The position numbers and the translations under genes are program-made. Positions 1-31,748 of a stretch of 31,748 nucleotides of DNA are shown here, piece by piece. Position 1 is the first letter of the stretch, and every line of letters begins with the position of its first letter. Source of the DNA: a virus; the IMG/VR virus record IMGVR_UViG_3300030419_003381, positions 6,050 through 37,797 of that record. The stretch is one strand, 5' to 3'. Under the pieces are notes generated by a model. That model worked only from the letters and a program-made list of their open reading frames with translations. It was not told the DNA's origin and made no database searches.

Positions 1-34
1 CGATGGTCAAGCCCCTTTAAATTAAGGAGATATA

Positions 35-247
35 ATGAATAAATTAATGGCAACATCTATGGTGTCAGTAATATTAATTGCTGCAGTAGCAACATACATT
101 GAAATAAAGAATTATACACCTGAATATATTAGTGATTGTTGCAAATCATCATATAATAGAATAGAAACAATAAATAGATATAATAAAAAAGAAGTAAAGA
201 TCTATTGTTTAAATTGTAATAAATGGTGCGATTTGATAAAGAAATAA
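35..247 (+). CDS. Small membrane-anchored Cys-rich protein (70 aa)
   Basis: Not recognised by family. Residues about 5-22 are a hydrophobic run that would act as a signal anchor or single membrane helix. The soluble part carries five cysteines: a CC pair near residue 35 and YCLNCNKWC near residues 57-65, which could bind a metal. The ATG is preceded by AAGGAGA with a short spacer, matching the ribosome binding sites of its neighbours. It opens the tightly packed + strand series and ends 19 nt before the HNH gene. An inner-membrane phage microprotein is the simplest reading; no specific role can be assigned. Confidence 0.6.
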   Translation: MNKLMATSMVSVILIAAVATYIEIKNYTPEYISDCCKSSYNRIETINRYNKKEVKIYCLNCNKWCDLIKK

Positions 248-266
248 TACTAAAGGAGACAAGACA

Positions 267-950
267 ATGTTATTAGATGAATTTTATGAAAGAATAGAAG
301 GTTGGATAGGACCAATGGAATTGCCTGATGGAAAATTAAAAGTAATGAGAATGAGAGATGTTCCTCACGAACATACTAGACCTGATGGTAGAATAATGAA
401 GAAATACGTTGACACTAAATATTATCAATGGTATAATTGCTGTATATGTGGTGAACTAGCAATTACATCTCATATGACTAAAGAAACAAAAAATAAACCA
501 AGAGTATGTGAAAGCCCAAATAAATCGGGTAAAGGTAAAACTTGCCATTATATACATAATAGCAGGACAATCAAAACATTAAAATCTAATGGACAATTTT
601 CTAATAAAGATAATTTAACAACTAAATATGGTTATCCAGGATGGTATCAATCAACTTATGATGATGAAGGTATGTGGGTAAGTACTAGATTTATCTTTAA
701 ACATAGAGATGTAATGGAAGAAAAATTAGGAAGAGAGTTGGAAGACTGGGAAAAAGTACATCATATAGATATGGATAAAATGAATTTTGATAAAGATAAT
801 TTGTGGGTATGTAATAATAGTCAACACATTAAAGCACATATGTCATTTAATAAACATTGCAGAGAAGCTATGAATAATTTAGTCCAATTTGCATTTAATA
901 AAGAGACAGGTAAATATTATTTAATAAATAAGGAGACAGTAAATGAGTAA
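267..950 (+). CDS. HNH endonuclease (phage homing-type)
   Basis: This is a 227-residue protein with a clear HNH nuclease module. The stretch LGRELEDWEKVHHIDMDK (about 154-171) followed by N173, N178-L, H187 and H191 matches the phage HNH pattern, in which a His-His-x-Asp leads the beta-beta-alpha metal site. An N-terminal zinc-ribbon-like region (C58, C59, C61, C81, C93) probably helps structure or DNA binding. Such enzymes nick or cleave double-stranded DNA, and many are free-standing homing endonucleases. A good ribosome site (AAAGGAG) precedes the ATG. Its end overlaps the next ATG by 8 nt, so it is translated within the operon. The alternative is a packaging or recombination HNH enzyme, but no terminase is nearby. 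Confidence 0.85.
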   Translation: MLLDEFYERIEGWIGPMELPDGKLKVMRMRDVPHEHTRPDGRIMKKYVDTKYYQWYNCCICGELAITSHMTKETKNKPRVCESPNKSGKGKTCHYIHNSRTIKTLKSNGQFSNKDNLTTKYGYPGWYQSTYDDEGMWVSTRFIFKHRDVMEEKLGRELEDWEKVHHIDMDKMNFDKDNLWVCNNSQHIKAHMSFNKHCREAMNNLVQFAFNKETGKYYLINKETVNE

Positions 951-1146
951 ACCAGTTTATATTCATGCTATATGTCCTACATGTGGCGATCCTTATGATT
1001 GGAGTAAAGAAGATTTATGTTGTGGAAACATGAATATGTTAGTATATGAAAGTAATGATGAGAAGTTTGGCAGAGAAGTAATGCTTGAATATGCTAAGAT
1101 GAATGATGATAAGGTAAAAGGATTGGAGGTTACAAAATATGTTTAG
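943..1146 (+). CDS. Small zinc-ribbon-like protein (67 aa)
   Basis: A short protein with CPTCG at residues 11-15 and a CC pair about 13 residues later, the spacing of a small zinc ribbon. No family is recognised. The ATG lies inside the end of the HNH gene, and the 3' end overlaps the start of the following 34-residue gene by 8 nt, so all three are probably translationally coupled. A zinc-stabilised adaptor or nucleic-acid-binding microprotein is plausible but unproven. Confidence 0.6.
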   Translation: MSKPVYIHAICPTCGDPYDWSKEDLCCGNMNMLVYESNDEKFGREVMLEYAKMNDDKVKGLEVTKYV

Positions 1147-1243
1147 ACCTTTCAAAGATTATTTAGAATTAGGCACACTGATAGCTGTATGTGTAGCTAT
1201 GTGGTTATGCTTAATCTATTTAATAAAATTAATGATAATGTAG
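1139..1243 (+). CDS. 34-residue membrane microprotein
   Basis: A short frame starting MFRPFKDYLEL and continuing with an uninterrupted hydrophobic stretch (about residues 12-33, LIAVCVAMWLCLIYLIKLMI), so it is a single-helix membrane peptide. The start is supported by GGAGGT at 1125-1130 with an 8-nt spacer, one of the strongest ribosome sites in the region. It overlaps the preceding gene by 8 nt. Function is unknown; candidates are a holin-like, superinfection-exclusion or host-membrane-modifying peptide. Confidence 0.55.
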   Translation: MFRPFKDYLELGTLIAVCVAMWLCLIYLIKLMIM

Positions 1244-1247
1244 AATA

Positions 1248-1358
1248 ATTATAACTGCCTATAGTAGCTAGATCTGATAAAACTGAGCTATTGAGGTTAA
1301 TGGGCAAGACAAGAATATCATGGTAGCACCTGGTACAAGTTCTTGCCCCAGTTATAAT
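1248..1358 (+). ncRNA. Candidate three-way-junction structured RNA
   Basis: A gene-free stretch containing nested helices. P1 is a perfect 10-bp pairing of ATTATAACTG (1248-1257) with CAGTTATAAT (1349-1358). P3 is a perfect 8-bp pairing of GGGCAAGA (1302-1309) with TCTTGCCC (1341-1348), which abuts P1 without unpaired bases on the 3' side. P3 is capped by a smaller hairpin (about 1316-1335). P2 (1262-1269 with 1286-1293) contributes 8 bp including two G-T wobbles. The layout is a three-way junction with coaxial P1/P3, just 5' of the ribosome site for the gene at 1377. It could be a cis-regulatory leader or a stand-alone small RNA. It does not fit a tRNA or the hammerhead consensus. Confidence 0.5.
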
Positions 1359-1376
1359 AAAATAAGGAGATAGGTA

Positions 1377-1586
1377 ATGCTAGGATGTACAAGTACTAGT
1401 ATAAGTGATATTATTACATTTTATAGAGCTCAATTAGCTAAGTTTGAAAAAATAGGGATAGGTGGATATACTGAGTTTAAGGTAAAAATTACAGAAGAGG
1501 TAATGGATATTACAAGAAAGAGATTATATGAATTACAAACCAAAAAAGAGAATTTAATTTATAGGGAGAGAAATCATGGAAAATGA
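1377..1586 (+). CDS. Hypothetical small protein (69 aa)
   Basis: Not recognised. The protein is mostly charged and probably helical after a short N-terminal Ser/Thr-rich segment, with a basic C-terminus. The ATG follows AAGGAGATAG, and the frame overlaps the next gene by 11 nt. Its leader contains the candidate structured RNA at 1248-1358, so expression may be controlled by that fold. It sits two genes upstream of the ubiquitin-like gene, which may or may not be meaningful. Confidence 0.6.
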   Translation: MLGCTSTSISDIITFYRAQLAKFEKIGIGGYTEFKVKITEEVMDITRKRLYELQTKKENLIYRERNHGK

Positions 1587-1827
1587 AGTTCAGCCTTTTA
1601 TAGTATTCATGTCAATAAAAAATGAAAAAGGTAAGGTAGAAGATATACCATTAAGACCATTTTCTTATGAAGGGGAAGCAAAAGTTTACATAGCTGGATA
1701 TGTTGACGCTATAGTTAATCATACTGGCGAAGCAAATCATGCTGATGTAATGGGTCAGTTTTCAATACGAAATGTAACTGGCGAGATTAACGTTAATAAA
1801 TCAGATAAGGAGACTAAAAATGTCTAA
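1576..1827 (+). CDS. Hypothetical protein (83 aa), directly upstream of the ubiquitin-like gene
   Basis: Not recognised. The sequence alternates short hydrophobic beta-like stretches (PFIVFMSI, KVYIAGYVDAIVN, GQFSIRNVTGEINV), suggesting a small mixed alpha/beta fold. GGGAGAG precedes the ATG. It overlaps the previous gene by 11 nt and the ubiquitin-like gene by 8 nt, so it is almost certainly co-translated with the latter. A partner or target of the ubiquitin-like protein is possible from position only. Confidence 0.6.
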   Translation: MENEVQPFIVFMSIKNEKGKVEDIPLRPFSYEGEAKVYIAGYVDAIVNHTGEANHADVMGQFSIRNVTGEINVNKSDKETKNV

Positions 1828-2029
1828 AACAGTAAAAATACTATCAGGTGGTGGTTTCGTAACTAAAGAAACACGTGCTGAAACAATGAGTGAATTGCGA
1901 GAAGAAGAGGGTATTAGCTCTACTGCTTCTGCAGCTGTAGGTGGAGTAAATGTAAATAATTCATATCAAATACAAGAAGGTGATATTATTGCATTTGTAA
2001 ATAATGATAAAACTGGTGGTATAAAATAA
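1820..2029 (+). CDS. ThiS/MoaD-like beta-grasp ubiquitin-like protein ending TGGIK
   Basis: A 69-residue protein with the layout of ThiS, MoaD and related ubiquitin-like proteins. It has a first strand (TVKIL, residues 4-8), a TMSELREEEGI helix segment (22-32, compare TVAELL in ThiS), a middle strand (AAVGGVNVN), then IQEGDIIAFV (51-60) matching the LxxGDxVAF signature of MoaD. It ends in Gly66-Gly67 followed by Ile-Lys. In this superfamily the C-terminal di-glycine is adenylated by an E1-like enzyme and used for sulphur transfer or conjugation. The two residues after Gly-Gly imply proteolytic trimming. JAB peptidase, E1-like and candidate E2 genes lie 1.8-4.7 kb downstream on the same strand. 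No molybdopterin or thiamine genes are present, which favours a conjugation role. Confidence 0.75.
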   Translation: MSKTVKILSGGGFVTKETRAETMSELREEEGISSTASAAVGGVNVNNSYQIQEGDIIAFVNNDKTGGIK

Positions 2030-2039
2030 AGTCTGTCTC

Positions 2040-2436
2040 AATCCTTGGGTAGAGGATGTAAAATAAGCTACCCAAAATTTAACCATAGTTTCTAAGATAT
2101 TATCGATGCCACAGTTAGTTAGAGCCTGGATAGATAAGCCTGGTCTTAGACTAGAACAAAACAGGTGAGATGCGTACCGACGTGCGGTCTATGAGGCATA
2201 CTGCATAATTTGTTACTATGGTATTCTTACCACACCCCGGCATAAAGCTATGACCCACTTTTTTAGCCTATCTTGCAGATTAGCTCCGGGGTGTATCTTA
2301 TTATCCATAAAGAGCCATAGGCAATTCAAGTGATTAATTTCGCTTGACCACGTAAAATAAGACGTTAGTGTTTTGTTTCGAATTGCTATTATAAGGCTAC
2401 AAGTTGCTTATAAAAAACTGTAAAGTCCTATGGCTA
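2040..2436 (+). ncRNA. Candidate large (about 400 nt) structured RNA
   Basis: The 420-nt gap 2030-2449 has no convincing frame but many long complementary segments: TTGGGTAG 2045-2052 with 2068-2075 (8 bp); ACCATAGT 2082-2089 with 2215-2222 (8 bp); TCTAAGA 2091-2097 with 2144-2150 (7 bp); ACCG 2176-2179 with 2185-2188; ACACCCCGG 2232-2240 with 2286-2294 (9 bp), extended by AGCTA 2246-2250 with 2281-2285; and AGCCATAGG 2313-2321 with 2427-2435 (9 bp), which encloses CAATTC 2322-2327 with 2380-2385, a stacked hairpin 2328-2345 and ATAAG 2391-2395 with 2407-2411. It is more GC-rich than flanking genes. The size recalls the large ornate RNAs found in phages (GOLLD, ROOL), but I could not match a consensus. 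It lies directly after the ubiquitin-like gene. Confidence 0.6.
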
Positions 2437-2467
2437 GTGGATATAAATATTGATAATAGGAGTTGAT

Positions 2468-2746
2468 ATGTATAATAAATGTTTTAATTGTGAAGCATGT
2501 TTGAATTGTAATAAAAAGAAAGGTCATTGTCAATGTAACAAATTTAATGCTTATAGAAATGAGACTATGACTTTCGGTAAATATAAAGGGTTATCCTTTA
2601 AAGACATGAAAAATAACTATCCTGATTATTTAATATGGTTGTCAAGTAATATGCCTAAAAGTCGTATGCCTGATAAATTATATTATTATATAAAAGTTAA
2701 TAGAGATGAGATAAATAGCTTAGCAAGTAAAAAAAGGAGACAATAA
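2468..2746 (+). CDS. Cys-rich zinc-finger plus DUF3820-like protein (92 aa)
   Basis: I start at ATG 2468 because AGGAG lies 5 nt upstream; an in-frame TTG at 2450 lacks such a site. The N-terminus is a dense cysteine cluster (CFNCEACLNC...CQC, residues 5-22) fit for one or two zinc ions. The following TFGKYKGLSFKDM...YLIWL matches the short FGKYKG...YL-WL domain known as DUF3820, often found near or fused to exonucleases and in phage small proteins. Function is not established. The stop overlaps the next ATG as TAATG. A nucleic-acid-related role is a reasonable guess. Confidence 0.6.
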   Translation: MYNKCFNCEACLNCNKKKGHCQCNKFNAYRNETMTFGKYKGLSFKDMKNNYPDYLIWLSSNMPKSRMPDKLYYYIKVNRDEINSLASKKRRQ

Positions 2747-3114
2747 TGGGATTTGATATAGTAGGTAAAAAAGCAAAATCTGAAAAAGGTGAATATTTTA
2801 GGAATAATGTATGGTTTTGGAGACCTTTATGGCAATATATATGCATTGAATGTGACGATATATTAACTATAAAGCAAGCTGAAGGTGGATGTTTTAATGA
2901 TGGAGTTAAAATAAGTAAAGCTAAAGCAGAAAGAATAGCTAAAAGGCTTGAAGAAAAGATACAAGATGGATCAGTTGACTTGCATAAAGCTGGATATGAT
3001 GCAACAGTTGATAAAGTTGGGGATAAATGGGCTCAAAATTACCCATTTTTAACTGAAAATGTAGTAAAATTTGCTGAATTTTGTAAAGAATCTGGTGGAT
3101 TTGAAATCTGGTAA
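2746..3114 (+). CDS. Conserved phage hypothetical protein (122 aa)
   Basis: The opening MGFDIVGKKAKSEKGEYFRN and the aromatic motif VWFWRPLW (residues 22-29) resemble a widespread tailed-phage protein of unknown function that typically begins MG-D--G and carries a YFRNNVWWWRPLW-type segment. The middle has two cysteines (CIEC), then a charged helix (AKAERIAKRLEEKI) and a C-terminal helix (NVVKFAEFCKESGGF). Length is typical of the group. It is coupled to the previous gene by TAATG. No catalytic residues can be proposed. Confidence 0.65.
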   Translation: MGFDIVGKKAKSEKGEYFRNNVWFWRPLWQYICIECDDILTIKQAEGGCFNDGVKISKAKAERIAKRLEEKIQDGSVDLHKAGYDATVDKVGDKWAQNYPFLTENVVKFAEFCKESGGFEIW

Positions 3115-3123
3115 AGGAGACAT

Positions 3124-3474
3124 ATGTATTATAATACAAATAAAGAGACAGGCGATCAATTAAACGATTCAAAGTCTAAAGCTAAAACACAAGATGAAAT
3201 AATATTAGATATTTTTAATACTTTTAGACTAAACAATGGATTAAGTCCATCTGAAGTAGAAGTATTATTAGTAGAAAGATATAATAAAAATTGGCCACTA
3301 ACTAGTATAAGAAGATCTATATCTACTTTAACTGATCAGGGTAAGTTAACTAAAACCAATAAGTTACGAGGAGGTAAGTATAATAAAAATGAACACGTCT
3401 GGAAATTTAAACCGAAAACACGTCAAGATATTAATGACACACATACTCCTGCAGAAAGGGATAATAGATTTTAA
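3124..3474 (+). CDS. Winged helix-turn-helix DNA-binding protein (116 aa)
   Basis: After a polar N-terminus (about 22 residues), the segment from TQDEIILDIF to EHVWKF (about residues 23-94) reads as a winged helix: helix 1 (EIILDIFNTFRL), helix 2 (SPSEVEVLLV), recognition helix (LTSIRRSISTLTDQGKL) and a basic wing (TKTNKLRGGKYNKNEHVW). Such proteins bind DNA as regulators or architectural factors. The ATG follows AAAGGAGAC. It is the only obvious transcription-factor-like protein in the window and precedes the E2/JAB/E1 genes, so it may regulate part of this block. Confidence 0.6.
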   Translation: MYYNTNKETGDQLNDSKSKAKTQDEIILDIFNTFRLNNGLSPSEVEVLLVERYNKNWPLTSIRRSISTLTDQGKLTKTNKLRGGKYNKNEHVWKFKPKTRQDINDTHTPAERDNRF

Positions 3475-3640
3475 ATGGGATACATGTGCGGGATCTAATG
3501 AATTATATTTTAGAATTGGTTATTATGATAAGTTCTTTTTAGAAGATGGATTGCAAAATGTTTTTAAAGAAGTTGAACACGAAGACAGTGATTGTGGATT
3601 ATTGTATTCATATTATTTAAAGGAAAAAGATGAAGACTAG
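3389..3640 (+). CDS. Hypothetical protein (83 aa or shorter), overlapping the winged-helix gene
   Basis: Not recognised. The frame overlaps the preceding gene by 86 nt. The first ATG has GAGGAGGT upstream but with an unusually long spacer of about 14 nt. The internal ATG at 3434 would shorten the overlap but has no clear ribosome site, so the start is uncertain. The rest is acidic with aromatic residues (LYFRIGYYDKFF, LLYSYYLKEKDED). It overlaps the following small gene by 11 nt. Confidence 0.45.
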   Translation: MNTSGNLNRKHVKILMTHILLQKGIIDFKWDTCAGSNELYFRIGYYDKFFLEDGLQNVFKEVEHEDSDCGLLYSYYLKEKDED

Positions 3641-3815
3641 AATAGATAAATTGAAAAGTTGTAATAAGTGCAGAAAAGTTTGGCATAAAACCTATAGAAT
3701 AACCAGAACAGTTAATTATAATGGATACAGTTATTATAATGACTTTCCACATTATGGATTAGAAAAAGTGGATTGTCCAAAATGTAAGGAGATAAAAAAT
3801 GGCAGCAACGCTTGA
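3630..3815 (+). CDS. Zinc-ribbon microprotein (61 aa) upstream of the E2-like gene
   Basis: Two well separated Cys pairs, CNKC (residues 11-14) and CPKC (about 49-52), flank a tyrosine-rich beta-like segment, the pattern of a four-cysteine zinc ribbon. An AAAGGAA site precedes the ATG. The gene overlaps the previous frame by 11 nt and the E2-like gene by 17 nt, so it is translated with the conjugation genes. A zinc ribbon in this position could be a substrate-binding adaptor, but only its location supports that. Confidence 0.55.
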   Translation: MKTRIDKLKSCNKCRKVWHKTYRITRTVNYNGYSYYNDFPHYGLEKVDCPKCKEIKNGSNA

Positions 3816-5082
3816 TGCAAGAAATAGGTTCTTAGATGGTATTCGAGATATAGATAATATTATAGAAAGAATAGCATTAGGACCACAAGAGGAAGTGTTA
3901 GAAAAGTTTACAGAGCTAAATAGAAGATTTGGTACTGATTTTAGATGTACGCCAACATTTAGATGGGCACCTGGATTCTATAAAAAGTTAATGAATGAAG
4001 CTGGTAGATTATCTAATATTACTATTCAAAAGAATAAAGTATCTACTTATGCCAATCAAATACAAAATGGTAGATGGTATGTAGATGCTTTTATGACTAA
4101 AATACGAGAGATAGATAATAAACTATATTATTTAAGGAATAGCGGTATTTGTTTTCAAGATAATACTGATGATGTAAATAGAGTGCTTGGAGAATACAGA
4201 GATACTATATCTGATAGTATAGATGTTGCAATGGAAACATATCCTAATATGAATATATCTATTTATCATGGAATACATAGTGGCGATAGATCAAGATCAG
4301 TTCATGCTATTACATTTCACATTTATCTAGAAAATACTTGTATGAATATAAATATGGGAGGTGAAACTGTAAATGTTCCAATGGGAGACTTAGATATTAT
4401 TATATCTGTTGATTTAATAAAAAATATAATGAATAGAATAAGAAATGTTAGCAGATATTCACAAGGAAATACACAAAGTACTCATAGTAGCAATTGGAAT
4501 GGTGCTATATTTCATCCTCAAGAAGAAAATATACTATTTCCATATATTGGCAGAAATACATGGAATCATTCATTAAATGTTAATTTCGCTGAAGGACAAA
4601 ATACACCTGCAAAGTTTAATAATGTATGCTTTGGTGATTATACAAGTGAAATAGTAGAAGCTGCATGGAAAGGCGATATATTAGCTTTGTTTGCATGGAT
4701 TAATATATGGACTCAAAACTTTAATGTAGGTAGAACAGGACCTTTAAATGGATTTGAAACTATGTTTCATGGTATATGGCCTGAAATGGCAAGTGAAGTA
4801 TGGGAGTCAAGCGGAAGACTAGGTCATGTTTCTAGAATGGAAGGTTGTAACTATGCAGAAGTATTACAAGAAGCACAGCCTGCACAAGATGAATCATATT
4901 GCGATAGATATCAATGTATTCTTCGTGATAATTGTGCTGCATATAGGGCTATGTATATACCGCCAGAAACAACAGAAAATAATAGAGAAGTAGCTAATCA
5001 AGAGGGAGAAAGAACATTAACAGAAGCTGAAATACTAGCAATGTATCAAGGCATAAACACAGTGGATGTAAATCCATTTTAA
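3799..5082 (+). CDS. Candidate E2-like (ubiquitin-conjugating fold) protein, 427 aa
   Basis: The N-terminal about 130 residues are helical and unfamiliar. Residues about 150-330 hold an E2-like reading: a beta-rich region (AITFHIYLE, DLDIIISVDL), then an FHPQ motif with His239-Pro240, and about 35 residues later NNVCFGD with Cys277 followed by a long helix and WINIW. Bacterial E2-like families typically show an HPH/HPN motif, then N-x-C-x-G-(D/N) with the catalytic Cys, followed by hydrophobic helices. The C-terminus adds a possible metal site (C350, C368, C373, C379) and an acidic tail. AAGGAG lies before the ATG. JAB and E1-like genes follow immediately (13-nt gap, then overlap), the strongest support for an E2 role. 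It could instead be a substrate or scaffold of the system. Confidence 0.5.
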   Translation: MAATLDARNRFLDGIRDIDNIIERIALGPQEEVLEKFTELNRRFGTDFRCTPTFRWAPGFYKKLMNEAGRLSNITIQKNKVSTYANQIQNGRWYVDAFMTKIREIDNKLYYLRNSGICFQDNTDDVNRVLGEYRDTISDSIDVAMETYPNMNISIYHGIHSGDRSRSVHAITFHIYLENTCMNINMGGETVNVPMGDLDIIISVDLIKNIMNRIRNVSRYSQGNTQSTHSSNWNGAIFHPQEENILFPYIGRNTWNHSLNVNFAEGQNTPAKFNNVCFGDYTSEIVEAAWKGDILALFAWINIWTQNFNVGRTGPLNGFETMFHGIWPEMASEVWESSGRLGHVSRMEGCNYAEVLQEAQPAQDESYCDRYQCILRDNCAAYRAMYIPPETTENNREVANQEGERTLTEAEILAMYQGINTVDVNPF

Positions 5083-5095
5083 TTAAGGAGATAAG

Positions 5096-6046
5096 ATGAA
5101 TCAAGACTTTTATATAAGTGAAAAAGACTGGAATAAAATCCAGAATTATGCTCAGGCAGCTTATAATAGTAGTAAATCTGAGATAGGCGGTATGTTAGTA
5201 GCTATTGAAGATAAAGATGGTGATTGGGAATTAAAGGATCCAGTCATACTTAAGCAAGAAATTAGCGGGAGTAATTGTGTATTAGATAAAGACGATCTAG
5301 CTTTATATTATACTAAAGTGGGAAGTAAACTCAAAAATAAAAACTTTCGCTTTGTATGGTGGCATAGTCATCACACAATGGATGCTTTCTGGTCAGGCAC
5401 AGACCTAACTGCTATTAAAGAATATTCTGATGGAGATTTTAGCTTTGCTTTAGTCGTAAATCTTAAAGAAGAATATAAACTTAGAGTTTCAATATGGAAA
5501 CCTTTTGAGGTACATGAAGATGTAGATCTAACTATCATGTCTAAAGAAAAGAAAGTACCTAAGAAGATAGAAGATGAAGTTGATGATAAATGTAGTGAAA
5601 TTTTTCATAATTATACTACATCTATATATAAAAATGGCAAATGGAGTAACGTTGACAAGGGAAAGTCGAATCAGATGACTCTAATGGATACCAAGGATAC
5701 CAAAGTTGGTGGTCTAAAGTTTAATCCTGAGTTATCTGGAGACACAGAAGATTATATTTATGCTTATGGTATGGTAGATGAGATGAATAAAAGATATTGT
5801 GATGGCAGATTGACATATGAAGGATGGATTCTGATGGCTAAAGATGTAAATAAGTTACTTAAAAGCACTTATGAAAGTCCTTATAGGGTAGAACTTGTAA
5901 CTGAGAGTGTACTTTCAGATCAAGTTATGTTATCAACACCGCATGAATATATAAACGTAGACCCAACCATAGATCCTCTTTTCGATGAGCACTATGAAGA
6001 TTGGCTAGATTATAAATCATGGAACGCATCATATGGAGTAAAATAA
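5096..6046 (+). CDS. JAB/JAMM-family metallopeptidase (deubiquitinase-like), 316 aa
   Basis: The first about 145 residues form a JAB/MPN domain with every metal-site residue present: Glu29 in SEIGGMLV, then H90-S-H92 followed by exactly seven residues, Ser100 and Asp103, the HxHx7SxxD signature of active zinc isopeptidases. Such enzymes cleave after the Gly-Gly of ubiquitin-like proteins, either maturing precursors or removing conjugates. The C-terminal about 170 residues (from about 150) are charged, partly helical and not recognised; they could bind partners. TAAGGAGAT precedes the ATG. Its stop overlaps the E1-like ATG (TAATG). The neighbouring genes and the TGGIK end of the 1820-2029 protein make precursor processing the likely job. 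Confidence 0.88.
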   Translation: MNQDFYISEKDWNKIQNYAQAAYNSSKSEIGGMLVAIEDKDGDWELKDPVILKQEISGSNCVLDKDDLALYYTKVGSKLKNKNFRFVWWHSHHTMDAFWSGTDLTAIKEYSDGDFSFALVVNLKEEYKLRVSIWKPFEVHEDVDLTIMSKEKKVPKKIEDEVDDKCSEIFHNYTTSIYKNGKWSNVDKGKSNQMTLMDTKDTKVGGLKFNPELSGDTEDYIYAYGMVDEMNKRYCDGRLTYEGWILMAKDVNKLLKSTYESPYRVELVTESVLSDQVMLSTPHEYINVDPTIDPLFDEHYEDWLDYKSWNASYGVK

Positions 6047-6705
6047 TGATAAATACAAGATCATCAGAGTTAGTAAATAACTTAGAAGACTTTACCTTTC
6101 ATATCTTGGGCTGTGGGGCTATTGGTAGTTCCGCAGCTCTTCAAATAGCAAGAATGGGTGCAACTCAATTTTGCTTATATGATATGGATAAAGTAGAAGA
6201 AGTAAATATAGGTGTATCACAATATACCTATGATGATATAGACAAACCTAAAGTAGAAGCATTATCAAATCATTTGAGAAAACTTGGAGTATTTAAAATT
6301 AATGAAGTTAATGGTAGATTTTCTCAGTTTAAACCTCAAGGTAAAAATGATATTGTTATATTAGGATTTGATTCAATGTCATCAAGATTAGAAGCAGTAG
6401 AGGCATTATTCAGCATCCCAGGAATAAAACCATTATATATAATTGATGGTAGAATGGGAGCTGAACATTATCAGCAATATGTATTTGATAATCCTACTGT
6501 ATCTAAATACAAGAAGACCTGGTATTCAGATGAGATTGGTAGCCCAGAGCCTTGCAATGCAAAAGCTACAAGCTATTGTTCTAATCTATCGGGTAGTATG
6601 ATAGCAAATACAGTAAGGAAATTAGTAACTGAACAACCTTTCAACAGGTCATTTTCATTTAACTTTCCTAATATGTTATTGGATAAGTCAGTTATGGTTT
6701 CGTAA
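6046..6705 (+). CDS. ThiF/E1-like adenylating enzyme (219 aa)
   Basis: A Rossmann-type ThiF/MoeB/E1 fold protein. From ATG 6046 the nucleotide loop GCGAIG is at residues 22-27, the strand-end acidic residues D46-x-D48 follow, then N54...Q59 and K69, and the strand GFDSMSSR has D109 and R114. Cys170 and Cys178 near the C-terminus are candidate transfer or structural cysteines. E1-like enzymes adenylate the C-terminal glycine of a ubiquitin-like protein. The Arg that often precedes Gln in N-x-x-RQ is Ser58 here. I prefer ATG 6046 to an upstream in-frame ATG at 6019, because 6046 has GGAG at 6035-6038 and overlaps the JAB stop. It is the last gene before the terminator at 6749. At 219 residues it is a minimal E1. 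Confidence 0.87.
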   Translation: MINTRSSELVNNLEDFTFHILGCGAIGSSAALQIARMGATQFCLYDMDKVEEVNIGVSQYTYDDIDKPKVEALSNHLRKLGVFKINEVNGRFSQFKPQGKNDIVILGFDSMSSRLEAVEALFSIPGIKPLYIIDGRMGAEHYQQYVFDNPTVSKYKKTWYSDEIGSPEPCNAKATSYCSNLSGSMIANTVRKLVTEQPFNRSFSFNFPNMLLDKSVMVS

Positions 6706-6748
6706 ATTATAACACATTTCGTAACACAAATCCTTATTTGTATTTATT

Positions 6749-6776
6749 AGGGGGTAGTCAAATCTGCCCCCTTTTT
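6749..6776 (+). terminator. Rho-independent terminator after the conjugation genes
   Basis: AGGGGGTAG (6749-6757) pairs with CTGCCCCCT (6764-6772) over 9 bp with one T-G wobble and a six-base loop, followed by a run of five T. It lies 44 nt after the E1-like stop and 24 nt before the ERF gene, so it separates the conjugation block from the recombination and replication block. Confidence 0.85.
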
Positions 6777-6799
6777 AACCCCTAAATAGGAGACTAAAC

Positions 6800-7285
6800 A
6801 TGTCTGAAGAAGGAACCACTACTGTGGAAGATTACTTGCCTCAAGATGATGATATTTATGAGTTCATTGAACAAACAATGTCAGATACTATAGGCAAGAT
6901 AGCTGGAGCCTTAGCTAAAGCTCAATCAGAAATGACTATGATTGAAGCTAAAAGTACTAATCCATTCTTTAATAGTAAATATGCAAGCTTATCTGCTGTA
7001 TTAGAAGTAGCAATGCCTGCATTAAACAATAATGGAATTGCATTAGTTCAAGGTAATAGATGGGATTCAAATGACAATGGATTCTATGTAACAAGCATGT
7101 TAATGCATTCATCAGGTGAGTGGATTAAAAGCGAAATAAGAATGCCTATAGCAAAGAAAGATGCTCATGGTGTTGGTGCTGCTACTACATATGGACGTAG
7201 ATATTTATTATCATCTATGGTCGGTGTAGCTCAAGCAGACGATGATGGTAACAGTGCTACTCTTAAAGCACCAAGAAAACAATAA
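6800..7285 (+). CDS. ERF-family single-strand annealing recombinase
   Basis: A 161-residue protein with the ERF superfamily signature: TNPFFNSKYASLSAVLEVAMPAL (about 53-75), the GI-L-QG turn, HSSGEWIKSE (103-112), then a conserved Gly/Ala-Thr-Tyr-x-Arg-Arg-Tyr stretch (GAATTYGRRYLL, 126-137) and DDDGN (147-151). ERF proteins anneal complementary DNA strands in phage recombination and replication. Length fits the short phage versions. It follows the terminator and has an AGGAGAC ribosome site. The SSB-like gene begins 11 nt downstream, a usual functional pairing. Confidence 0.9.
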   Translation: MSEEGTTTVEDYLPQDDDIYEFIEQTMSDTIGKIAGALAKAQSEMTMIEAKSTNPFFNSKYASLSAVLEVAMPALNNNGIALVQGNRWDSNDNGFYVTSMLMHSSGEWIKSEIRMPIAKKDAHGVGAATTYGRRYLLSSMVGVAQADDDGNSATLKAPRKQ

Positions 7286-7296
7286 AGGAGAGATAA

Positions 7297-7821
7297 ATGG
7301 CAAGAACATTTACACTACCAAAAAAAGGTACAGGCCAATGGACAGAAGGTTGGCATACAGTAACAATAAGTAAAGCAGAATATGGGACATTAGATAATGG
7401 ATCTAAATATATAGATGTATGGTTTAATTCTTATCCTGACAATTTTAATATGCGTATATATGAAAAAATAGGTAAGGATGGAGAAGAATTTGCAATTGGC
7501 AATTTATTTAGATTTTCTAATGCAGGTATTACTGATGCTTTAGAAAGTGCTACTGGTGAAACAGTAATTAAAATGAATGATGAACCTGAGGAACTTAATG
7601 GGAAAACAGTAAATGTATATTTCTATAAAGATGGAAAATATACTAGAATACTTGGACAAGTTGCTCCAGTGCCATTTAAAAATCTGGTAGAAGAGTTTAA
7701 TGAAAAAGATGTTACATACTTTAAGACTAAAGCTGAAACATTTTTCACTAAATGGATTGAACCAAAACTAAAAGATGAAACTCATGAGGAAGAATCAATA
7801 GCTAGCGATATCCCTCTTTAA
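7297..7821 (+). CDS. Single-stranded DNA-binding protein-like (174 aa)
   Basis: The body is rich in short beta strands (WHTVTISKAEYG, YIDVWFNSY, NMRIYEKI, KTVNVYFYKDGKYTRILGQV), consistent with an OB fold. The C-terminus is acidic and ends HEEESIASDIPL, like the acidic DDIPF-type tip through which SSB proteins recruit partners. A DUF669-like phage protein is an alternative name for the same kind of molecule. AAAGGAGAG precedes the ATG. Its place between the ERF annealing protein and the primase-helicase supports an SSB role. I cannot confirm DNA contacts from sequence. Confidence 0.65.
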   Translation: MARTFTLPKKGTGQWTEGWHTVTISKAEYGTLDNGSKYIDVWFNSYPDNFNMRIYEKIGKDGEEFAIGNLFRFSNAGITDALESATGETVIKMNDEPEELNGKTVNVYFYKDGKYTRILGQVAPVPFKNLVEEFNEKDVTYFKTKAETFFTKWIEPKLKDETHEEESIASDIPL

Positions 7822-7836
7822 TCTTTAACAATATAT

Positions 7837-7886
7837 AAAAGCCCACTGAATGGATCGTTTCGGGGACCCAAAGTAAGTGGGTTTTT
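7837..7886 (+). terminator. Hairpin with T-tract before the primase-helicase gene
   Basis: AAAAGCCCACT (7837-7847) pairs with AGTGGGTTTTT (7876-7886) over 11 bp with one G-T wobble. The 28-nt loop can form a small inner stem. The T-run is part of the 3' strand. It ends 19 nt before the start at 7906. It could be a terminator or attenuator, or a leader structure controlling the primase-helicase. Confidence 0.6.
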
Positions 7887-7905
7887 ATATTTAACAGGAG
7901 ACATA

Positions 7906-9690
7906 ATGATAAAAGAATTTGCATTTGGATTAGCACAAAGACATTATTTCCAAGATGCTGGAGATGTATGCAATTGGATGAATATAGATAAAGATACATT
8001 TATGTCCTTATATGATTTTGATGAAAATATTACAAATTACTTTAGTAAGAACAATACTTTATCAGGCTTTGATGGACTTGTATATATACCAGATGAATTT
8101 ATATTAGATGTAGATGGTATTGGAGAAAATGAATTAGAAGATGCCAGGCAAAAGGCATTAGGATTAAGCATCTTATTAGATGATTTACAAATACCATTTA
8201 GGTTATATTTTAGTGGCAATAAGGGGTTTCATTTTGGAATACCAGGAACAGCATTTAGATGGAAGCCAGATAAGAATTTACATTTAAATGTGAAAGATGC
8301 ATTAACTAATGCTGGTATATTTGATTATGCTGATCCGTCAGTGACTGATAAAATAAGGTTAATACGGGTCAATAATACGAAGAATTTAAAGGCTGGGCTT
8401 TGGAAATGTATTGTTCCTATGTCTATACTCCATTCAGAAAATATCAACGAGGATATAAAGAAAATAGCATATAAACCTGGAGATATTCCTGATTTTGAAC
8501 TTGAATGTGATCCAGTATTTGATGTACTAGAAAGGAATAAAGAAGATGAAGTTAAAACACCTGAGTTTATTAATCAGGGTAGGAATCCTGATCCAGTTAA
8601 TTATCCTTGTATATCTAGTATGCTTTGTAGTAATGCAAAGGGAGAGCGTCATGCTACTGCTTTACGTATTTCTGCTTGGTTTAGATGGTTATATCCTGAA
8701 TCAGTTGTTAATATCATTATGGAGCAATGGAGAGAACAAGTAGATGATCCTAAAAGTCCTTTTACAAAAAAGGAAATGGCAAGCATAATAAAGAGTTCAT
8801 ATGAATCTCATGGTGGACAAGGAAATAGATATGGATGTAGTGATATTATAATGGACAAACATTGCAGCCAAACTTGTAAACTATTTAAGTCAAAGAAAAG
8901 TCAATCTGTTATGGATGCACAAAGCATGGAAGAAAGTTTAATTAATTTCTTACGTAGTGATGTTAATCCTATAAACTTAGGAGATATATTCCCAGGTGAA
9001 GACTTTCCAATTTATCCAGGTGAAGTTGTTGTAATACAAGCTCCTCCTAAATCTATGAAGACTATGTTCTTGCAGAATGTAATGAATGGATTAAAGAGGC
9101 CGACTTACTTTATAGAAATGGAAATGTCACCTAGGCAGATATGGTCTAGATTTGTACAAATAGAAATGGGCTGGTCAGAAGAAGAGTTGAGATCACATTA
9201 TCAGCAAATGCAAAATGGTATGGATAAAAGATTTAAATGGTTGACAGTAGACTATTCATGCCCTTATGCTAATGAGTTAGAAAAGCGTATTGCTATGCTT
9301 CCAGTTAAACCAGAGATAGTTGTAGTTGATCATATGGGATTGTTTAAATCTAAACAAAGAGATCCTAATATGAAGACAGAAGAAGCATCTCAAGCTATGA
9401 TGGAATTAGCAGTAAGGCATAATATAATTGTATTCGCTGTAAGTGAAATAACTAAATCGGCATTCCATGAAGGTAATATGGACATTGCTTCAGCTAAAGG
9501 TTCATTTAGGACTGCATATAATACTAATAAATTGTTATCTGTTATACCTTCTAAAAGCATTACAACAGGTTTAATAGAGCAATTAAGAGTGAGATGTGAA
9601 GCTAATCGTGAACGTGAGCATTTAGATGTAAAGTTAACAGTTAATAATAGTAATATAAGAAAGGAAGTATATGAAAAAGCAGAAGTTTGA
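7906..9690 (+). CDS. Primase-helicase fusion (AEP-type primase plus DnaB/RecA-like ATPase)
   Basis: The N-terminal half resembles archaeo-eukaryotic (PrimPol-type) primases: FILDVDG with D68 and D70, SGNKGFHFGIPG (103-114, His109) and IRLIRVNNTKN (150-160, R151/R154). A middle part holds cysteines C235, C241, C311, C320 and C324, possibly a zinc or iron-sulphur site. The C-terminal half is a RecA-fold ATPase with a P-loop-position motif APPKSMKT (379-386), the Walker B strand IVVVDH (471-476) and a later SEITKSAFHEG region. Together they would prime and unwind phage DNA. The P-loop lacks both usual glycines, retaining only Lys-Thr. It follows the SSB-like gene, and the next gene overlaps its end by 20 nt. 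Confidence 0.8.
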   Translation: MIKEFAFGLAQRHYFQDAGDVCNWMNIDKDTFMSLYDFDENITNYFSKNNTLSGFDGLVYIPDEFILDVDGIGENELEDARQKALGLSILLDDLQIPFRLYFSGNKGFHFGIPGTAFRWKPDKNLHLNVKDALTNAGIFDYADPSVTDKIRLIRVNNTKNLKAGLWKCIVPMSILHSENINEDIKKIAYKPGDIPDFELECDPVFDVLERNKEDEVKTPEFINQGRNPDPVNYPCISSMLCSNAKGERHATALRISAWFRWLYPESVVNIIMEQWREQVDDPKSPFTKKEMASIIKSSYESHGGQGNRYGCSDIIMDKHCSQTCKLFKSKKSQSVMDAQSMEESLINFLRSDVNPINLGDIFPGEDFPIYPGEVVVIQAPPKSMKTMFLQNVMNGLKRPTYFIEMEMSPRQIWSRFVQIEMGWSEEELRSHYQQMQNGMDKRFKWLTVDYSCPYANELEKRIAMLPVKPEIVVVDHMGLFKSKQRDPNMKTEEASQAMMELAVRHNIIVFAVSEITKSAFHEGNMDIASAKGSFRTAYNTNKLLSVIPSKSITTGLIEQLRVRCEANREREHLDVKLTVNNSNIRKEVYEKAEV

Positions 9691-10102
9691 TGAACTATTT
9701 ATTGATATCATTAAAGAGATTAAAAGCACAAGAGATGAGGGGCAAAAAGAATATGCTCATACAGAAGATAATGTCTTTGCAAATTTTGAAAGAGTAGCTA
9801 AAAGCTTAAACACATCAAAAGAAAAAGTATTAATGGTATATTTATTAAAACATATTGATGGTATAAACTCTTGGATAAATGGACATAAATCTCAAAGAGA
9901 AGATGTTACAGGGAGGATAAAAGACGCAATTGTCTATCTTTGTCTTCTCTGGGGTATGACTTCAGAGGATCATATTACAAGTAAAGATATAAATCAGATG
10001 TTAATCCCTGATAAATATAAGATTAAAAATGGGAGCTTGTTTAATCCAGAAACTGGAGAAGTAAAATATGCATCACAAACAGTAGGAGATGAAGTTATAT
10101 GA
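9671..10102 (+). CDS. Nucleotide-metabolism-like protein (DUF1599-type), 143 aa
   Basis: An all-helical protein with recurring conserved-looking residues: EGQKEYA (24-29 region), NVFANF (34-39), LLKHIDGI (58-65), SQREDVTGRIKDAIVYLCLLWG (74-95). This pattern resembles the DUF1599 / nucleotide-modification-associated domain 1 family of phage proteins, which is related in style to MazG-like NTP pyrophosphatases where acidic residues bind magnesium. The reaction is not established. The C-terminal 45 residues are an unfamiliar tail. It starts inside the primase-helicase end and hands over by ATGA to the next gene, so it belongs to the replication operon. Confidence 0.5.
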   Translation: MKKQKFDELFIDIIKEIKSTRDEGQKEYAHTEDNVFANFERVAKSLNTSKEKVLMVYLLKHIDGINSWINGHKSQREDVTGRIKDAIVYLCLLWGMTSEDHITSKDINQMLIPDKYKIKNGSLFNPETGEVKYASQTVGDEVI

Positions 10103-10332
10103 GTGTAAATGATAGAATAACAGAGCATAGGGATGCAATGGATAGTATCTTTGTTAGATTGAAAAGTCTTGAAGATAAATCTCATCCTCCTGTAGATTGG
10201 AAAGATCAAATAGAAGACTTTAAAGAAGAAGTTCAAAAAAGAATACTTGACTTTGACTTTAGATTAAATGAAATGGAGTTACAAATTGAAGAACTCAAAC
10301 AACGTAAAAAACCCAGAAAGAAAAAGAGTTAA
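10099..10332 (+). CDS. Coiled-coil small protein (77 aa)
   Basis: Not recognised. Residues about 30-70 form a strongly heptad-like charged helix (QIEDFKEEVQKRILDFDFRLNEMELQIEELKQ) followed by a Lys/Arg-rich tail (RKKPRKKKS), so a coiled-coil oligomer with a nucleic-acid-binding tail is plausible. The start overlaps the previous stop as ATGA and the 3' end overlaps the next frame by 65 nt. Confidence 0.6.
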   Translation: MSVNDRITEHRDAMDSIFVRLKSLEDKSHPPVDWKDQIEDFKEEVQKRILDFDFRLNEMELQIEELKQRKKPRKKKS

Positions 10333-10513
10333 TTTCAAATGTGAAGATTGTGGTGGTGTATGGAAGAAGCCAGTGCCTTATTTTATACGCCACCAACACA
10401 AAGCAATTGAAGCATTAGTAGATCCATATGAATATGAGATTTGTAAAAAATGTGCGATTAGAGAGTTTGGATCAAAGAATAAGAAAAGAAAGGAGTTTTT
10501 TAATGAAGTCTAA
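10268..10513 (+). CDS. Zinc-ribbon-like protein (81 aa), start uncertain
   Basis: CEDCG (residues 25-29) and CKKC (59-62) give a four-cysteine zinc ribbon with an intervening helix, and the C-terminus is very basic. The only ATG lies 65 nt inside the preceding gene and lacks a ribosome site, and no better in-frame start precedes the first Cys pair. Translation by coupling with the upstream gene is likely. Function unknown; perhaps DNA or RNA binding. Confidence 0.5.
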   Translation: MKWSYKLKNSNNVKNPERKRVNFKCEDCGGVWKKPVPYFIRHQHKAIEALVDPYEYEICKKCAIREFGSKNKKRKEFFNEV

Positions 10514-10829
10514 GTTAGAAATAGAGTGTGCTTTGGTAGAAGAAATACAGCATCGTGATGATCCTCATCATCCTATGGATGAAATGGAATGGGCACACAA
10601 TCAAGGGTGGATAGAAGCATTAGAATGGGTGTTAAAACGAGAACAAATGAGGGGAGACTCTAAAGATATTAATCATATATTAGAAGGAGCAAATGATGAA
10701 ACAATTACAAAGGCACTTAAAAGGCTTTCCGAAGACTGTGGTTTTGGACGAGGAGATAATGTTATCGATAGCAAGACTGATAGCATATACAATAACAGGA
10801 TCGAACAGTATAAACAGTGCGCCCCCTGA
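10503..10829 (+). CDS. Hypothetical protein (108 aa)
   Basis: I start at ATG 10503 rather than an upstream in-frame ATG at 10428, because AAAGGAG lies about 8 nt before 10503. The N-terminal half (LEIECALVEEI...HPMDEMEWAHNQGWIEALEWVLK) has the amphipathic helical look of small phage proteins, while the C-terminal about 45 residues overlap the next gene in another frame and look less constrained. No family is recognised. Confidence 0.5.
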   Translation: MKSKLEIECALVEEIQHRDDPHHPMDEMEWAHNQGWIEALEWVLKREQMRGDSKDINHILEGANDETITKALKRLSEDCGFGRGDNVIDSKTDSIYNNRIEQYKQCAP

Positions 10830-10929
10830 GATGTCTAAGCCGTCTATAGAGCTAGATGCCAGGTTGGTAGATCAATGGTTAATAAAGGGAGAAGAATATG
10901 TCTGCAAAAAGTGCAAAAGCAAAAGGTAG
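10693..10929 (+). CDS. Overlapping small protein (78 aa) with C-terminal Cys pair
   Basis: This frame overlaps the previous gene by 137 nt but starts with a very good ribosome site (AGAAGGAGC, then ATGATG). It has a moderately hydrophobic segment near residues 23-36, a Ser/Pro-rich linker (SAPPEMSKPSIEL) and ends with CKKCKSKR. The linker is faintly reminiscent of an outer-membrane spanin, but there is no lipobox cysteine. It overlaps the nuclease gene by 32 nt. Confidence 0.4.
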   Translation: MMKQLQRHLKGFPKTVVLDEEIMLSIARLIAYTITGSNSINSAPPEMSKPSIELDARLVDQWLIKGEEYVCKKCKSKR

Positions 10930-11233
10930 AAGATTACAGAACTTATTAAGAGATACTCTAAGAAAAGCATTCCCTTCATTGGAAGAGGATGATATTAAAT
11001 CACAAACGATGGGCATGCCTGGAGAAGATATAGTCCTTTCTCCAGCTGCTCGTAAAACTATTAAGTACAGTTTCGAATGTAAAAATAAAGAGAGATTAGA
11101 CCTTTGGAAATCTTTAGAACAAGCCGATGAAAATAGTGAAGATAGAGATCCTGTTTTGGTAATGAAAAGAAATCGCAGTAAGGTCTATGCTGTGATAGAA
11201 TTAGATAGGTTTATTGATTTAATAAAGGAATAA
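10898..11233 (+). CDS. PD-(D/E)XK-type nuclease, resolvase-like (111 aa)
   Basis: Residues GRRLQNLLRDTL (10-21) form the first helix, followed by MGMPGEDIVLS with Asp44, and a strand ending FECKN with Glu60 and Lys62. The D-(x15)-ExK arrangement plus the GEDI turn is the active-site layout of PD-(D/E)XK nucleases such as phage Holliday-junction-resolvase-like and VRR-NUC-like enzymes. The later VLVMKRNRSKVYAVIEL is the usual closing strand pair. A GGGAGAAG site precedes the ATG. Its place at the end of the ERF/SSB/primase block fits recombination-intermediate processing. Confidence 0.7.
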   Translation: MSAKSAKAKGRRLQNLLRDTLRKAFPSLEEDDIKSQTMGMPGEDIVLSPAARKTIKYSFECKNKERLDLWKSLEQADENSEDRDPVLVMKRNRSKVYAVIELDRFIDLIKE

Positions 11234-11234
11234 A

Positions 11235-11396
11235 ATGAATAGAAAAGAAAGATGGATATATAGAATGCAACAAGATCTCTTGGATATAGCTTCACAATCA
11301 GTGAAATATATAAATGTAATAGATGATACAAACTATTATGATCTTATGTCAAGCTTAGAAAGAAGAATAAAGAACTTAAAATCTCCAAGAAGATAA
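11235..11396 (+). CDS. Hypothetical small protein (53 aa), last + strand gene
   Basis: A short frame starting MNRKERWIYRMQQ and ending LKSPRR, basic and helical (two predicted amphipathic helices). AAAGGAA lies about 6 nt before the ATG, right at the end of the nuclease gene. Its stop is 16 nt before the convergent terminator. No family is recognised. Confidence 0.5.
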   Translation: MNRKERWIYRMQQDLLDIASQSVKYINVIDDTNYYDLMSSLERRIKNLKSPRR

Positions 11397-11411
11397 GTTA
11401 ACAAACCAATA

Positions 11412-11441
11412 GATTATAGGGAGTTAATTCTCCCTATAGTC
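11412..11441. terminator. Bidirectional terminator at the convergence point
   Basis: GATTATAGGGAG (11412-11423) pairs with CTCCCTATAGTC (11430-11441) over 12 bp with one T-G wobble and a six-base loop TTAATT. It lies between the last + strand gene and the last - strand gene and includes the - strand stop codon. Neither side has a long T-run, so efficiency is uncertain, but position and symmetry fit a two-way terminator. Confidence 0.7.
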
Positions 11442-14325
11442 TAGTTAAAGCAGCTAAAGCAGCAGCCTTTACTCTCTTGTCTTTAGCAGAACTCTTACTA
11501 TCTATATCTACATTTGGAAGTATTGGAATCTGATTATAGGTTTTATCAGCAAGACCTTTCATTACACCTTTTCTCCAATTTTTCATCCACCTTGGTTGAA
11601 AGATACCAGATTCAACCCTTAAAGCTTTTTCCATTTGACCTTTCATAAGAGCTGGCATTGTATGCCATCCTGTTCTGGCTCCCTGTATGCTAAATATACG
11701 GGCAACATTATACCACCAATCAGGATCTGATGGGTCATAATTAAGGTTTCTATGCTCTTCATATTCTGGAGAACCAGAAGCTTGATCAAGGAAATCTAAC
11801 AATTCAGCAGCTGTTAATATATCGCTTATAAAAGGACCAAGATTACCTGTTATAGGATTTTTCCCATAATACGCAGCATATTTTTCCTTTTCATCATCTG
11901 AAAATATATAATTATAAAGCTTAGAAGCATCTTCAATAATTGGATTTTCTATAATTGATACTCCAGATCTTTGAGTTCCTTCTTCAGCCCTGTCTTCTTT
12001 AAAGGGACTACCAAAGGCACCAAATACTCCTCCTAAATCACTATTAAATGCTAATCCTGCTAAACCTGGAAGCAATGTGTAAATAGAGGCCATTCTAAAC
12101 ATCCTAGAAAAACTTTCACTAACTACCATTTCTCCAGTTATTGGATCTCTTTCCTTGAAATTAAAATCTTTAACATCTCTAGCAAAATCCTTAATAAGAT
12201 TATATTGCATATCGAAAAATGCAAACTTAAAATGTTGATACTGACCTATAACTTTACCACCTTTAGATCTAAGTATTTTAGCCTTTGCCCATGTATCATA
12301 ATCATAATGTAAAGTTCTAACCATATCATTAGCAGCATTGCCTGCATCGTTTTCAATCTTGTCATATATATCTTTTTTTGTTGCTTCTCTTCCAAGCTTT
12401 TTCCTTAAGTTGGCTGCATGATGATCATATCTACTTTGTTCTATCATAAAAGCATTTGCAAAAGCAATTTTAAAAGTATTTAACCTATTAGCATTTTCAG
12501 CCCATGCCATTGGTTTTGCTGCAAAATTAGTAAATTTTTCAGCAGTTAATGAAGCTCTCTTTAAAGTGGTTCCTTTTGTTTCAGGTATAATTTTACCTAC
12601 AGAGTTTAAGGTAAATCCTTCAGGAACATATAATATATCCATTGATCCACCTGTAGCAGCAGATGTCATTGTCCACCTGTCTCCCATCTTTAAACCAAAT
12701 CTTCTTAATTGCCTTTGAAGTAATGCTTTATTATCTCTAGCCTTTCCAGTTTCTTTACCGCTAGGATCATATTCTCTATTACTTCTTTCGTAAAACTCTT
12801 TAGATCTATTATAGCCTTTTCTTCCAAAGAAAACCCAATTATATAATCCTTGAGTCCTATTCTTTAATGCTCCTCTTACACTAAATCCTAACTTAGATAT
12901 ATACTCAAACCCATTTATAATCTGAACCATATGGTCCATGCTATCCATAGATCCTTTATGATGATTGATTGCAGAATCTCTAATCTCAGTAAGAATAGAT
13001 AGCATCTCACGAGAATAATCTCCAACATCCCCACCTTTCATATCAGCATTATTGCGAAGCTCTTTAAATAAGGTTTTAGTACCTTCACTAAATGCATATT
13101 GTATTCTTGCCCTTGAATTAAAGCTAGCTACATCATGAGCATATTTATTTAAATAATATATAGGATCAAGAGATGAATATAAATCTGTTTCAGGAGCTTT
13201 AAATTTTAATCTAGTTGTATTTAAATCACTTTCCATAAGGCGTTGAGCATCTCTATATAAAGCTTCAGCATTATCATACCTAAAATTAGTCTTATCTTTA
13301 TTTAATGCATACTCTGATATATTAGATACTATATCAGCTAATTCAATCACATAACTTGGAGAATATTTCTTGACACCTACCGCAAACTCTCCAGTCTCTT
13401 TATCAAATACTCTATAAGGCTCATTCTTTTTTGTCTCTGGATTAAAAACTTTCATTTCAAATCCATAGTTTTCACCAGTAGGAACAGCTAGCAATTTATC
13501 CTTGCTGGATTGCACTAATAAATGATCAATCTTTTCTTGTATTAAGTCAATAGATTTATTTAAATATCCAACATCCTCTAATGATGAAAGCTTAGATCTT
13601 ATAGCCATCTTTGCCATAGTAGCTCCATTTAATAGATTTTGCATAGAATTAGCACGCATTATATTCCATTCTCTCTGTATCATTCTTTCATTTTCATTCT
13701 TTGGTTGCTTTGAAAAATCTAGCAATCCTTGAAACCTACGCAATACTTGTCCCCCTACAGGAGTATTATTGTTATCTAAACTTCCAACTATTTTAAATAG
13801 CTGATTAATCATTGCTGTTTTTTGCTCTTGAGTTTTAGCCCCTATTAAATTTCTTTCTAGCTGTTGAAATTCTTTGAACTTTTTGCTATCCCAGTTTGCA
13901 TCTTTAATCATTCCGTATAATCCATCAATCATAAATTTAATATGTTGAGCACTTTCCTTTGTTTGTCTTTGATGGAATGATAGAGTCTCTGCTACATTAT
14001 TATAAAATTCTTCTCCTCCTTTTACATTTCTTACTAAAGCTTTTGGAAGCTTAAAGTATCGAGAGAATAAAGATTTACTTTGACCATAATTGTTTACAAA
14101 GTTCTTAACTTCTCTTTTGTATCTCTTTAATTCATATGGTTCTATCTTAATATTATCAAGATCAAATGGTTTGTTCTTGTTAGCTTTTCTCCAAAGCCAT
14201 TCTGCTGTTTCTGCTGTATTGTCTCCATTCTTAACTATCTTATAATTATTATCTAGTTCTCTACTTACTTTAAGAAACTCATCAAATCTTTTTCTTTGTA
14301 TGGGATCAGTTGTCAGACAATTCAT
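11434..14325 (-). CDS. Large internal virion/ejection protein (963 aa)
   Basis: I start at ATG 14325, where AGGAG sits 7 nt upstream and the ATG overlaps the previous stop (TAATG). The protein is largely helical and charged. A segment with WAENANRLNTFKIAF and, further on, A-NDMV-TLHYDY and GKVIGQYQHFKFAFFDMQ (about residues 630-740) resembles the C-terminal region of large polyvalent phage proteins (LPD38-like), though this is a by-eye resemblance. A hydrophobic glycine-rich stretch (SIYTLLPGLAGLAFNSDLGGVFGAF) could insert in membrane. It follows the 3005-residue gene and is probably co-injected with it. No enzymatic motif is seen. Confidence 0.6.
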   Translation of the reverse strand: MNCLTTDPIQRKRFDEFLKVSRELDNNYKIVKNGDNTAETAEWLWRKANKNKPFDLDNIKIEPYELKRYKREVKNFVNNYGQSKSLFSRYFKLPKALVRNVKGGEEFYNNVAETLSFHQRQTKESAQHIKFMIDGLYGMIKDANWDSKKFKEFQQLERNLIGAKTQEQKTAMINQLFKIVGSLDNNNTPVGGQVLRRFQGLLDFSKQPKNENERMIQREWNIMRANSMQNLLNGATMAKMAIRSKLSSLEDVGYLNKSIDLIQEKIDHLLVQSSKDKLLAVPTGENYGFEMKVFNPETKKNEPYRVFDKETGEFAVGVKKYSPSYVIELADIVSNISEYALNKDKTNFRYDNAEALYRDAQRLMESDLNTTRLKFKAPETDLYSSLDPIYYLNKYAHDVASFNSRARIQYAFSEGTKTLFKELRNNADMKGGDVGDYSREMLSILTEIRDSAINHHKGSMDSMDHMVQIINGFEYISKLGFSVRGALKNRTQGLYNWVFFGRKGYNRSKEFYERSNREYDPSGKETGKARDNKALLQRQLRRFGLKMGDRWTMTSAATGGSMDILYVPEGFTLNSVGKIIPETKGTTLKRASLTAEKFTNFAAKPMAWAENANRLNTFKIAFANAFMIEQSRYDHHAANLRKKLGREATKKDIYDKIENDAGNAANDMVRTLHYDYDTWAKAKILRSKGGKVIGQYQHFKFAFFDMQYNLIKDFARDVKDFNFKERDPITGEMVVSESFSRMFRMASIYTLLPGLAGLAFNSDLGGVFGAFGSPFKEDRAEEGTQRSGVSIIENPIIEDASKLYNYIFSDDEKEKYAAYYGKNPITGNLGPFISDILTAAELLDFLDQASGSPEYEEHRNLNYDPSDPDWWYNVARIFSIQGARTGWHTMPALMKGQMEKALRVESGIFQPRWMKNWRKGVMKGLADKTYNQIPILPNVDIDSKSSAKDKRVKAAALAALTRL

Positions 14326-17300
14326 TAACACTCTCCTAAGTATTTTTGCTTTAATTCAAACTCTGCATTGTTTTTGCCTTTACTTTGAAGTTGGAAATTA
14401 GTACCTTTTTCATATATTGATCTACTGTTAAAAAAATGTCCATCTGGATCTATATCTATTCTATCTACACCTTTCCAAGATTCATTCATAAACCTAATAA
14501 CTTCAGTAGGATTAGGAACTTCATTTAATTTATTCCCATATAGATTATATGTAGCTCTATATAGCTCTACAGGATCCATAAAATATGAACCGCTTAAATA
14601 AGACAGCATAACATTTTTAGCAGTATTATCTAAGTTAGGATCTAAAGCCCATTCAGGAAGAGTTTTAGGCTTAGGTAATATACCTCTGTCAGAAGGATCA
14701 CGCATAGCTCCTTGAAACTTAAATGCATCTCCTTTTAATGCAGGATTATATTCTAACATATATGCCTTCATGTGATTATCTACTATATCTTTATGTAGCC
14801 TGCCTGCAATATCTTTTCCTAAGTCTGAAGAATCATCTGTTTTTGCTCTATCTAAGAATGAAAAGACTAATCTTTCATTATATTTATTTTGATGAAAGCT
14901 AGGAACATATTGACTTCTACCCTCAAGTGCATTATATCCTACTATATCGTAGGTATTTTTTCTTACTTTTGGAGCTAGCAAATTGTACAATAATTGTTTA
15001 GTCATAACTTCAGATCTACCATACATTGATAGCCCTTGAATATCTTTGATAGCATCTGAAAGGACTCTTAGATGAGCCTCTGTAACCACCCCAAACTTAT
15101 TAAATGATGTTGCTCCATCTTGGGTTAATAGTTTTGAAGCTTTATTTAAATCTTTTTTATACTTTTTTACTATACTATTAACTTGCATTAACTCAATATC
15201 GGTTACTATCTGTCTTGCAAAAGCTCTACTCATTGCTCTTCTTTGAGCTGAAACATTTCCATTTTCTATTCTTACTTTTGCATAGTTCTGAGCTAATATT
15301 TCTCCCTTTCTATAAGTAATTAATTGACCTGGTTTATATTCTTTGATAGGGAAAACATCATAGCCAGTAGCACTCTTGTCATTCTTGTTTCTTATGAATT
15401 TTAAAACAGGATAATTTCTTCTTGTACTACCTGCCTTATCTTTAACTTCAAATTTATTTTCACTATAAGTAGCATTAAGATTAAACTCCGAGACTAATTG
15501 CTTCCTATTATCTCTCATATTCTTTAAGGTTTCAAATTTATCTTTATTTATAGAGCCACCTCTTCTACCATGCATTCTTAAATTATCTAATACATTCTCA
15601 ATTTGCTCTACTTCCCATGCTACATACTCCATTTCAGCCCATTTATCCCGATCTTTAATAGTCTTCTTTACATATGAACTAAACCGATCATTTGATACAG
15701 GAGTACTTGAGGCCATCATACTTGCCAAATCACTTCCAGATGGTATACCTCTTTTGAAATTTTGTCTTAAGCTATTTTCTATAGCTATCAAACCTTTTAT
15801 TAATGGATGACTTGATTGGCCTAAGGAAGCACCACCAATGTCCTTACTTCCACCTAATCTCTGATCCCCTAAAAACCTTAATATATCATTAGATAAAACT
15901 TTAAGCTCATTACTGTCTCCTAAGTTAAAAGAACCGTCTTTGCCCTTATAATGATTATGACCAGCTAAGCTTATTTTTCTTTTTGCTGATTGAAAAGCAT
16001 TATTAACTTCCCAAAGACTCATCTTCCTTCTGCTTCCGTCAGACATATATTCTGTCATATTAGCAATATTAAATATCTCAGCAATAGGCAGCATTATTTC
16101 CCTAACCATTTTCGAATGAAGCTTTCTGAAGTCTTTATTTGTGACATCTACAGCCTGAACTACTTGTCCAAGATCACCTGCACCCATTTTTGTCTGATAT
16201 ATTTCAAACATGCCTTCTATTTTTTCGTAAAGCATATTTTCTATTTGCTTAGGATCTATCTTTGATGGATTTTTATATATATCTATAGTCTCTTTAATTA
16301 AAGACTTAGTATTTTGTATAGCATCAACAAACTGGGCTCCACCTTTAAACTTAACAGTATATGTTGATCTTCTACCTTCATGTTCAAATAATTCCATTCC
16401 AGAATTTTTATGATAATAGTCTGGCCTTAATCCAGGAAGCAATTCATTTTCTTTATTTTTTACTGCTGCAAGTTGATACAGAAACGATGAAACAGAATGT
16501 GACCTTACTAATGCTGGTCTCTTTGCAGCTAACTCCATCATGTCAAGTCTATATTGTTCTACATCTACACCAGATATAGTATCCATTCCTTCTAGCACTT
16601 TAAAGAATACATCTTTAGCAGGATCTTGATAGCCAGAGAAATTATAAATCTCTTTAATAACCTTTCCAGGCAATGCAAAAAAGCTAGAAGATTTATCTAA
16701 ATCAAAATCTGCATCCTGAGTATCAATGACATCTAAATAATTCATCTCTGATACAGGGCCTTTTTTATGATTTAATAATTTTTCTACTTTAGTAATAACC
16801 CTATCATTAGCCCCAACCATTGGAGTTCTAAGGTCAACCTTAGCTAAATGTATATTCTTATATGAGTTTCCACCGGCAATAGTCTTTGCCATTGAGAATG
16901 CAGTATTATTAGTAGTTCTAAAGTCTAGATTAGGATCTATTGATTCTCCTCTTCTTCCATCAAGATACATTACAAAATCACCGATAGTATGAACATCTCC
17001 AGACTGTAATGCCCTATCAACTATTTCTTTATAATCTTTCGATATATCACTTTCTAACTGCTTTAGAAGCTTACTATCGGCAGCCTTTCTCTTTTTTGCA
17101 GTTATATCTCTTTGAATCCCAAATCTAATGTCATCTAACCCAGGCCCCATTAATTGTCCATCAAAAGTATATACTAAGTCAACTCCTTCTTTAATGCCCA
17201 TAGGAGCGAACTCTTTATACTTAGCTGCTAAAGATTTATCAACATTAAATATTAAGCTTATACCTTCATTATTACCTTTGAACAGCCCAGATATAGGCTT

Positions 17301-20300
17301 ATTCCAAGAATAATATGACATTCCACTTCCCCCAAAAGATGTTTGAGTCCCACCTTCTCTTATCCCTATCGAAAGTCCATCTCCAGCTGTCATTGCTTCA
17401 TAAGCTCCATTTTTCATTTGGCTAGAAGTAAAGTTTCTTCTTCCTAGATATTCAGATACAACCATCTTTTCAATTTGAGGAGCCATATATTCAAAGGAAG
17501 GAATACCTCCTGATTGTATAATCCCTTCAATACCCATTACTTGCATTAAATTATCTCCATGCTCATAATTGATACCTTTTAAATGCTCAACTATTTTCCT
17601 GCTAGCAAATGGGCTTTCACTTAACTGAGCATGCCTTTCAAGTACATCTCTAACTGAGTTTTGAGAACCTGTAATTGAATTTATAGCGTCTGTAGCATCT
17701 TTTGTAAAAAAGTTTGTAAAAGCACTTGACATCGTAGCATCATGCTCTCCGCTTATTGACTTTATAAATATAGCTTCTCTAGGCAGTTCATATATATGGT
17801 CAGATGTGATATTGTTCTTAATCAAATCTCCAAGATGCTCTTTCCAACCTACCCTTAAATCATTACTTGATATTTCTGGCAGATTAAATATTTTAGCTTG
17901 ATATTCAGCATCTGCACTAGACTTAACTGCATTCTTCTTTACAGCACTCTTGAATGTAATTGAGTCAAACATATAATTCCCATCTGAATCTTTCATCATA
18001 GAGTCAATAACTGGATCATATTTATATGCAGTCTTTCCTACATATACAGTAGCACTACCATCAGAAATATTTATTCGAGAATCAAGCTCAATAGGCTTTA
18101 CAACGACATTAAATCCTGTAATTTTTCCATCCTCATCGCGAGTAAACCAATCAGACCTTGCTCCCTTTTGCATTAATATTGAAGTCATTTCAGGCAATGA
18201 TAAGTATTTCTCACCATTAACAATAGATGCATTAATATTTTCGTAAACTTCCATTTGAGCCTCAGCTTCATTTCTGGCTTCAGCTTCAGACATTCCTCTT
18301 TCTTTGATGTATTTTTGAGTTAAGTCTTTCATTCCTCTAACTTGAGTATTAAAAAATGATTCTGCTGCTTTTTTCTCTTGAGGAGTTCCACCTTCATCTC
18401 TTATAGTTAATGTTCTTTGAGGTTTTATAGATCCATCTGGATTAAATGTATGCTTTAAAAATGTATCATAACCATCTCTAAGTATATGATCTTGAGGTAG
18501 CATTCTATCTAAATAAATTTTAGCAAAGTCAGCAGTAGTCTTATCTAATGCCATTCCTGTTCTTGGACTATCTAACTTTAGATATTTCATAAGCTTTCTT
18601 ACATCTGCAATATCATTATTTTTATTAACTACATTAGATAAATCATCATGAAAGCTCCCTAGCATTCTAGTCATTAATAATATATGTTCTGCATTATCTC
18701 CAGTAGTTTTTATCTTTGCATTTCCGTTTTTATCTATTTCTGCTCCTAATTGCCTTCTCAAGTAATCCTCTGCTTTAGCTTTATCACCAACAGCAATTTC
18801 AAATTTCCTTCTATTTTCAGAGGTAGGAGAAGACCAGGATTGAATAACTTTATCAAATGCATTTTGATGTAAGAAAACCATTGTCTTTTCATCTAGCGTT
18901 ATGGCTCTTGTTTGGGCTGTACCTTTTCTGCCATCACCAAAACCAAATGTTCCTAACTGCTCAAGTATAGCTTTATCTCCAGTTGATAATATATCTCTAG
19001 GATTAATATTAGCTCCAACACCAGACTCTACTATACTATTAAGCTCTCTCATAACATCAGGGGTTAATCTAGTTCTAATAGTTCTTTCATTGGCCCATCT
19101 ATTCCCAGCTAATAATAATTGACCAGATTGCAATCCAAGCATTTGTTCCAACTTCACAATGCCTGTATTCCAAGTGGATATATTTGCATGAGATAATTCT
19201 AATACTCCATTGTTAAACACTGCCATAGGAAATTTAGTATTAGCTAAACCCGATTGCATTATGAACATAGTATCCATAACAAAATCTTGATACATTTGCT
19301 CTGAAGTAGACTTCCCTTTTTCATTTGGTGGTAACAATTCCCATTTAGCTTCAATAGAAGCTTTTTGAGATTCAACAACAGGCTTAATGAATATATCTAT
19401 ATAATTTTCATGTGTCATACCTAACATCTTTTGTAATTGATCAAACCCTGATATAGGATCTCCAGATATAGATGCATCATCTACAAGCTTTATGATTCTT
19501 TCTTGCTCTTTTGTTAGTTTTTCTAAGCCTCTAATAAGCTCAATAGGATTCTTTTTAAATTGCTCAACCTTAGTCATATCATTATTAAACCATCTAGCAG
19601 CATATTGAGAGTCTGATATAGATGTATTACCAGCATGAATCTTTCCACTTCTATCTGTCATTCTTAAGTTATCAATAATAGATTCAGTATAACTGTTAAT
19701 ATCCTGTATCTCATCAAAGTTTAATTTTTGTTCTTGTATCTTTCGCTGCTCTACTATAAAATCTCTAAGCGTATTTGTATAATCTCTTAATGCATCTGGT
19801 ACATTAGAATCTGTTTGCATTTTCTGATTCAAATCACTAAGCTTATGCATTCTATCATATACAGACCTGAATCCTATAATATTATCTTGACTTTGATAAA
19901 TAGATAATAACTCAAGTAAATTATTATTCTCTAAAGATAGATCGGAAATTCTAGAACTCAACTCCTTATTTATAGTTCCGTCTGACTCTACTAATTTTTG
20001 GCTTTCTGTAATCACATCTTTAATAGTTTTATTTAAGCCTGAAGTAACATACATTAAAGATTCTAAATCAAGAGCAGATACTCTGTCTGCATTGACAATC
20101 ATCTCTTGCATAAACTGTTTAATCTCTTGCGGAGAATGATATTCTAAATTAATATTATCTCTATTAAATCTAATAAGAGATACATCAGTAAGATTTCTTT
20201 TTAATGGATTTTCTACTATTTGCTTATAGTCTCTTATAAGCTTTCTTGTTTGCTCTGTGATTGCATTTTTTTCTGGACCTCCAGTATTTTCATACTGCAA

Positions 20301-23300
20301 TAATAAGGTCTCTATCTTGTCTGCCTCAACGATATGCAGCACATTTCCTTTTCTATAAGCAAAAGGATTATTAGCATTAAGTGCTGTAACTAAAGCTCTT
20401 CTTAGTCCTGTGCCTAGATTAGGATTTCCAGTTAATTTTGATGTTATTTGTTGCTCAGTATATCTCATAAAGGAAGATAAAACTTCTTGATTGTTTAGTA
20501 GAGTTTCACCTGAATATGATCCTAATTCTTTTACAATATTCTGCTCAACTTTTTCAAACTGTGCTTTTGTAATCTCTCTTATGCCAGTTCCAATATCTGG
20601 AGATAGCATGCCTTTTAATAAATTTAAATTTTCTAACGCTTGCATATTCTCTTTTGAGACGTTAACTAAATCTTGAGCTGTAAACTCTAAACGCTCGTTG
20701 CCTGAATATATATCACCAATTATTTCATTGTACCTGTCTATATTCCCTTCAGATTTTGTAAATATTTCATATGCTTTTCTATTTCTTTCATGAAGTTCCC
20801 ATGTGTGCATAGCATGCCAAACTGGCTTTGATGCCATTATATTAGGATCAGGGAATCCAGATTCAGGAGAACTGTAATGAGGTACAATTTCTCTCCAATT
20901 TAAACCATCTTCACTAAGTGTAAGTTGATGCATCTTTTCTGCATTTGTTTTATATAAGGCATTAAATCTTGATAATTGATCTTCTGTAGGCAATGCCCCT
21001 CTCCAGAGTTGTCCACCTTTATCAGAATTTATAGATACAAATCCAGATCTTTGTGCTTCTATAATAGCATTGTGTAATGCTGAGGCTGAATCTACATATA
21101 TATTTTTAGTTTGTCCTGTTTCATCTACTCTATAATGATTACTTTTAATACTCTCTAAAAGATCAACAGCAGTCTTATGTATTTGAGGCTTACCCATTGG
21201 GTCAAGATCAATCCTTATACCTAATGATTCAAAGGAATCTATTATATACGATATCTCATTATTTCTAATTGATTCGGACATTGCTCCAACAGCATTCTGT
21301 CTTTTCTCTTTTAATACAGTTTCAACAGTAGTTGGGTCTAAGATCCTCCCATCTACTCTTATAGAATTTAATTCTTGTATATATCTGTCTGTTTCTTCTG
21401 CTGTCATAGGACGAGTTTTTTTATATCCAGCTCCTATTTCTCCAGAGTCTTGTAATTTACTTGCAACAAAAAATTGATCTTTAAAAGACTTTAATTCTGC
21501 CTGTAATTCTGATTTCCTAGAAGTATTTTTTTCAGCTGCTATTTGAGCAGTTAGATCAGCAATCTTTTTATGAGCATGAACTTGCCATATTTGAACTGCA
21601 CCAGTCTTATCAGCATTTAATGTAGTTATTATTTCATCTGCATCTGCAAGATTTTCTCTAACTTTATCATGTATTTTTTTCAGCTCAGGAGAATTTTCAT
21701 CAACAGCCTTACTTACTTTCCCTATTGCCTTCTCATTATCTGCAACCCTTGCCATTCCAGCAATTTTATCTAATACTTCAGGTTTATATCCTAATATATC
21801 CATAGTTTTAACCCATGAATTAATTTCTCCGCCTGTACCATCTACTCCTGTTTTTTCAAAGAATCTAGGCATTTTAGGTCTACCCTCAAATGTTTTGCCT
21901 CTCTTCATATAGATCATTCCTATATAATGATCTGCTAATAACTTATCATAAGGATAATCTTCTGTCCCTATAATATCTCTTGATTCATAATACATGGTCC
22001 CATTCATAAGGAGAGATCCAATAGAAGCTCTCCAAAAGGACTCTGCTCCATCTCTTCCTATTTCACTTGCTAGGTTTGCGATCAATCCCTTGTTTAACTT
22101 TCCTTGAGCATCTCTATGTGGAAATACTTCTTTCTTAACCTGTCTAAATGCTTGCCTTAATATATCTACCTGCTCAGGCTTTAACTTGCCGTCAAGTAAT
22201 GATGTAGAAAATCCTTTAACATTACTCAACCAAGATACTGGTTTACCAGCACCACCCCACATCGTCTTTAAAGATAACTGCAATTGTCCTGGGGTCATTC
22301 TTTCTACGTTTCTAAATCTATTTCTAAAGCCTCTTCCTATATGCCCTATATCAGCCATCATTCCACTTTTCCCGAACTGTACTGCCTTACCGCCAGGAAT
22401 GTATCGTGTAGGGGCTAATACGGAGCCTAAAGCAGCCCCATGTAAAGCTCTTGCATACCAAGGTTTAAATAATCCAGGGGCATCTGATTCTTCTAGTTCA
22501 TAAATATTAGCAGCTATTTCACCAGCTTCACCCACCAAAGTATCAAAGGTTCCAAGTAATACTGCTTCATATGCTGAATCTCCAACTATTTGAGATATTC
22601 TGGGACCTACACCCGCTGCACGTAAAGATGTGGATATAGAGTTTCCAAATGTTTTAGTTAAGCTTTCTCCAGCTTCGCCTAATGCCATTTTAGTTAATGC
22701 TGTTAATTGCTGCGGATTGATATTTGGAATATTCTCAACCAAAGTTTCTGTCATTATTTTGCTTGCCTGAGCTTCTATCCTAGGGTTTGCAAGAGGATTA
22801 GTTTTTAATGCTCTTCTTGTAAAGTATGACCATGGTTTAACGCCATTTAATTCTGCATCTAACCCTTCTTTTATAGCCTTTCTGCCTGTCTTTATAATAT
22901 CCTCACCAAGCTCTTCACCTATTTCTTGGCCACCTTTTTCAAATATTTCTTTAGCTACTTTTTTACCAGCAGGTTTAACTCCTGCATTGGCCAATTTAGA
23001 TATTGCTCCTAATCCTTTTCCTATTGTACCTATACCACTTATAATACCTGCACCTGTACCTAAAGCATATCCAACTTTACCAGCTAAAGATTCATCCTTC
23101 CATTCATCTGAACCAAAGCTTCTAGATAATTCTCCCTTAGATGCTATATCAGCTACCGTTGGAAGAACAAGCGACTCCCCAAAACCCCATGCAAAGTTTC
23201 CAAGAAGATCTCCTACTGGAGTATCAACAAAGCCCCTGTCCTCACCAAGGGCTTCTTCTTGTCTTTGAGCTTCTTCTTGCTGAAGTCTCTCTAGCTCTCT

Positions 23301-23342
23301 TTTGCGTTGCTCTAAAGCTAATCGCTCTTCGCGTGTCATCAT
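14325..23342 (-). CDS. Giant virion protein with RNA-polymerase-like DFDLD motif (3005 aa)
   Basis: A 9-kb gene with no internal stops. The N-terminus has a charged coiled coil, then a glycine-zipper segment (GYALGTGAGIISGIGTIGKG, from about residue 91) like phage ejection proteins. Near residue 2172 an R-T-P motif is followed, about 40 residues later, by DADFDLDK (D2212-F-D-L-D2216) and a Pro at 2225. Multisubunit RNA polymerases have R-Q-P, then NADFDGD-x6-P, in the catalytic double-psi barrel, and the crAss-like phage virion RNA polymerase has DFDID. Much of the rest is long helices and unrecognised. AAGGA precedes the ATG. Flanking genes look like other ejection proteins. The likely role is an injected virion RNA polymerase; the alternative is a giant cargo protein with a fortuitous acidic motif. 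Confidence 0.6.
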   Translation of the reverse strand: MMTREERLALEQRKRELERLQQEEAQRQEEALGEDRGFVDTPVGDLLGNFAWGFGESLVLPTVADIASKGELSRSFGSDEWKDESLAGKVGYALGTGAGIISGIGTIGKGLGAISKLANAGVKPAGKKVAKEIFEKGGQEIGEELGEDIIKTGRKAIKEGLDAELNGVKPWSYFTRRALKTNPLANPRIEAQASKIMTETLVENIPNINPQQLTALTKMALGEAGESLTKTFGNSISTSLRAAGVGPRISQIVGDSAYEAVLLGTFDTLVGEAGEIAANIYELEESDAPGLFKPWYARALHGAALGSVLAPTRYIPGGKAVQFGKSGMMADIGHIGRGFRNRFRNVERMTPGQLQLSLKTMWGGAGKPVSWLSNVKGFSTSLLDGKLKPEQVDILRQAFRQVKKEVFPHRDAQGKLNKGLIANLASEIGRDGAESFWRASIGSLLMNGTMYYESRDIIGTEDYPYDKLLADHYIGMIYMKRGKTFEGRPKMPRFFEKTGVDGTGGEINSWVKTMDILGYKPEVLDKIAGMARVADNEKAIGKVSKAVDENSPELKKIHDKVRENLADADEIITTLNADKTGAVQIWQVHAHKKIADLTAQIAAEKNTSRKSELQAELKSFKDQFFVASKLQDSGEIGAGYKKTRPMTAEETDRYIQELNSIRVDGRILDPTTVETVLKEKRQNAVGAMSESIRNNEISYIIDSFESLGIRIDLDPMGKPQIHKTAVDLLESIKSNHYRVDETGQTKNIYVDSASALHNAIIEAQRSGFVSINSDKGGQLWRGALPTEDQLSRFNALYKTNAEKMHQLTLSEDGLNWREIVPHYSSPESGFPDPNIMASKPVWHAMHTWELHERNRKAYEIFTKSEGNIDRYNEIIGDIYSGNERLEFTAQDLVNVSKENMQALENLNLLKGMLSPDIGTGIREITKAQFEKVEQNIVKELGSYSGETLLNNQEVLSSFMRYTEQQITSKLTGNPNLGTGLRRALVTALNANNPFAYRKGNVLHIVEADKIETLLLQYENTGGPEKNAITEQTRKLIRDYKQIVENPLKRNLTDVSLIRFNRDNINLEYHSPQEIKQFMQEMIVNADRVSALDLESLMYVTSGLNKTIKDVITESQKLVESDGTINKELSSRISDLSLENNNLLELLSIYQSQDNIIGFRSVYDRMHKLSDLNQKMQTDSNVPDALRDYTNTLRDFIVEQRKIQEQKLNFDEIQDINSYTESIIDNLRMTDRSGKIHAGNTSISDSQYAARWFNNDMTKVEQFKKNPIELIRGLEKLTKEQERIIKLVDDASISGDPISGFDQLQKMLGMTHENYIDIFIKPVVESQKASIEAKWELLPPNEKGKSTSEQMYQDFVMDTMFIMQSGLANTKFPMAVFNNGVLELSHANISTWNTGIVKLEQMLGLQSGQLLLAGNRWANERTIRTRLTPDVMRELNSIVESGVGANINPRDILSTGDKAILEQLGTFGFGDGRKGTAQTRAITLDEKTMVFLHQNAFDKVIQSWSSPTSENRRKFEIAVGDKAKAEDYLRRQLGAEIDKNGNAKIKTTGDNAEHILLMTRMLGSFHDDLSNVVNKNNDIADVRKLMKYLKLDSPRTGMALDKTTADFAKIYLDRMLPQDHILRDGYDTFLKHTFNPDGSIKPQRTLTIRDEGGTPQEKKAAESFFNTQVRGMKDLTQKYIKERGMSEAEARNEAEAQMEVYENINASIVNGEKYLSLPEMTSILMQKGARSDWFTRDEDGKITGFNVVVKPIELDSRINISDGSATVYVGKTAYKYDPVIDSMMKDSDGNYMFDSITFKSAVKKNAVKSSADAEYQAKIFNLPEISSNDLRVGWKEHLGDLIKNNITSDHIYELPREAIFIKSISGEHDATMSSAFTNFFTKDATDAINSITGSQNSVRDVLERHAQLSESPFASRKIVEHLKGINYEHGDNLMQVMGIEGIIQSGGIPSFEYMAPQIEKMVVSEYLGRRNFTSSQMKNGAYEAMTAGDGLSIGIREGGTQTSFGGSGMSYYSWNKPISGLFKGNNEGISLIFNVDKSLAAKYKEFAPMGIKEGVDLVYTFDGQLMGPGLDDIRFGIQRDITAKKRKAADSKLLKQLESDISKDYKEIVDRALQSGDVHTIGDFVMYLDGRRGESIDPNLDFRTTNNTAFSMAKTIAGGNSYKNIHLAKVDLRTPMVGANDRVITKVEKLLNHKKGPVSEMNYLDVIDTQDADFDLDKSSSFFALPGKVIKEIYNFSGYQDPAKDVFFKVLEGMDTISGVDVEQYRLDMMELAAKRPALVRSHSVSSFLYQLAAVKNKENELLPGLRPDYYHKNSGMELFEHEGRRSTYTVKFKGGAQFVDAIQNTKSLIKETIDIYKNPSKIDPKQIENMLYEKIEGMFEIYQTKMGAGDLGQVVQAVDVTNKDFRKLHSKMVREIMLPIAEIFNIANMTEYMSDGSRRKMSLWEVNNAFQSAKRKISLAGHNHYKGKDGSFNLGDSNELKVLSNDILRFLGDQRLGGSKDIGGASLGQSSHPLIKGLIAIENSLRQNFKRGIPSGSDLASMMASSTPVSNDRFSSYVKKTIKDRDKWAEMEYVAWEVEQIENVLDNLRMHGRRGGSINKDKFETLKNMRDNRKQLVSEFNLNATYSENKFEVKDKAGSTRRNYPVLKFIRNKNDKSATGYDVFPIKEYKPGQLITYRKGEILAQNYAKVRIENGNVSAQRRAMSRAFARQIVTDIELMQVNSIVKKYKKDLNKASKLLTQDGATSFNKFGVVTEAHLRVLSDAIKDIQGLSMYGRSEVMTKQLLYNLLAPKVRKNTYDIVGYNALEGRSQYVPSFHQNKYNERLVFSFLDRAKTDDSSDLGKDIAGRLHKDIVDNHMKAYMLEYNPALKGDAFKFQGAMRDPSDRGILPKPKTLPEWALDPNLDNTAKNVMLSYLSGSYFMDPVELYRATYNLYGNKLNEVPNPTEVIRFMNESWKGVDRIDIDPDGHFFNSRSIYEKGTNFQLQSKGKNNAEFELKQKYLGEC

Positions 23343-23379
23343 AAAGCGTTATTCCTTATAAAAATAATTTATTCTCAAC

Positions 23380-25878
23380 CTAATTTGGAAACAATTCATT
23401 GAATTGTGCTATAAGATCTGGATTAGAAAGAGCTTTTAATTTTCTTCTTTCAGGATCATTATCTGCCCAGTAATTCTTTGACCTTAATTGGTTTAATTTT
23501 AATTGTTTTACTAGTGCTGCCCATCCATCTTCTTCTGTTTCAAAAATAGCAAAACCATTCTCATCTGCTCCTATTGCATTTGCTTGTCCTGCAAATTTTA
23601 AATTGCCAGGATTATTATTTCTTTGGCTAGGATTTAAAGGAGAATTTCCTTGAGATAAATTCTGTTCCTCAGTGTTATAATATCCTTCAGCTTGAGCTAC
23701 TGCCTCAGCCAATTCTTGAGTATTTATCTTAAATAAAGGTGTATCTCTAGACACTCCTAGTTGAGCTTCTAAATTTGAAATATGTTCAACACTATTGTCT
23801 GCATAACTCCTAGAAAAATCTCCTAATGTTTTATTCATTTTTTCTCTTAGCACAATTTCTGCATTCAATTTTGAAAGTGAATCTGTTCCCATAAATCTAC
23901 TAACTCCCGATGAAATCATATCAAGAAGATCTCCACCTTCATCTGTAAATCCTAATTCTCCTAATTGATTTTCAAAACCTTCAATCCCTTCTGTCATCTC
24001 AAAAGATTGGTCCTGAAAGCTTTTAAATAATTCTACGCCTCCATCAGCCATTTCATAAGGAAATCCAGAAATTAATGGATCTTTATTCTTAATAGCCATT
24101 CTAGACCTAAAATCACTTTCATATTCTGCCATATATGCTTTTGAACCCATACTTTGCATTCTTGTGAGCTCAGTTTGTAATGAGTCTTTTTGCTCTCTTA
24201 TATCTTCAGCTTGCAATAATAAATCTTGCCATTCTCGATACTGTTTTGGAGCGGTAAGCTCCATATATTCAGCTTCAGTATTTATATTCTCTATGCTATC
24301 TGTTACATCAGTATCTAAAAATGCAGTAGTGTCAATATCATTAAGATTGATTATATTCTCGAAAAGGTTAGCAGTACTACCATCTCTTCTAAAAAGTCCT
24401 ACATTTGGATCTGGCTCACCTGTCATCTCGTCTAATATAGCTTGAACTTCAGGAGAAAATTCTTGAGGCGTTCCAACAGGATCATAAGATGGAAAACCAA
24501 AATCATCATCAAATGGATCAAGTGGATTAACATTTAAATCCTCAGGAGTTCCTTCCTGTATTTCAGATTGTTCTGCATTCGGGTCCATACCTAAAGCAGC
24601 TATCTTCCTTGCTGTCACATTATAAGTAGTATTTGTATGCTTTAATAAACCTATAGTTTCTTCCCAGTCTTCTTGTCTAATTCCAGTTAGTTGCTCTAGT
24701 CCTTTCCAATTTACATTAGCTTCGGGATCACTTAAGTACTCATCCCAAAGAAAAATTAAGTTTTTAATGTAAGGTATAGATGTAGTATCCCCTTGACCTT
24801 TTCCATATCCTAAGGTTCCACTATCTATATTGTCTTTAAATGATTCTCCAATATTAACTACATCATCAAATAATCGTTTCTCTATAAGATATAATTCTGG
24901 GTTATCATTTTCGAGCTTAAGTAATCTTTCTTTTTCAGCCTCATAAGAACCTGTTTTTCCAGTAAGTACATTACCTAAATTGTATCTTGCTCTTTCTACT
25001 TCTTGTTCAGCTTGATCTGATGCCTCTTTTAATTCCTTATTGTCTGGGTCTTTCAAGTAAGCTCCATATTGAGCTGCAAAGTTATTTTCTAGAAGCCCAA
25101 AGTCTGATAAAAAGTTTGCTGGAAGATTTATATCTATCAATAGCCCTGCATTTTGATTTGTCTCTCGAAGGTCCTCCATTAATAATTCTCTATTTATGCC
25201 AGCTTGATCTGCACGTGCTCTAATTAACTCATTTTTACTTACAATTAAATTCTTATTTAGTTCTGCGCTTTGTCTTTGTGCCTCTAGCCTATTAAGGCCT
25301 TGCTCTAAAAATATTTTCTCTTGCGCTCCTTCAATGAATGGCTGTAAGCTTTCATCAAACTGACTGTATTGGTCTCCGTAGGTTTCCTTGAATGCTTCTA
25401 AACTAATATCTTGCGGGTCTATAATATCAACATCACCATACAAAGATGGATCAACTCCCATACCTTTTTGCCATGCTTGCATTTGTGCTATTGGACCCAT
25501 TAAGAGAGTATTTATTTGCCTTGACTCTTCCTTTAATCTAGATTCATTTTCCTTCATTGAATTAATTTTGTTGACTAAACCCTCAAGGGAAGGTTGAAAA
25601 CTAGTAGTAGTATATTCTTCAAACCCTTGAGTTTTAGCTTCGTCTGGAAGATTATATCTTTTGCCAGAAGCTTTTTCAAGAGCATCTTTCTTTGTCTTAA
25701 CATCGCTCTCTAGCGTTGCTATGTTATTGCTTAAATTCTGTATTTCTAAATTTATTAAAGCTCTTTCGCTAGCAAGAACATTAGCTCGCTCAGTTGCAAA
25801 AGCTGCTGAACGATTTCTTTCAATAGACTGAGATAATTCTGCTAATCTTTGTTGAACTATACTTTCTCTTCTAGCCAC
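23380..25878 (-). CDS. Virion protein with C-terminal peptidoglycan-hydrolase-like domain (832 aa)
   Basis: Starts at GTG 25878, with GGAG six bases upstream. Residues 1-130 are coiled coil (ALINLEIQNLSNNIATLESD), followed by long helical and acidic regions. The last about 85 residues begin SQRNNNPGNLKFAGQ (from 751) and continue ENGFAIFETEEDGWAAL, matching the NNPGN...GFA-F----G--A pattern of small phage lytic domains such as those annotated with PRD1 P5/lysozyme-like proteins. It would cut cell-wall peptidoglycan during DNA entry. It lies directly upstream of the 3005-residue gene, similar to the order of ejection-protein genes in podoviruses. The catalytic residue cannot be assigned with certainty. 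Confidence 0.7.
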   Translation of the reverse strand: MARRESIVQQRLAELSQSIERNRSAAFATERANVLASERALINLEIQNLSNNIATLESDVKTKKDALEKASGKRYNLPDEAKTQGFEEYTTTSFQPSLEGLVNKINSMKENESRLKEESRQINTLLMGPIAQMQAWQKGMGVDPSLYGDVDIIDPQDISLEAFKETYGDQYSQFDESLQPFIEGAQEKIFLEQGLNRLEAQRQSAELNKNLIVSKNELIRARADQAGINRELLMEDLRETNQNAGLLIDINLPANFLSDFGLLENNFAAQYGAYLKDPDNKELKEASDQAEQEVERARYNLGNVLTGKTGSYEAEKERLLKLENDNPELYLIEKRLFDDVVNIGESFKDNIDSGTLGYGKGQGDTTSIPYIKNLIFLWDEYLSDPEANVNWKGLEQLTGIRQEDWEETIGLLKHTNTTYNVTARKIAALGMDPNAEQSEIQEGTPEDLNVNPLDPFDDDFGFPSYDPVGTPQEFSPEVQAILDEMTGEPDPNVGLFRRDGSTANLFENIINLNDIDTTAFLDTDVTDSIENINTEAEYMELTAPKQYREWQDLLLQAEDIREQKDSLQTELTRMQSMGSKAYMAEYESDFRSRMAIKNKDPLISGFPYEMADGGVELFKSFQDQSFEMTEGIEGFENQLGELGFTDEGGDLLDMISSGVSRFMGTDSLSKLNAEIVLREKMNKTLGDFSRSYADNSVEHISNLEAQLGVSRDTPLFKINTQELAEAVAQAEGYYNTEEQNLSQGNSPLNPSQRNNNPGNLKFAGQANAIGADENGFAIFETEEDGWAALVKQLKLNQLRSKNYWADNDPERRKLKALSNPDLIAQFNELFPN

Positions 25879-25913
25879 TTATTTCTCCATAATTTTATAT
25901 TAATCATACAAGC

Positions 25914-26873
25914 CTAATCACAAAGCCAGCCGAACATATCTGATGCACAGACAGCATCTACAATATCTACAAGTGCATTCCCTTGACCGCCTGTATTAGG
26001 AGCATCCCAATCATCCTCTTGTTCCATCAAGTCAAATCCAGTCGCCCCTCCTTGTATGGCAAGCTCATTAAGTGCTTGTTCTACCAAATCTGATGAACCT
26101 CCAGCAGCAGTCATAATCTCATCTGGGAGTAAAGGTCCAACAGCATCCCAGATATTTTGTGCTACTTCAACAGCACCTTGATTACTTAATCCAGCAACTT
26201 GTTTGCCTGTTTCTGGGGCCATATCAAGCCAATCTCCATAAAGAGACCAAATATCATCTATATGAGCTTTTCTAAGCTTATGAACATCAGATTCGTATCC
26301 AAGCATACTTGTTTTTATATCTCCAGTTAAGCCTTTTACAGTTCTTGAAACATCACCATAATGAGACTCAAGCATTTGAGATTTATTACCACTTCCTGCA
26401 AACCCTGATTTTCCAATTACCTGTTGCAGTGAAACTGTTTTATCTCCAGCTATTCTTTGAGCTGATTCTATCTTATTTACTGATTGGTTTATATTTGATA
26501 TAGCTTTACTTTTTCTATTCTTCTCATTAAATTTATCATATGCATCAACTCTACCTATAATGCCTTCAGCTCCTGACATTTCCCATAGTTTTTGCCCAGT
26601 AATAAAATCTTCTTCCTTTCCTTCTCCTCCTATATCATATTTCGCCCCAAGATTAAGAGAATCAGAACCAAGTATCGCTAGATAATCTTCATCAATATAT
26701 TCATCTATGCCGCTTAATCCAGGATCTAAAACATAACCTTCTTCAACAAGATGGTCCTTCATTATATTCTCTAAATCAGGAGTATCTATGGGATTCCCAA
26801 ACTCGTCTAGTTTAACGCCTTCACTAATGCTTAGTCTATCATCGCTTAACCAATCTGTGTTAAAATAACTCAT
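25914..26873 (-). CDS. Virion protein with IGKSGFAGSG motif, paralogue of the next gene upstream (319 aa)
   Basis: Contains IGKSGFAGSG at residues 153-162, followed by a helical region with Y-x-D...LR...IDDIWSLYGDWLDMAPE that aligns with the 392-residue neighbour. The N-terminal 110 residues are acidic and the last residues carry C309-x8-C318 at the extreme end. An AAAGG site with an 8-nt spacer precedes the ATG. Role unknown. Position between fibre genes and ejection-type proteins suggests a tail or internal virion component. The terminal Cys pair could form a disulphide outside the cytoplasm. Confidence 0.6.
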   Translation of the reverse strand: MSYFNTDWLSDDRLSISEGVKLDEFGNPIDTPDLENIMKDHLVEEGYVLDPGLSGIDEYIDEDYLAILGSDSLNLGAKYDIGGEGKEEDFITGQKLWEMSGAEGIIGRVDAYDKFNEKNRKSKAISNINQSVNKIESAQRIAGDKTVSLQQVIGKSGFAGSGNKSQMLESHYGDVSRTVKGLTGDIKTSMLGYESDVHKLRKAHIDDIWSLYGDWLDMAPETGKQVAGLSNQGAVEVAQNIWDAVGPLLPDEIMTAAGGSSDLVEQALNELAIQGGATGFDLMEQEDDWDAPNTGGQGNALVDIVDAVCASDMFGWLCD

Positions 26874-26889
26874 AGCAAAAACCTTTCAC

Positions 26890-28068
26890 TTATTGGCAAT
26901 TAGGATTAAATGGATGCATATCGCAATAATAAGCAGTGTATCCTAAGTCTGGATGAGGGCTTCCAAAAAAGTCTTCATAAGTACTTCCAAGAGGTGCTCC
27001 CGGATCATCTATAAAGGTCTCTCCTTGATCCAACCACCATTGGTATTCAGCTTCATCTACACCACTTCCATATGAACCTTGTTCTGTCCAATATGTATTA
27101 CCTAAGAAATGCCCCTCATAATTAGGATCAATGCATCCCCAATACCCCGAACCATCTTGACCATATTCCATTCCACTTGGACATTGAATATCATATGCTG
27201 TTCCATCTACTTCAAATTGAGGATTATTTAAATCTATCCCTTGTTCCTCCATAGTTATGCATCCACCGCCACTACCATAATCCCATTGACCTCCAATAGC
27301 TTGACATTCTGCTATATCATCATCAGGATTCCCTGGAATATCATCTTGCGTTATCCCTCCCTGGGTACATTCACCTTTTTGATAATCATATGACCATCCA
27401 GCGAGTTCCTGGCATTCTAATGGTCCTAATCCGGCTCCTGGAGGTGGATCCCCATATACTTCATTTTCTAATGTCCAATCATCTGATAGTTCTCCCATCT
27501 CTATGCATTCACCATCAACCCATTCTTTTCCTTCATTGTAACAATCAGATATTAAAGCAGATTGTTCATGATCATACTCTGGATATGCAGCAAGATATGT
27601 CTCATAAACATCATATACATCTTCTTGATAATCAGACCTAAGCCCTGATATATCATCTAATAAATCTAATCTTGTAGCTTTAAAGCTTTCTTTAAGATTT
27701 TTCATTTGATCTGCAATGGAAGATTGGAAGGAAGACATTCCCATTCCAGATCCTGCAAATCCAGATTTACCTATTTTAGACTCTTGCTCTCGTCTAGCTG
27801 TCTTTCCTGTCTCATATATATCTGCTATAGTTCCAGTAAAATCCCTATAATCTTCTCTGAATTTTTCTCTTAATATATTTTCTTGAGTTTGATCATAGAT
27901 ATCTAACCCAAATGTTTGTCCTAGATATTCGAAATCTGTTTCTCCACCCATTAAAGATGCATACTCGCTATAAGTAGAGTATAGATCTTCTAAGCCGGTA
28001 CCTCCAAGTGATCCAGCTTCAGTGTATGGATTTTGATCGTATAGGGATGAGTAAGGATTACTAGGCAT
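26890..28068 (-). CDS. Virion protein with IGKSGFAGSG motif and paired-cysteine repeats (392 aa)
   Basis: IGKSGFAGSG occurs at residues 99-108, followed by a helical segment ending DVYDVYETYLAAYPE, the same order as the 319-residue paralogue. From about 170 onwards the protein has evenly placed Cys pairs: C176-C188, C219-C234, C255-C270, C296-C312 and C382-C391, with Trp or Tyr and Gly between partners (for example ECQAIGGQWDYGSGGGC). All ten cysteines occur in pairs, implying disulphides. The ATG is two bases past the previous stop without a clear ribosome site, so coupling is likely. A tail-tip or receptor-facing role is possible; no enzyme motif is present. Confidence 0.6.
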   Translation of the reverse strand: MPSNPYSSLYDQNPYTEAGSLGGTGLEDLYSTYSEYASLMGGETDFEYLGQTFGLDIYDQTQENILREKFREDYRDFTGTIADIYETGKTARREQESKIGKSGFAGSGMGMSSFQSSIADQMKNLKESFKATRLDLLDDISGLRSDYQEDVYDVYETYLAAYPEYDHEQSALISDCYNEGKEWVDGECIEMGELSDDWTLENEVYGDPPPGAGLGPLECQELAGWSYDYQKGECTQGGITQDDIPGNPDDDIAECQAIGGQWDYGSGGGCITMEEQGIDLNNPQFEVDGTAYDIQCPSGMEYGQDGSGYWGCIDPNYEGHFLGNTYWTEQGSYGSGVDEAEYQWWLDQGETFIDDPGAPLGSTYEDFFGSPHPDLGYTAYYCDMHPFNPNCQ

Positions 28069-28069
28069 A

Positions 28070-28729
28070 TTAACTAAGAAGATTCACTTGATTTACATCT
28101 GTAGACTCATCAGGCATAATAGAATCTTTTAACATCTTTTCCCAGAACTCCATATCAGGATCAGCATCAGCATTATCATTATTTACACCAAACAACTTAA
28201 ATAGACTTGCTCCAGGAGTAAACTTACCAGGTTGACCCATCTGATACATAAGACCTCCCTCTTGTCCTCCTAATGTTGTAAAAGGCCCACCTCCAAATGT
28301 TGAATATGATGTAAGAAATGTTTGCAATGCATCCATTTTCTGTCCTTCATCAAATTGCCCATACATATCATCATAACTTGTCTTTAAGTCTCTTCTTATG
28401 TCGCTTCTAAATCCTACAGGCTTTATAGCTTCACCTCCTTGAACTCCTTTTCCTGAAAAATCAAGTCCACCTTCCCAGCTTTCCCCTAACTCTCCTCCGG
28501 CATAGTCTCCAGCTGCACTTGCTGCTTGATACGACCATAAAGGAGCTGTTCCTCCACTCAGCCAAGCTAAAGCTAATGGAGCTCCCCATCTACCTATAAA
28601 TGATCCTATAGATTCATTTCTCATGGCCTCCTGATTGCTTTCAGTCAAATCCTCAGATTGCTGATATAAATTTTGTGCATCTTCTAACGCTTTTCTTCTT
28701 ATAAATGCCTTTGCTCTACTCTGTGACAT
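28070..28729 (-). CDS. Small internal virion protein candidate (219 aa)
   Basis: The N-terminus is a charged helix (RAKAFIRRKALEDAQNLYQQ), then a hydrophobic glycine- and alanine-rich stretch (FIGRWGAPLALAWLSGGTAPLWSYQAASAAGDYAGG, about 44-79), resembling the shape of small podovirus core proteins such as T7 gp14, though I see no direct sequence match. The rest is polar and glycine-rich. TAAGGAG precedes the ATG. It starts the run of probable ejection-type genes. Confidence 0.5.
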   Translation of the reverse strand: MSQSRAKAFIRRKALEDAQNLYQQSEDLTESNQEAMRNESIGSFIGRWGAPLALAWLSGGTAPLWSYQAASAAGDYAGGELGESWEGGLDFSGKGVQGGEAIKPVGFRSDIRRDLKTSYDDMYGQFDEGQKMDALQTFLTSYSTFGGGPFTTLGGQEGGLMYQMGQPGKFTPGASLFKLFGVNNDNADADPDMEFWEKMLKDSIMPDESTDVNQVNLLS

Positions 28730-28786
28730 GATTTTTCTCCTTAGAAATCCTTGTAATATACCCTTTTATAAATAATAATTCCAACA

Positions 28787-28930
28787 CTATTTATTCTTCT
28801 CTTTATCTTTCTTTTCCGATTCATCTTTTAATTGACTAATGATTTCTATAGCTCCTTGAAGTTTAATTATAGATACTTCATATTGGCTTTTTTGAATCTC
28901 TAGCCTTTCTAATGTTTTATCAAAATCCAT
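28787..28930 (-). CDS. Coiled-coil small protein (47 aa)
   Basis: Reading from ATG 28930 the product starts MDFDKTLERLEIQKSQYE and is a single charged amphipathic helix ending in a Lys/Glu-rich tail. AGGAGAG lies about 4 nt before the ATG, at the end of the tail fibre gene. A short coiled coil between tail fibre and core genes could be a chaperone or trimerisation helper; that is inference only. Confidence 0.55.
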   Translation of the reverse strand: MDFDKTLERLEIQKSQYEVSIIKLQGAIEIISQLKDESEKKDKEKNK

Positions 28931-28940
28931 TATCTCTCCT

Positions 28941-30647
28941 TTATTGACCGTCATAAATTGTTGCTGGTAATGCAGTAGCTTTTATTATGAAAGGGGGATA
29001 AGCAATATTGTTTGCTGATCTTAATCCATATTGTAAATAACAACTTTTACTTACTCCTGATGTACCAAAACCAATCCAAAATGTATTATCTCCACCTATA
29101 GATGCTAAATGTGAAGGACCTAATACCCATTTCAATACTAAAACATCATCATCTAATTCATCATCAGAAAAATAACAACCATAATCATATTCAAGTTCTT
29201 GACTAACAGTAGTATATCCATCTGTTGCATTTGCAGAAGATAATCCTACATCTAAATTTGTATCTGTACTTTGCACATTAATAAACATTTGTGCTTCTAT
29301 CTCTACATATTCACTTGGTGGAGTTTTGAATGTTATTTTATGCGTATCATCTTCAACTGTTAAGGAATCTTGTATCTCAAAAGAACTTTGATTAGTTAAA
29401 TCTCCTTCTAATCTTGTATAGCCCAATATCATGCCAGCATATGCGCTGTTAGAAGCGCTAAATTCAGTCCCATCCATTTCAGATATAAATACCCCGGTAG
29501 CTGAATTTAAAGTTATAGATCCATCAATATCTAAACTTAAATTAGCTGCAGCTCCACCAGCATTTACAGTGGTTATAGCCGATGAAGCACTTCCCCCTAC
29601 TGTAATATTAAAATAATCAGCAGGTGATCCAGATTGTTCATATAATCTAAAATGAGTCTTTGACGATGCAGCTGATAAATATCCAAAAGTAGCGGATCGA
29701 TGTTGAAAATATATCTCTTCATCATGAGTATCTAAATATAAATCTCCACCAGAATCTATTGAAAGATCTGCACTAGATGCAATCTTAGCATCTGTTATAG
29801 TTATATTTAAATTTGCCCCAATCTTTAACGATGTATTGTCGAGTTCAAATGTTTGTACGCCTCCAGCAACTCCTGCTATATGATCTGCACTAGCTTCTTG
29901 TATATATGTATTATTTCCTCCATCTAAATAGAACTTCGCTGTAGCTGGCATAGCTATATAGTCATTCGCGCCACCACCATTTTCTTTTAAATATAGAAGA
30001 TTAGTTTGATTATCAGAATCTCCACATGTTAATATTATAGATGTTTCATTGTCAGTATGGATCTTGGTATAAACATCCGCTAAAGTAACATTATATGCAT
30101 GGCTAACATAAAATTGATTAGATTGAAAAGCTGCTTTATTAGAACTATTCCCTGCTATTATTCTAGAATTGGCAGAGTTTTCATCAAGTTGAATCATAAC
30201 CCTGCCACCAATCACCATTTTTAAAAAATCTCTAGAAAATTTATTACCAAGAGAACCTGAAGTGTTTGCATTTCCTGATTGTATATAATTTCTGGTATCT
30301 AAAAGCGACTTCTTTACATTTTTCTTTGCACCAAATAATAATTTAGATCCACTATTAATTACCATATCATTTGATTTTCCAAAACGCTTTGAGCCAGCCC
30401 CTAGCAATCCTCCTGAGCTATCAGCTAAACCTCCAAGCCTGCCACCAGAACTATCTTTTGGATTATAGACTTCTAACTTTCCTCCTTTGTACCAAAGATT
30501 TCCATATTTGATAAAGAAATATAAACCAGATTCTAATGCTCTTATTGTCATGTCACCATTAGATCCTTCGTTTGGCCTAGGCTTACCTACTCCTGTTGTA
30601 GTCCTAAATGCTTTTGTGTGATGTAAATGTCTAGGGCTATTTGGCAT
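28941..30647 (-). CDS. Tail fibre / receptor-binding-type protein (568 aa)
   Basis: The N-terminal region contains GDMTIRALESGLYFFIKYGNLWYKGG (about 31-56), a motif found in fibre proteins of environmental phages, followed by a glycine-rich duplicated DSSGG stretch (65-86). The centre is a long series of beta strands with Ser/Asp/Gly turns (LSIDSGGDLYLDTHDEEIYF), typical of a trimeric beta-helical shaft. The C-terminal about 140 residues are a beta-rich tip candidate (DVGLSSANATDGYTTV, FWIGFGTSGVSKSCYLQ). The start overlaps the previous stop (TAATG) with no strong ribosome site, so it is coupled to the upstream gene. Confidence 0.7.
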   Translation of the reverse strand: MPNSPRHLHHTKAFRTTTGVGKPRPNEGSNGDMTIRALESGLYFFIKYGNLWYKGGKLEVYNPKDSSGGRLGGLADSSGGLLGAGSKRFGKSNDMVINSGSKLLFGAKKNVKKSLLDTRNYIQSGNANTSGSLGNKFSRDFLKMVIGGRVMIQLDENSANSRIIAGNSSNKAAFQSNQFYVSHAYNVTLADVYTKIHTDNETSIILTCGDSDNQTNLLYLKENGGGANDYIAMPATAKFYLDGGNNTYIQEASADHIAGVAGGVQTFELDNTSLKIGANLNITITDAKIASSADLSIDSGGDLYLDTHDEEIYFQHRSATFGYLSAASSKTHFRLYEQSGSPADYFNITVGGSASSAITTVNAGGAAANLSLDIDGSITLNSATGVFISEMDGTEFSASNSAYAGMILGYTRLEGDLTNQSSFEIQDSLTVEDDTHKITFKTPPSEYVEIEAQMFINVQSTDTNLDVGLSSANATDGYTTVSQELEYDYGCYFSDDELDDDVLVLKWVLGPSHLASIGGDNTFWIGFGTSGVSKSCYLQYGLRSANNIAYPPFIIKATALPATIYDGQ

Positions 30648-31748
30648 TATCTATTTAAGTCTCTAAATACAATAGTTATATCATTTAATGCAAAATTCTT
30701 CATATCATATAGCGATTCTAAACTTAAAGAAATACTTTTAGCACTTATCGGCAAGCTTATATCTGTTGATATGTTATAAGAAAAATATAATCTTTTTGTA
30801 GTAAATCCATTAGGAGATGGAGATAAATCAAATCTTCCATCATCAGGATCAGTATTATTTAGAACAATTGGATTACTATTACTATTATTAAGATATGCAG
30901 ATACCCTTAAAGAATTTGCTACTAAATTTGCTGATACATTCGAATACTTATAACTAATATCAATATAATATATCTTCTTTATACTAGAAGGGTTTCCAAA
31001 ATCTATATCTTTAGTTCTTATGAAAATATTATTATTAGATTTACCAGAATCAACATCATTTATAAATTCCAAGACACTAACTTGAGATACAGCATAAGCA
31101 TCACTATATATTAAAGGTTGCATTTCAGGGCTAGTAGGGACCCTTCCTGTATATTTAATTGCACTTGATGTAATGTTTTCAATTACAGATGTGTGCTCAC
31201 TTGTTCCAGGAGAAGAAAATTGTAGAGCATTATAAAGCAAATCATGAGATAGATTTCCTGCTGTTGTTTCTATTGTAAATTGGGTATAGCCTGAAGTTGT
31301 AGCTCCATGGACTGTGTCCATACTCACAATTTTATGATATATAGAGCCTGTTGAATAATTTATTCCTACACCACTAGCTGGACATTGAAAAGTTATAATA
31401 TCCCCTATATTAAATCCCTTTGAAATCAAATCAACATTAACCCTCATAGTATCATTATCTCCAGCAGCATTTGTTACATACATACTTGTAACTACTCCTG
31501 ACTCTACATTAGATAAATCTTGTGCAGTAGTAAAATCTCCATCCTCATCTGTTGTTAGATTTAATGCACCTATTAGCTCTGTAGATATATCTGTTTCAAG
31601 TTGATCTATCTGGCTTGTATATGATGCTGACTTTGAATTTCCCTGTTCATCCTTTAGATATACAAAGAATGTATCATTTGAGGTGTACACATTATTTCTA
31701 GAAATATGTATAGAATTTATCTGTGCTAATGTGTCATTACCATCCTTG
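30647..31748 (-). CDS. Tail-associated beta-rich structural protein, 5' end cut by the window edge
   Basis: The frame stays open from the stop at 30647 to the right edge. Upstream of the GTG at 31690 it reads through ...DGNDTLAQINSIHISRNN without a stop, so the GTG is probably internal and the true start is outside. The product is Thr/Ser/Asn-rich with many short strands (ALNLTTDEDGDFTTAQDL, TMRVNVDLISKGFNIGDIITF, RLYFSYNISTDISLPI), like fibre or baseplate-type proteins. It is coupled to the tail fibre gene by TAATG. No specific family is recognised. Confidence 0.6.
   Translation of the reverse strand, partial: KDGNDTLAQINSIHISRNNVYTSNDTFFVYLKDEQGNSKSASYTSQIDQLETDISTELIGALNLTTDEDGDFTTAQDLSNVESGVVTSMYVTNAAGDNDTMRVNVDLISKGFNIGDIITFQCPASGVGINYSTGSIYHKIVSMDTVHGATTSGYTQFTIETTAGNLSHDLLYNALQFSSPGTSEHTSVIENITSSAIKYTGRVPTSPEMQPLIYSDAYAVSQVSVLEFINDVDSGKSNNNIFIRTKDIDFGNPSSIKKIYYIDISYKYSNVSANLVANSLRVSAYLNNSNSNPIVLNNTDPDDGRFDLSPSPNGFTTKRLYFSYNISTDISLPISAKSISLSLESLYDMKNFALNDITIVFRDLNR

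Follow-up and report, generated by a model that had tools for sequence, protein, structure and literature searches.

A predicted ubiquitin-like cassette with a tailed modifier in an environmental phage

Results

Gene content of the locus

The sequence analysed is a 31,748-nucleotide stretch (hereafter the window) of a 52.8-kb environmental (mostly marine) bacterial virus record, IMG/VR IMGVR_UViG_3300030419_003381 (positions 6,050 to 37,797). The record carries genes for a P22-like portal, a terminase, an Erf-like annealing protein and a primase-helicase, i.e. those of a tailed phage. Within the window, a small gene for a ubiquitin-like protein (UBL) lies near genes predicted to encode an E2-like protein (p427), a JAB/JAMM metallopeptidase and an E1/ThiF-like enzyme, and this block is situated beside the replication genes (ERF, primase-helicase) on the strand opposite the structural genes. 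The features are as follows (window coordinates):

1576..1827 (+): 83-aa protein of unknown family, conserved directly upstream of the UBL in part of the family (23 loci) and here overlapping the UBL start by 8 nt
1807..1812 (+): Shine-Dalgarno-like AAGGAG, 7 nt before the ATG of the UBL
1820..2029 (+): UBL, a 69-aa predicted beta-grasp ubiquitin-like protein, in precursor form
2015..2020 (+): codons of Gly66-Gly67, invariant in 41 distinct homologues
2021..2026 (+): codons of the Ile-Lys tail, variable in length and sequence among homologues
2079..2305 (+): structured RNA region with covarying helices, downstream of the UBL
3799..5082 (+): p427, a 427-aa E2-like protein (predicted conjugating enzyme) with a C-terminal Cys cluster (C350, C368, C373, C379)
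4627..4629 (+): Cys277 codon of p427, invariant in 40 of 40 homologues; proposed E2 active site
5096..6046 (+): JAB/JAMM metallopeptidase, with E29 at 5180-5182 and HSH-x7-SxxD at 5363-5404
6019..6705 (+): E1/ThiF-like adenylating enzyme, with invariant C32, C179 and C187; judging by homologue starts, the real start is probably the ATG at 6046, overlapping the JAB stop

Several non-coding and coding features lie outside these four genes. The region just downstream of the UBL stop (2079-2305) folds into covarying helices, with 57 pairs in 7 sequences, 97% of cells paired and 16 pairs with compensatory changes, exceeding all 500 shuffles on most measures and all slid controls. A model of its first part recovered independent members in two further loci (L008 and L011; L numbers denote individual retrieved viral loci), also just downstream of the UBL, and no Rfam match was found; this is a possible new structured RNA. 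A second non-coding stretch at 1240-1376 (+) contains a strong long hairpin (-35 kcal/mol) and is 93% identical over 108 nt in L082. In addition, 14325-23342 (-) encodes a 3005-aa protein with a DADFDLDKSS motif, reminiscent of the DxDxD of virion-packaged phage RNA polymerases.

The UBL and its variable tail

Translation of 1820-2029 gives a 69-aa protein beginning MSKTVKILSGG and ending NNDKTGGIK, with Gly66-Gly67 followed by Ile68-Lys69. The AlphaFold2 (AF2) model is a beta-grasp fold (mean pLDDT 83) with residues 64-69 disordered, and its best solved matches are MTH1743 (Z 9.0), ThiS, MoaD, TtuB and ubiquitin/SUMO (Z 7-9 to ThiS, MoaD and ubiquitins). By sequence, members of the family reach Pfam ThiS only weakly (11 of 32, best 1.3e-4). 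Scans of IMG/VR with the E1 and the UBL gave 80 and 8 loci, respectively, which contained 54 UBL homologues representing 41 distinct proteins (window included). Lys64, Gly66 and Gly67 are invariant in the 32-member alignment, and all 41 distinct proteins end their conserved region in K-[TVGK]-G-G, with conservation stopping exactly after Gly67. The existence of homologues lacking Gly-Gly had been named beforehand as a condition that would refute the precursor reading, and none was found among these proteins.

What follows Gly-Gly is highly variable, with tail lengths among the 41 proteins of 0 (15 proteins), 1 (4), 2 (5), 3 (5), 6-10 (7), 18, 21, 31 and 60 (2) residues. The two 60-aa extensions belong to close viruses (L003:929-1108 and L004:5354-5533), are conserved (97% identical to each other) and were found nowhere else in the loci retrieved. 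On an E1+JAB tree of 40 genomes, the presence of a tail changed about twice but its length at least 17 times, although nearly every genome of the tailed clade in this tree set keeps at least one residue. Tail lengths fit random placement of the next stop codon (expected mean about 13 codons, observed mean 10.6, median 3; chance of nearly all staying tailed 0.44), and the tail is compatible with neutral drift of the stop codon. The tail has no conserved sequence, and a mature Gly67 is the common denominator. The observation in the earlier note that this protein carries Ile-Lys after Gly-Gly, in contrast to ThiS and MoaD, is thus confirmed, but a tail is common rather than general, as more than a third of homologues stop exactly at Gly-Gly, and the precursor reading fits the tailed clade and not the whole family.

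JAB, E1 and E2-like proteins

The JAB protein has a complete JAMM motif (E29, H90-S-H92, S100, D103). HxHx7SxxD is present in 75 of 75 long homologues, including those next to tail-less UBLs, and E29 is at least 90% conserved. The best solved match of its profile is an Rpn11-like JAMM (6fjv, E 7e-6), which is the Caldiarchaeum enzyme. The laboratory-shown job of this type in Caldiarchaeum is to cut a tail off pro-ubiquitin (PMC5654768). The E1 matches Pfam ThiF (2.9e-16), and its closest solved protein is UBA5 (E 5e-11), with MccB and PaaA also among the solved matches of its profile. It carries GCGAIG, D55xD57xV and the invariant C179 and C187 within EPCxAKATxYC, a place where Ub-type E1s keep the catalytic Cys. 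Its length leaves no room for a rhodanese part, as in the bacterial conjugation-type operons (Iyer 2006, PMC1779556).

The assignment of p427 as E2-like is weaker and is made with moderate confidence; it is not an established E2. No family was detected with Pfam, PHROGs or PDB sequence profiles, Foldseek against the PDB returned nothing below E 0.7, and Foldseek against viral models returned six likely homologues. However, the alignment of 40 p427 members shows [HFY]P[YF]I...C277...W304...P315, with P248, C277 and W304 invariant in 40 of 40, Cys277 followed mostly by L/F/T and G/D/S, and P315 in a P-[LYIM]-N-like motif, which is the order of the E2 signature HPN...C...W...PN. The model runs helix, three strands, helix, strand, active-site loop, two helices, an E2-like topology, and Tsg101/Vps23 UEV and Ube2W are the recurring structural matches covering the mixed alpha/beta part, although at a low Z (VIA, about 4-5) tied with unrelated helical matches. 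The C-terminal cysteine cluster (4846-4935; C-x2/4-C-x5-C) is conserved in at least 37 of 40 homologues, with C379 in all, and is a possible zinc or Fe-S site, maybe an E3-like module, but no E3 candidate is established.

All 49 loci that contain both UBL and E1 have p427 and JAB between them in the same order, while in the loci lacking one of them the block lies at the contig end. In this virus, the UBL gene sits 1.8 kb from the E2-like gene. In a search for host or provirus copies, none of 32 pattern matches in genome contigs encoded a relative. Plasmid relatives of the E1 were only distant ThiF enzymes; of three loci opened, one was a CBASS operon and the other two showed no comparable cassette.

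Similarly ordered blocks in named phages

The E1 has 76 matches in phage records, comprising Flavobacterium Fpv-type, Bacteroides crAss-like and similar, mostly uncultured phages. In Steigviridae of the Crassvirales (crAss001, DAC17, cr85_1 and others) and in bajarodcaudo virus, the E1 follows a JAB gene, which follows a gene for a 370-445 aa protein with invariant HSH and C-x-G, which in turn follows a gene for a small protein whose conserved N-terminal domain ends in K-x-[KR]-S-G-[A/G/K] and carries a long extension (111-212 aa); in crAss001 this block is gp79-gp78-gp77-gp76. Flavobacterium phage Fpv3 shows the same order. In crAss-like cr106_1 (L100:2695-3898), an HNH endonuclease gene lies exactly between the UBL-like domain and its extension, splitting one gene of the relatives into two ORFs and leaving ...KIKSGKF at the end of the first. 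Homology to the window is shown only for the E1 (E down to 1e-17 by tblastn) and the JAB (profile match 6e-9 for Fpv3 and 8e-6 for L090). The UBL and E2-like counterparts are matched by position and motif alone, since direct profile comparisons of the UBL with gp79 and of p427 with gp78 were not significant.

Discussion

Predicted function of the cassette

We conclude, with moderate confidence, that the locus is most likely a phage-borne ubiquitin-like conjugation/deconjugation cassette, which would be a nearly complete ubiquitin-style tagging system owned by a phage. In this view, the UBL is made with a short tail after Gly67, and the JAB most likely removes the tail where there is one and later cuts the UBL off its targets. 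The E1 would adenylate Gly67 and take it as a thioester on a conserved cysteine (probably Cys179), before passing it to Cys277 of p427, which would place it on lysines of host or phage proteins. The position beside replication genes suggests action during early or middle infection. The analysis itself establishes the genes, their synteny, the intact catalytic motifs, the UBL fold as a model, and the invariance of Gly-Gly and Cys277, whereas every chemical step, including cleavage by the JAB and covalent attachment, as well as the target proteins, the timing and the benefit to the phage, are inferred in the absence of any biochemistry. The weak E2 assignment, the lack of an established E3 candidate, the 1.8 kb between the UBL and E2-like genes and the compatibility of the tail with neutral drift of the stop codon also weigh against this view.

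The interpretation in the earlier note is only partly supported. It had proposed that a JAB peptidase encoded in the same block would expose the glycine, and that this precursor logic is typical of ubiquitin-type conjugation and argues against a pure sulphur-carrier role. The ubiquitin-like nature of the protein, the invariant Gly-Gly with a variable tail and the JAB with an intact motif are all supported. However, 15 of the 41 homologues end exactly at Gly-Gly and keep the same intact JAB, so tail removal cannot be its only job. Furthermore, a tail plus JAMM does not exclude sulphur carriage, as the Streptomyces sulphur carriers PtmS2 (Gly-Gly-Met-Val) and PtmS3 (Gly-Gly-Cys) are capped and such caps typically require a protease, as with QbsD (PMC6006322). 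A better argument for conjugation, not used in the note, is the E2-like protein, together with the lack of a rhodanese part on the E1 or of sulphur-pathway genes among the proteins scanned, and the retention of JAB without a tail, as expected of a deconjugase.

Alternative explanations are considered less likely. The UBL could be a capped thiocarboxylate donor like QbsE or PtmS2, with the JAB removing the cap, the E1 activating Gly67 and the loaded sulphur being passed to a small molecule or RNA with p427 as the acceptor enzyme. The known one- or two-residue caps in sulphur carriers, the weak ThiS matches, the structural similarity to ThiS, MoaD and TtuB, and the ThiF matches of the E1 are consistent with this hypothesis. 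It nevertheless appears unlikely, given the E2-type signature of p427, the conservation of JAB in tail-less clades, and the absence of a rhodanese domain on the E1 and of any sulphurtransferase or thio-pathway gene among the virus proteins scanned, although not every ORF was scanned and the host could supply a donor. It is also possible, but unlikely, that the tail has no function, being neutral read-through to the next stop that is trimmed by JAB or any host peptidase, with the JAB selected only as a deconjugase. The tail-less homologues, the frequent changes in tail length and the fit to random stop placement agree with this, whereas the near-universal retention of at least one residue in the tailed clade and the conserved 60-aa extension of two close viruses do not, and a tailed UBL must be trimmed before its Gly can be adenylated, so a trimming step is needed in any conjugation or sulphur model. 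A peptide-modifying E1 of the MccB/PaaA kind, with the small protein as the substrate of a toxin or small-molecule pathway, is very unlikely despite the profile matches to MccB and PaaA, as the substrate here is a folded (predicted) beta-grasp domain with invariant Gly-Gly, accompanied by a JAMM peptidase and an E2-like protein, and no transporter or immunity gene was seen next to it.

A broader and more tentative hypothesis, which we regard as less likely than not, is that two large groups of tailed phages (these environmental podovirus-like viruses and Crassvirales/Fipvunavirus) own a complete ubiquitin-style pathway (tailed UBL, E2-like, JAB, E1), expressed with the replication genes and used to tag host or phage proteins during infection. 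In crAss-like phages, the tag would be made fused to a carrier domain, much as eukaryotic ubiquitin is made fused to ribosomal proteins. Ubiquitin-like conjugation has been shown as bacterial antiphage defence, and a phage-owned set with its own tag, E2-like protein and isopeptidase would turn that round. It would also give a reason for the unexplained 'thiamine biosynthesis protein' (ThiF) annotation in crAss-like phages, and as crAss001 is cultured with its Bacteroides intestinalis host, the question can be tested directly.

Comparison with known systems

Bacterial UBL/E2/JAB/E1 operons and phage UBL/JAB pairs have been described (PMC1779556), as has a JAMM-matured pro-ubiquitin in an archaeon (PMC5654768), whereas a phage-borne four-part set, or any paper on a ubiquitin-like system in crAss-like phages, was not found in literature searches, which covered open-licence papers only, so that this absence is weak evidence. 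The tail assembly proteins I (UBL) and K (JAB+NlpC) of lambda/T1 also combine a phage UBL with a conserved Gly and an adjacent JAB, and Iyer et al. already proposed that the JAB cuts after that Gly (PMC1779556). These proteins are part of tail assembly without E1 or E2, and this identity was rejected for the window, as the block lies beside ERF and primase-helicase genes and the JAB protein matches no NlpC family. A PRTRC cassette was likewise rejected, as the E1 scores PRTRC_ThiF at 24 bits against a 144.75 cut-off and Prok-E2_D is not among the listed hits of the 40 p427 members. The capped sulphur carriers QbsE/PtmS2/PtmS3 share a 1-2 residue cap after Gly-Gly, a JAMM protease and an E1-like enzyme, but act by thiocarboxylate chemistry in natural-product pathways and have no E2-like protein (PMC6006322).

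Bacterial operons 6a-6e of Iyer et al. 2006 (UBL + E2-like + JAB + E1) and type II CBASS Cap2/Cap3 share the co-occurrence of an E1 without rhodanese, an E2-like domain with conserved His/Cys and a JAB, but usually have the E1 fused to JAB or E2 and are bacterial or plasmid-borne, with no full phage cassette seen among them (PMC1779556). BilABCD antiphage systems also bring together UBL, E2, E1 and JAB genes, and their UBL is cut by the JAB to expose Gly (PMC11354881). The corresponding four-gene set is present in the window, although its E2 member is not certain. Bil is a bacterial antiviral defence with two beta-grasp domains in its UBL and a large E1 with a Cys domain, whereas the phage set has a single-domain UBL, which led us to reject a two-domain Bil UBL, and a 220-aa E1. 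The Caldiarchaeum subterraneum pro-ubiquitin / E1 / E2 / srfp / Rpn11-JAMM operon (PMC5654768) encodes, as predicted for the phage set, a ubiquitin-like protein made with a tail after Gly-Gly (nine residues), a JAMM protease that trims it and deconjugates, and E1 and E2 genes alongside. It differs in being an archaeal cellular operon with a small RING E3 and a recognisable E2, while in the virus no RING was found and the E2-like protein is highly divergent, with extra N- and C-terminal parts.

Follow-up and report, generated by a model that had tools for sequence, protein, structure and literature searches.

The DNA analysed, here called the window, is a stretch of 31,748 nucleotides (31.7 kb) that forms part of a 52.8-kb virus record. 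Its proteins include an HNH nuclease, an ERF recombinase and a DnaB-like helicase with a primase part. A distant primase is the sole thing shared with the closest named phages, so the lineage is an uncultivated one. The intergenic gap at 2030-2467, which the original prediction had singled out, is real and ranks first in the window: it spans 438 nt, the runner-up measures 230 nt (1147-1376) and the remaining gaps are below 100 nt. Between 2081 and 2300 the GC content rises to 0.43, against 0.30-0.31 in the flanks, as had been noticed. The gap contains no + strand ORF of at least 40 aa. In relatives the homologous regions have stops in every + frame and no conserved reading frame, and a protein-coding region was rejected on these grounds.

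Directly upstream lies the predicted ubiquitin-like gene (Ubl, beta-grasp; 1820-2029, + strand), whose product carries a C-terminal GG followed by IK. The AlphaFold model of Ubl has a pLDDT of 83 and its best PDB matches in Foldseek are mostly ubiquitin-like folds (1ryj, E-value 4.6e-4; archaeal ubiquitin 6fno), while no Pfam or NCBIfam match was obtained. Three further + strand genes encode a conserved 427-aa protein with no assigned function (3799-5082), a JAB-domain protein (5096-6046; a weak match, below the Pfam cut-off) and a ThiF/E1-like protein (6019-6705). These three proteins (3799-6705) are likely partners of Ubl. The Ubl, JAB-like and E1-like genes, all in the early region (1820-6705), resemble a ubiquitin-like conjugation set, and a weak resemblance to PRTRC proteins was also noted. 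In two relatives, L003 (728-1110) and L004 (6001-6395), Ubl continues at its C-terminus for about 60 residues beyond the GG and looks as if it were a precursor for trimming by the JAB protein.

Judged by comparison of homologous sequences, the gap holds a conserved, previously uncatalogued structured RNA on the + strand. This supports the suggestion of a possible new large phage RNA. The site given for it (2040-2436) is right, but the RNA is slightly longer on both sides: the conserved helices set its limits at about 2034-2443 (~410 nt). Searching with the Ubl protein gave eight viral loci with identities of 82-88%, and an Ubl profile added L102/L034 and thirteen more distant loci. DNA homologous to the gap lies behind Ubl in L002, L003, L005 (with its near-duplicate L006), L008, L009 and L034. 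In L004 an inserted gene separates the 5' pseudoknot from the rest of the RNA. The distant locus L103, whose Ubl is 54% identical, has this RNA too, its stems being largely rewritten. In total, nine viral contigs with an Ubl neighbour carry a homologue at the matching position and in the same orientation (displaced by the inserted gene in one of them). In a tenth, L007, homology begins behind Ubl and the contig ends too early. From the 5' motif to the last arm the RNA measures 324-414 nt in the members measured.

The family is small: the core occurs in nine contigs, of which eight are closely related. The covariance model R1, made for the core domain from eight members with L103 excluded, recovered L103 at full length with an E-value of 7e-4 and found nothing else in the remaining loci. 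When twenty virus records were scanned with the core model, nine had a single copy and the non-members had none. BLASTN against named phages gave no match for the RNA, and the gene downstream of it retrieved no related loci when used as a query. Pattern scans of viral contigs (AACAGGTGAGATGYG, TRCTATGGTATTCTTRCC, ACAGGTGAGATN{14,44}CATACTG and GCCTG..CAGGTGAGAT..ATACTG) uncovered no further member; beyond the known members and L034, the inspected matches were coding or unrelated DNA. The last of these patterns matched 74 times across 84,980 genomes of bacteria and archaea. These matches were filtered for the P1 and P2 helices, and by eye none of those remaining showed the rest of the RNA, so no homologue was found there. 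Because such scans need exact conserved words, diverged relatives could escape them. The Ubl profile had no match in the genomes, the 427-aa protein profile brought no new members, and no description of the ~410-nt RNA was found in the open-access literature.

The original prediction had relied on perfect helices, and this evidence stands in part: several of them are conserved, but their number is just modestly above chance. Perfect helices of at least 7 bp number 11, against a mean of 6.1 in dinucleotide shuffles (9 of 200 shuffles reach 11), and those of at least 9 bp number three, against 0.5 (4 of 200 reach three). The conserved ones are 2045-2052/2068-2075, 2082-2089/2215-2222, 2091-2097/2144-2150, 2232-2240/2286-2294 and 2314-2321/2427-2434. 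One of the three pairings of at least 9 bp, 2155-2163/2369-2377, is not conserved in relatives and overlaps the conserved CAGGU strand, and is therefore probably due to chance. The minimum free energy of the region has a z-score of -2.5 for the + strand, compared with -1.25 for the - strand; relatives range from -1.6 to -5.5, with L103 at -5.5. As the helix evidence alone is slightly above chance, the case for the RNA rests on comparison. Compensatory changes, on which the prediction had been made to depend, are present in the core, the D2 arm and the 5' pseudoknot. Some of the alignments used are manual or were fitted to a model, the L103 core alignment being fitted to the covariance model; hand-made helix tables were used for L103 and the shorter pseudoknots because MAFFT misaligns these.

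The core (2082-2222, ~140 nt) is closed by helix P1 (2082-2089/2215-2222). All of its pair cells are paired (224/224), compared with 93.5% in shuffles and 25-40% when the strands are slid, and six pairs have changed on both sides. Among close members the core is conserved at 0.795 versus 0.738 for the neighbouring Ubl gene DNA overall and 0.653 at its third positions, the Ubl figures being approximate owing to a frame offset for L034 in the comparison. Within P1, helix P2 (2091-2098/2143-2150) encloses a variable hairpin, P3 (2100-2104/2133-2137), which was read by eye and occurs as UUAUC/GAUAA, AGCUG/CAGCU (L002) and AAUUAU/AUAAUU (L009). In L103 two P1 pairs, most of P2 and part of P5 are swapped for other complementary sequence, P2 being rewritten as AGAUAAAG/CUUUAUCU. 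P5 (2170-2173/2196-2199) ends in a C-G pair in four members and a U-A pair in four. The P6 hairpin (2179-2181/2187-2189) shows double changes in all three of its pairs; six different P6 helices exist, and strands taken from different ones pair at 0.39 versus 1.00 when matched. By contrast with these helices, P4 (GCCUG/CAGGU, 2138-2142/2162-2166) is present and invariant in all nine members, and the sequence that starts with its 3' strand, CAGGUGAGAU (2162-2171), is likewise identical in 9/9. We infer that P4 and P2 form a second H-type pseudoknot; in the window it would lack a junction and have an 11-nt loop 3. P4 being invariant, covariation does not bear on its pairing.

At the 5' end, a UGUCUC motif (2034-2039) is conserved behind Ubl in every member (UGCCUC in L003). 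It is complementary to the core sequence GAGGCA (2193-2198, with one G.U pair), and this pairing with the GAGRCA strand of P5 is available in the eight close members and absent in L103. Its GUCUC can also pair with the GAGAC in GGAGAC, the Shine-Dalgarno sequence of Ubl (4/5 bases in L003). The motif is a possible switch or Shine-Dalgarno mimic. Directly behind the Ubl stop codon follows an H-type pseudoknot, D1 (2041-2074), with stem 1 at 2041-2045/2053-2057, stem 2 at 2046-2052/2068-2074 and an A-rich loop 3. The D1 pseudoknot count alone is weak, as 30 of 500 shuffles are equally good. In alignable members 100% of its cells are paired, and two stem 1 pairs have double changes. Stem 1 takes the forms AUCCU/AGGAU, AUCUU/GAGAU, GUCCU/AGGAC and AACCU/AGGUU, and stem 2 the forms GGGUAG/CUACCC, GGGUGG/CCACCC, UGAGC/GCUCA and UGAGU/ACUCA.

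Two arms follow the core. The D2 arm (2232-2294) consists of P7 (2232-2240/2286-2294), a CAUAA bulge and P8 (2246-2250/2281-2285). Of its cells 96.4% are paired, six pairs have double changes and none of 500 shuffles is as well paired. D2 is swapped for an unrelated helix in L009 and is missing from L103. The D3 arm (2302-2443) is formed by P9 (2302-2307/2438-2443) and P10 (2314-2321/2427-2434). Its closing helix exists in three unrelated complementary forms, GCCAUAGG/CCUAUGGC, CCCCUACU/AGUAGGGG and GCCACA/UGUGGC, each of them invariant within itself. Inside D3 are conserved words, CAAGUGAUU (2327-2335; CAAGUGUAA in L034) and variants of UUGACCACG (2344-2352). Behind D3, L005 (~6565-6660) and L004 (~7600-7690) have an extra hairpin, ATGCAAGGT...ACCTTGCAT, possibly a small mobile insert.

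Comparison with catalogued RNAs, including the Rfam check for GOLLD and ROOL that had been proposed, gave no match. At the gathering score no family was found in the window, in the rest of the record or in the relatives' RNA regions. At E-values up to 10, searches of the window, L103, L008 and L005 returned unrelated families only, differing from member to member, and no intron or ribozyme model. GOLLD (RF02032) was rejected as an identity, since its model finds nothing in the window's record, and the conserved GOLLD 3' half has no match in the new RNA. The same model finds GOLLD in L009 (4216-4631, 167 bits) and in the more distant relative L115 (~158-819, 148 bits, just below the cut-off). 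L009 is a close relative that has the new RNA and GOLLD on the same strand of one contig; the new RNA is thus not a GOLLD replacement. A Pistol ribozyme also occurs in L009 (3363-3425). Both GOLLD and the new RNA are large, elaborate non-coding phage RNAs without an assigned function. GOLLD and ROOL are often near tRNA genes, whereas no tRNA was found within the 31.7 kb window, where a tRNA or tmRNA identity was likewise dropped. ROOL was rejected because no Rfam ROOL match was found in the window or relatives, and its helix order differs as far as can be judged. The two are alike in being large phage RNAs with multiple pseudoknots (two here, one of them putative); for ROOL no protein partner is known (PMC12286853). 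Many GOLLD members exceed 800 nt, with conservation in the 3' half, as against ~410 nt here, and the functions of the described large RNAs (GOLLD, ROOL, OLE) are poorly understood (PMC12286853). Other candidates fared no better. AAGATATAG and AATCCTGAGC are group I intron-like but do not occur in all members and have no Rfam match, a cobalamin box (GCCAGGAGAC) is found in L005 only, and a type III antitoxin RNA was considered and dropped.

The locus adds an unrelated phage RNA family of ~400 nt, covariation-supported, with nine homologues and a defined core, to the few large structured RNA families known from phages. It adjoins a ubiquitin-like conjugation system, and some of its carrier viruses also have GOLLD. 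The ~140 nt core suits probing, mutagenesis and structure determination, so the role of such RNAs is directly testable.

The reading favoured here, to which we give about an even chance, is that of a stand-alone RNA derived from the early operon and acting in trans, with the 5' pseudoknot being part of the Ubl message. Three observations favour it: the downstream gene varies, the core is displaced in L004, and a conserved core is combined with replaceable arms. The downstream gene differs in most members, which speaks against a leader or riboswitch that controls one given gene behind it. L004 has a spore-photoproduct-lyase-like gene inserted within the locus, with the 5' pseudoknot on one side and an intact core, D2 and D3 on the other; the core therefore need not touch Ubl. 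As only the pseudoknot stays by Ubl, the pseudoknot is probably part of the Ubl message, the core being a unit of its own. Partner recognition is suggested by the combination of a conserved core, unpaired bases in it that do not vary, and arms that are replaceable (L009, L103). Conserved cores with replaceable arms are the usual pattern in trans-acting RNAs.

Under this trans-acting reading, for which we infer the transcription, processing, action in trans and ligand of the RNA, it would be transcribed on the + strand together with the early genes. The 5' pseudoknot would mark where the Ubl message ends and protect it there, and core plus arms would build up as a stable RNA. A protein of phage or host origin, or a second copy of the RNA, may then be bound by those core nucleotides that are invariant and unpaired, with D2 and D3 serving as an exchangeable scaffold. 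A bolder version is rather doubtful: the RNA would represent a new two-pseudoknot class among large phage RNAs and would, in trans, work on or together with the Ubl-E1-like-JAB system, or else be a new ribozyme or oligomerising RNA. Against action in trans counts the position of the RNA, directly behind Ubl in every member except L004, and neither a promoter nor a terminator could be established for it.

The main rival, a possible but unlikely one, is that the RNA acts in cis, as a 3' element of the Ubl mRNA. Its pseudoknots and helices, stacked on one another, would block 3' exonucleases or part Ubl from the downstream genes, resulting in a high dosage of Ubl relative to the E1 and JAB enzymes. 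Its constant place behind the stop codon in all but one member fits this, as does the 5' pseudoknot, which remains with Ubl even in L004 and resembles intercistronic protective 3' structures and exonuclease-resistant pseudoknots in being an H-type pseudoknot directly behind a stop codon. The conserved UGUCUC could pair with the Ubl Shine-Dalgarno sequence, and distant relatives hold a different RNA in the same slot. The adjacency to Ubl and this other small RNA are hints of a cis role tied to Ubl. However, the L004 core is conserved despite its displacement, and protection alone would not call for the unpaired, invariant CAGGUGAGAU or AUACUGYAUAA, features that set the new RNA apart from protective structures. 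To our knowledge, protective 3' stems are also far shorter than 400 nt.

The different RNA in the Ubl slot of distant relatives is a hairpin of ~75 nt (L105 6240-6330, L106 6227-6300, L107, L108, L111 and L104). It has the form GTGGTCAATGCTC..GAGAAA..AAGCTAA.AGAATTG inside a helix of changing yet complementary sequence, and is probably a second new RNA family.

Assembly into a homo-oligomer, by analogy with GOLLD and ROOL, is rather improbable; the readings are not exclusive, and oligomerisation could accompany action in trans or in cis. The RNA is a large pseudoknotted phage RNA and its relatives L009 and L115 carry GOLLD itself; it is however half the size of GOLLD and unrelated to it by the Rfam model.

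A riboswitch or attenuator acting as a leader of the downstream genes is improbable. The compact conserved core resembles an aptamer, and the alternative pairing of UGUCUC with the P5 strand, which in the eight close members comprises six or seven base pairs, could act as a switch. This pairing is however missing in L103, the next gene is different in most members, the structure in the window does not include the downstream Shine-Dalgarno sequences, and no terminator stem with a U-run was seen in the sequence.

The spore-photoproduct-lyase-like radical-SAM gene (TIGR03886, E-value 4e-86, below the cut-off) lies before the RNA in L034 (3395-4270), inside its locus in L004, between pseudoknot and core, and behind it in L005 (from 6680). 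Since its position varies among relatives, the RNA locus is a spot of gene exchange. Such swapping of flanking genes, together with the pseudoknotted core, its invariant unpaired nucleotides, the variable periphery and the presence of a Pistol ribozyme in L009, would suit a new ribozyme class, or an RNA that serves a mobile element as catalyst or guide. We consider this very improbable: no Rfam ribozyme or intron matched at E-values up to 10, the RNA is present as a single copy in a fixed place, and the scanned proteins yielded no transposase or TnpB-like gene. A chance fold in non-coding or decayed DNA, for which the near-chance number of perfect helices and folding z-scores of only -2.5 and -1.6 in two members might speak, is hardly credible and is already contradicted by covariation in three separate domains (core, D1 and D2) and by the recovery of L103 with the covariance model.

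Elsewhere in the window, a second structured non-coding element (1248-1358) lies inside the 230-nt gap. It adopts a predicted three-way fold with the closing helix ATTATAACTG/CAGTTATAAT (MFE -35.5 kcal/mol). The element had no Rfam match. It is 93.5% identical to L002 across 108 nt, and the remaining relatives that were searched gave nothing significant. On the - strand, positions 14325-23342 are occupied by a single ORF of 3005 aa.

Follow-up and report, generated by a model that had tools for sequence, protein, structure and literature searches.

A candidate E2 enzyme in a phage operon encoding the parts of a probable ubiquitin-like conjugation cascade

What is the role of a 427-residue phage protein whose gene lies immediately upstream of genes for a JAB-type protease and a ThiF-type adenylating enzyme? 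The protein is encoded on a stretch of 31,748 nucleotides (the window; positions 6,050 to 37,797 of IMGVR_UViG_3300030419_003381), which comes from a virus record of 52.8 kb. A terminase, a portal protein, the major proteins of head and tail and a match resembling a tape measure mark this record as that of a tailed phage, which appears to be marine and to carry its own complete machinery for tagging proteins with a ubiquitin-like protein (Ubl). A sequence-only reading of the DNA had proposed that the 427-residue protein was a divergent E2 with extra helical and Cys-rich parts. The open reading frame was present as described, with a Shine-Dalgarno-like AAGGAG just 5' of it, and at about three times the length of a bare E2 domain it was as large as had been stated. 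We propose, with a probability of roughly 0.78, that the protein is the E2 of a complete phage-encoded Ubl-conjugation cascade.

Table 1. Features of the putative Ubl-conjugation operon and its neighbourhood (window coordinates)
Feature	Position	Strand	Remark
Ubl, 69 aa, ending K-T-G-G-I-K	1820..2029	+	ThiS-like
Ubl Gly66-Gly67, predicted mature C-terminus	2015-2020	+	two-residue tail left to trim
Candidate E2, 427 aa	3799..5082	+	conserved Cys, motif, gene context
Candidate E2, residues 1-120, conserved and partly helical	3799..4158	+	
Candidate E2, G28-P29-Q30	3880-3888	+	
HPx-like motif, residues 247-250	4537..4548	+	FPYI in the window, HPYI in many homologues
Cys277, predicted thioester-forming catalytic cysteine	4627..4629	+	invariant, 77/77
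W304 to P315-L-N317, conserved post-Cys element	4708..4749	+	
Four-Cys module, C350, C368, C373, C379 (C-x17-C-x4-C-x5-C)	4846..4935	+	probable metal site
JAB/JAMM isopeptidase-like protein, 316 aa	5096..6046	+	E29, H90-S-H92, S100-x2-D103
E1-like ThiF-family adenylating enzyme, 219 aa	6046..6705	+	ATG start codon overlapping the stop codon of JAB
Replication/recombination genes beside the operon	6800..9690	+	context, outside the cascade
ERF annealing protein	6800-7285	+	
Weakly SSB-like protein	7297-7821	+	
Primase-helicase	7906-9690	+	

The partners of the candidate E2 can be named on solid grounds: a ThiF/UBA5-like E1, a JAMM protease with Rpn11 as its nearest relative, and a ThiS-like Ubl. 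The E1 matched Pfam ThiF with an E-value of 2.9e-16, and its profile found UBA5 as the best PDB match (E 2.5e-11), along with MccB, ThiF, MoeB, BubCD and Cap2. In an alignment of 25 sequences, its adenylation residues G22/G24/G27, D46, D48, N54, K69, D109 and R114 were all invariant, as were two cysteines, C170 and C178. All five residues of the JAMM signature E...H-x-H-x7-S-x2-D were invariant in the JAB protein, Prok-JAB was matched by 26/26 members (best E 5.7e-6), and the best PDB match was the Rpn11-like N11 (E 2.3e-5). The Ubl matched ThiS and no other family (19 of 46 members, best E 1.3e-4; E 0.024 for the window copy), and K64, G66 and G67 of its K-x-G-G were invariant in all 50 non-redundant homologues. 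This similarity, together with the C-terminal Gly-Gly, is what is expected of a beta-grasp Ubl. Exactly at GG is where 24 of the 50 homologues end, the remainder having 1-60 extra residues. The longest tail, 60 residues past GG, was seen in contig L004 (3078-3512) against the short tails of most relatives, and this protein is perhaps a precursor fusion.

Relatives were gathered with the ThiF-like neighbour as bait, which gave 80 viral contigs, a set that was enlarged by two more scans. After the removal of repeated contigs, a close E1 was present in 150 distinct contigs (window included), and a detectable relative of the 427-residue protein in 109 distinct viral contigs. A direct peptide-pattern search with the candidate E2 itself returned no relatives, and tblastn against 50,697 phage records returned one chance match only. 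No relatives of the E1 were found in bacterial genome contigs, and so nothing points to copies in prophages or hosts. Gene order (Ubl, E2, JAB, E1) was constant, with no exceptions in contigs reaching far enough: JAB directly preceded E1 in 121/121, the candidate E2 family preceded JAB in 85/85, and the Ubl lay upstream in 57/57 distinct contigs. The E2, JAB and E1 genes mostly touch or overlap. The genes are adjacent and lack a rhodanese, as in the type 6 operons of Iyer et al., with the identity of the putative E2 resting on motif and context. In one metagenomic viral contig (L095, 2-1186) the C-terminal part of JAB and the E1 form a single ORF, truncated on its 5' side at the contig edge, and this fusion supports a joint function. 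Downstream, the 150 contigs had ERF in 40, the weakly SSB-like protein in 68 and the primase-helicase in 134, with Sak4-like annealing-protein families in 74 and 27 contigs. In three contigs (L044, L045 and L050) a gap of 3.3 kb separates E2 from JAB in place of touching genes, possibly an inserted element.

The 77 non-redundant homologues of the candidate E2 (90% cut) show its ORF to be a real, conserved gene. The family evolves fast; P248, C277 and W304 were fully invariant in the 77-sequence alignment, as was P315 (77/77), with N317 in 65/77 and G325 and C373 nearly invariant. The conservation of Cys277, a check set beforehand, was complete (77/77). It is the sole invariant cysteine, with C50, C118 and C181 not conserved, and it lies in the N-x-C-F-G-D setting reported earlier (N-V-C-F-G-D). 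The His239-Pro240 pair that had been taken as the E2-type motif did not hold up, since H239 was found in 9/77 and P240 in 7/77, and it is rejected as an active-site motif. The conserved element is instead F247-P248-Y249-I250, which reads [HFY]P[YF][IVL] in 77/77, with His in 40/77 and the Asn of HPN never present. While the loop between this HPx-like motif and the Cys varies from 13 to 49 residues, the distances that follow are held in all members, 26-28 residues from Cys277 to W304 and 10-11 from W304 to P315. The family frame may be written as [HFY]-P-[YF]-[IVL], x13-49, C-x-[GDS], W at +27, P-x-N. Since this pattern was derived from the family itself, its full spacing in every family protein that reaches 300 residues (116/116) measures uniformity, and its occurrence in 0/7,733 other ORFs (768,409 residues) and 0/20,000 shuffles of the window protein measures specificity. 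The Cys context is V-C-F-G in the window protein and, as in eukaryotic E2s, V-C-L-D in 27/77. One clade reads HPYIS/FPYIS...YGTVCLD...WAQYYN...SNPYN, close to the E2 signature HPN...G-x-I/V-C-L-D. Yeast Ubc4 and Ubc13 share with the family an HP-x-[IV] followed by [IV]-C-L-D and a P-x-N-like element; the phage proteins differ from eukaryotic E2s in the Tyr/Phe that replaces the Asn of HPN, in the longer motif-Cys loop, in their extra N- and C-terminal domains and in the want of a significant profile score.

Profile methods showed no significant similarity to any E2 or RWD family. Neither the single sequence (scanned with Pfam, PHROGs and NCBIfam) nor the 77 members (Pfam and PHROGs) nor the consensus sequences (Pfam) had a meaningful match of any kind, and PDB profile searches, including one with the core of the VCLD clade, also came back empty. 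The family is absent from the reference databases searched (Pfam, PHROGs, NCBIfam, PDB). When this core was aligned by hhalign with four yeast E2s (sequences not taken from a database), Cys277 fell on the catalytic Cys with an E-value of 0.027, a score equalled by 4/200 column shuffles and 2/24 unrelated families. Comparisons with PRTRC_B and a crAss-like E2-like family were sub-threshold. Several of these hhalign comparisons, those with yeast E2s included, aligned Cys with Cys at a level near chance. Since these scores are near chance, no homology to E2 is claimed from hhalign. A crude, alignment-averaged Chou-Fasman prediction gave a helix at about 123-146, four strands at about 151-206, the HPx motif and then the Cys, which is consistent with the order of elements in E2s. 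For the proposal of a divergent E2, then, the invariant Cys277 and the fitting Ubl/JAB/E1 context count in its favour, whereas the His239-Pro240 assignment was wrong. Against an E2 stand the profile comparisons, none of which reached significance, and the motif itself, in which the HPN Asn is Tyr/Phe, the His is present in 40/77 and the distance to the Cys exceeds that of classical E2s. Its position, its invariant Cys and its motif make the protein likely to be an E2, its homology being unproven. The cascade is otherwise without an E2, and since the sole remaining invariant component has one invariant Cys in an E2-like motif, this component is the candidate. The evidence for a complete phage operon for Ubl conjugation is good.

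The ThiS match of the Ubl also raises the prospect that the operon is a sulphur-carrier system, with a ThiS/MoaD-like Ubl-thiocarboxylate and a ThiF-type E1, in which the 427-residue protein would be a sulphur-accepting or a cofactor- or nucleotide-modifying enzyme using Cys277. ThiF, MoeB and MccB are among the relatives of the E1, and JAB proteins are also found with ThiS/MoaD-type sulphur-carrier genes (PMC1779556). We consider this unlikely, since the family-scanned neighbours are replication and recombination genes, with no rhodanese, SirA or biosynthetic genes recognised among them, the JAB protein is closest to a deubiquitinase (Rpn11), the E1 has UBA5 as its best PDB match, and the HPx...C...P-x-N element is E2-like. 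The protein might alternatively belong to the cascade without having an E2 fold, either as a Cys-dependent transferase of separate evolutionary origin (a HECT-like or transglutaminase-like acceptor) or as a dedicated substrate of the Ubl. Its size (two to three times that of an E2), the lack of profile similarity to E2 in the scans made, and the fast evolution with few fully invariant residues would all agree with such a reading. Against this, the succession of HPx, C, helix and P-x-N, evenly spaced after the Cys in all members, matches the layout of the E2 active site, the crude secondary-structure average also gives the E2 order, and a protein that served only as substrate would have no need of a single invariant Cys, so that a non-E2 fold seems to us improbable.

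Nor do we favour a descent from PRTRC. The bacterial operons predicted by Iyer et al. (2006) combine Ubl, E2, JAB and E1, and their type 6d corresponds to the plasmid PRTRC cassettes with Ubl, a helical protein, Prok-E2_D, JAB and ThiF (PMC1779556). Broadly the same gene set on mobile elements (PMC1779556; L185) could mean that the candidate E2 is a diverged PRTRC_B (Prok-E2_D). The two systems share a stand-alone Ubl with terminal Gly, an adjacent E2, JAB and E1, the mobile element and the lack of a noted E3, and their E1s are detectably related (PRTRC ThiF, hhalign E 5.7e-12; TIGR03736, E 1.9e-5). However, the candidate E2 profile reached an hhalign probability of <1% against PRTRC_B, PF14460 matched 0/77 members, and the downstream TH-x-N histidine of PRTRC_B is absent, with the HPx motif present instead. 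There was also no similarity to PRTRC_F or PRTRC_C; the phage operon is without PRTRC_F, and the comparison gave no support to PRTRC_F as the origin of the helical N-terminus. The phage E2 is about 430-690 residues long with a Cys4 module and HPx, while the PRTRC E2 is about 240 residues with TH-x-N, and the phage genes lie beside annealing, SSB and primase-helicase genes where the plasmid cassettes lie beside ParB. Taken together, we regard a diverged PRTRC_B as very unlikely.

Returning to a phage E2, the extra parts noted earlier, a helical N-terminus and a cluster of four cysteines, were both borne out. Residues 1-120 are partly helical and conserved in their own right, with G28-P29-Q30, N41, T51, W56 and G59 standing out (G28 and Q30 each 72/72, N41 71/73, W56 69/73). 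C350, C368, C373 and C379 are conserved as a set, all four being present in 66/77, and they probably form a metal site. The remaining homologues have mostly lost the four together, a pattern that fits a metal site dispensable for catalysis. Their spacing presumably recalls that of helicase iron-sulphur sites; a [4Fe-4S] cluster was considered and is not claimed. Both regions could choose or hold substrates, and substrate recognition built into the extra domains, as the earlier reading suggested, is a reasonable guess.

In the proposed cascade, the JAB protease would trim the C-terminal tail of the Ubl and expose Gly-Gly, although roughly every second Ubl homologue has GG as its end from the outset. 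The E1, of established ThiF family, would adenylate the Ubl C-terminus and may hold the Ubl on one of its invariant cysteines, before the Ubl passes, presumably as a thioester, to the conserved Cys277. The helical N-terminus and the metal-type Cys4 module may then position or choose the substrate in place of a separate E3; no RING or E3 gene was recognised among the neighbouring ORFs profiled. From its relation to Rpn11, the JAB protein might also reverse the tag. As genes for an annealing protein, SSB and primase-helicase always follow the operon, replication or recombination proteins of the phage or host might be guessed as substrates. The whole picture is of a new family of E2s in which a metal-binding module for substrate selection is built in (E2-E3 in one chain), and of a self-contained phage cascade, common among marine phages and with a parallel in Crassvirales, that tags replication or recombination proteins in the course of infection. 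It is offered tentatively, as a possibility that we would not expect to hold in full.

A similar arrangement is found in Crassvirales (cr85_1, 'frurule'), bajarodcaudo virus 1 and Fipvunavirus (Fpv1), where a protein with a Ubl-like N-domain, a protein of about 370-720 residues, JAB and ThiF follow in the same order and also adjoin replication genes. The large proteins of these phages carry HSH...C-x-G and W/V-E-S-x-x-G-x-P, and their genes are annotated only as hypothetical. The loci differ in that these E2-like proteins are not detectably homologous to the window family, their Ubl is the N-terminal part of a protein of 218-289 residues, and the Cys4 module was not found there. Four Crassvirales and Fipvunavirus loci (L084, 3954-6899; L083, 4734-7966; L082, 3535-6815; L085, 2598-6969) have the parallel order, and in L082-L085 the E2-like protein, of 370-430 residues with MHSH...C-x-G, and the Ubl-like protein are annotated as hypothetical. 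With CBASS Cap2 and the Bub/Bil systems the phage operon shares E1, E2 and JAB-type enzymes acting on the tail of a small protein, consistent with the Cap2 and BubCD matches of the E1 profile. Cap2, however, is an E2-E1 fusion that acts on a nucleotidyltransferase in bacterial defence, whereas the phage E2 would be a separate large protein with its own gene and its own Ubl, in a replication region. The operon is not of the Cap2 type, which pairs this fusion with a CD-NTase, and no CD-NTase was found among the profiled neighbours.

Most of what is known of Ubl conjugation in bacteria comes from defence systems and plasmids. In the present case a phage group of lytic type appears to supply a whole reversible cascade of its own, with an E2 too diverged for the databases searched. 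No prior report of this phage system was found in the open-access literature searched, and an earlier description elsewhere is possible. If our reading is right, Ubl, E2, JAB and E1 form a minimal four-gene system that could be rebuilt in a test tube, and it raises what phages tag and why beside replication genes. It would also offer a starting point for naming the unannotated genes beside 'ThiF' and 'metalloprotease' in Crassvirales, and would bear on the way in which an E2 can acquire substrate choice when there is no E3.

Some other features of the window may be recorded. An 83-residue protein (1576-1827, +) overlaps the Ubl start and is found just upstream of the Ubl in 17 loci (repeated contigs included). 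The end of a 61-residue zinc-ribbon-like ORF with CxxC...CxxC (3630-3815, +) overlaps the start of the candidate E2. Within an HNH endonuclease ORF (267-950) there is a perfect 12/12 sigma-70-like promoter match (409-437, +). On the minus strand, an ORF of 3005 residues (14325-23342) and its 965-residue neighbour (11434-14331) both lack a PHROG match and are probably large virion or tail-tip proteins.

Follow-up and report, generated by a model that had tools for sequence, protein, structure and literature searches.

Is a protein of 3,005 amino acids, encoded among the late genes of an uncultured phage, an RNA polymerase that enters the host cell together with the DNA? Precedents for such enzymes exist. 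The virion RNA polymerase of the podophage N4 is a giant injected enzyme of about 3,500 amino acids, and its fold is T7-like. Its domain context has been described (PMC5512222). Virion polymerases of the two-barrel type occur in crAss-like phages (PMC7886860) and in phage P23-45, where two-barrel enzymes outside the virion are present as well (PMC10770324).

The stretch of DNA analysed here (the window; 31,748 nucleotides) corresponds to positions 6050-37797 of a 52,804-base viral record (G000:C1). Working from the letters alone, the sequence-only reading had picked out a virion protein with an RNA polymerase active-site signature and suggested that it is injected. The open reading frame is present, running from 23342 to 14325 on the minus strand from an ATG start, and R2172-T-P2174, A2211 with the following D2212-F-D-L-D2216, and P2225 all occupy the positions given for them. 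The features discussed below are collected in Table 1.

Table 1. Position and basis of assignment of features in and around the giant gene (window coordinates).
Feature	Position	Strand	Basis
Giant protein with long N-terminal extension; predicted two-barrel RNA polymerase in a single chain	14325..23342	-	ORF, homologues, predicted fold
N-terminal glycine-zipper hydrophobic segment, residues 86-117	22992..23087	-	Hydrophobicity; recurs in homologues
Predicted beta-subunit-like barrel (DPBB-B) and preceding segment, about residues 1700-1875	17718..18245	-	Model strands; gp66 DPBB-B profile match
K1749 of invariant K-P, candidate catalytic lysine of DPBB-B	18096..18098	-	Conservation
K1770 of invariant G-K-T, second candidate lysine of DPBB-B	18033..18035	-	Conservation
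Predicted beta-prime-like barrel (DPBB-A), residues 1974-2225	16668..17423	-	Model strands; gp66 DPBB-A profile match
R2172-T-P2174 (R-Q-P in most homologues)	16821..16829	-	R and P 33/33, Q 24/33
D2212-F-D-L-D2216, predicted metal-binding triad	16695..16709	-	Sequence and alignment conservation
Candidate bridge helix: extended helix spanning residues 2261-2298 and containing conserved R2275	16449..16562	-	Model; R 31/33
832-aa virion/ejection-type protein, upstream of giant gene	23380..25878	-	Residues about 678-800 resemble virion lysin/transglycosylase profiles
965-aa protein, immediately downstream, overlaps giant gene	11434..14331	-	No known family; candidate polymerase partner or ejection protein

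Homologues and recruitment

The family search assigned no Pfam family to the giant protein, PHROG matches were sub-threshold only, the PDB holds no related sequence, and no known polymerase was found by plain sequence search. Among 50,697 phage records the protein has no relative, and no homologue from a cultured phage was found. Locus searches seeded with the protein (P0001) or with its motif region were unsuccessful because the family is too divergent; a degenerate DNA pattern for DADFDxDK succeeded and yielded 45 loci in IMG/VR. About 40 of these are clear homologues, up to 3,133 aa long, and in the complete ones the motif lies at about residue 2150-2330. Matches in L012, L022, L030, L040 and L048 fall in unrelated ORFs and were set aside as chance.

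The homologues split into two subfamilies. Subfamily A, which includes the window protein, has the signature LRTP...GPVSEMN..DV[IL]..QDADFDLDKS, and subfamily B has RQPRNMxGDxVISK...GN[VI]SxMN..DAIxPQDADFDxDKS. Cellular large subunits carry LNRQPSLH...NADFDGD, which we take the R-Q-P and the spacing of subfamily B to recall.

Active-site residues and their conservation

Among 33 aligned sequences, 33/33 keep R2172, P2174, D2212, D2214, D2216 and K2217, and 28/33 keep P2225; Q stands between R and P of R-x-P in 24/33. G2195, N2201 and D2204 are likewise invariant. At the K1749 site both the lysine and the adjoining proline are found in 28/28 of the rows having a residue there, and K1770 is found in 30/30. 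Both lysines, invariant in the family and retained in distant members as well (profile-profile alignments), may be catalytic. A further conserved position is the final residue, C3005 (window 14328-14330), with Cys aligned in 26/27 homologues.

Most of the 33 alignment rows were recruited by a pattern requiring D-A-D-F-D-x-D-K and were therefore not taken as proof of triad conservation; two independent recruitments were used for this purpose, by an upstream motif and by the portal protein. The first pattern, G-K-T-A-[FY]-K, lies about 440 residues upstream of the active site and retrieved 24 loci. DxDxD is kept in 16/16 of the homologues obtained in this way that reach the active site; 14 of them were already in the first set, and the 2 new ones read DADNDFDK. 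The portal led to at least 140 related contigs. It is shared at 49-68% identity by 10/10 polymerase-bearing records tested, and the polymerase profile matches 7/16 portal-recruited records directly, several of them weakly. Six large or full-size records with a weak profile match or none have a protein of 2,000-3,000 residues at the corresponding place, and the homologous site in these giant proteins reads DYDVD (two cases), DFDVD (two cases), DYDGD and DNDGD. Profile-profile comparison confirms homology in three pairs (P 7e-19, 6.6e-10 and 7e-12), with the triad and the K-P and G-K-T/K-G sites lining up in the alignment portions listed for these pairs. A seventh portal-recruited case, the split ORF of G012, carries GDYDID, as read from the sequence outside the alignment. 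The expectation of the sequence-only reading that the acidic triad is conserved in homologues is thus borne out in the independently recruited members that reach the site.

Two portal-recruited genomes have the giant protein split into ORFs of about 1,000-2,000 codons (L164/L165 in G012, L170/L172 in G017). The splits are either real or assembly errors; the piece bearing DxDxD is still present.

Giant ejected proteins evolve fast, and two portal-recruited members (G011 and G017) lack the R of R-x-P. Both facts would suit an ejection protein that has kept a polymerase-like fold and lost catalysis. A dead site would drift, however, whereas every member reaching the site retains the whole acidic triad, in contexts as varied as DFDLD, DNDFD, DYDVD, DYDGD, DNDGD and DFDVD, and K1749 and K1770 are kept as well. 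Loss of catalysis is accordingly considered very improbable, and an active polymerase remains the preferred reading.

Predicted fold and relation to known polymerases

Residues 1640-2540 were modelled with AlphaFold2 using 31 homologues (pLDDT 78.1, pTM 0.81). The predicted layout, which draws on fold matches and profiles, comprises two barrels, putatively double-psi, in one chain: a beta-like barrel (about residues 1700-1875) is followed by a beta-prime-like barrel (about 1974-2225) that would contain R-x-P and DFDLD. The elements of the latter in the model are strands 1974-1986, 2161-2171, 2181-2189 and 2197-2200, helix 2202-2209 and strand 2217-2221. Around the motif they run strand, R-T-P, strand, strand, helix, DADFDLD, strand, and beta-prime has the same arrangement. 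The long helix that comes after DPBB-A in the model is a candidate for the bridge helix.

A fold search of the PDB with this model returned gp66 of the Cellulophaga phage phi14:2 (Crassvirales; 6vr4) with E 2.7e-5 and probability 1.00, and QDE-1 (7y7p) with E 2.2e-3 and probability 0.95. These are the only clear matches, all others having E 0.3 or worse. A barrel around residue 2212, on which the earlier interpretation depended, is predicted by a confident model whose best matches in the whole PDB are gp66 and QDE-1. Over the whole alignment with 6vr4 the TM-scores reach only 0.27/0.13 and do not confirm how the domains are arranged. In a viral structure library the strongest matches are A0A516-series entries (E down to 3.9e-23) together with crAss-like giant proteins, for example cr118_1 (E 6.5e-9). 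A second model, of the distant subfamily B homologue L039 (pLDDT 82.6), has no PDB match below E 0.001; its top 11 PDB matches are all two-barrel polymerases, namely Pol I, II and IV, the ASFV polymerase and, as third match, maize RDR2. This result is supportive, not conclusive.

Homology to gp66 is also found at the level of profiles. The reference was an alignment of the gp66 family with eight members, drawn from Crassvirales and from phages related to them. Since whole-length profile alignment was weak (P 0.002-0.02) and partly mis-registered, sub-profiles of the individual barrels were compared together with controls. Barrel B, taken as residues about 1700-1873, matches the DPBB-B region of gp66 with P=0.0008 (cross-control P=0.16), and barrel A matches DPBB-A with P=0.0007 (swapped control P=0.9).

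The window protein and gp66 are both single-chain giant proteins with an R-x-P ... DFD[IL]DK motif. In both phages the gene is found at the late operon's end, behind those for portal, capsid and tail, and the operon includes a metallophosphoesterase (phrog_221). The two proteins differ in length (3005 versus 2180 aa) and in the context of the motif (DADFDLD versus GSDFDID), and are about 10% identical. The phages themselves differ too, at about 53 kb for the window phage and 100 kb for phi14:2. QDE-1 and the other eukaryotic RNA-interference RNA polymerases (7y7p, 7w82) have the same single-chain two-barrel layout, but are not virion-associated and have no plain sequence similarity that could be detected. 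The gp96 protein of P23-45 is likewise a giant virion protein that contains a two-barrel polymerase (PMC10770324); this polymerase differs in being N-terminal in a siphovirus tape-measure fusion, in reading DFDGD and in being clampless, and it is not among the structural matches listed for the window model. With the N4 enzyme the window protein would share the role of giant injected polymerase of a podophage, but not the fold: Pfam, PDB sequence and fold searches gave no Pfam RNA_pol match and no match to N4 RNAP or a T7-like structure.

The motif by itself is not decisive, because the profile built from the family also matches the unrelated Wza chain in the PDB, which contains DVIKQQDADFDLDK (DADFDLDK). 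On its own the motif is not beyond chance; judged from the alignments, it is conservation that lifts it above chance. The occurrence in Wza, together with the failure of plain sequence searches to find a polymerase, could be taken to mean that a structural virion protein without kinship to polymerases has gained an acidic loop by chance or convergence. This explanation deserves hardly any credence, as the fold search of the PDB already contradicts it and the controlled barrel-specific profiles, R-Q-P at the right spacing and the lysines of the partner barrel all agree with that search in favour of a polymerase.

Genomic context and affiliation of the phage

The late genes lie on the minus strand. 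Terminase is followed by portal, scaffold-like, capsid and adaptor-like proteins and the metallophosphoesterase, then by proteins of 1,533, 568, 219, 392, 319 and 832 aa, the polymerase and the 965-aa protein. This order parallels that in phi14:2 (portal to gp71, gp70, gp69, gp68, gp67, gp66), where the annotation of gp66 to gp71 rests on mass spectrometry of virions. The ejection-type neighbours that had been proposed are partly corroborated: the 832-aa protein fits PHROG virion-lysin profiles (phrog_2276, E 6e-9; phrog_873, E 2e-8) with a lysin-like region near its C-terminus, and its tblastn matches are annotated as tail injection transglycosylase or tail lysozyme, whereas the match of the 219-aa protein to T7 gp14 is not significant (E 0.083). 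The 965-aa protein has no Pfam family and no significant PHROG match; ORFs of 981-999 codons follow the giant gene in L008, L023 and L042.

The glycine zipper at the N-terminus of the giant protein, another element of the sequence-only reading, is also real. Its sequence, LAGKVGYALGTGAGIISGIGTIGKGLG (residues 86-112), ranks among the most hydrophobic stretches of the protein, and the feature is seen again at about residues 75-130 of homologues.

The phage lies outside Crassvirales, differing from that group in the families of its portal, capsid and terminase. The terminase is phrog_38, the portal PF16510/phrog_156 and the capsid SU10-type (PF17236, E 1e-21; phrog_1328); the capsid (PF23898/phrog_11589), portal (phrog_6547) and terminase (phrog_6681) families of Crassvirales were not found in the window phage. 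For all three proteins phi14:2 served as the control, and its capsid is assigned to PF23898 and phrog_11589. The difference from gut crAss-like phages that had been noted thus extends to all three proteins. No relative of the portal was found in host genomes.

Outside the late operon, three adjacent plus-strand genes (window 3799-6705) encode a 427-aa protein, a protein of the Prok-JAB type (PF14464, E 5e-4) and one resembling ThiF/E1 (PF00899, E 3e-16), which on domain content would form a phage-borne ubiquitin-like conjugation or deconjugation cassette. Another plus-strand gene (7906-9690) joins a primase region to a DnaB-like helicase in one protein.

A two-barrel RNA polymerase need not be injected; it could be made late, as a non-virion late-gene polymerase or a maker of replication primers. 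An unusual role in replication is conceivable, as a search of the record for a family-A DNA polymerase found none, and the pair of virion and non-virion enzymes in P23-45 offers a precedent. Against this, the gene belongs to the virion/ejection portion of the late operon, the protein has an N-terminal glycine zipper and a very long N-terminal extension of the kind usual in giant ejected proteins, and the order of genes resembles that in phi14:2, whose gp66 is a virion protein. A late, non-injected enzyme is therefore regarded as unlikely, and injection is the reading followed below.

Divergence of the polymerase and of the portal

The gene for the giant polymerase-like protein persists throughout a lineage of phages that share the portal at 49-68% identity. 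While the portals stay in this range, identity to the core of the window protein drops from about 49% to 18% among homologues. Subfamilies A and B are about 21% identical, with portals about 60% identical; in L025/G005, for example, the polymerase is about 21-22% identical and the portal 61%. This contrast suggests either fast evolution of the polymerase or its exchange between related phages. The polymerase of crAss-like phages has been stated to evolve very fast (PMC7886860). On balance, we lean slightly towards the view that a large uncultured podophage-like lineage outside Crassvirales (at least 140 portal-sharing contigs) uses an injected two-barrel polymerase as a core gene, which diversifies far faster than the capsid genes or is exchanged independently of them.

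Proposed mode of action

Taken together, the giant protein is probably a two-barrel DNA-dependent RNA polymerase of the gp66/QDE-1 branch, most likely packaged, injected and employed in transcribing early genes. The finding of the sequence-only reading is sound, and its interpretation is largely supported. We infer RNA synthesis and early-gene transcription by the giant protein; its presence in the particle and its injection are suggested by gene position, the glycine zipper and the likeness to gp66. By analogy, the enzyme would work like the virion polymerase of crAss-like phages, in a phage outside Crassvirales.

In the proposed mechanism, the giant protein would be assembled inside the particle together with the ejection proteins and would travel with the DNA through the envelope into the cell, where the glycine-zipper N-terminus and the lysin-bearing neighbour may help it across. 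The polymerase module would refold, or stay active, after entry and transcribe the plus-strand early genes (HNH, the E1/JAB cassette, ERF and the primase-helicase), before or without the action of host RNA polymerase. A search for a promoter motif shared among the early genes gave nothing convincing, the repeats being mainly ribosome-binding sites.

Biological significance

Two-barrel polymerases form a link between transcription in cells, RNA interference and a small number of phage groups. A two-barrel virion polymerase is in itself already known; its occurrence in this uncultured non-Crassvirales lineage is new as far as found, no description of the lineage's polymerase having been met in the literature, although the survey of viral two-barrel polymerases in PMC10770324 may list it among its 23 families. 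An enzyme of this type in a phage of roughly 53 kb that has an SU10-type capsid and a P22-type portal extends the range over which virion-carried polymerases are known. The system is compact and has many natural variants, and the around 40 diverse homologues offer material for structural studies of a highly divergent family of enzymes. The independence of small phages from the host at the start of transcription becomes testable. If the enzyme is active on entry, small tailed phages that are not crAss-like could begin reading their own genes as soon as they enter the cell. If the proposal is true, virion two-barrel polymerases would be a recurrent solution of small phages and not a speciality of the crAss-like ones.
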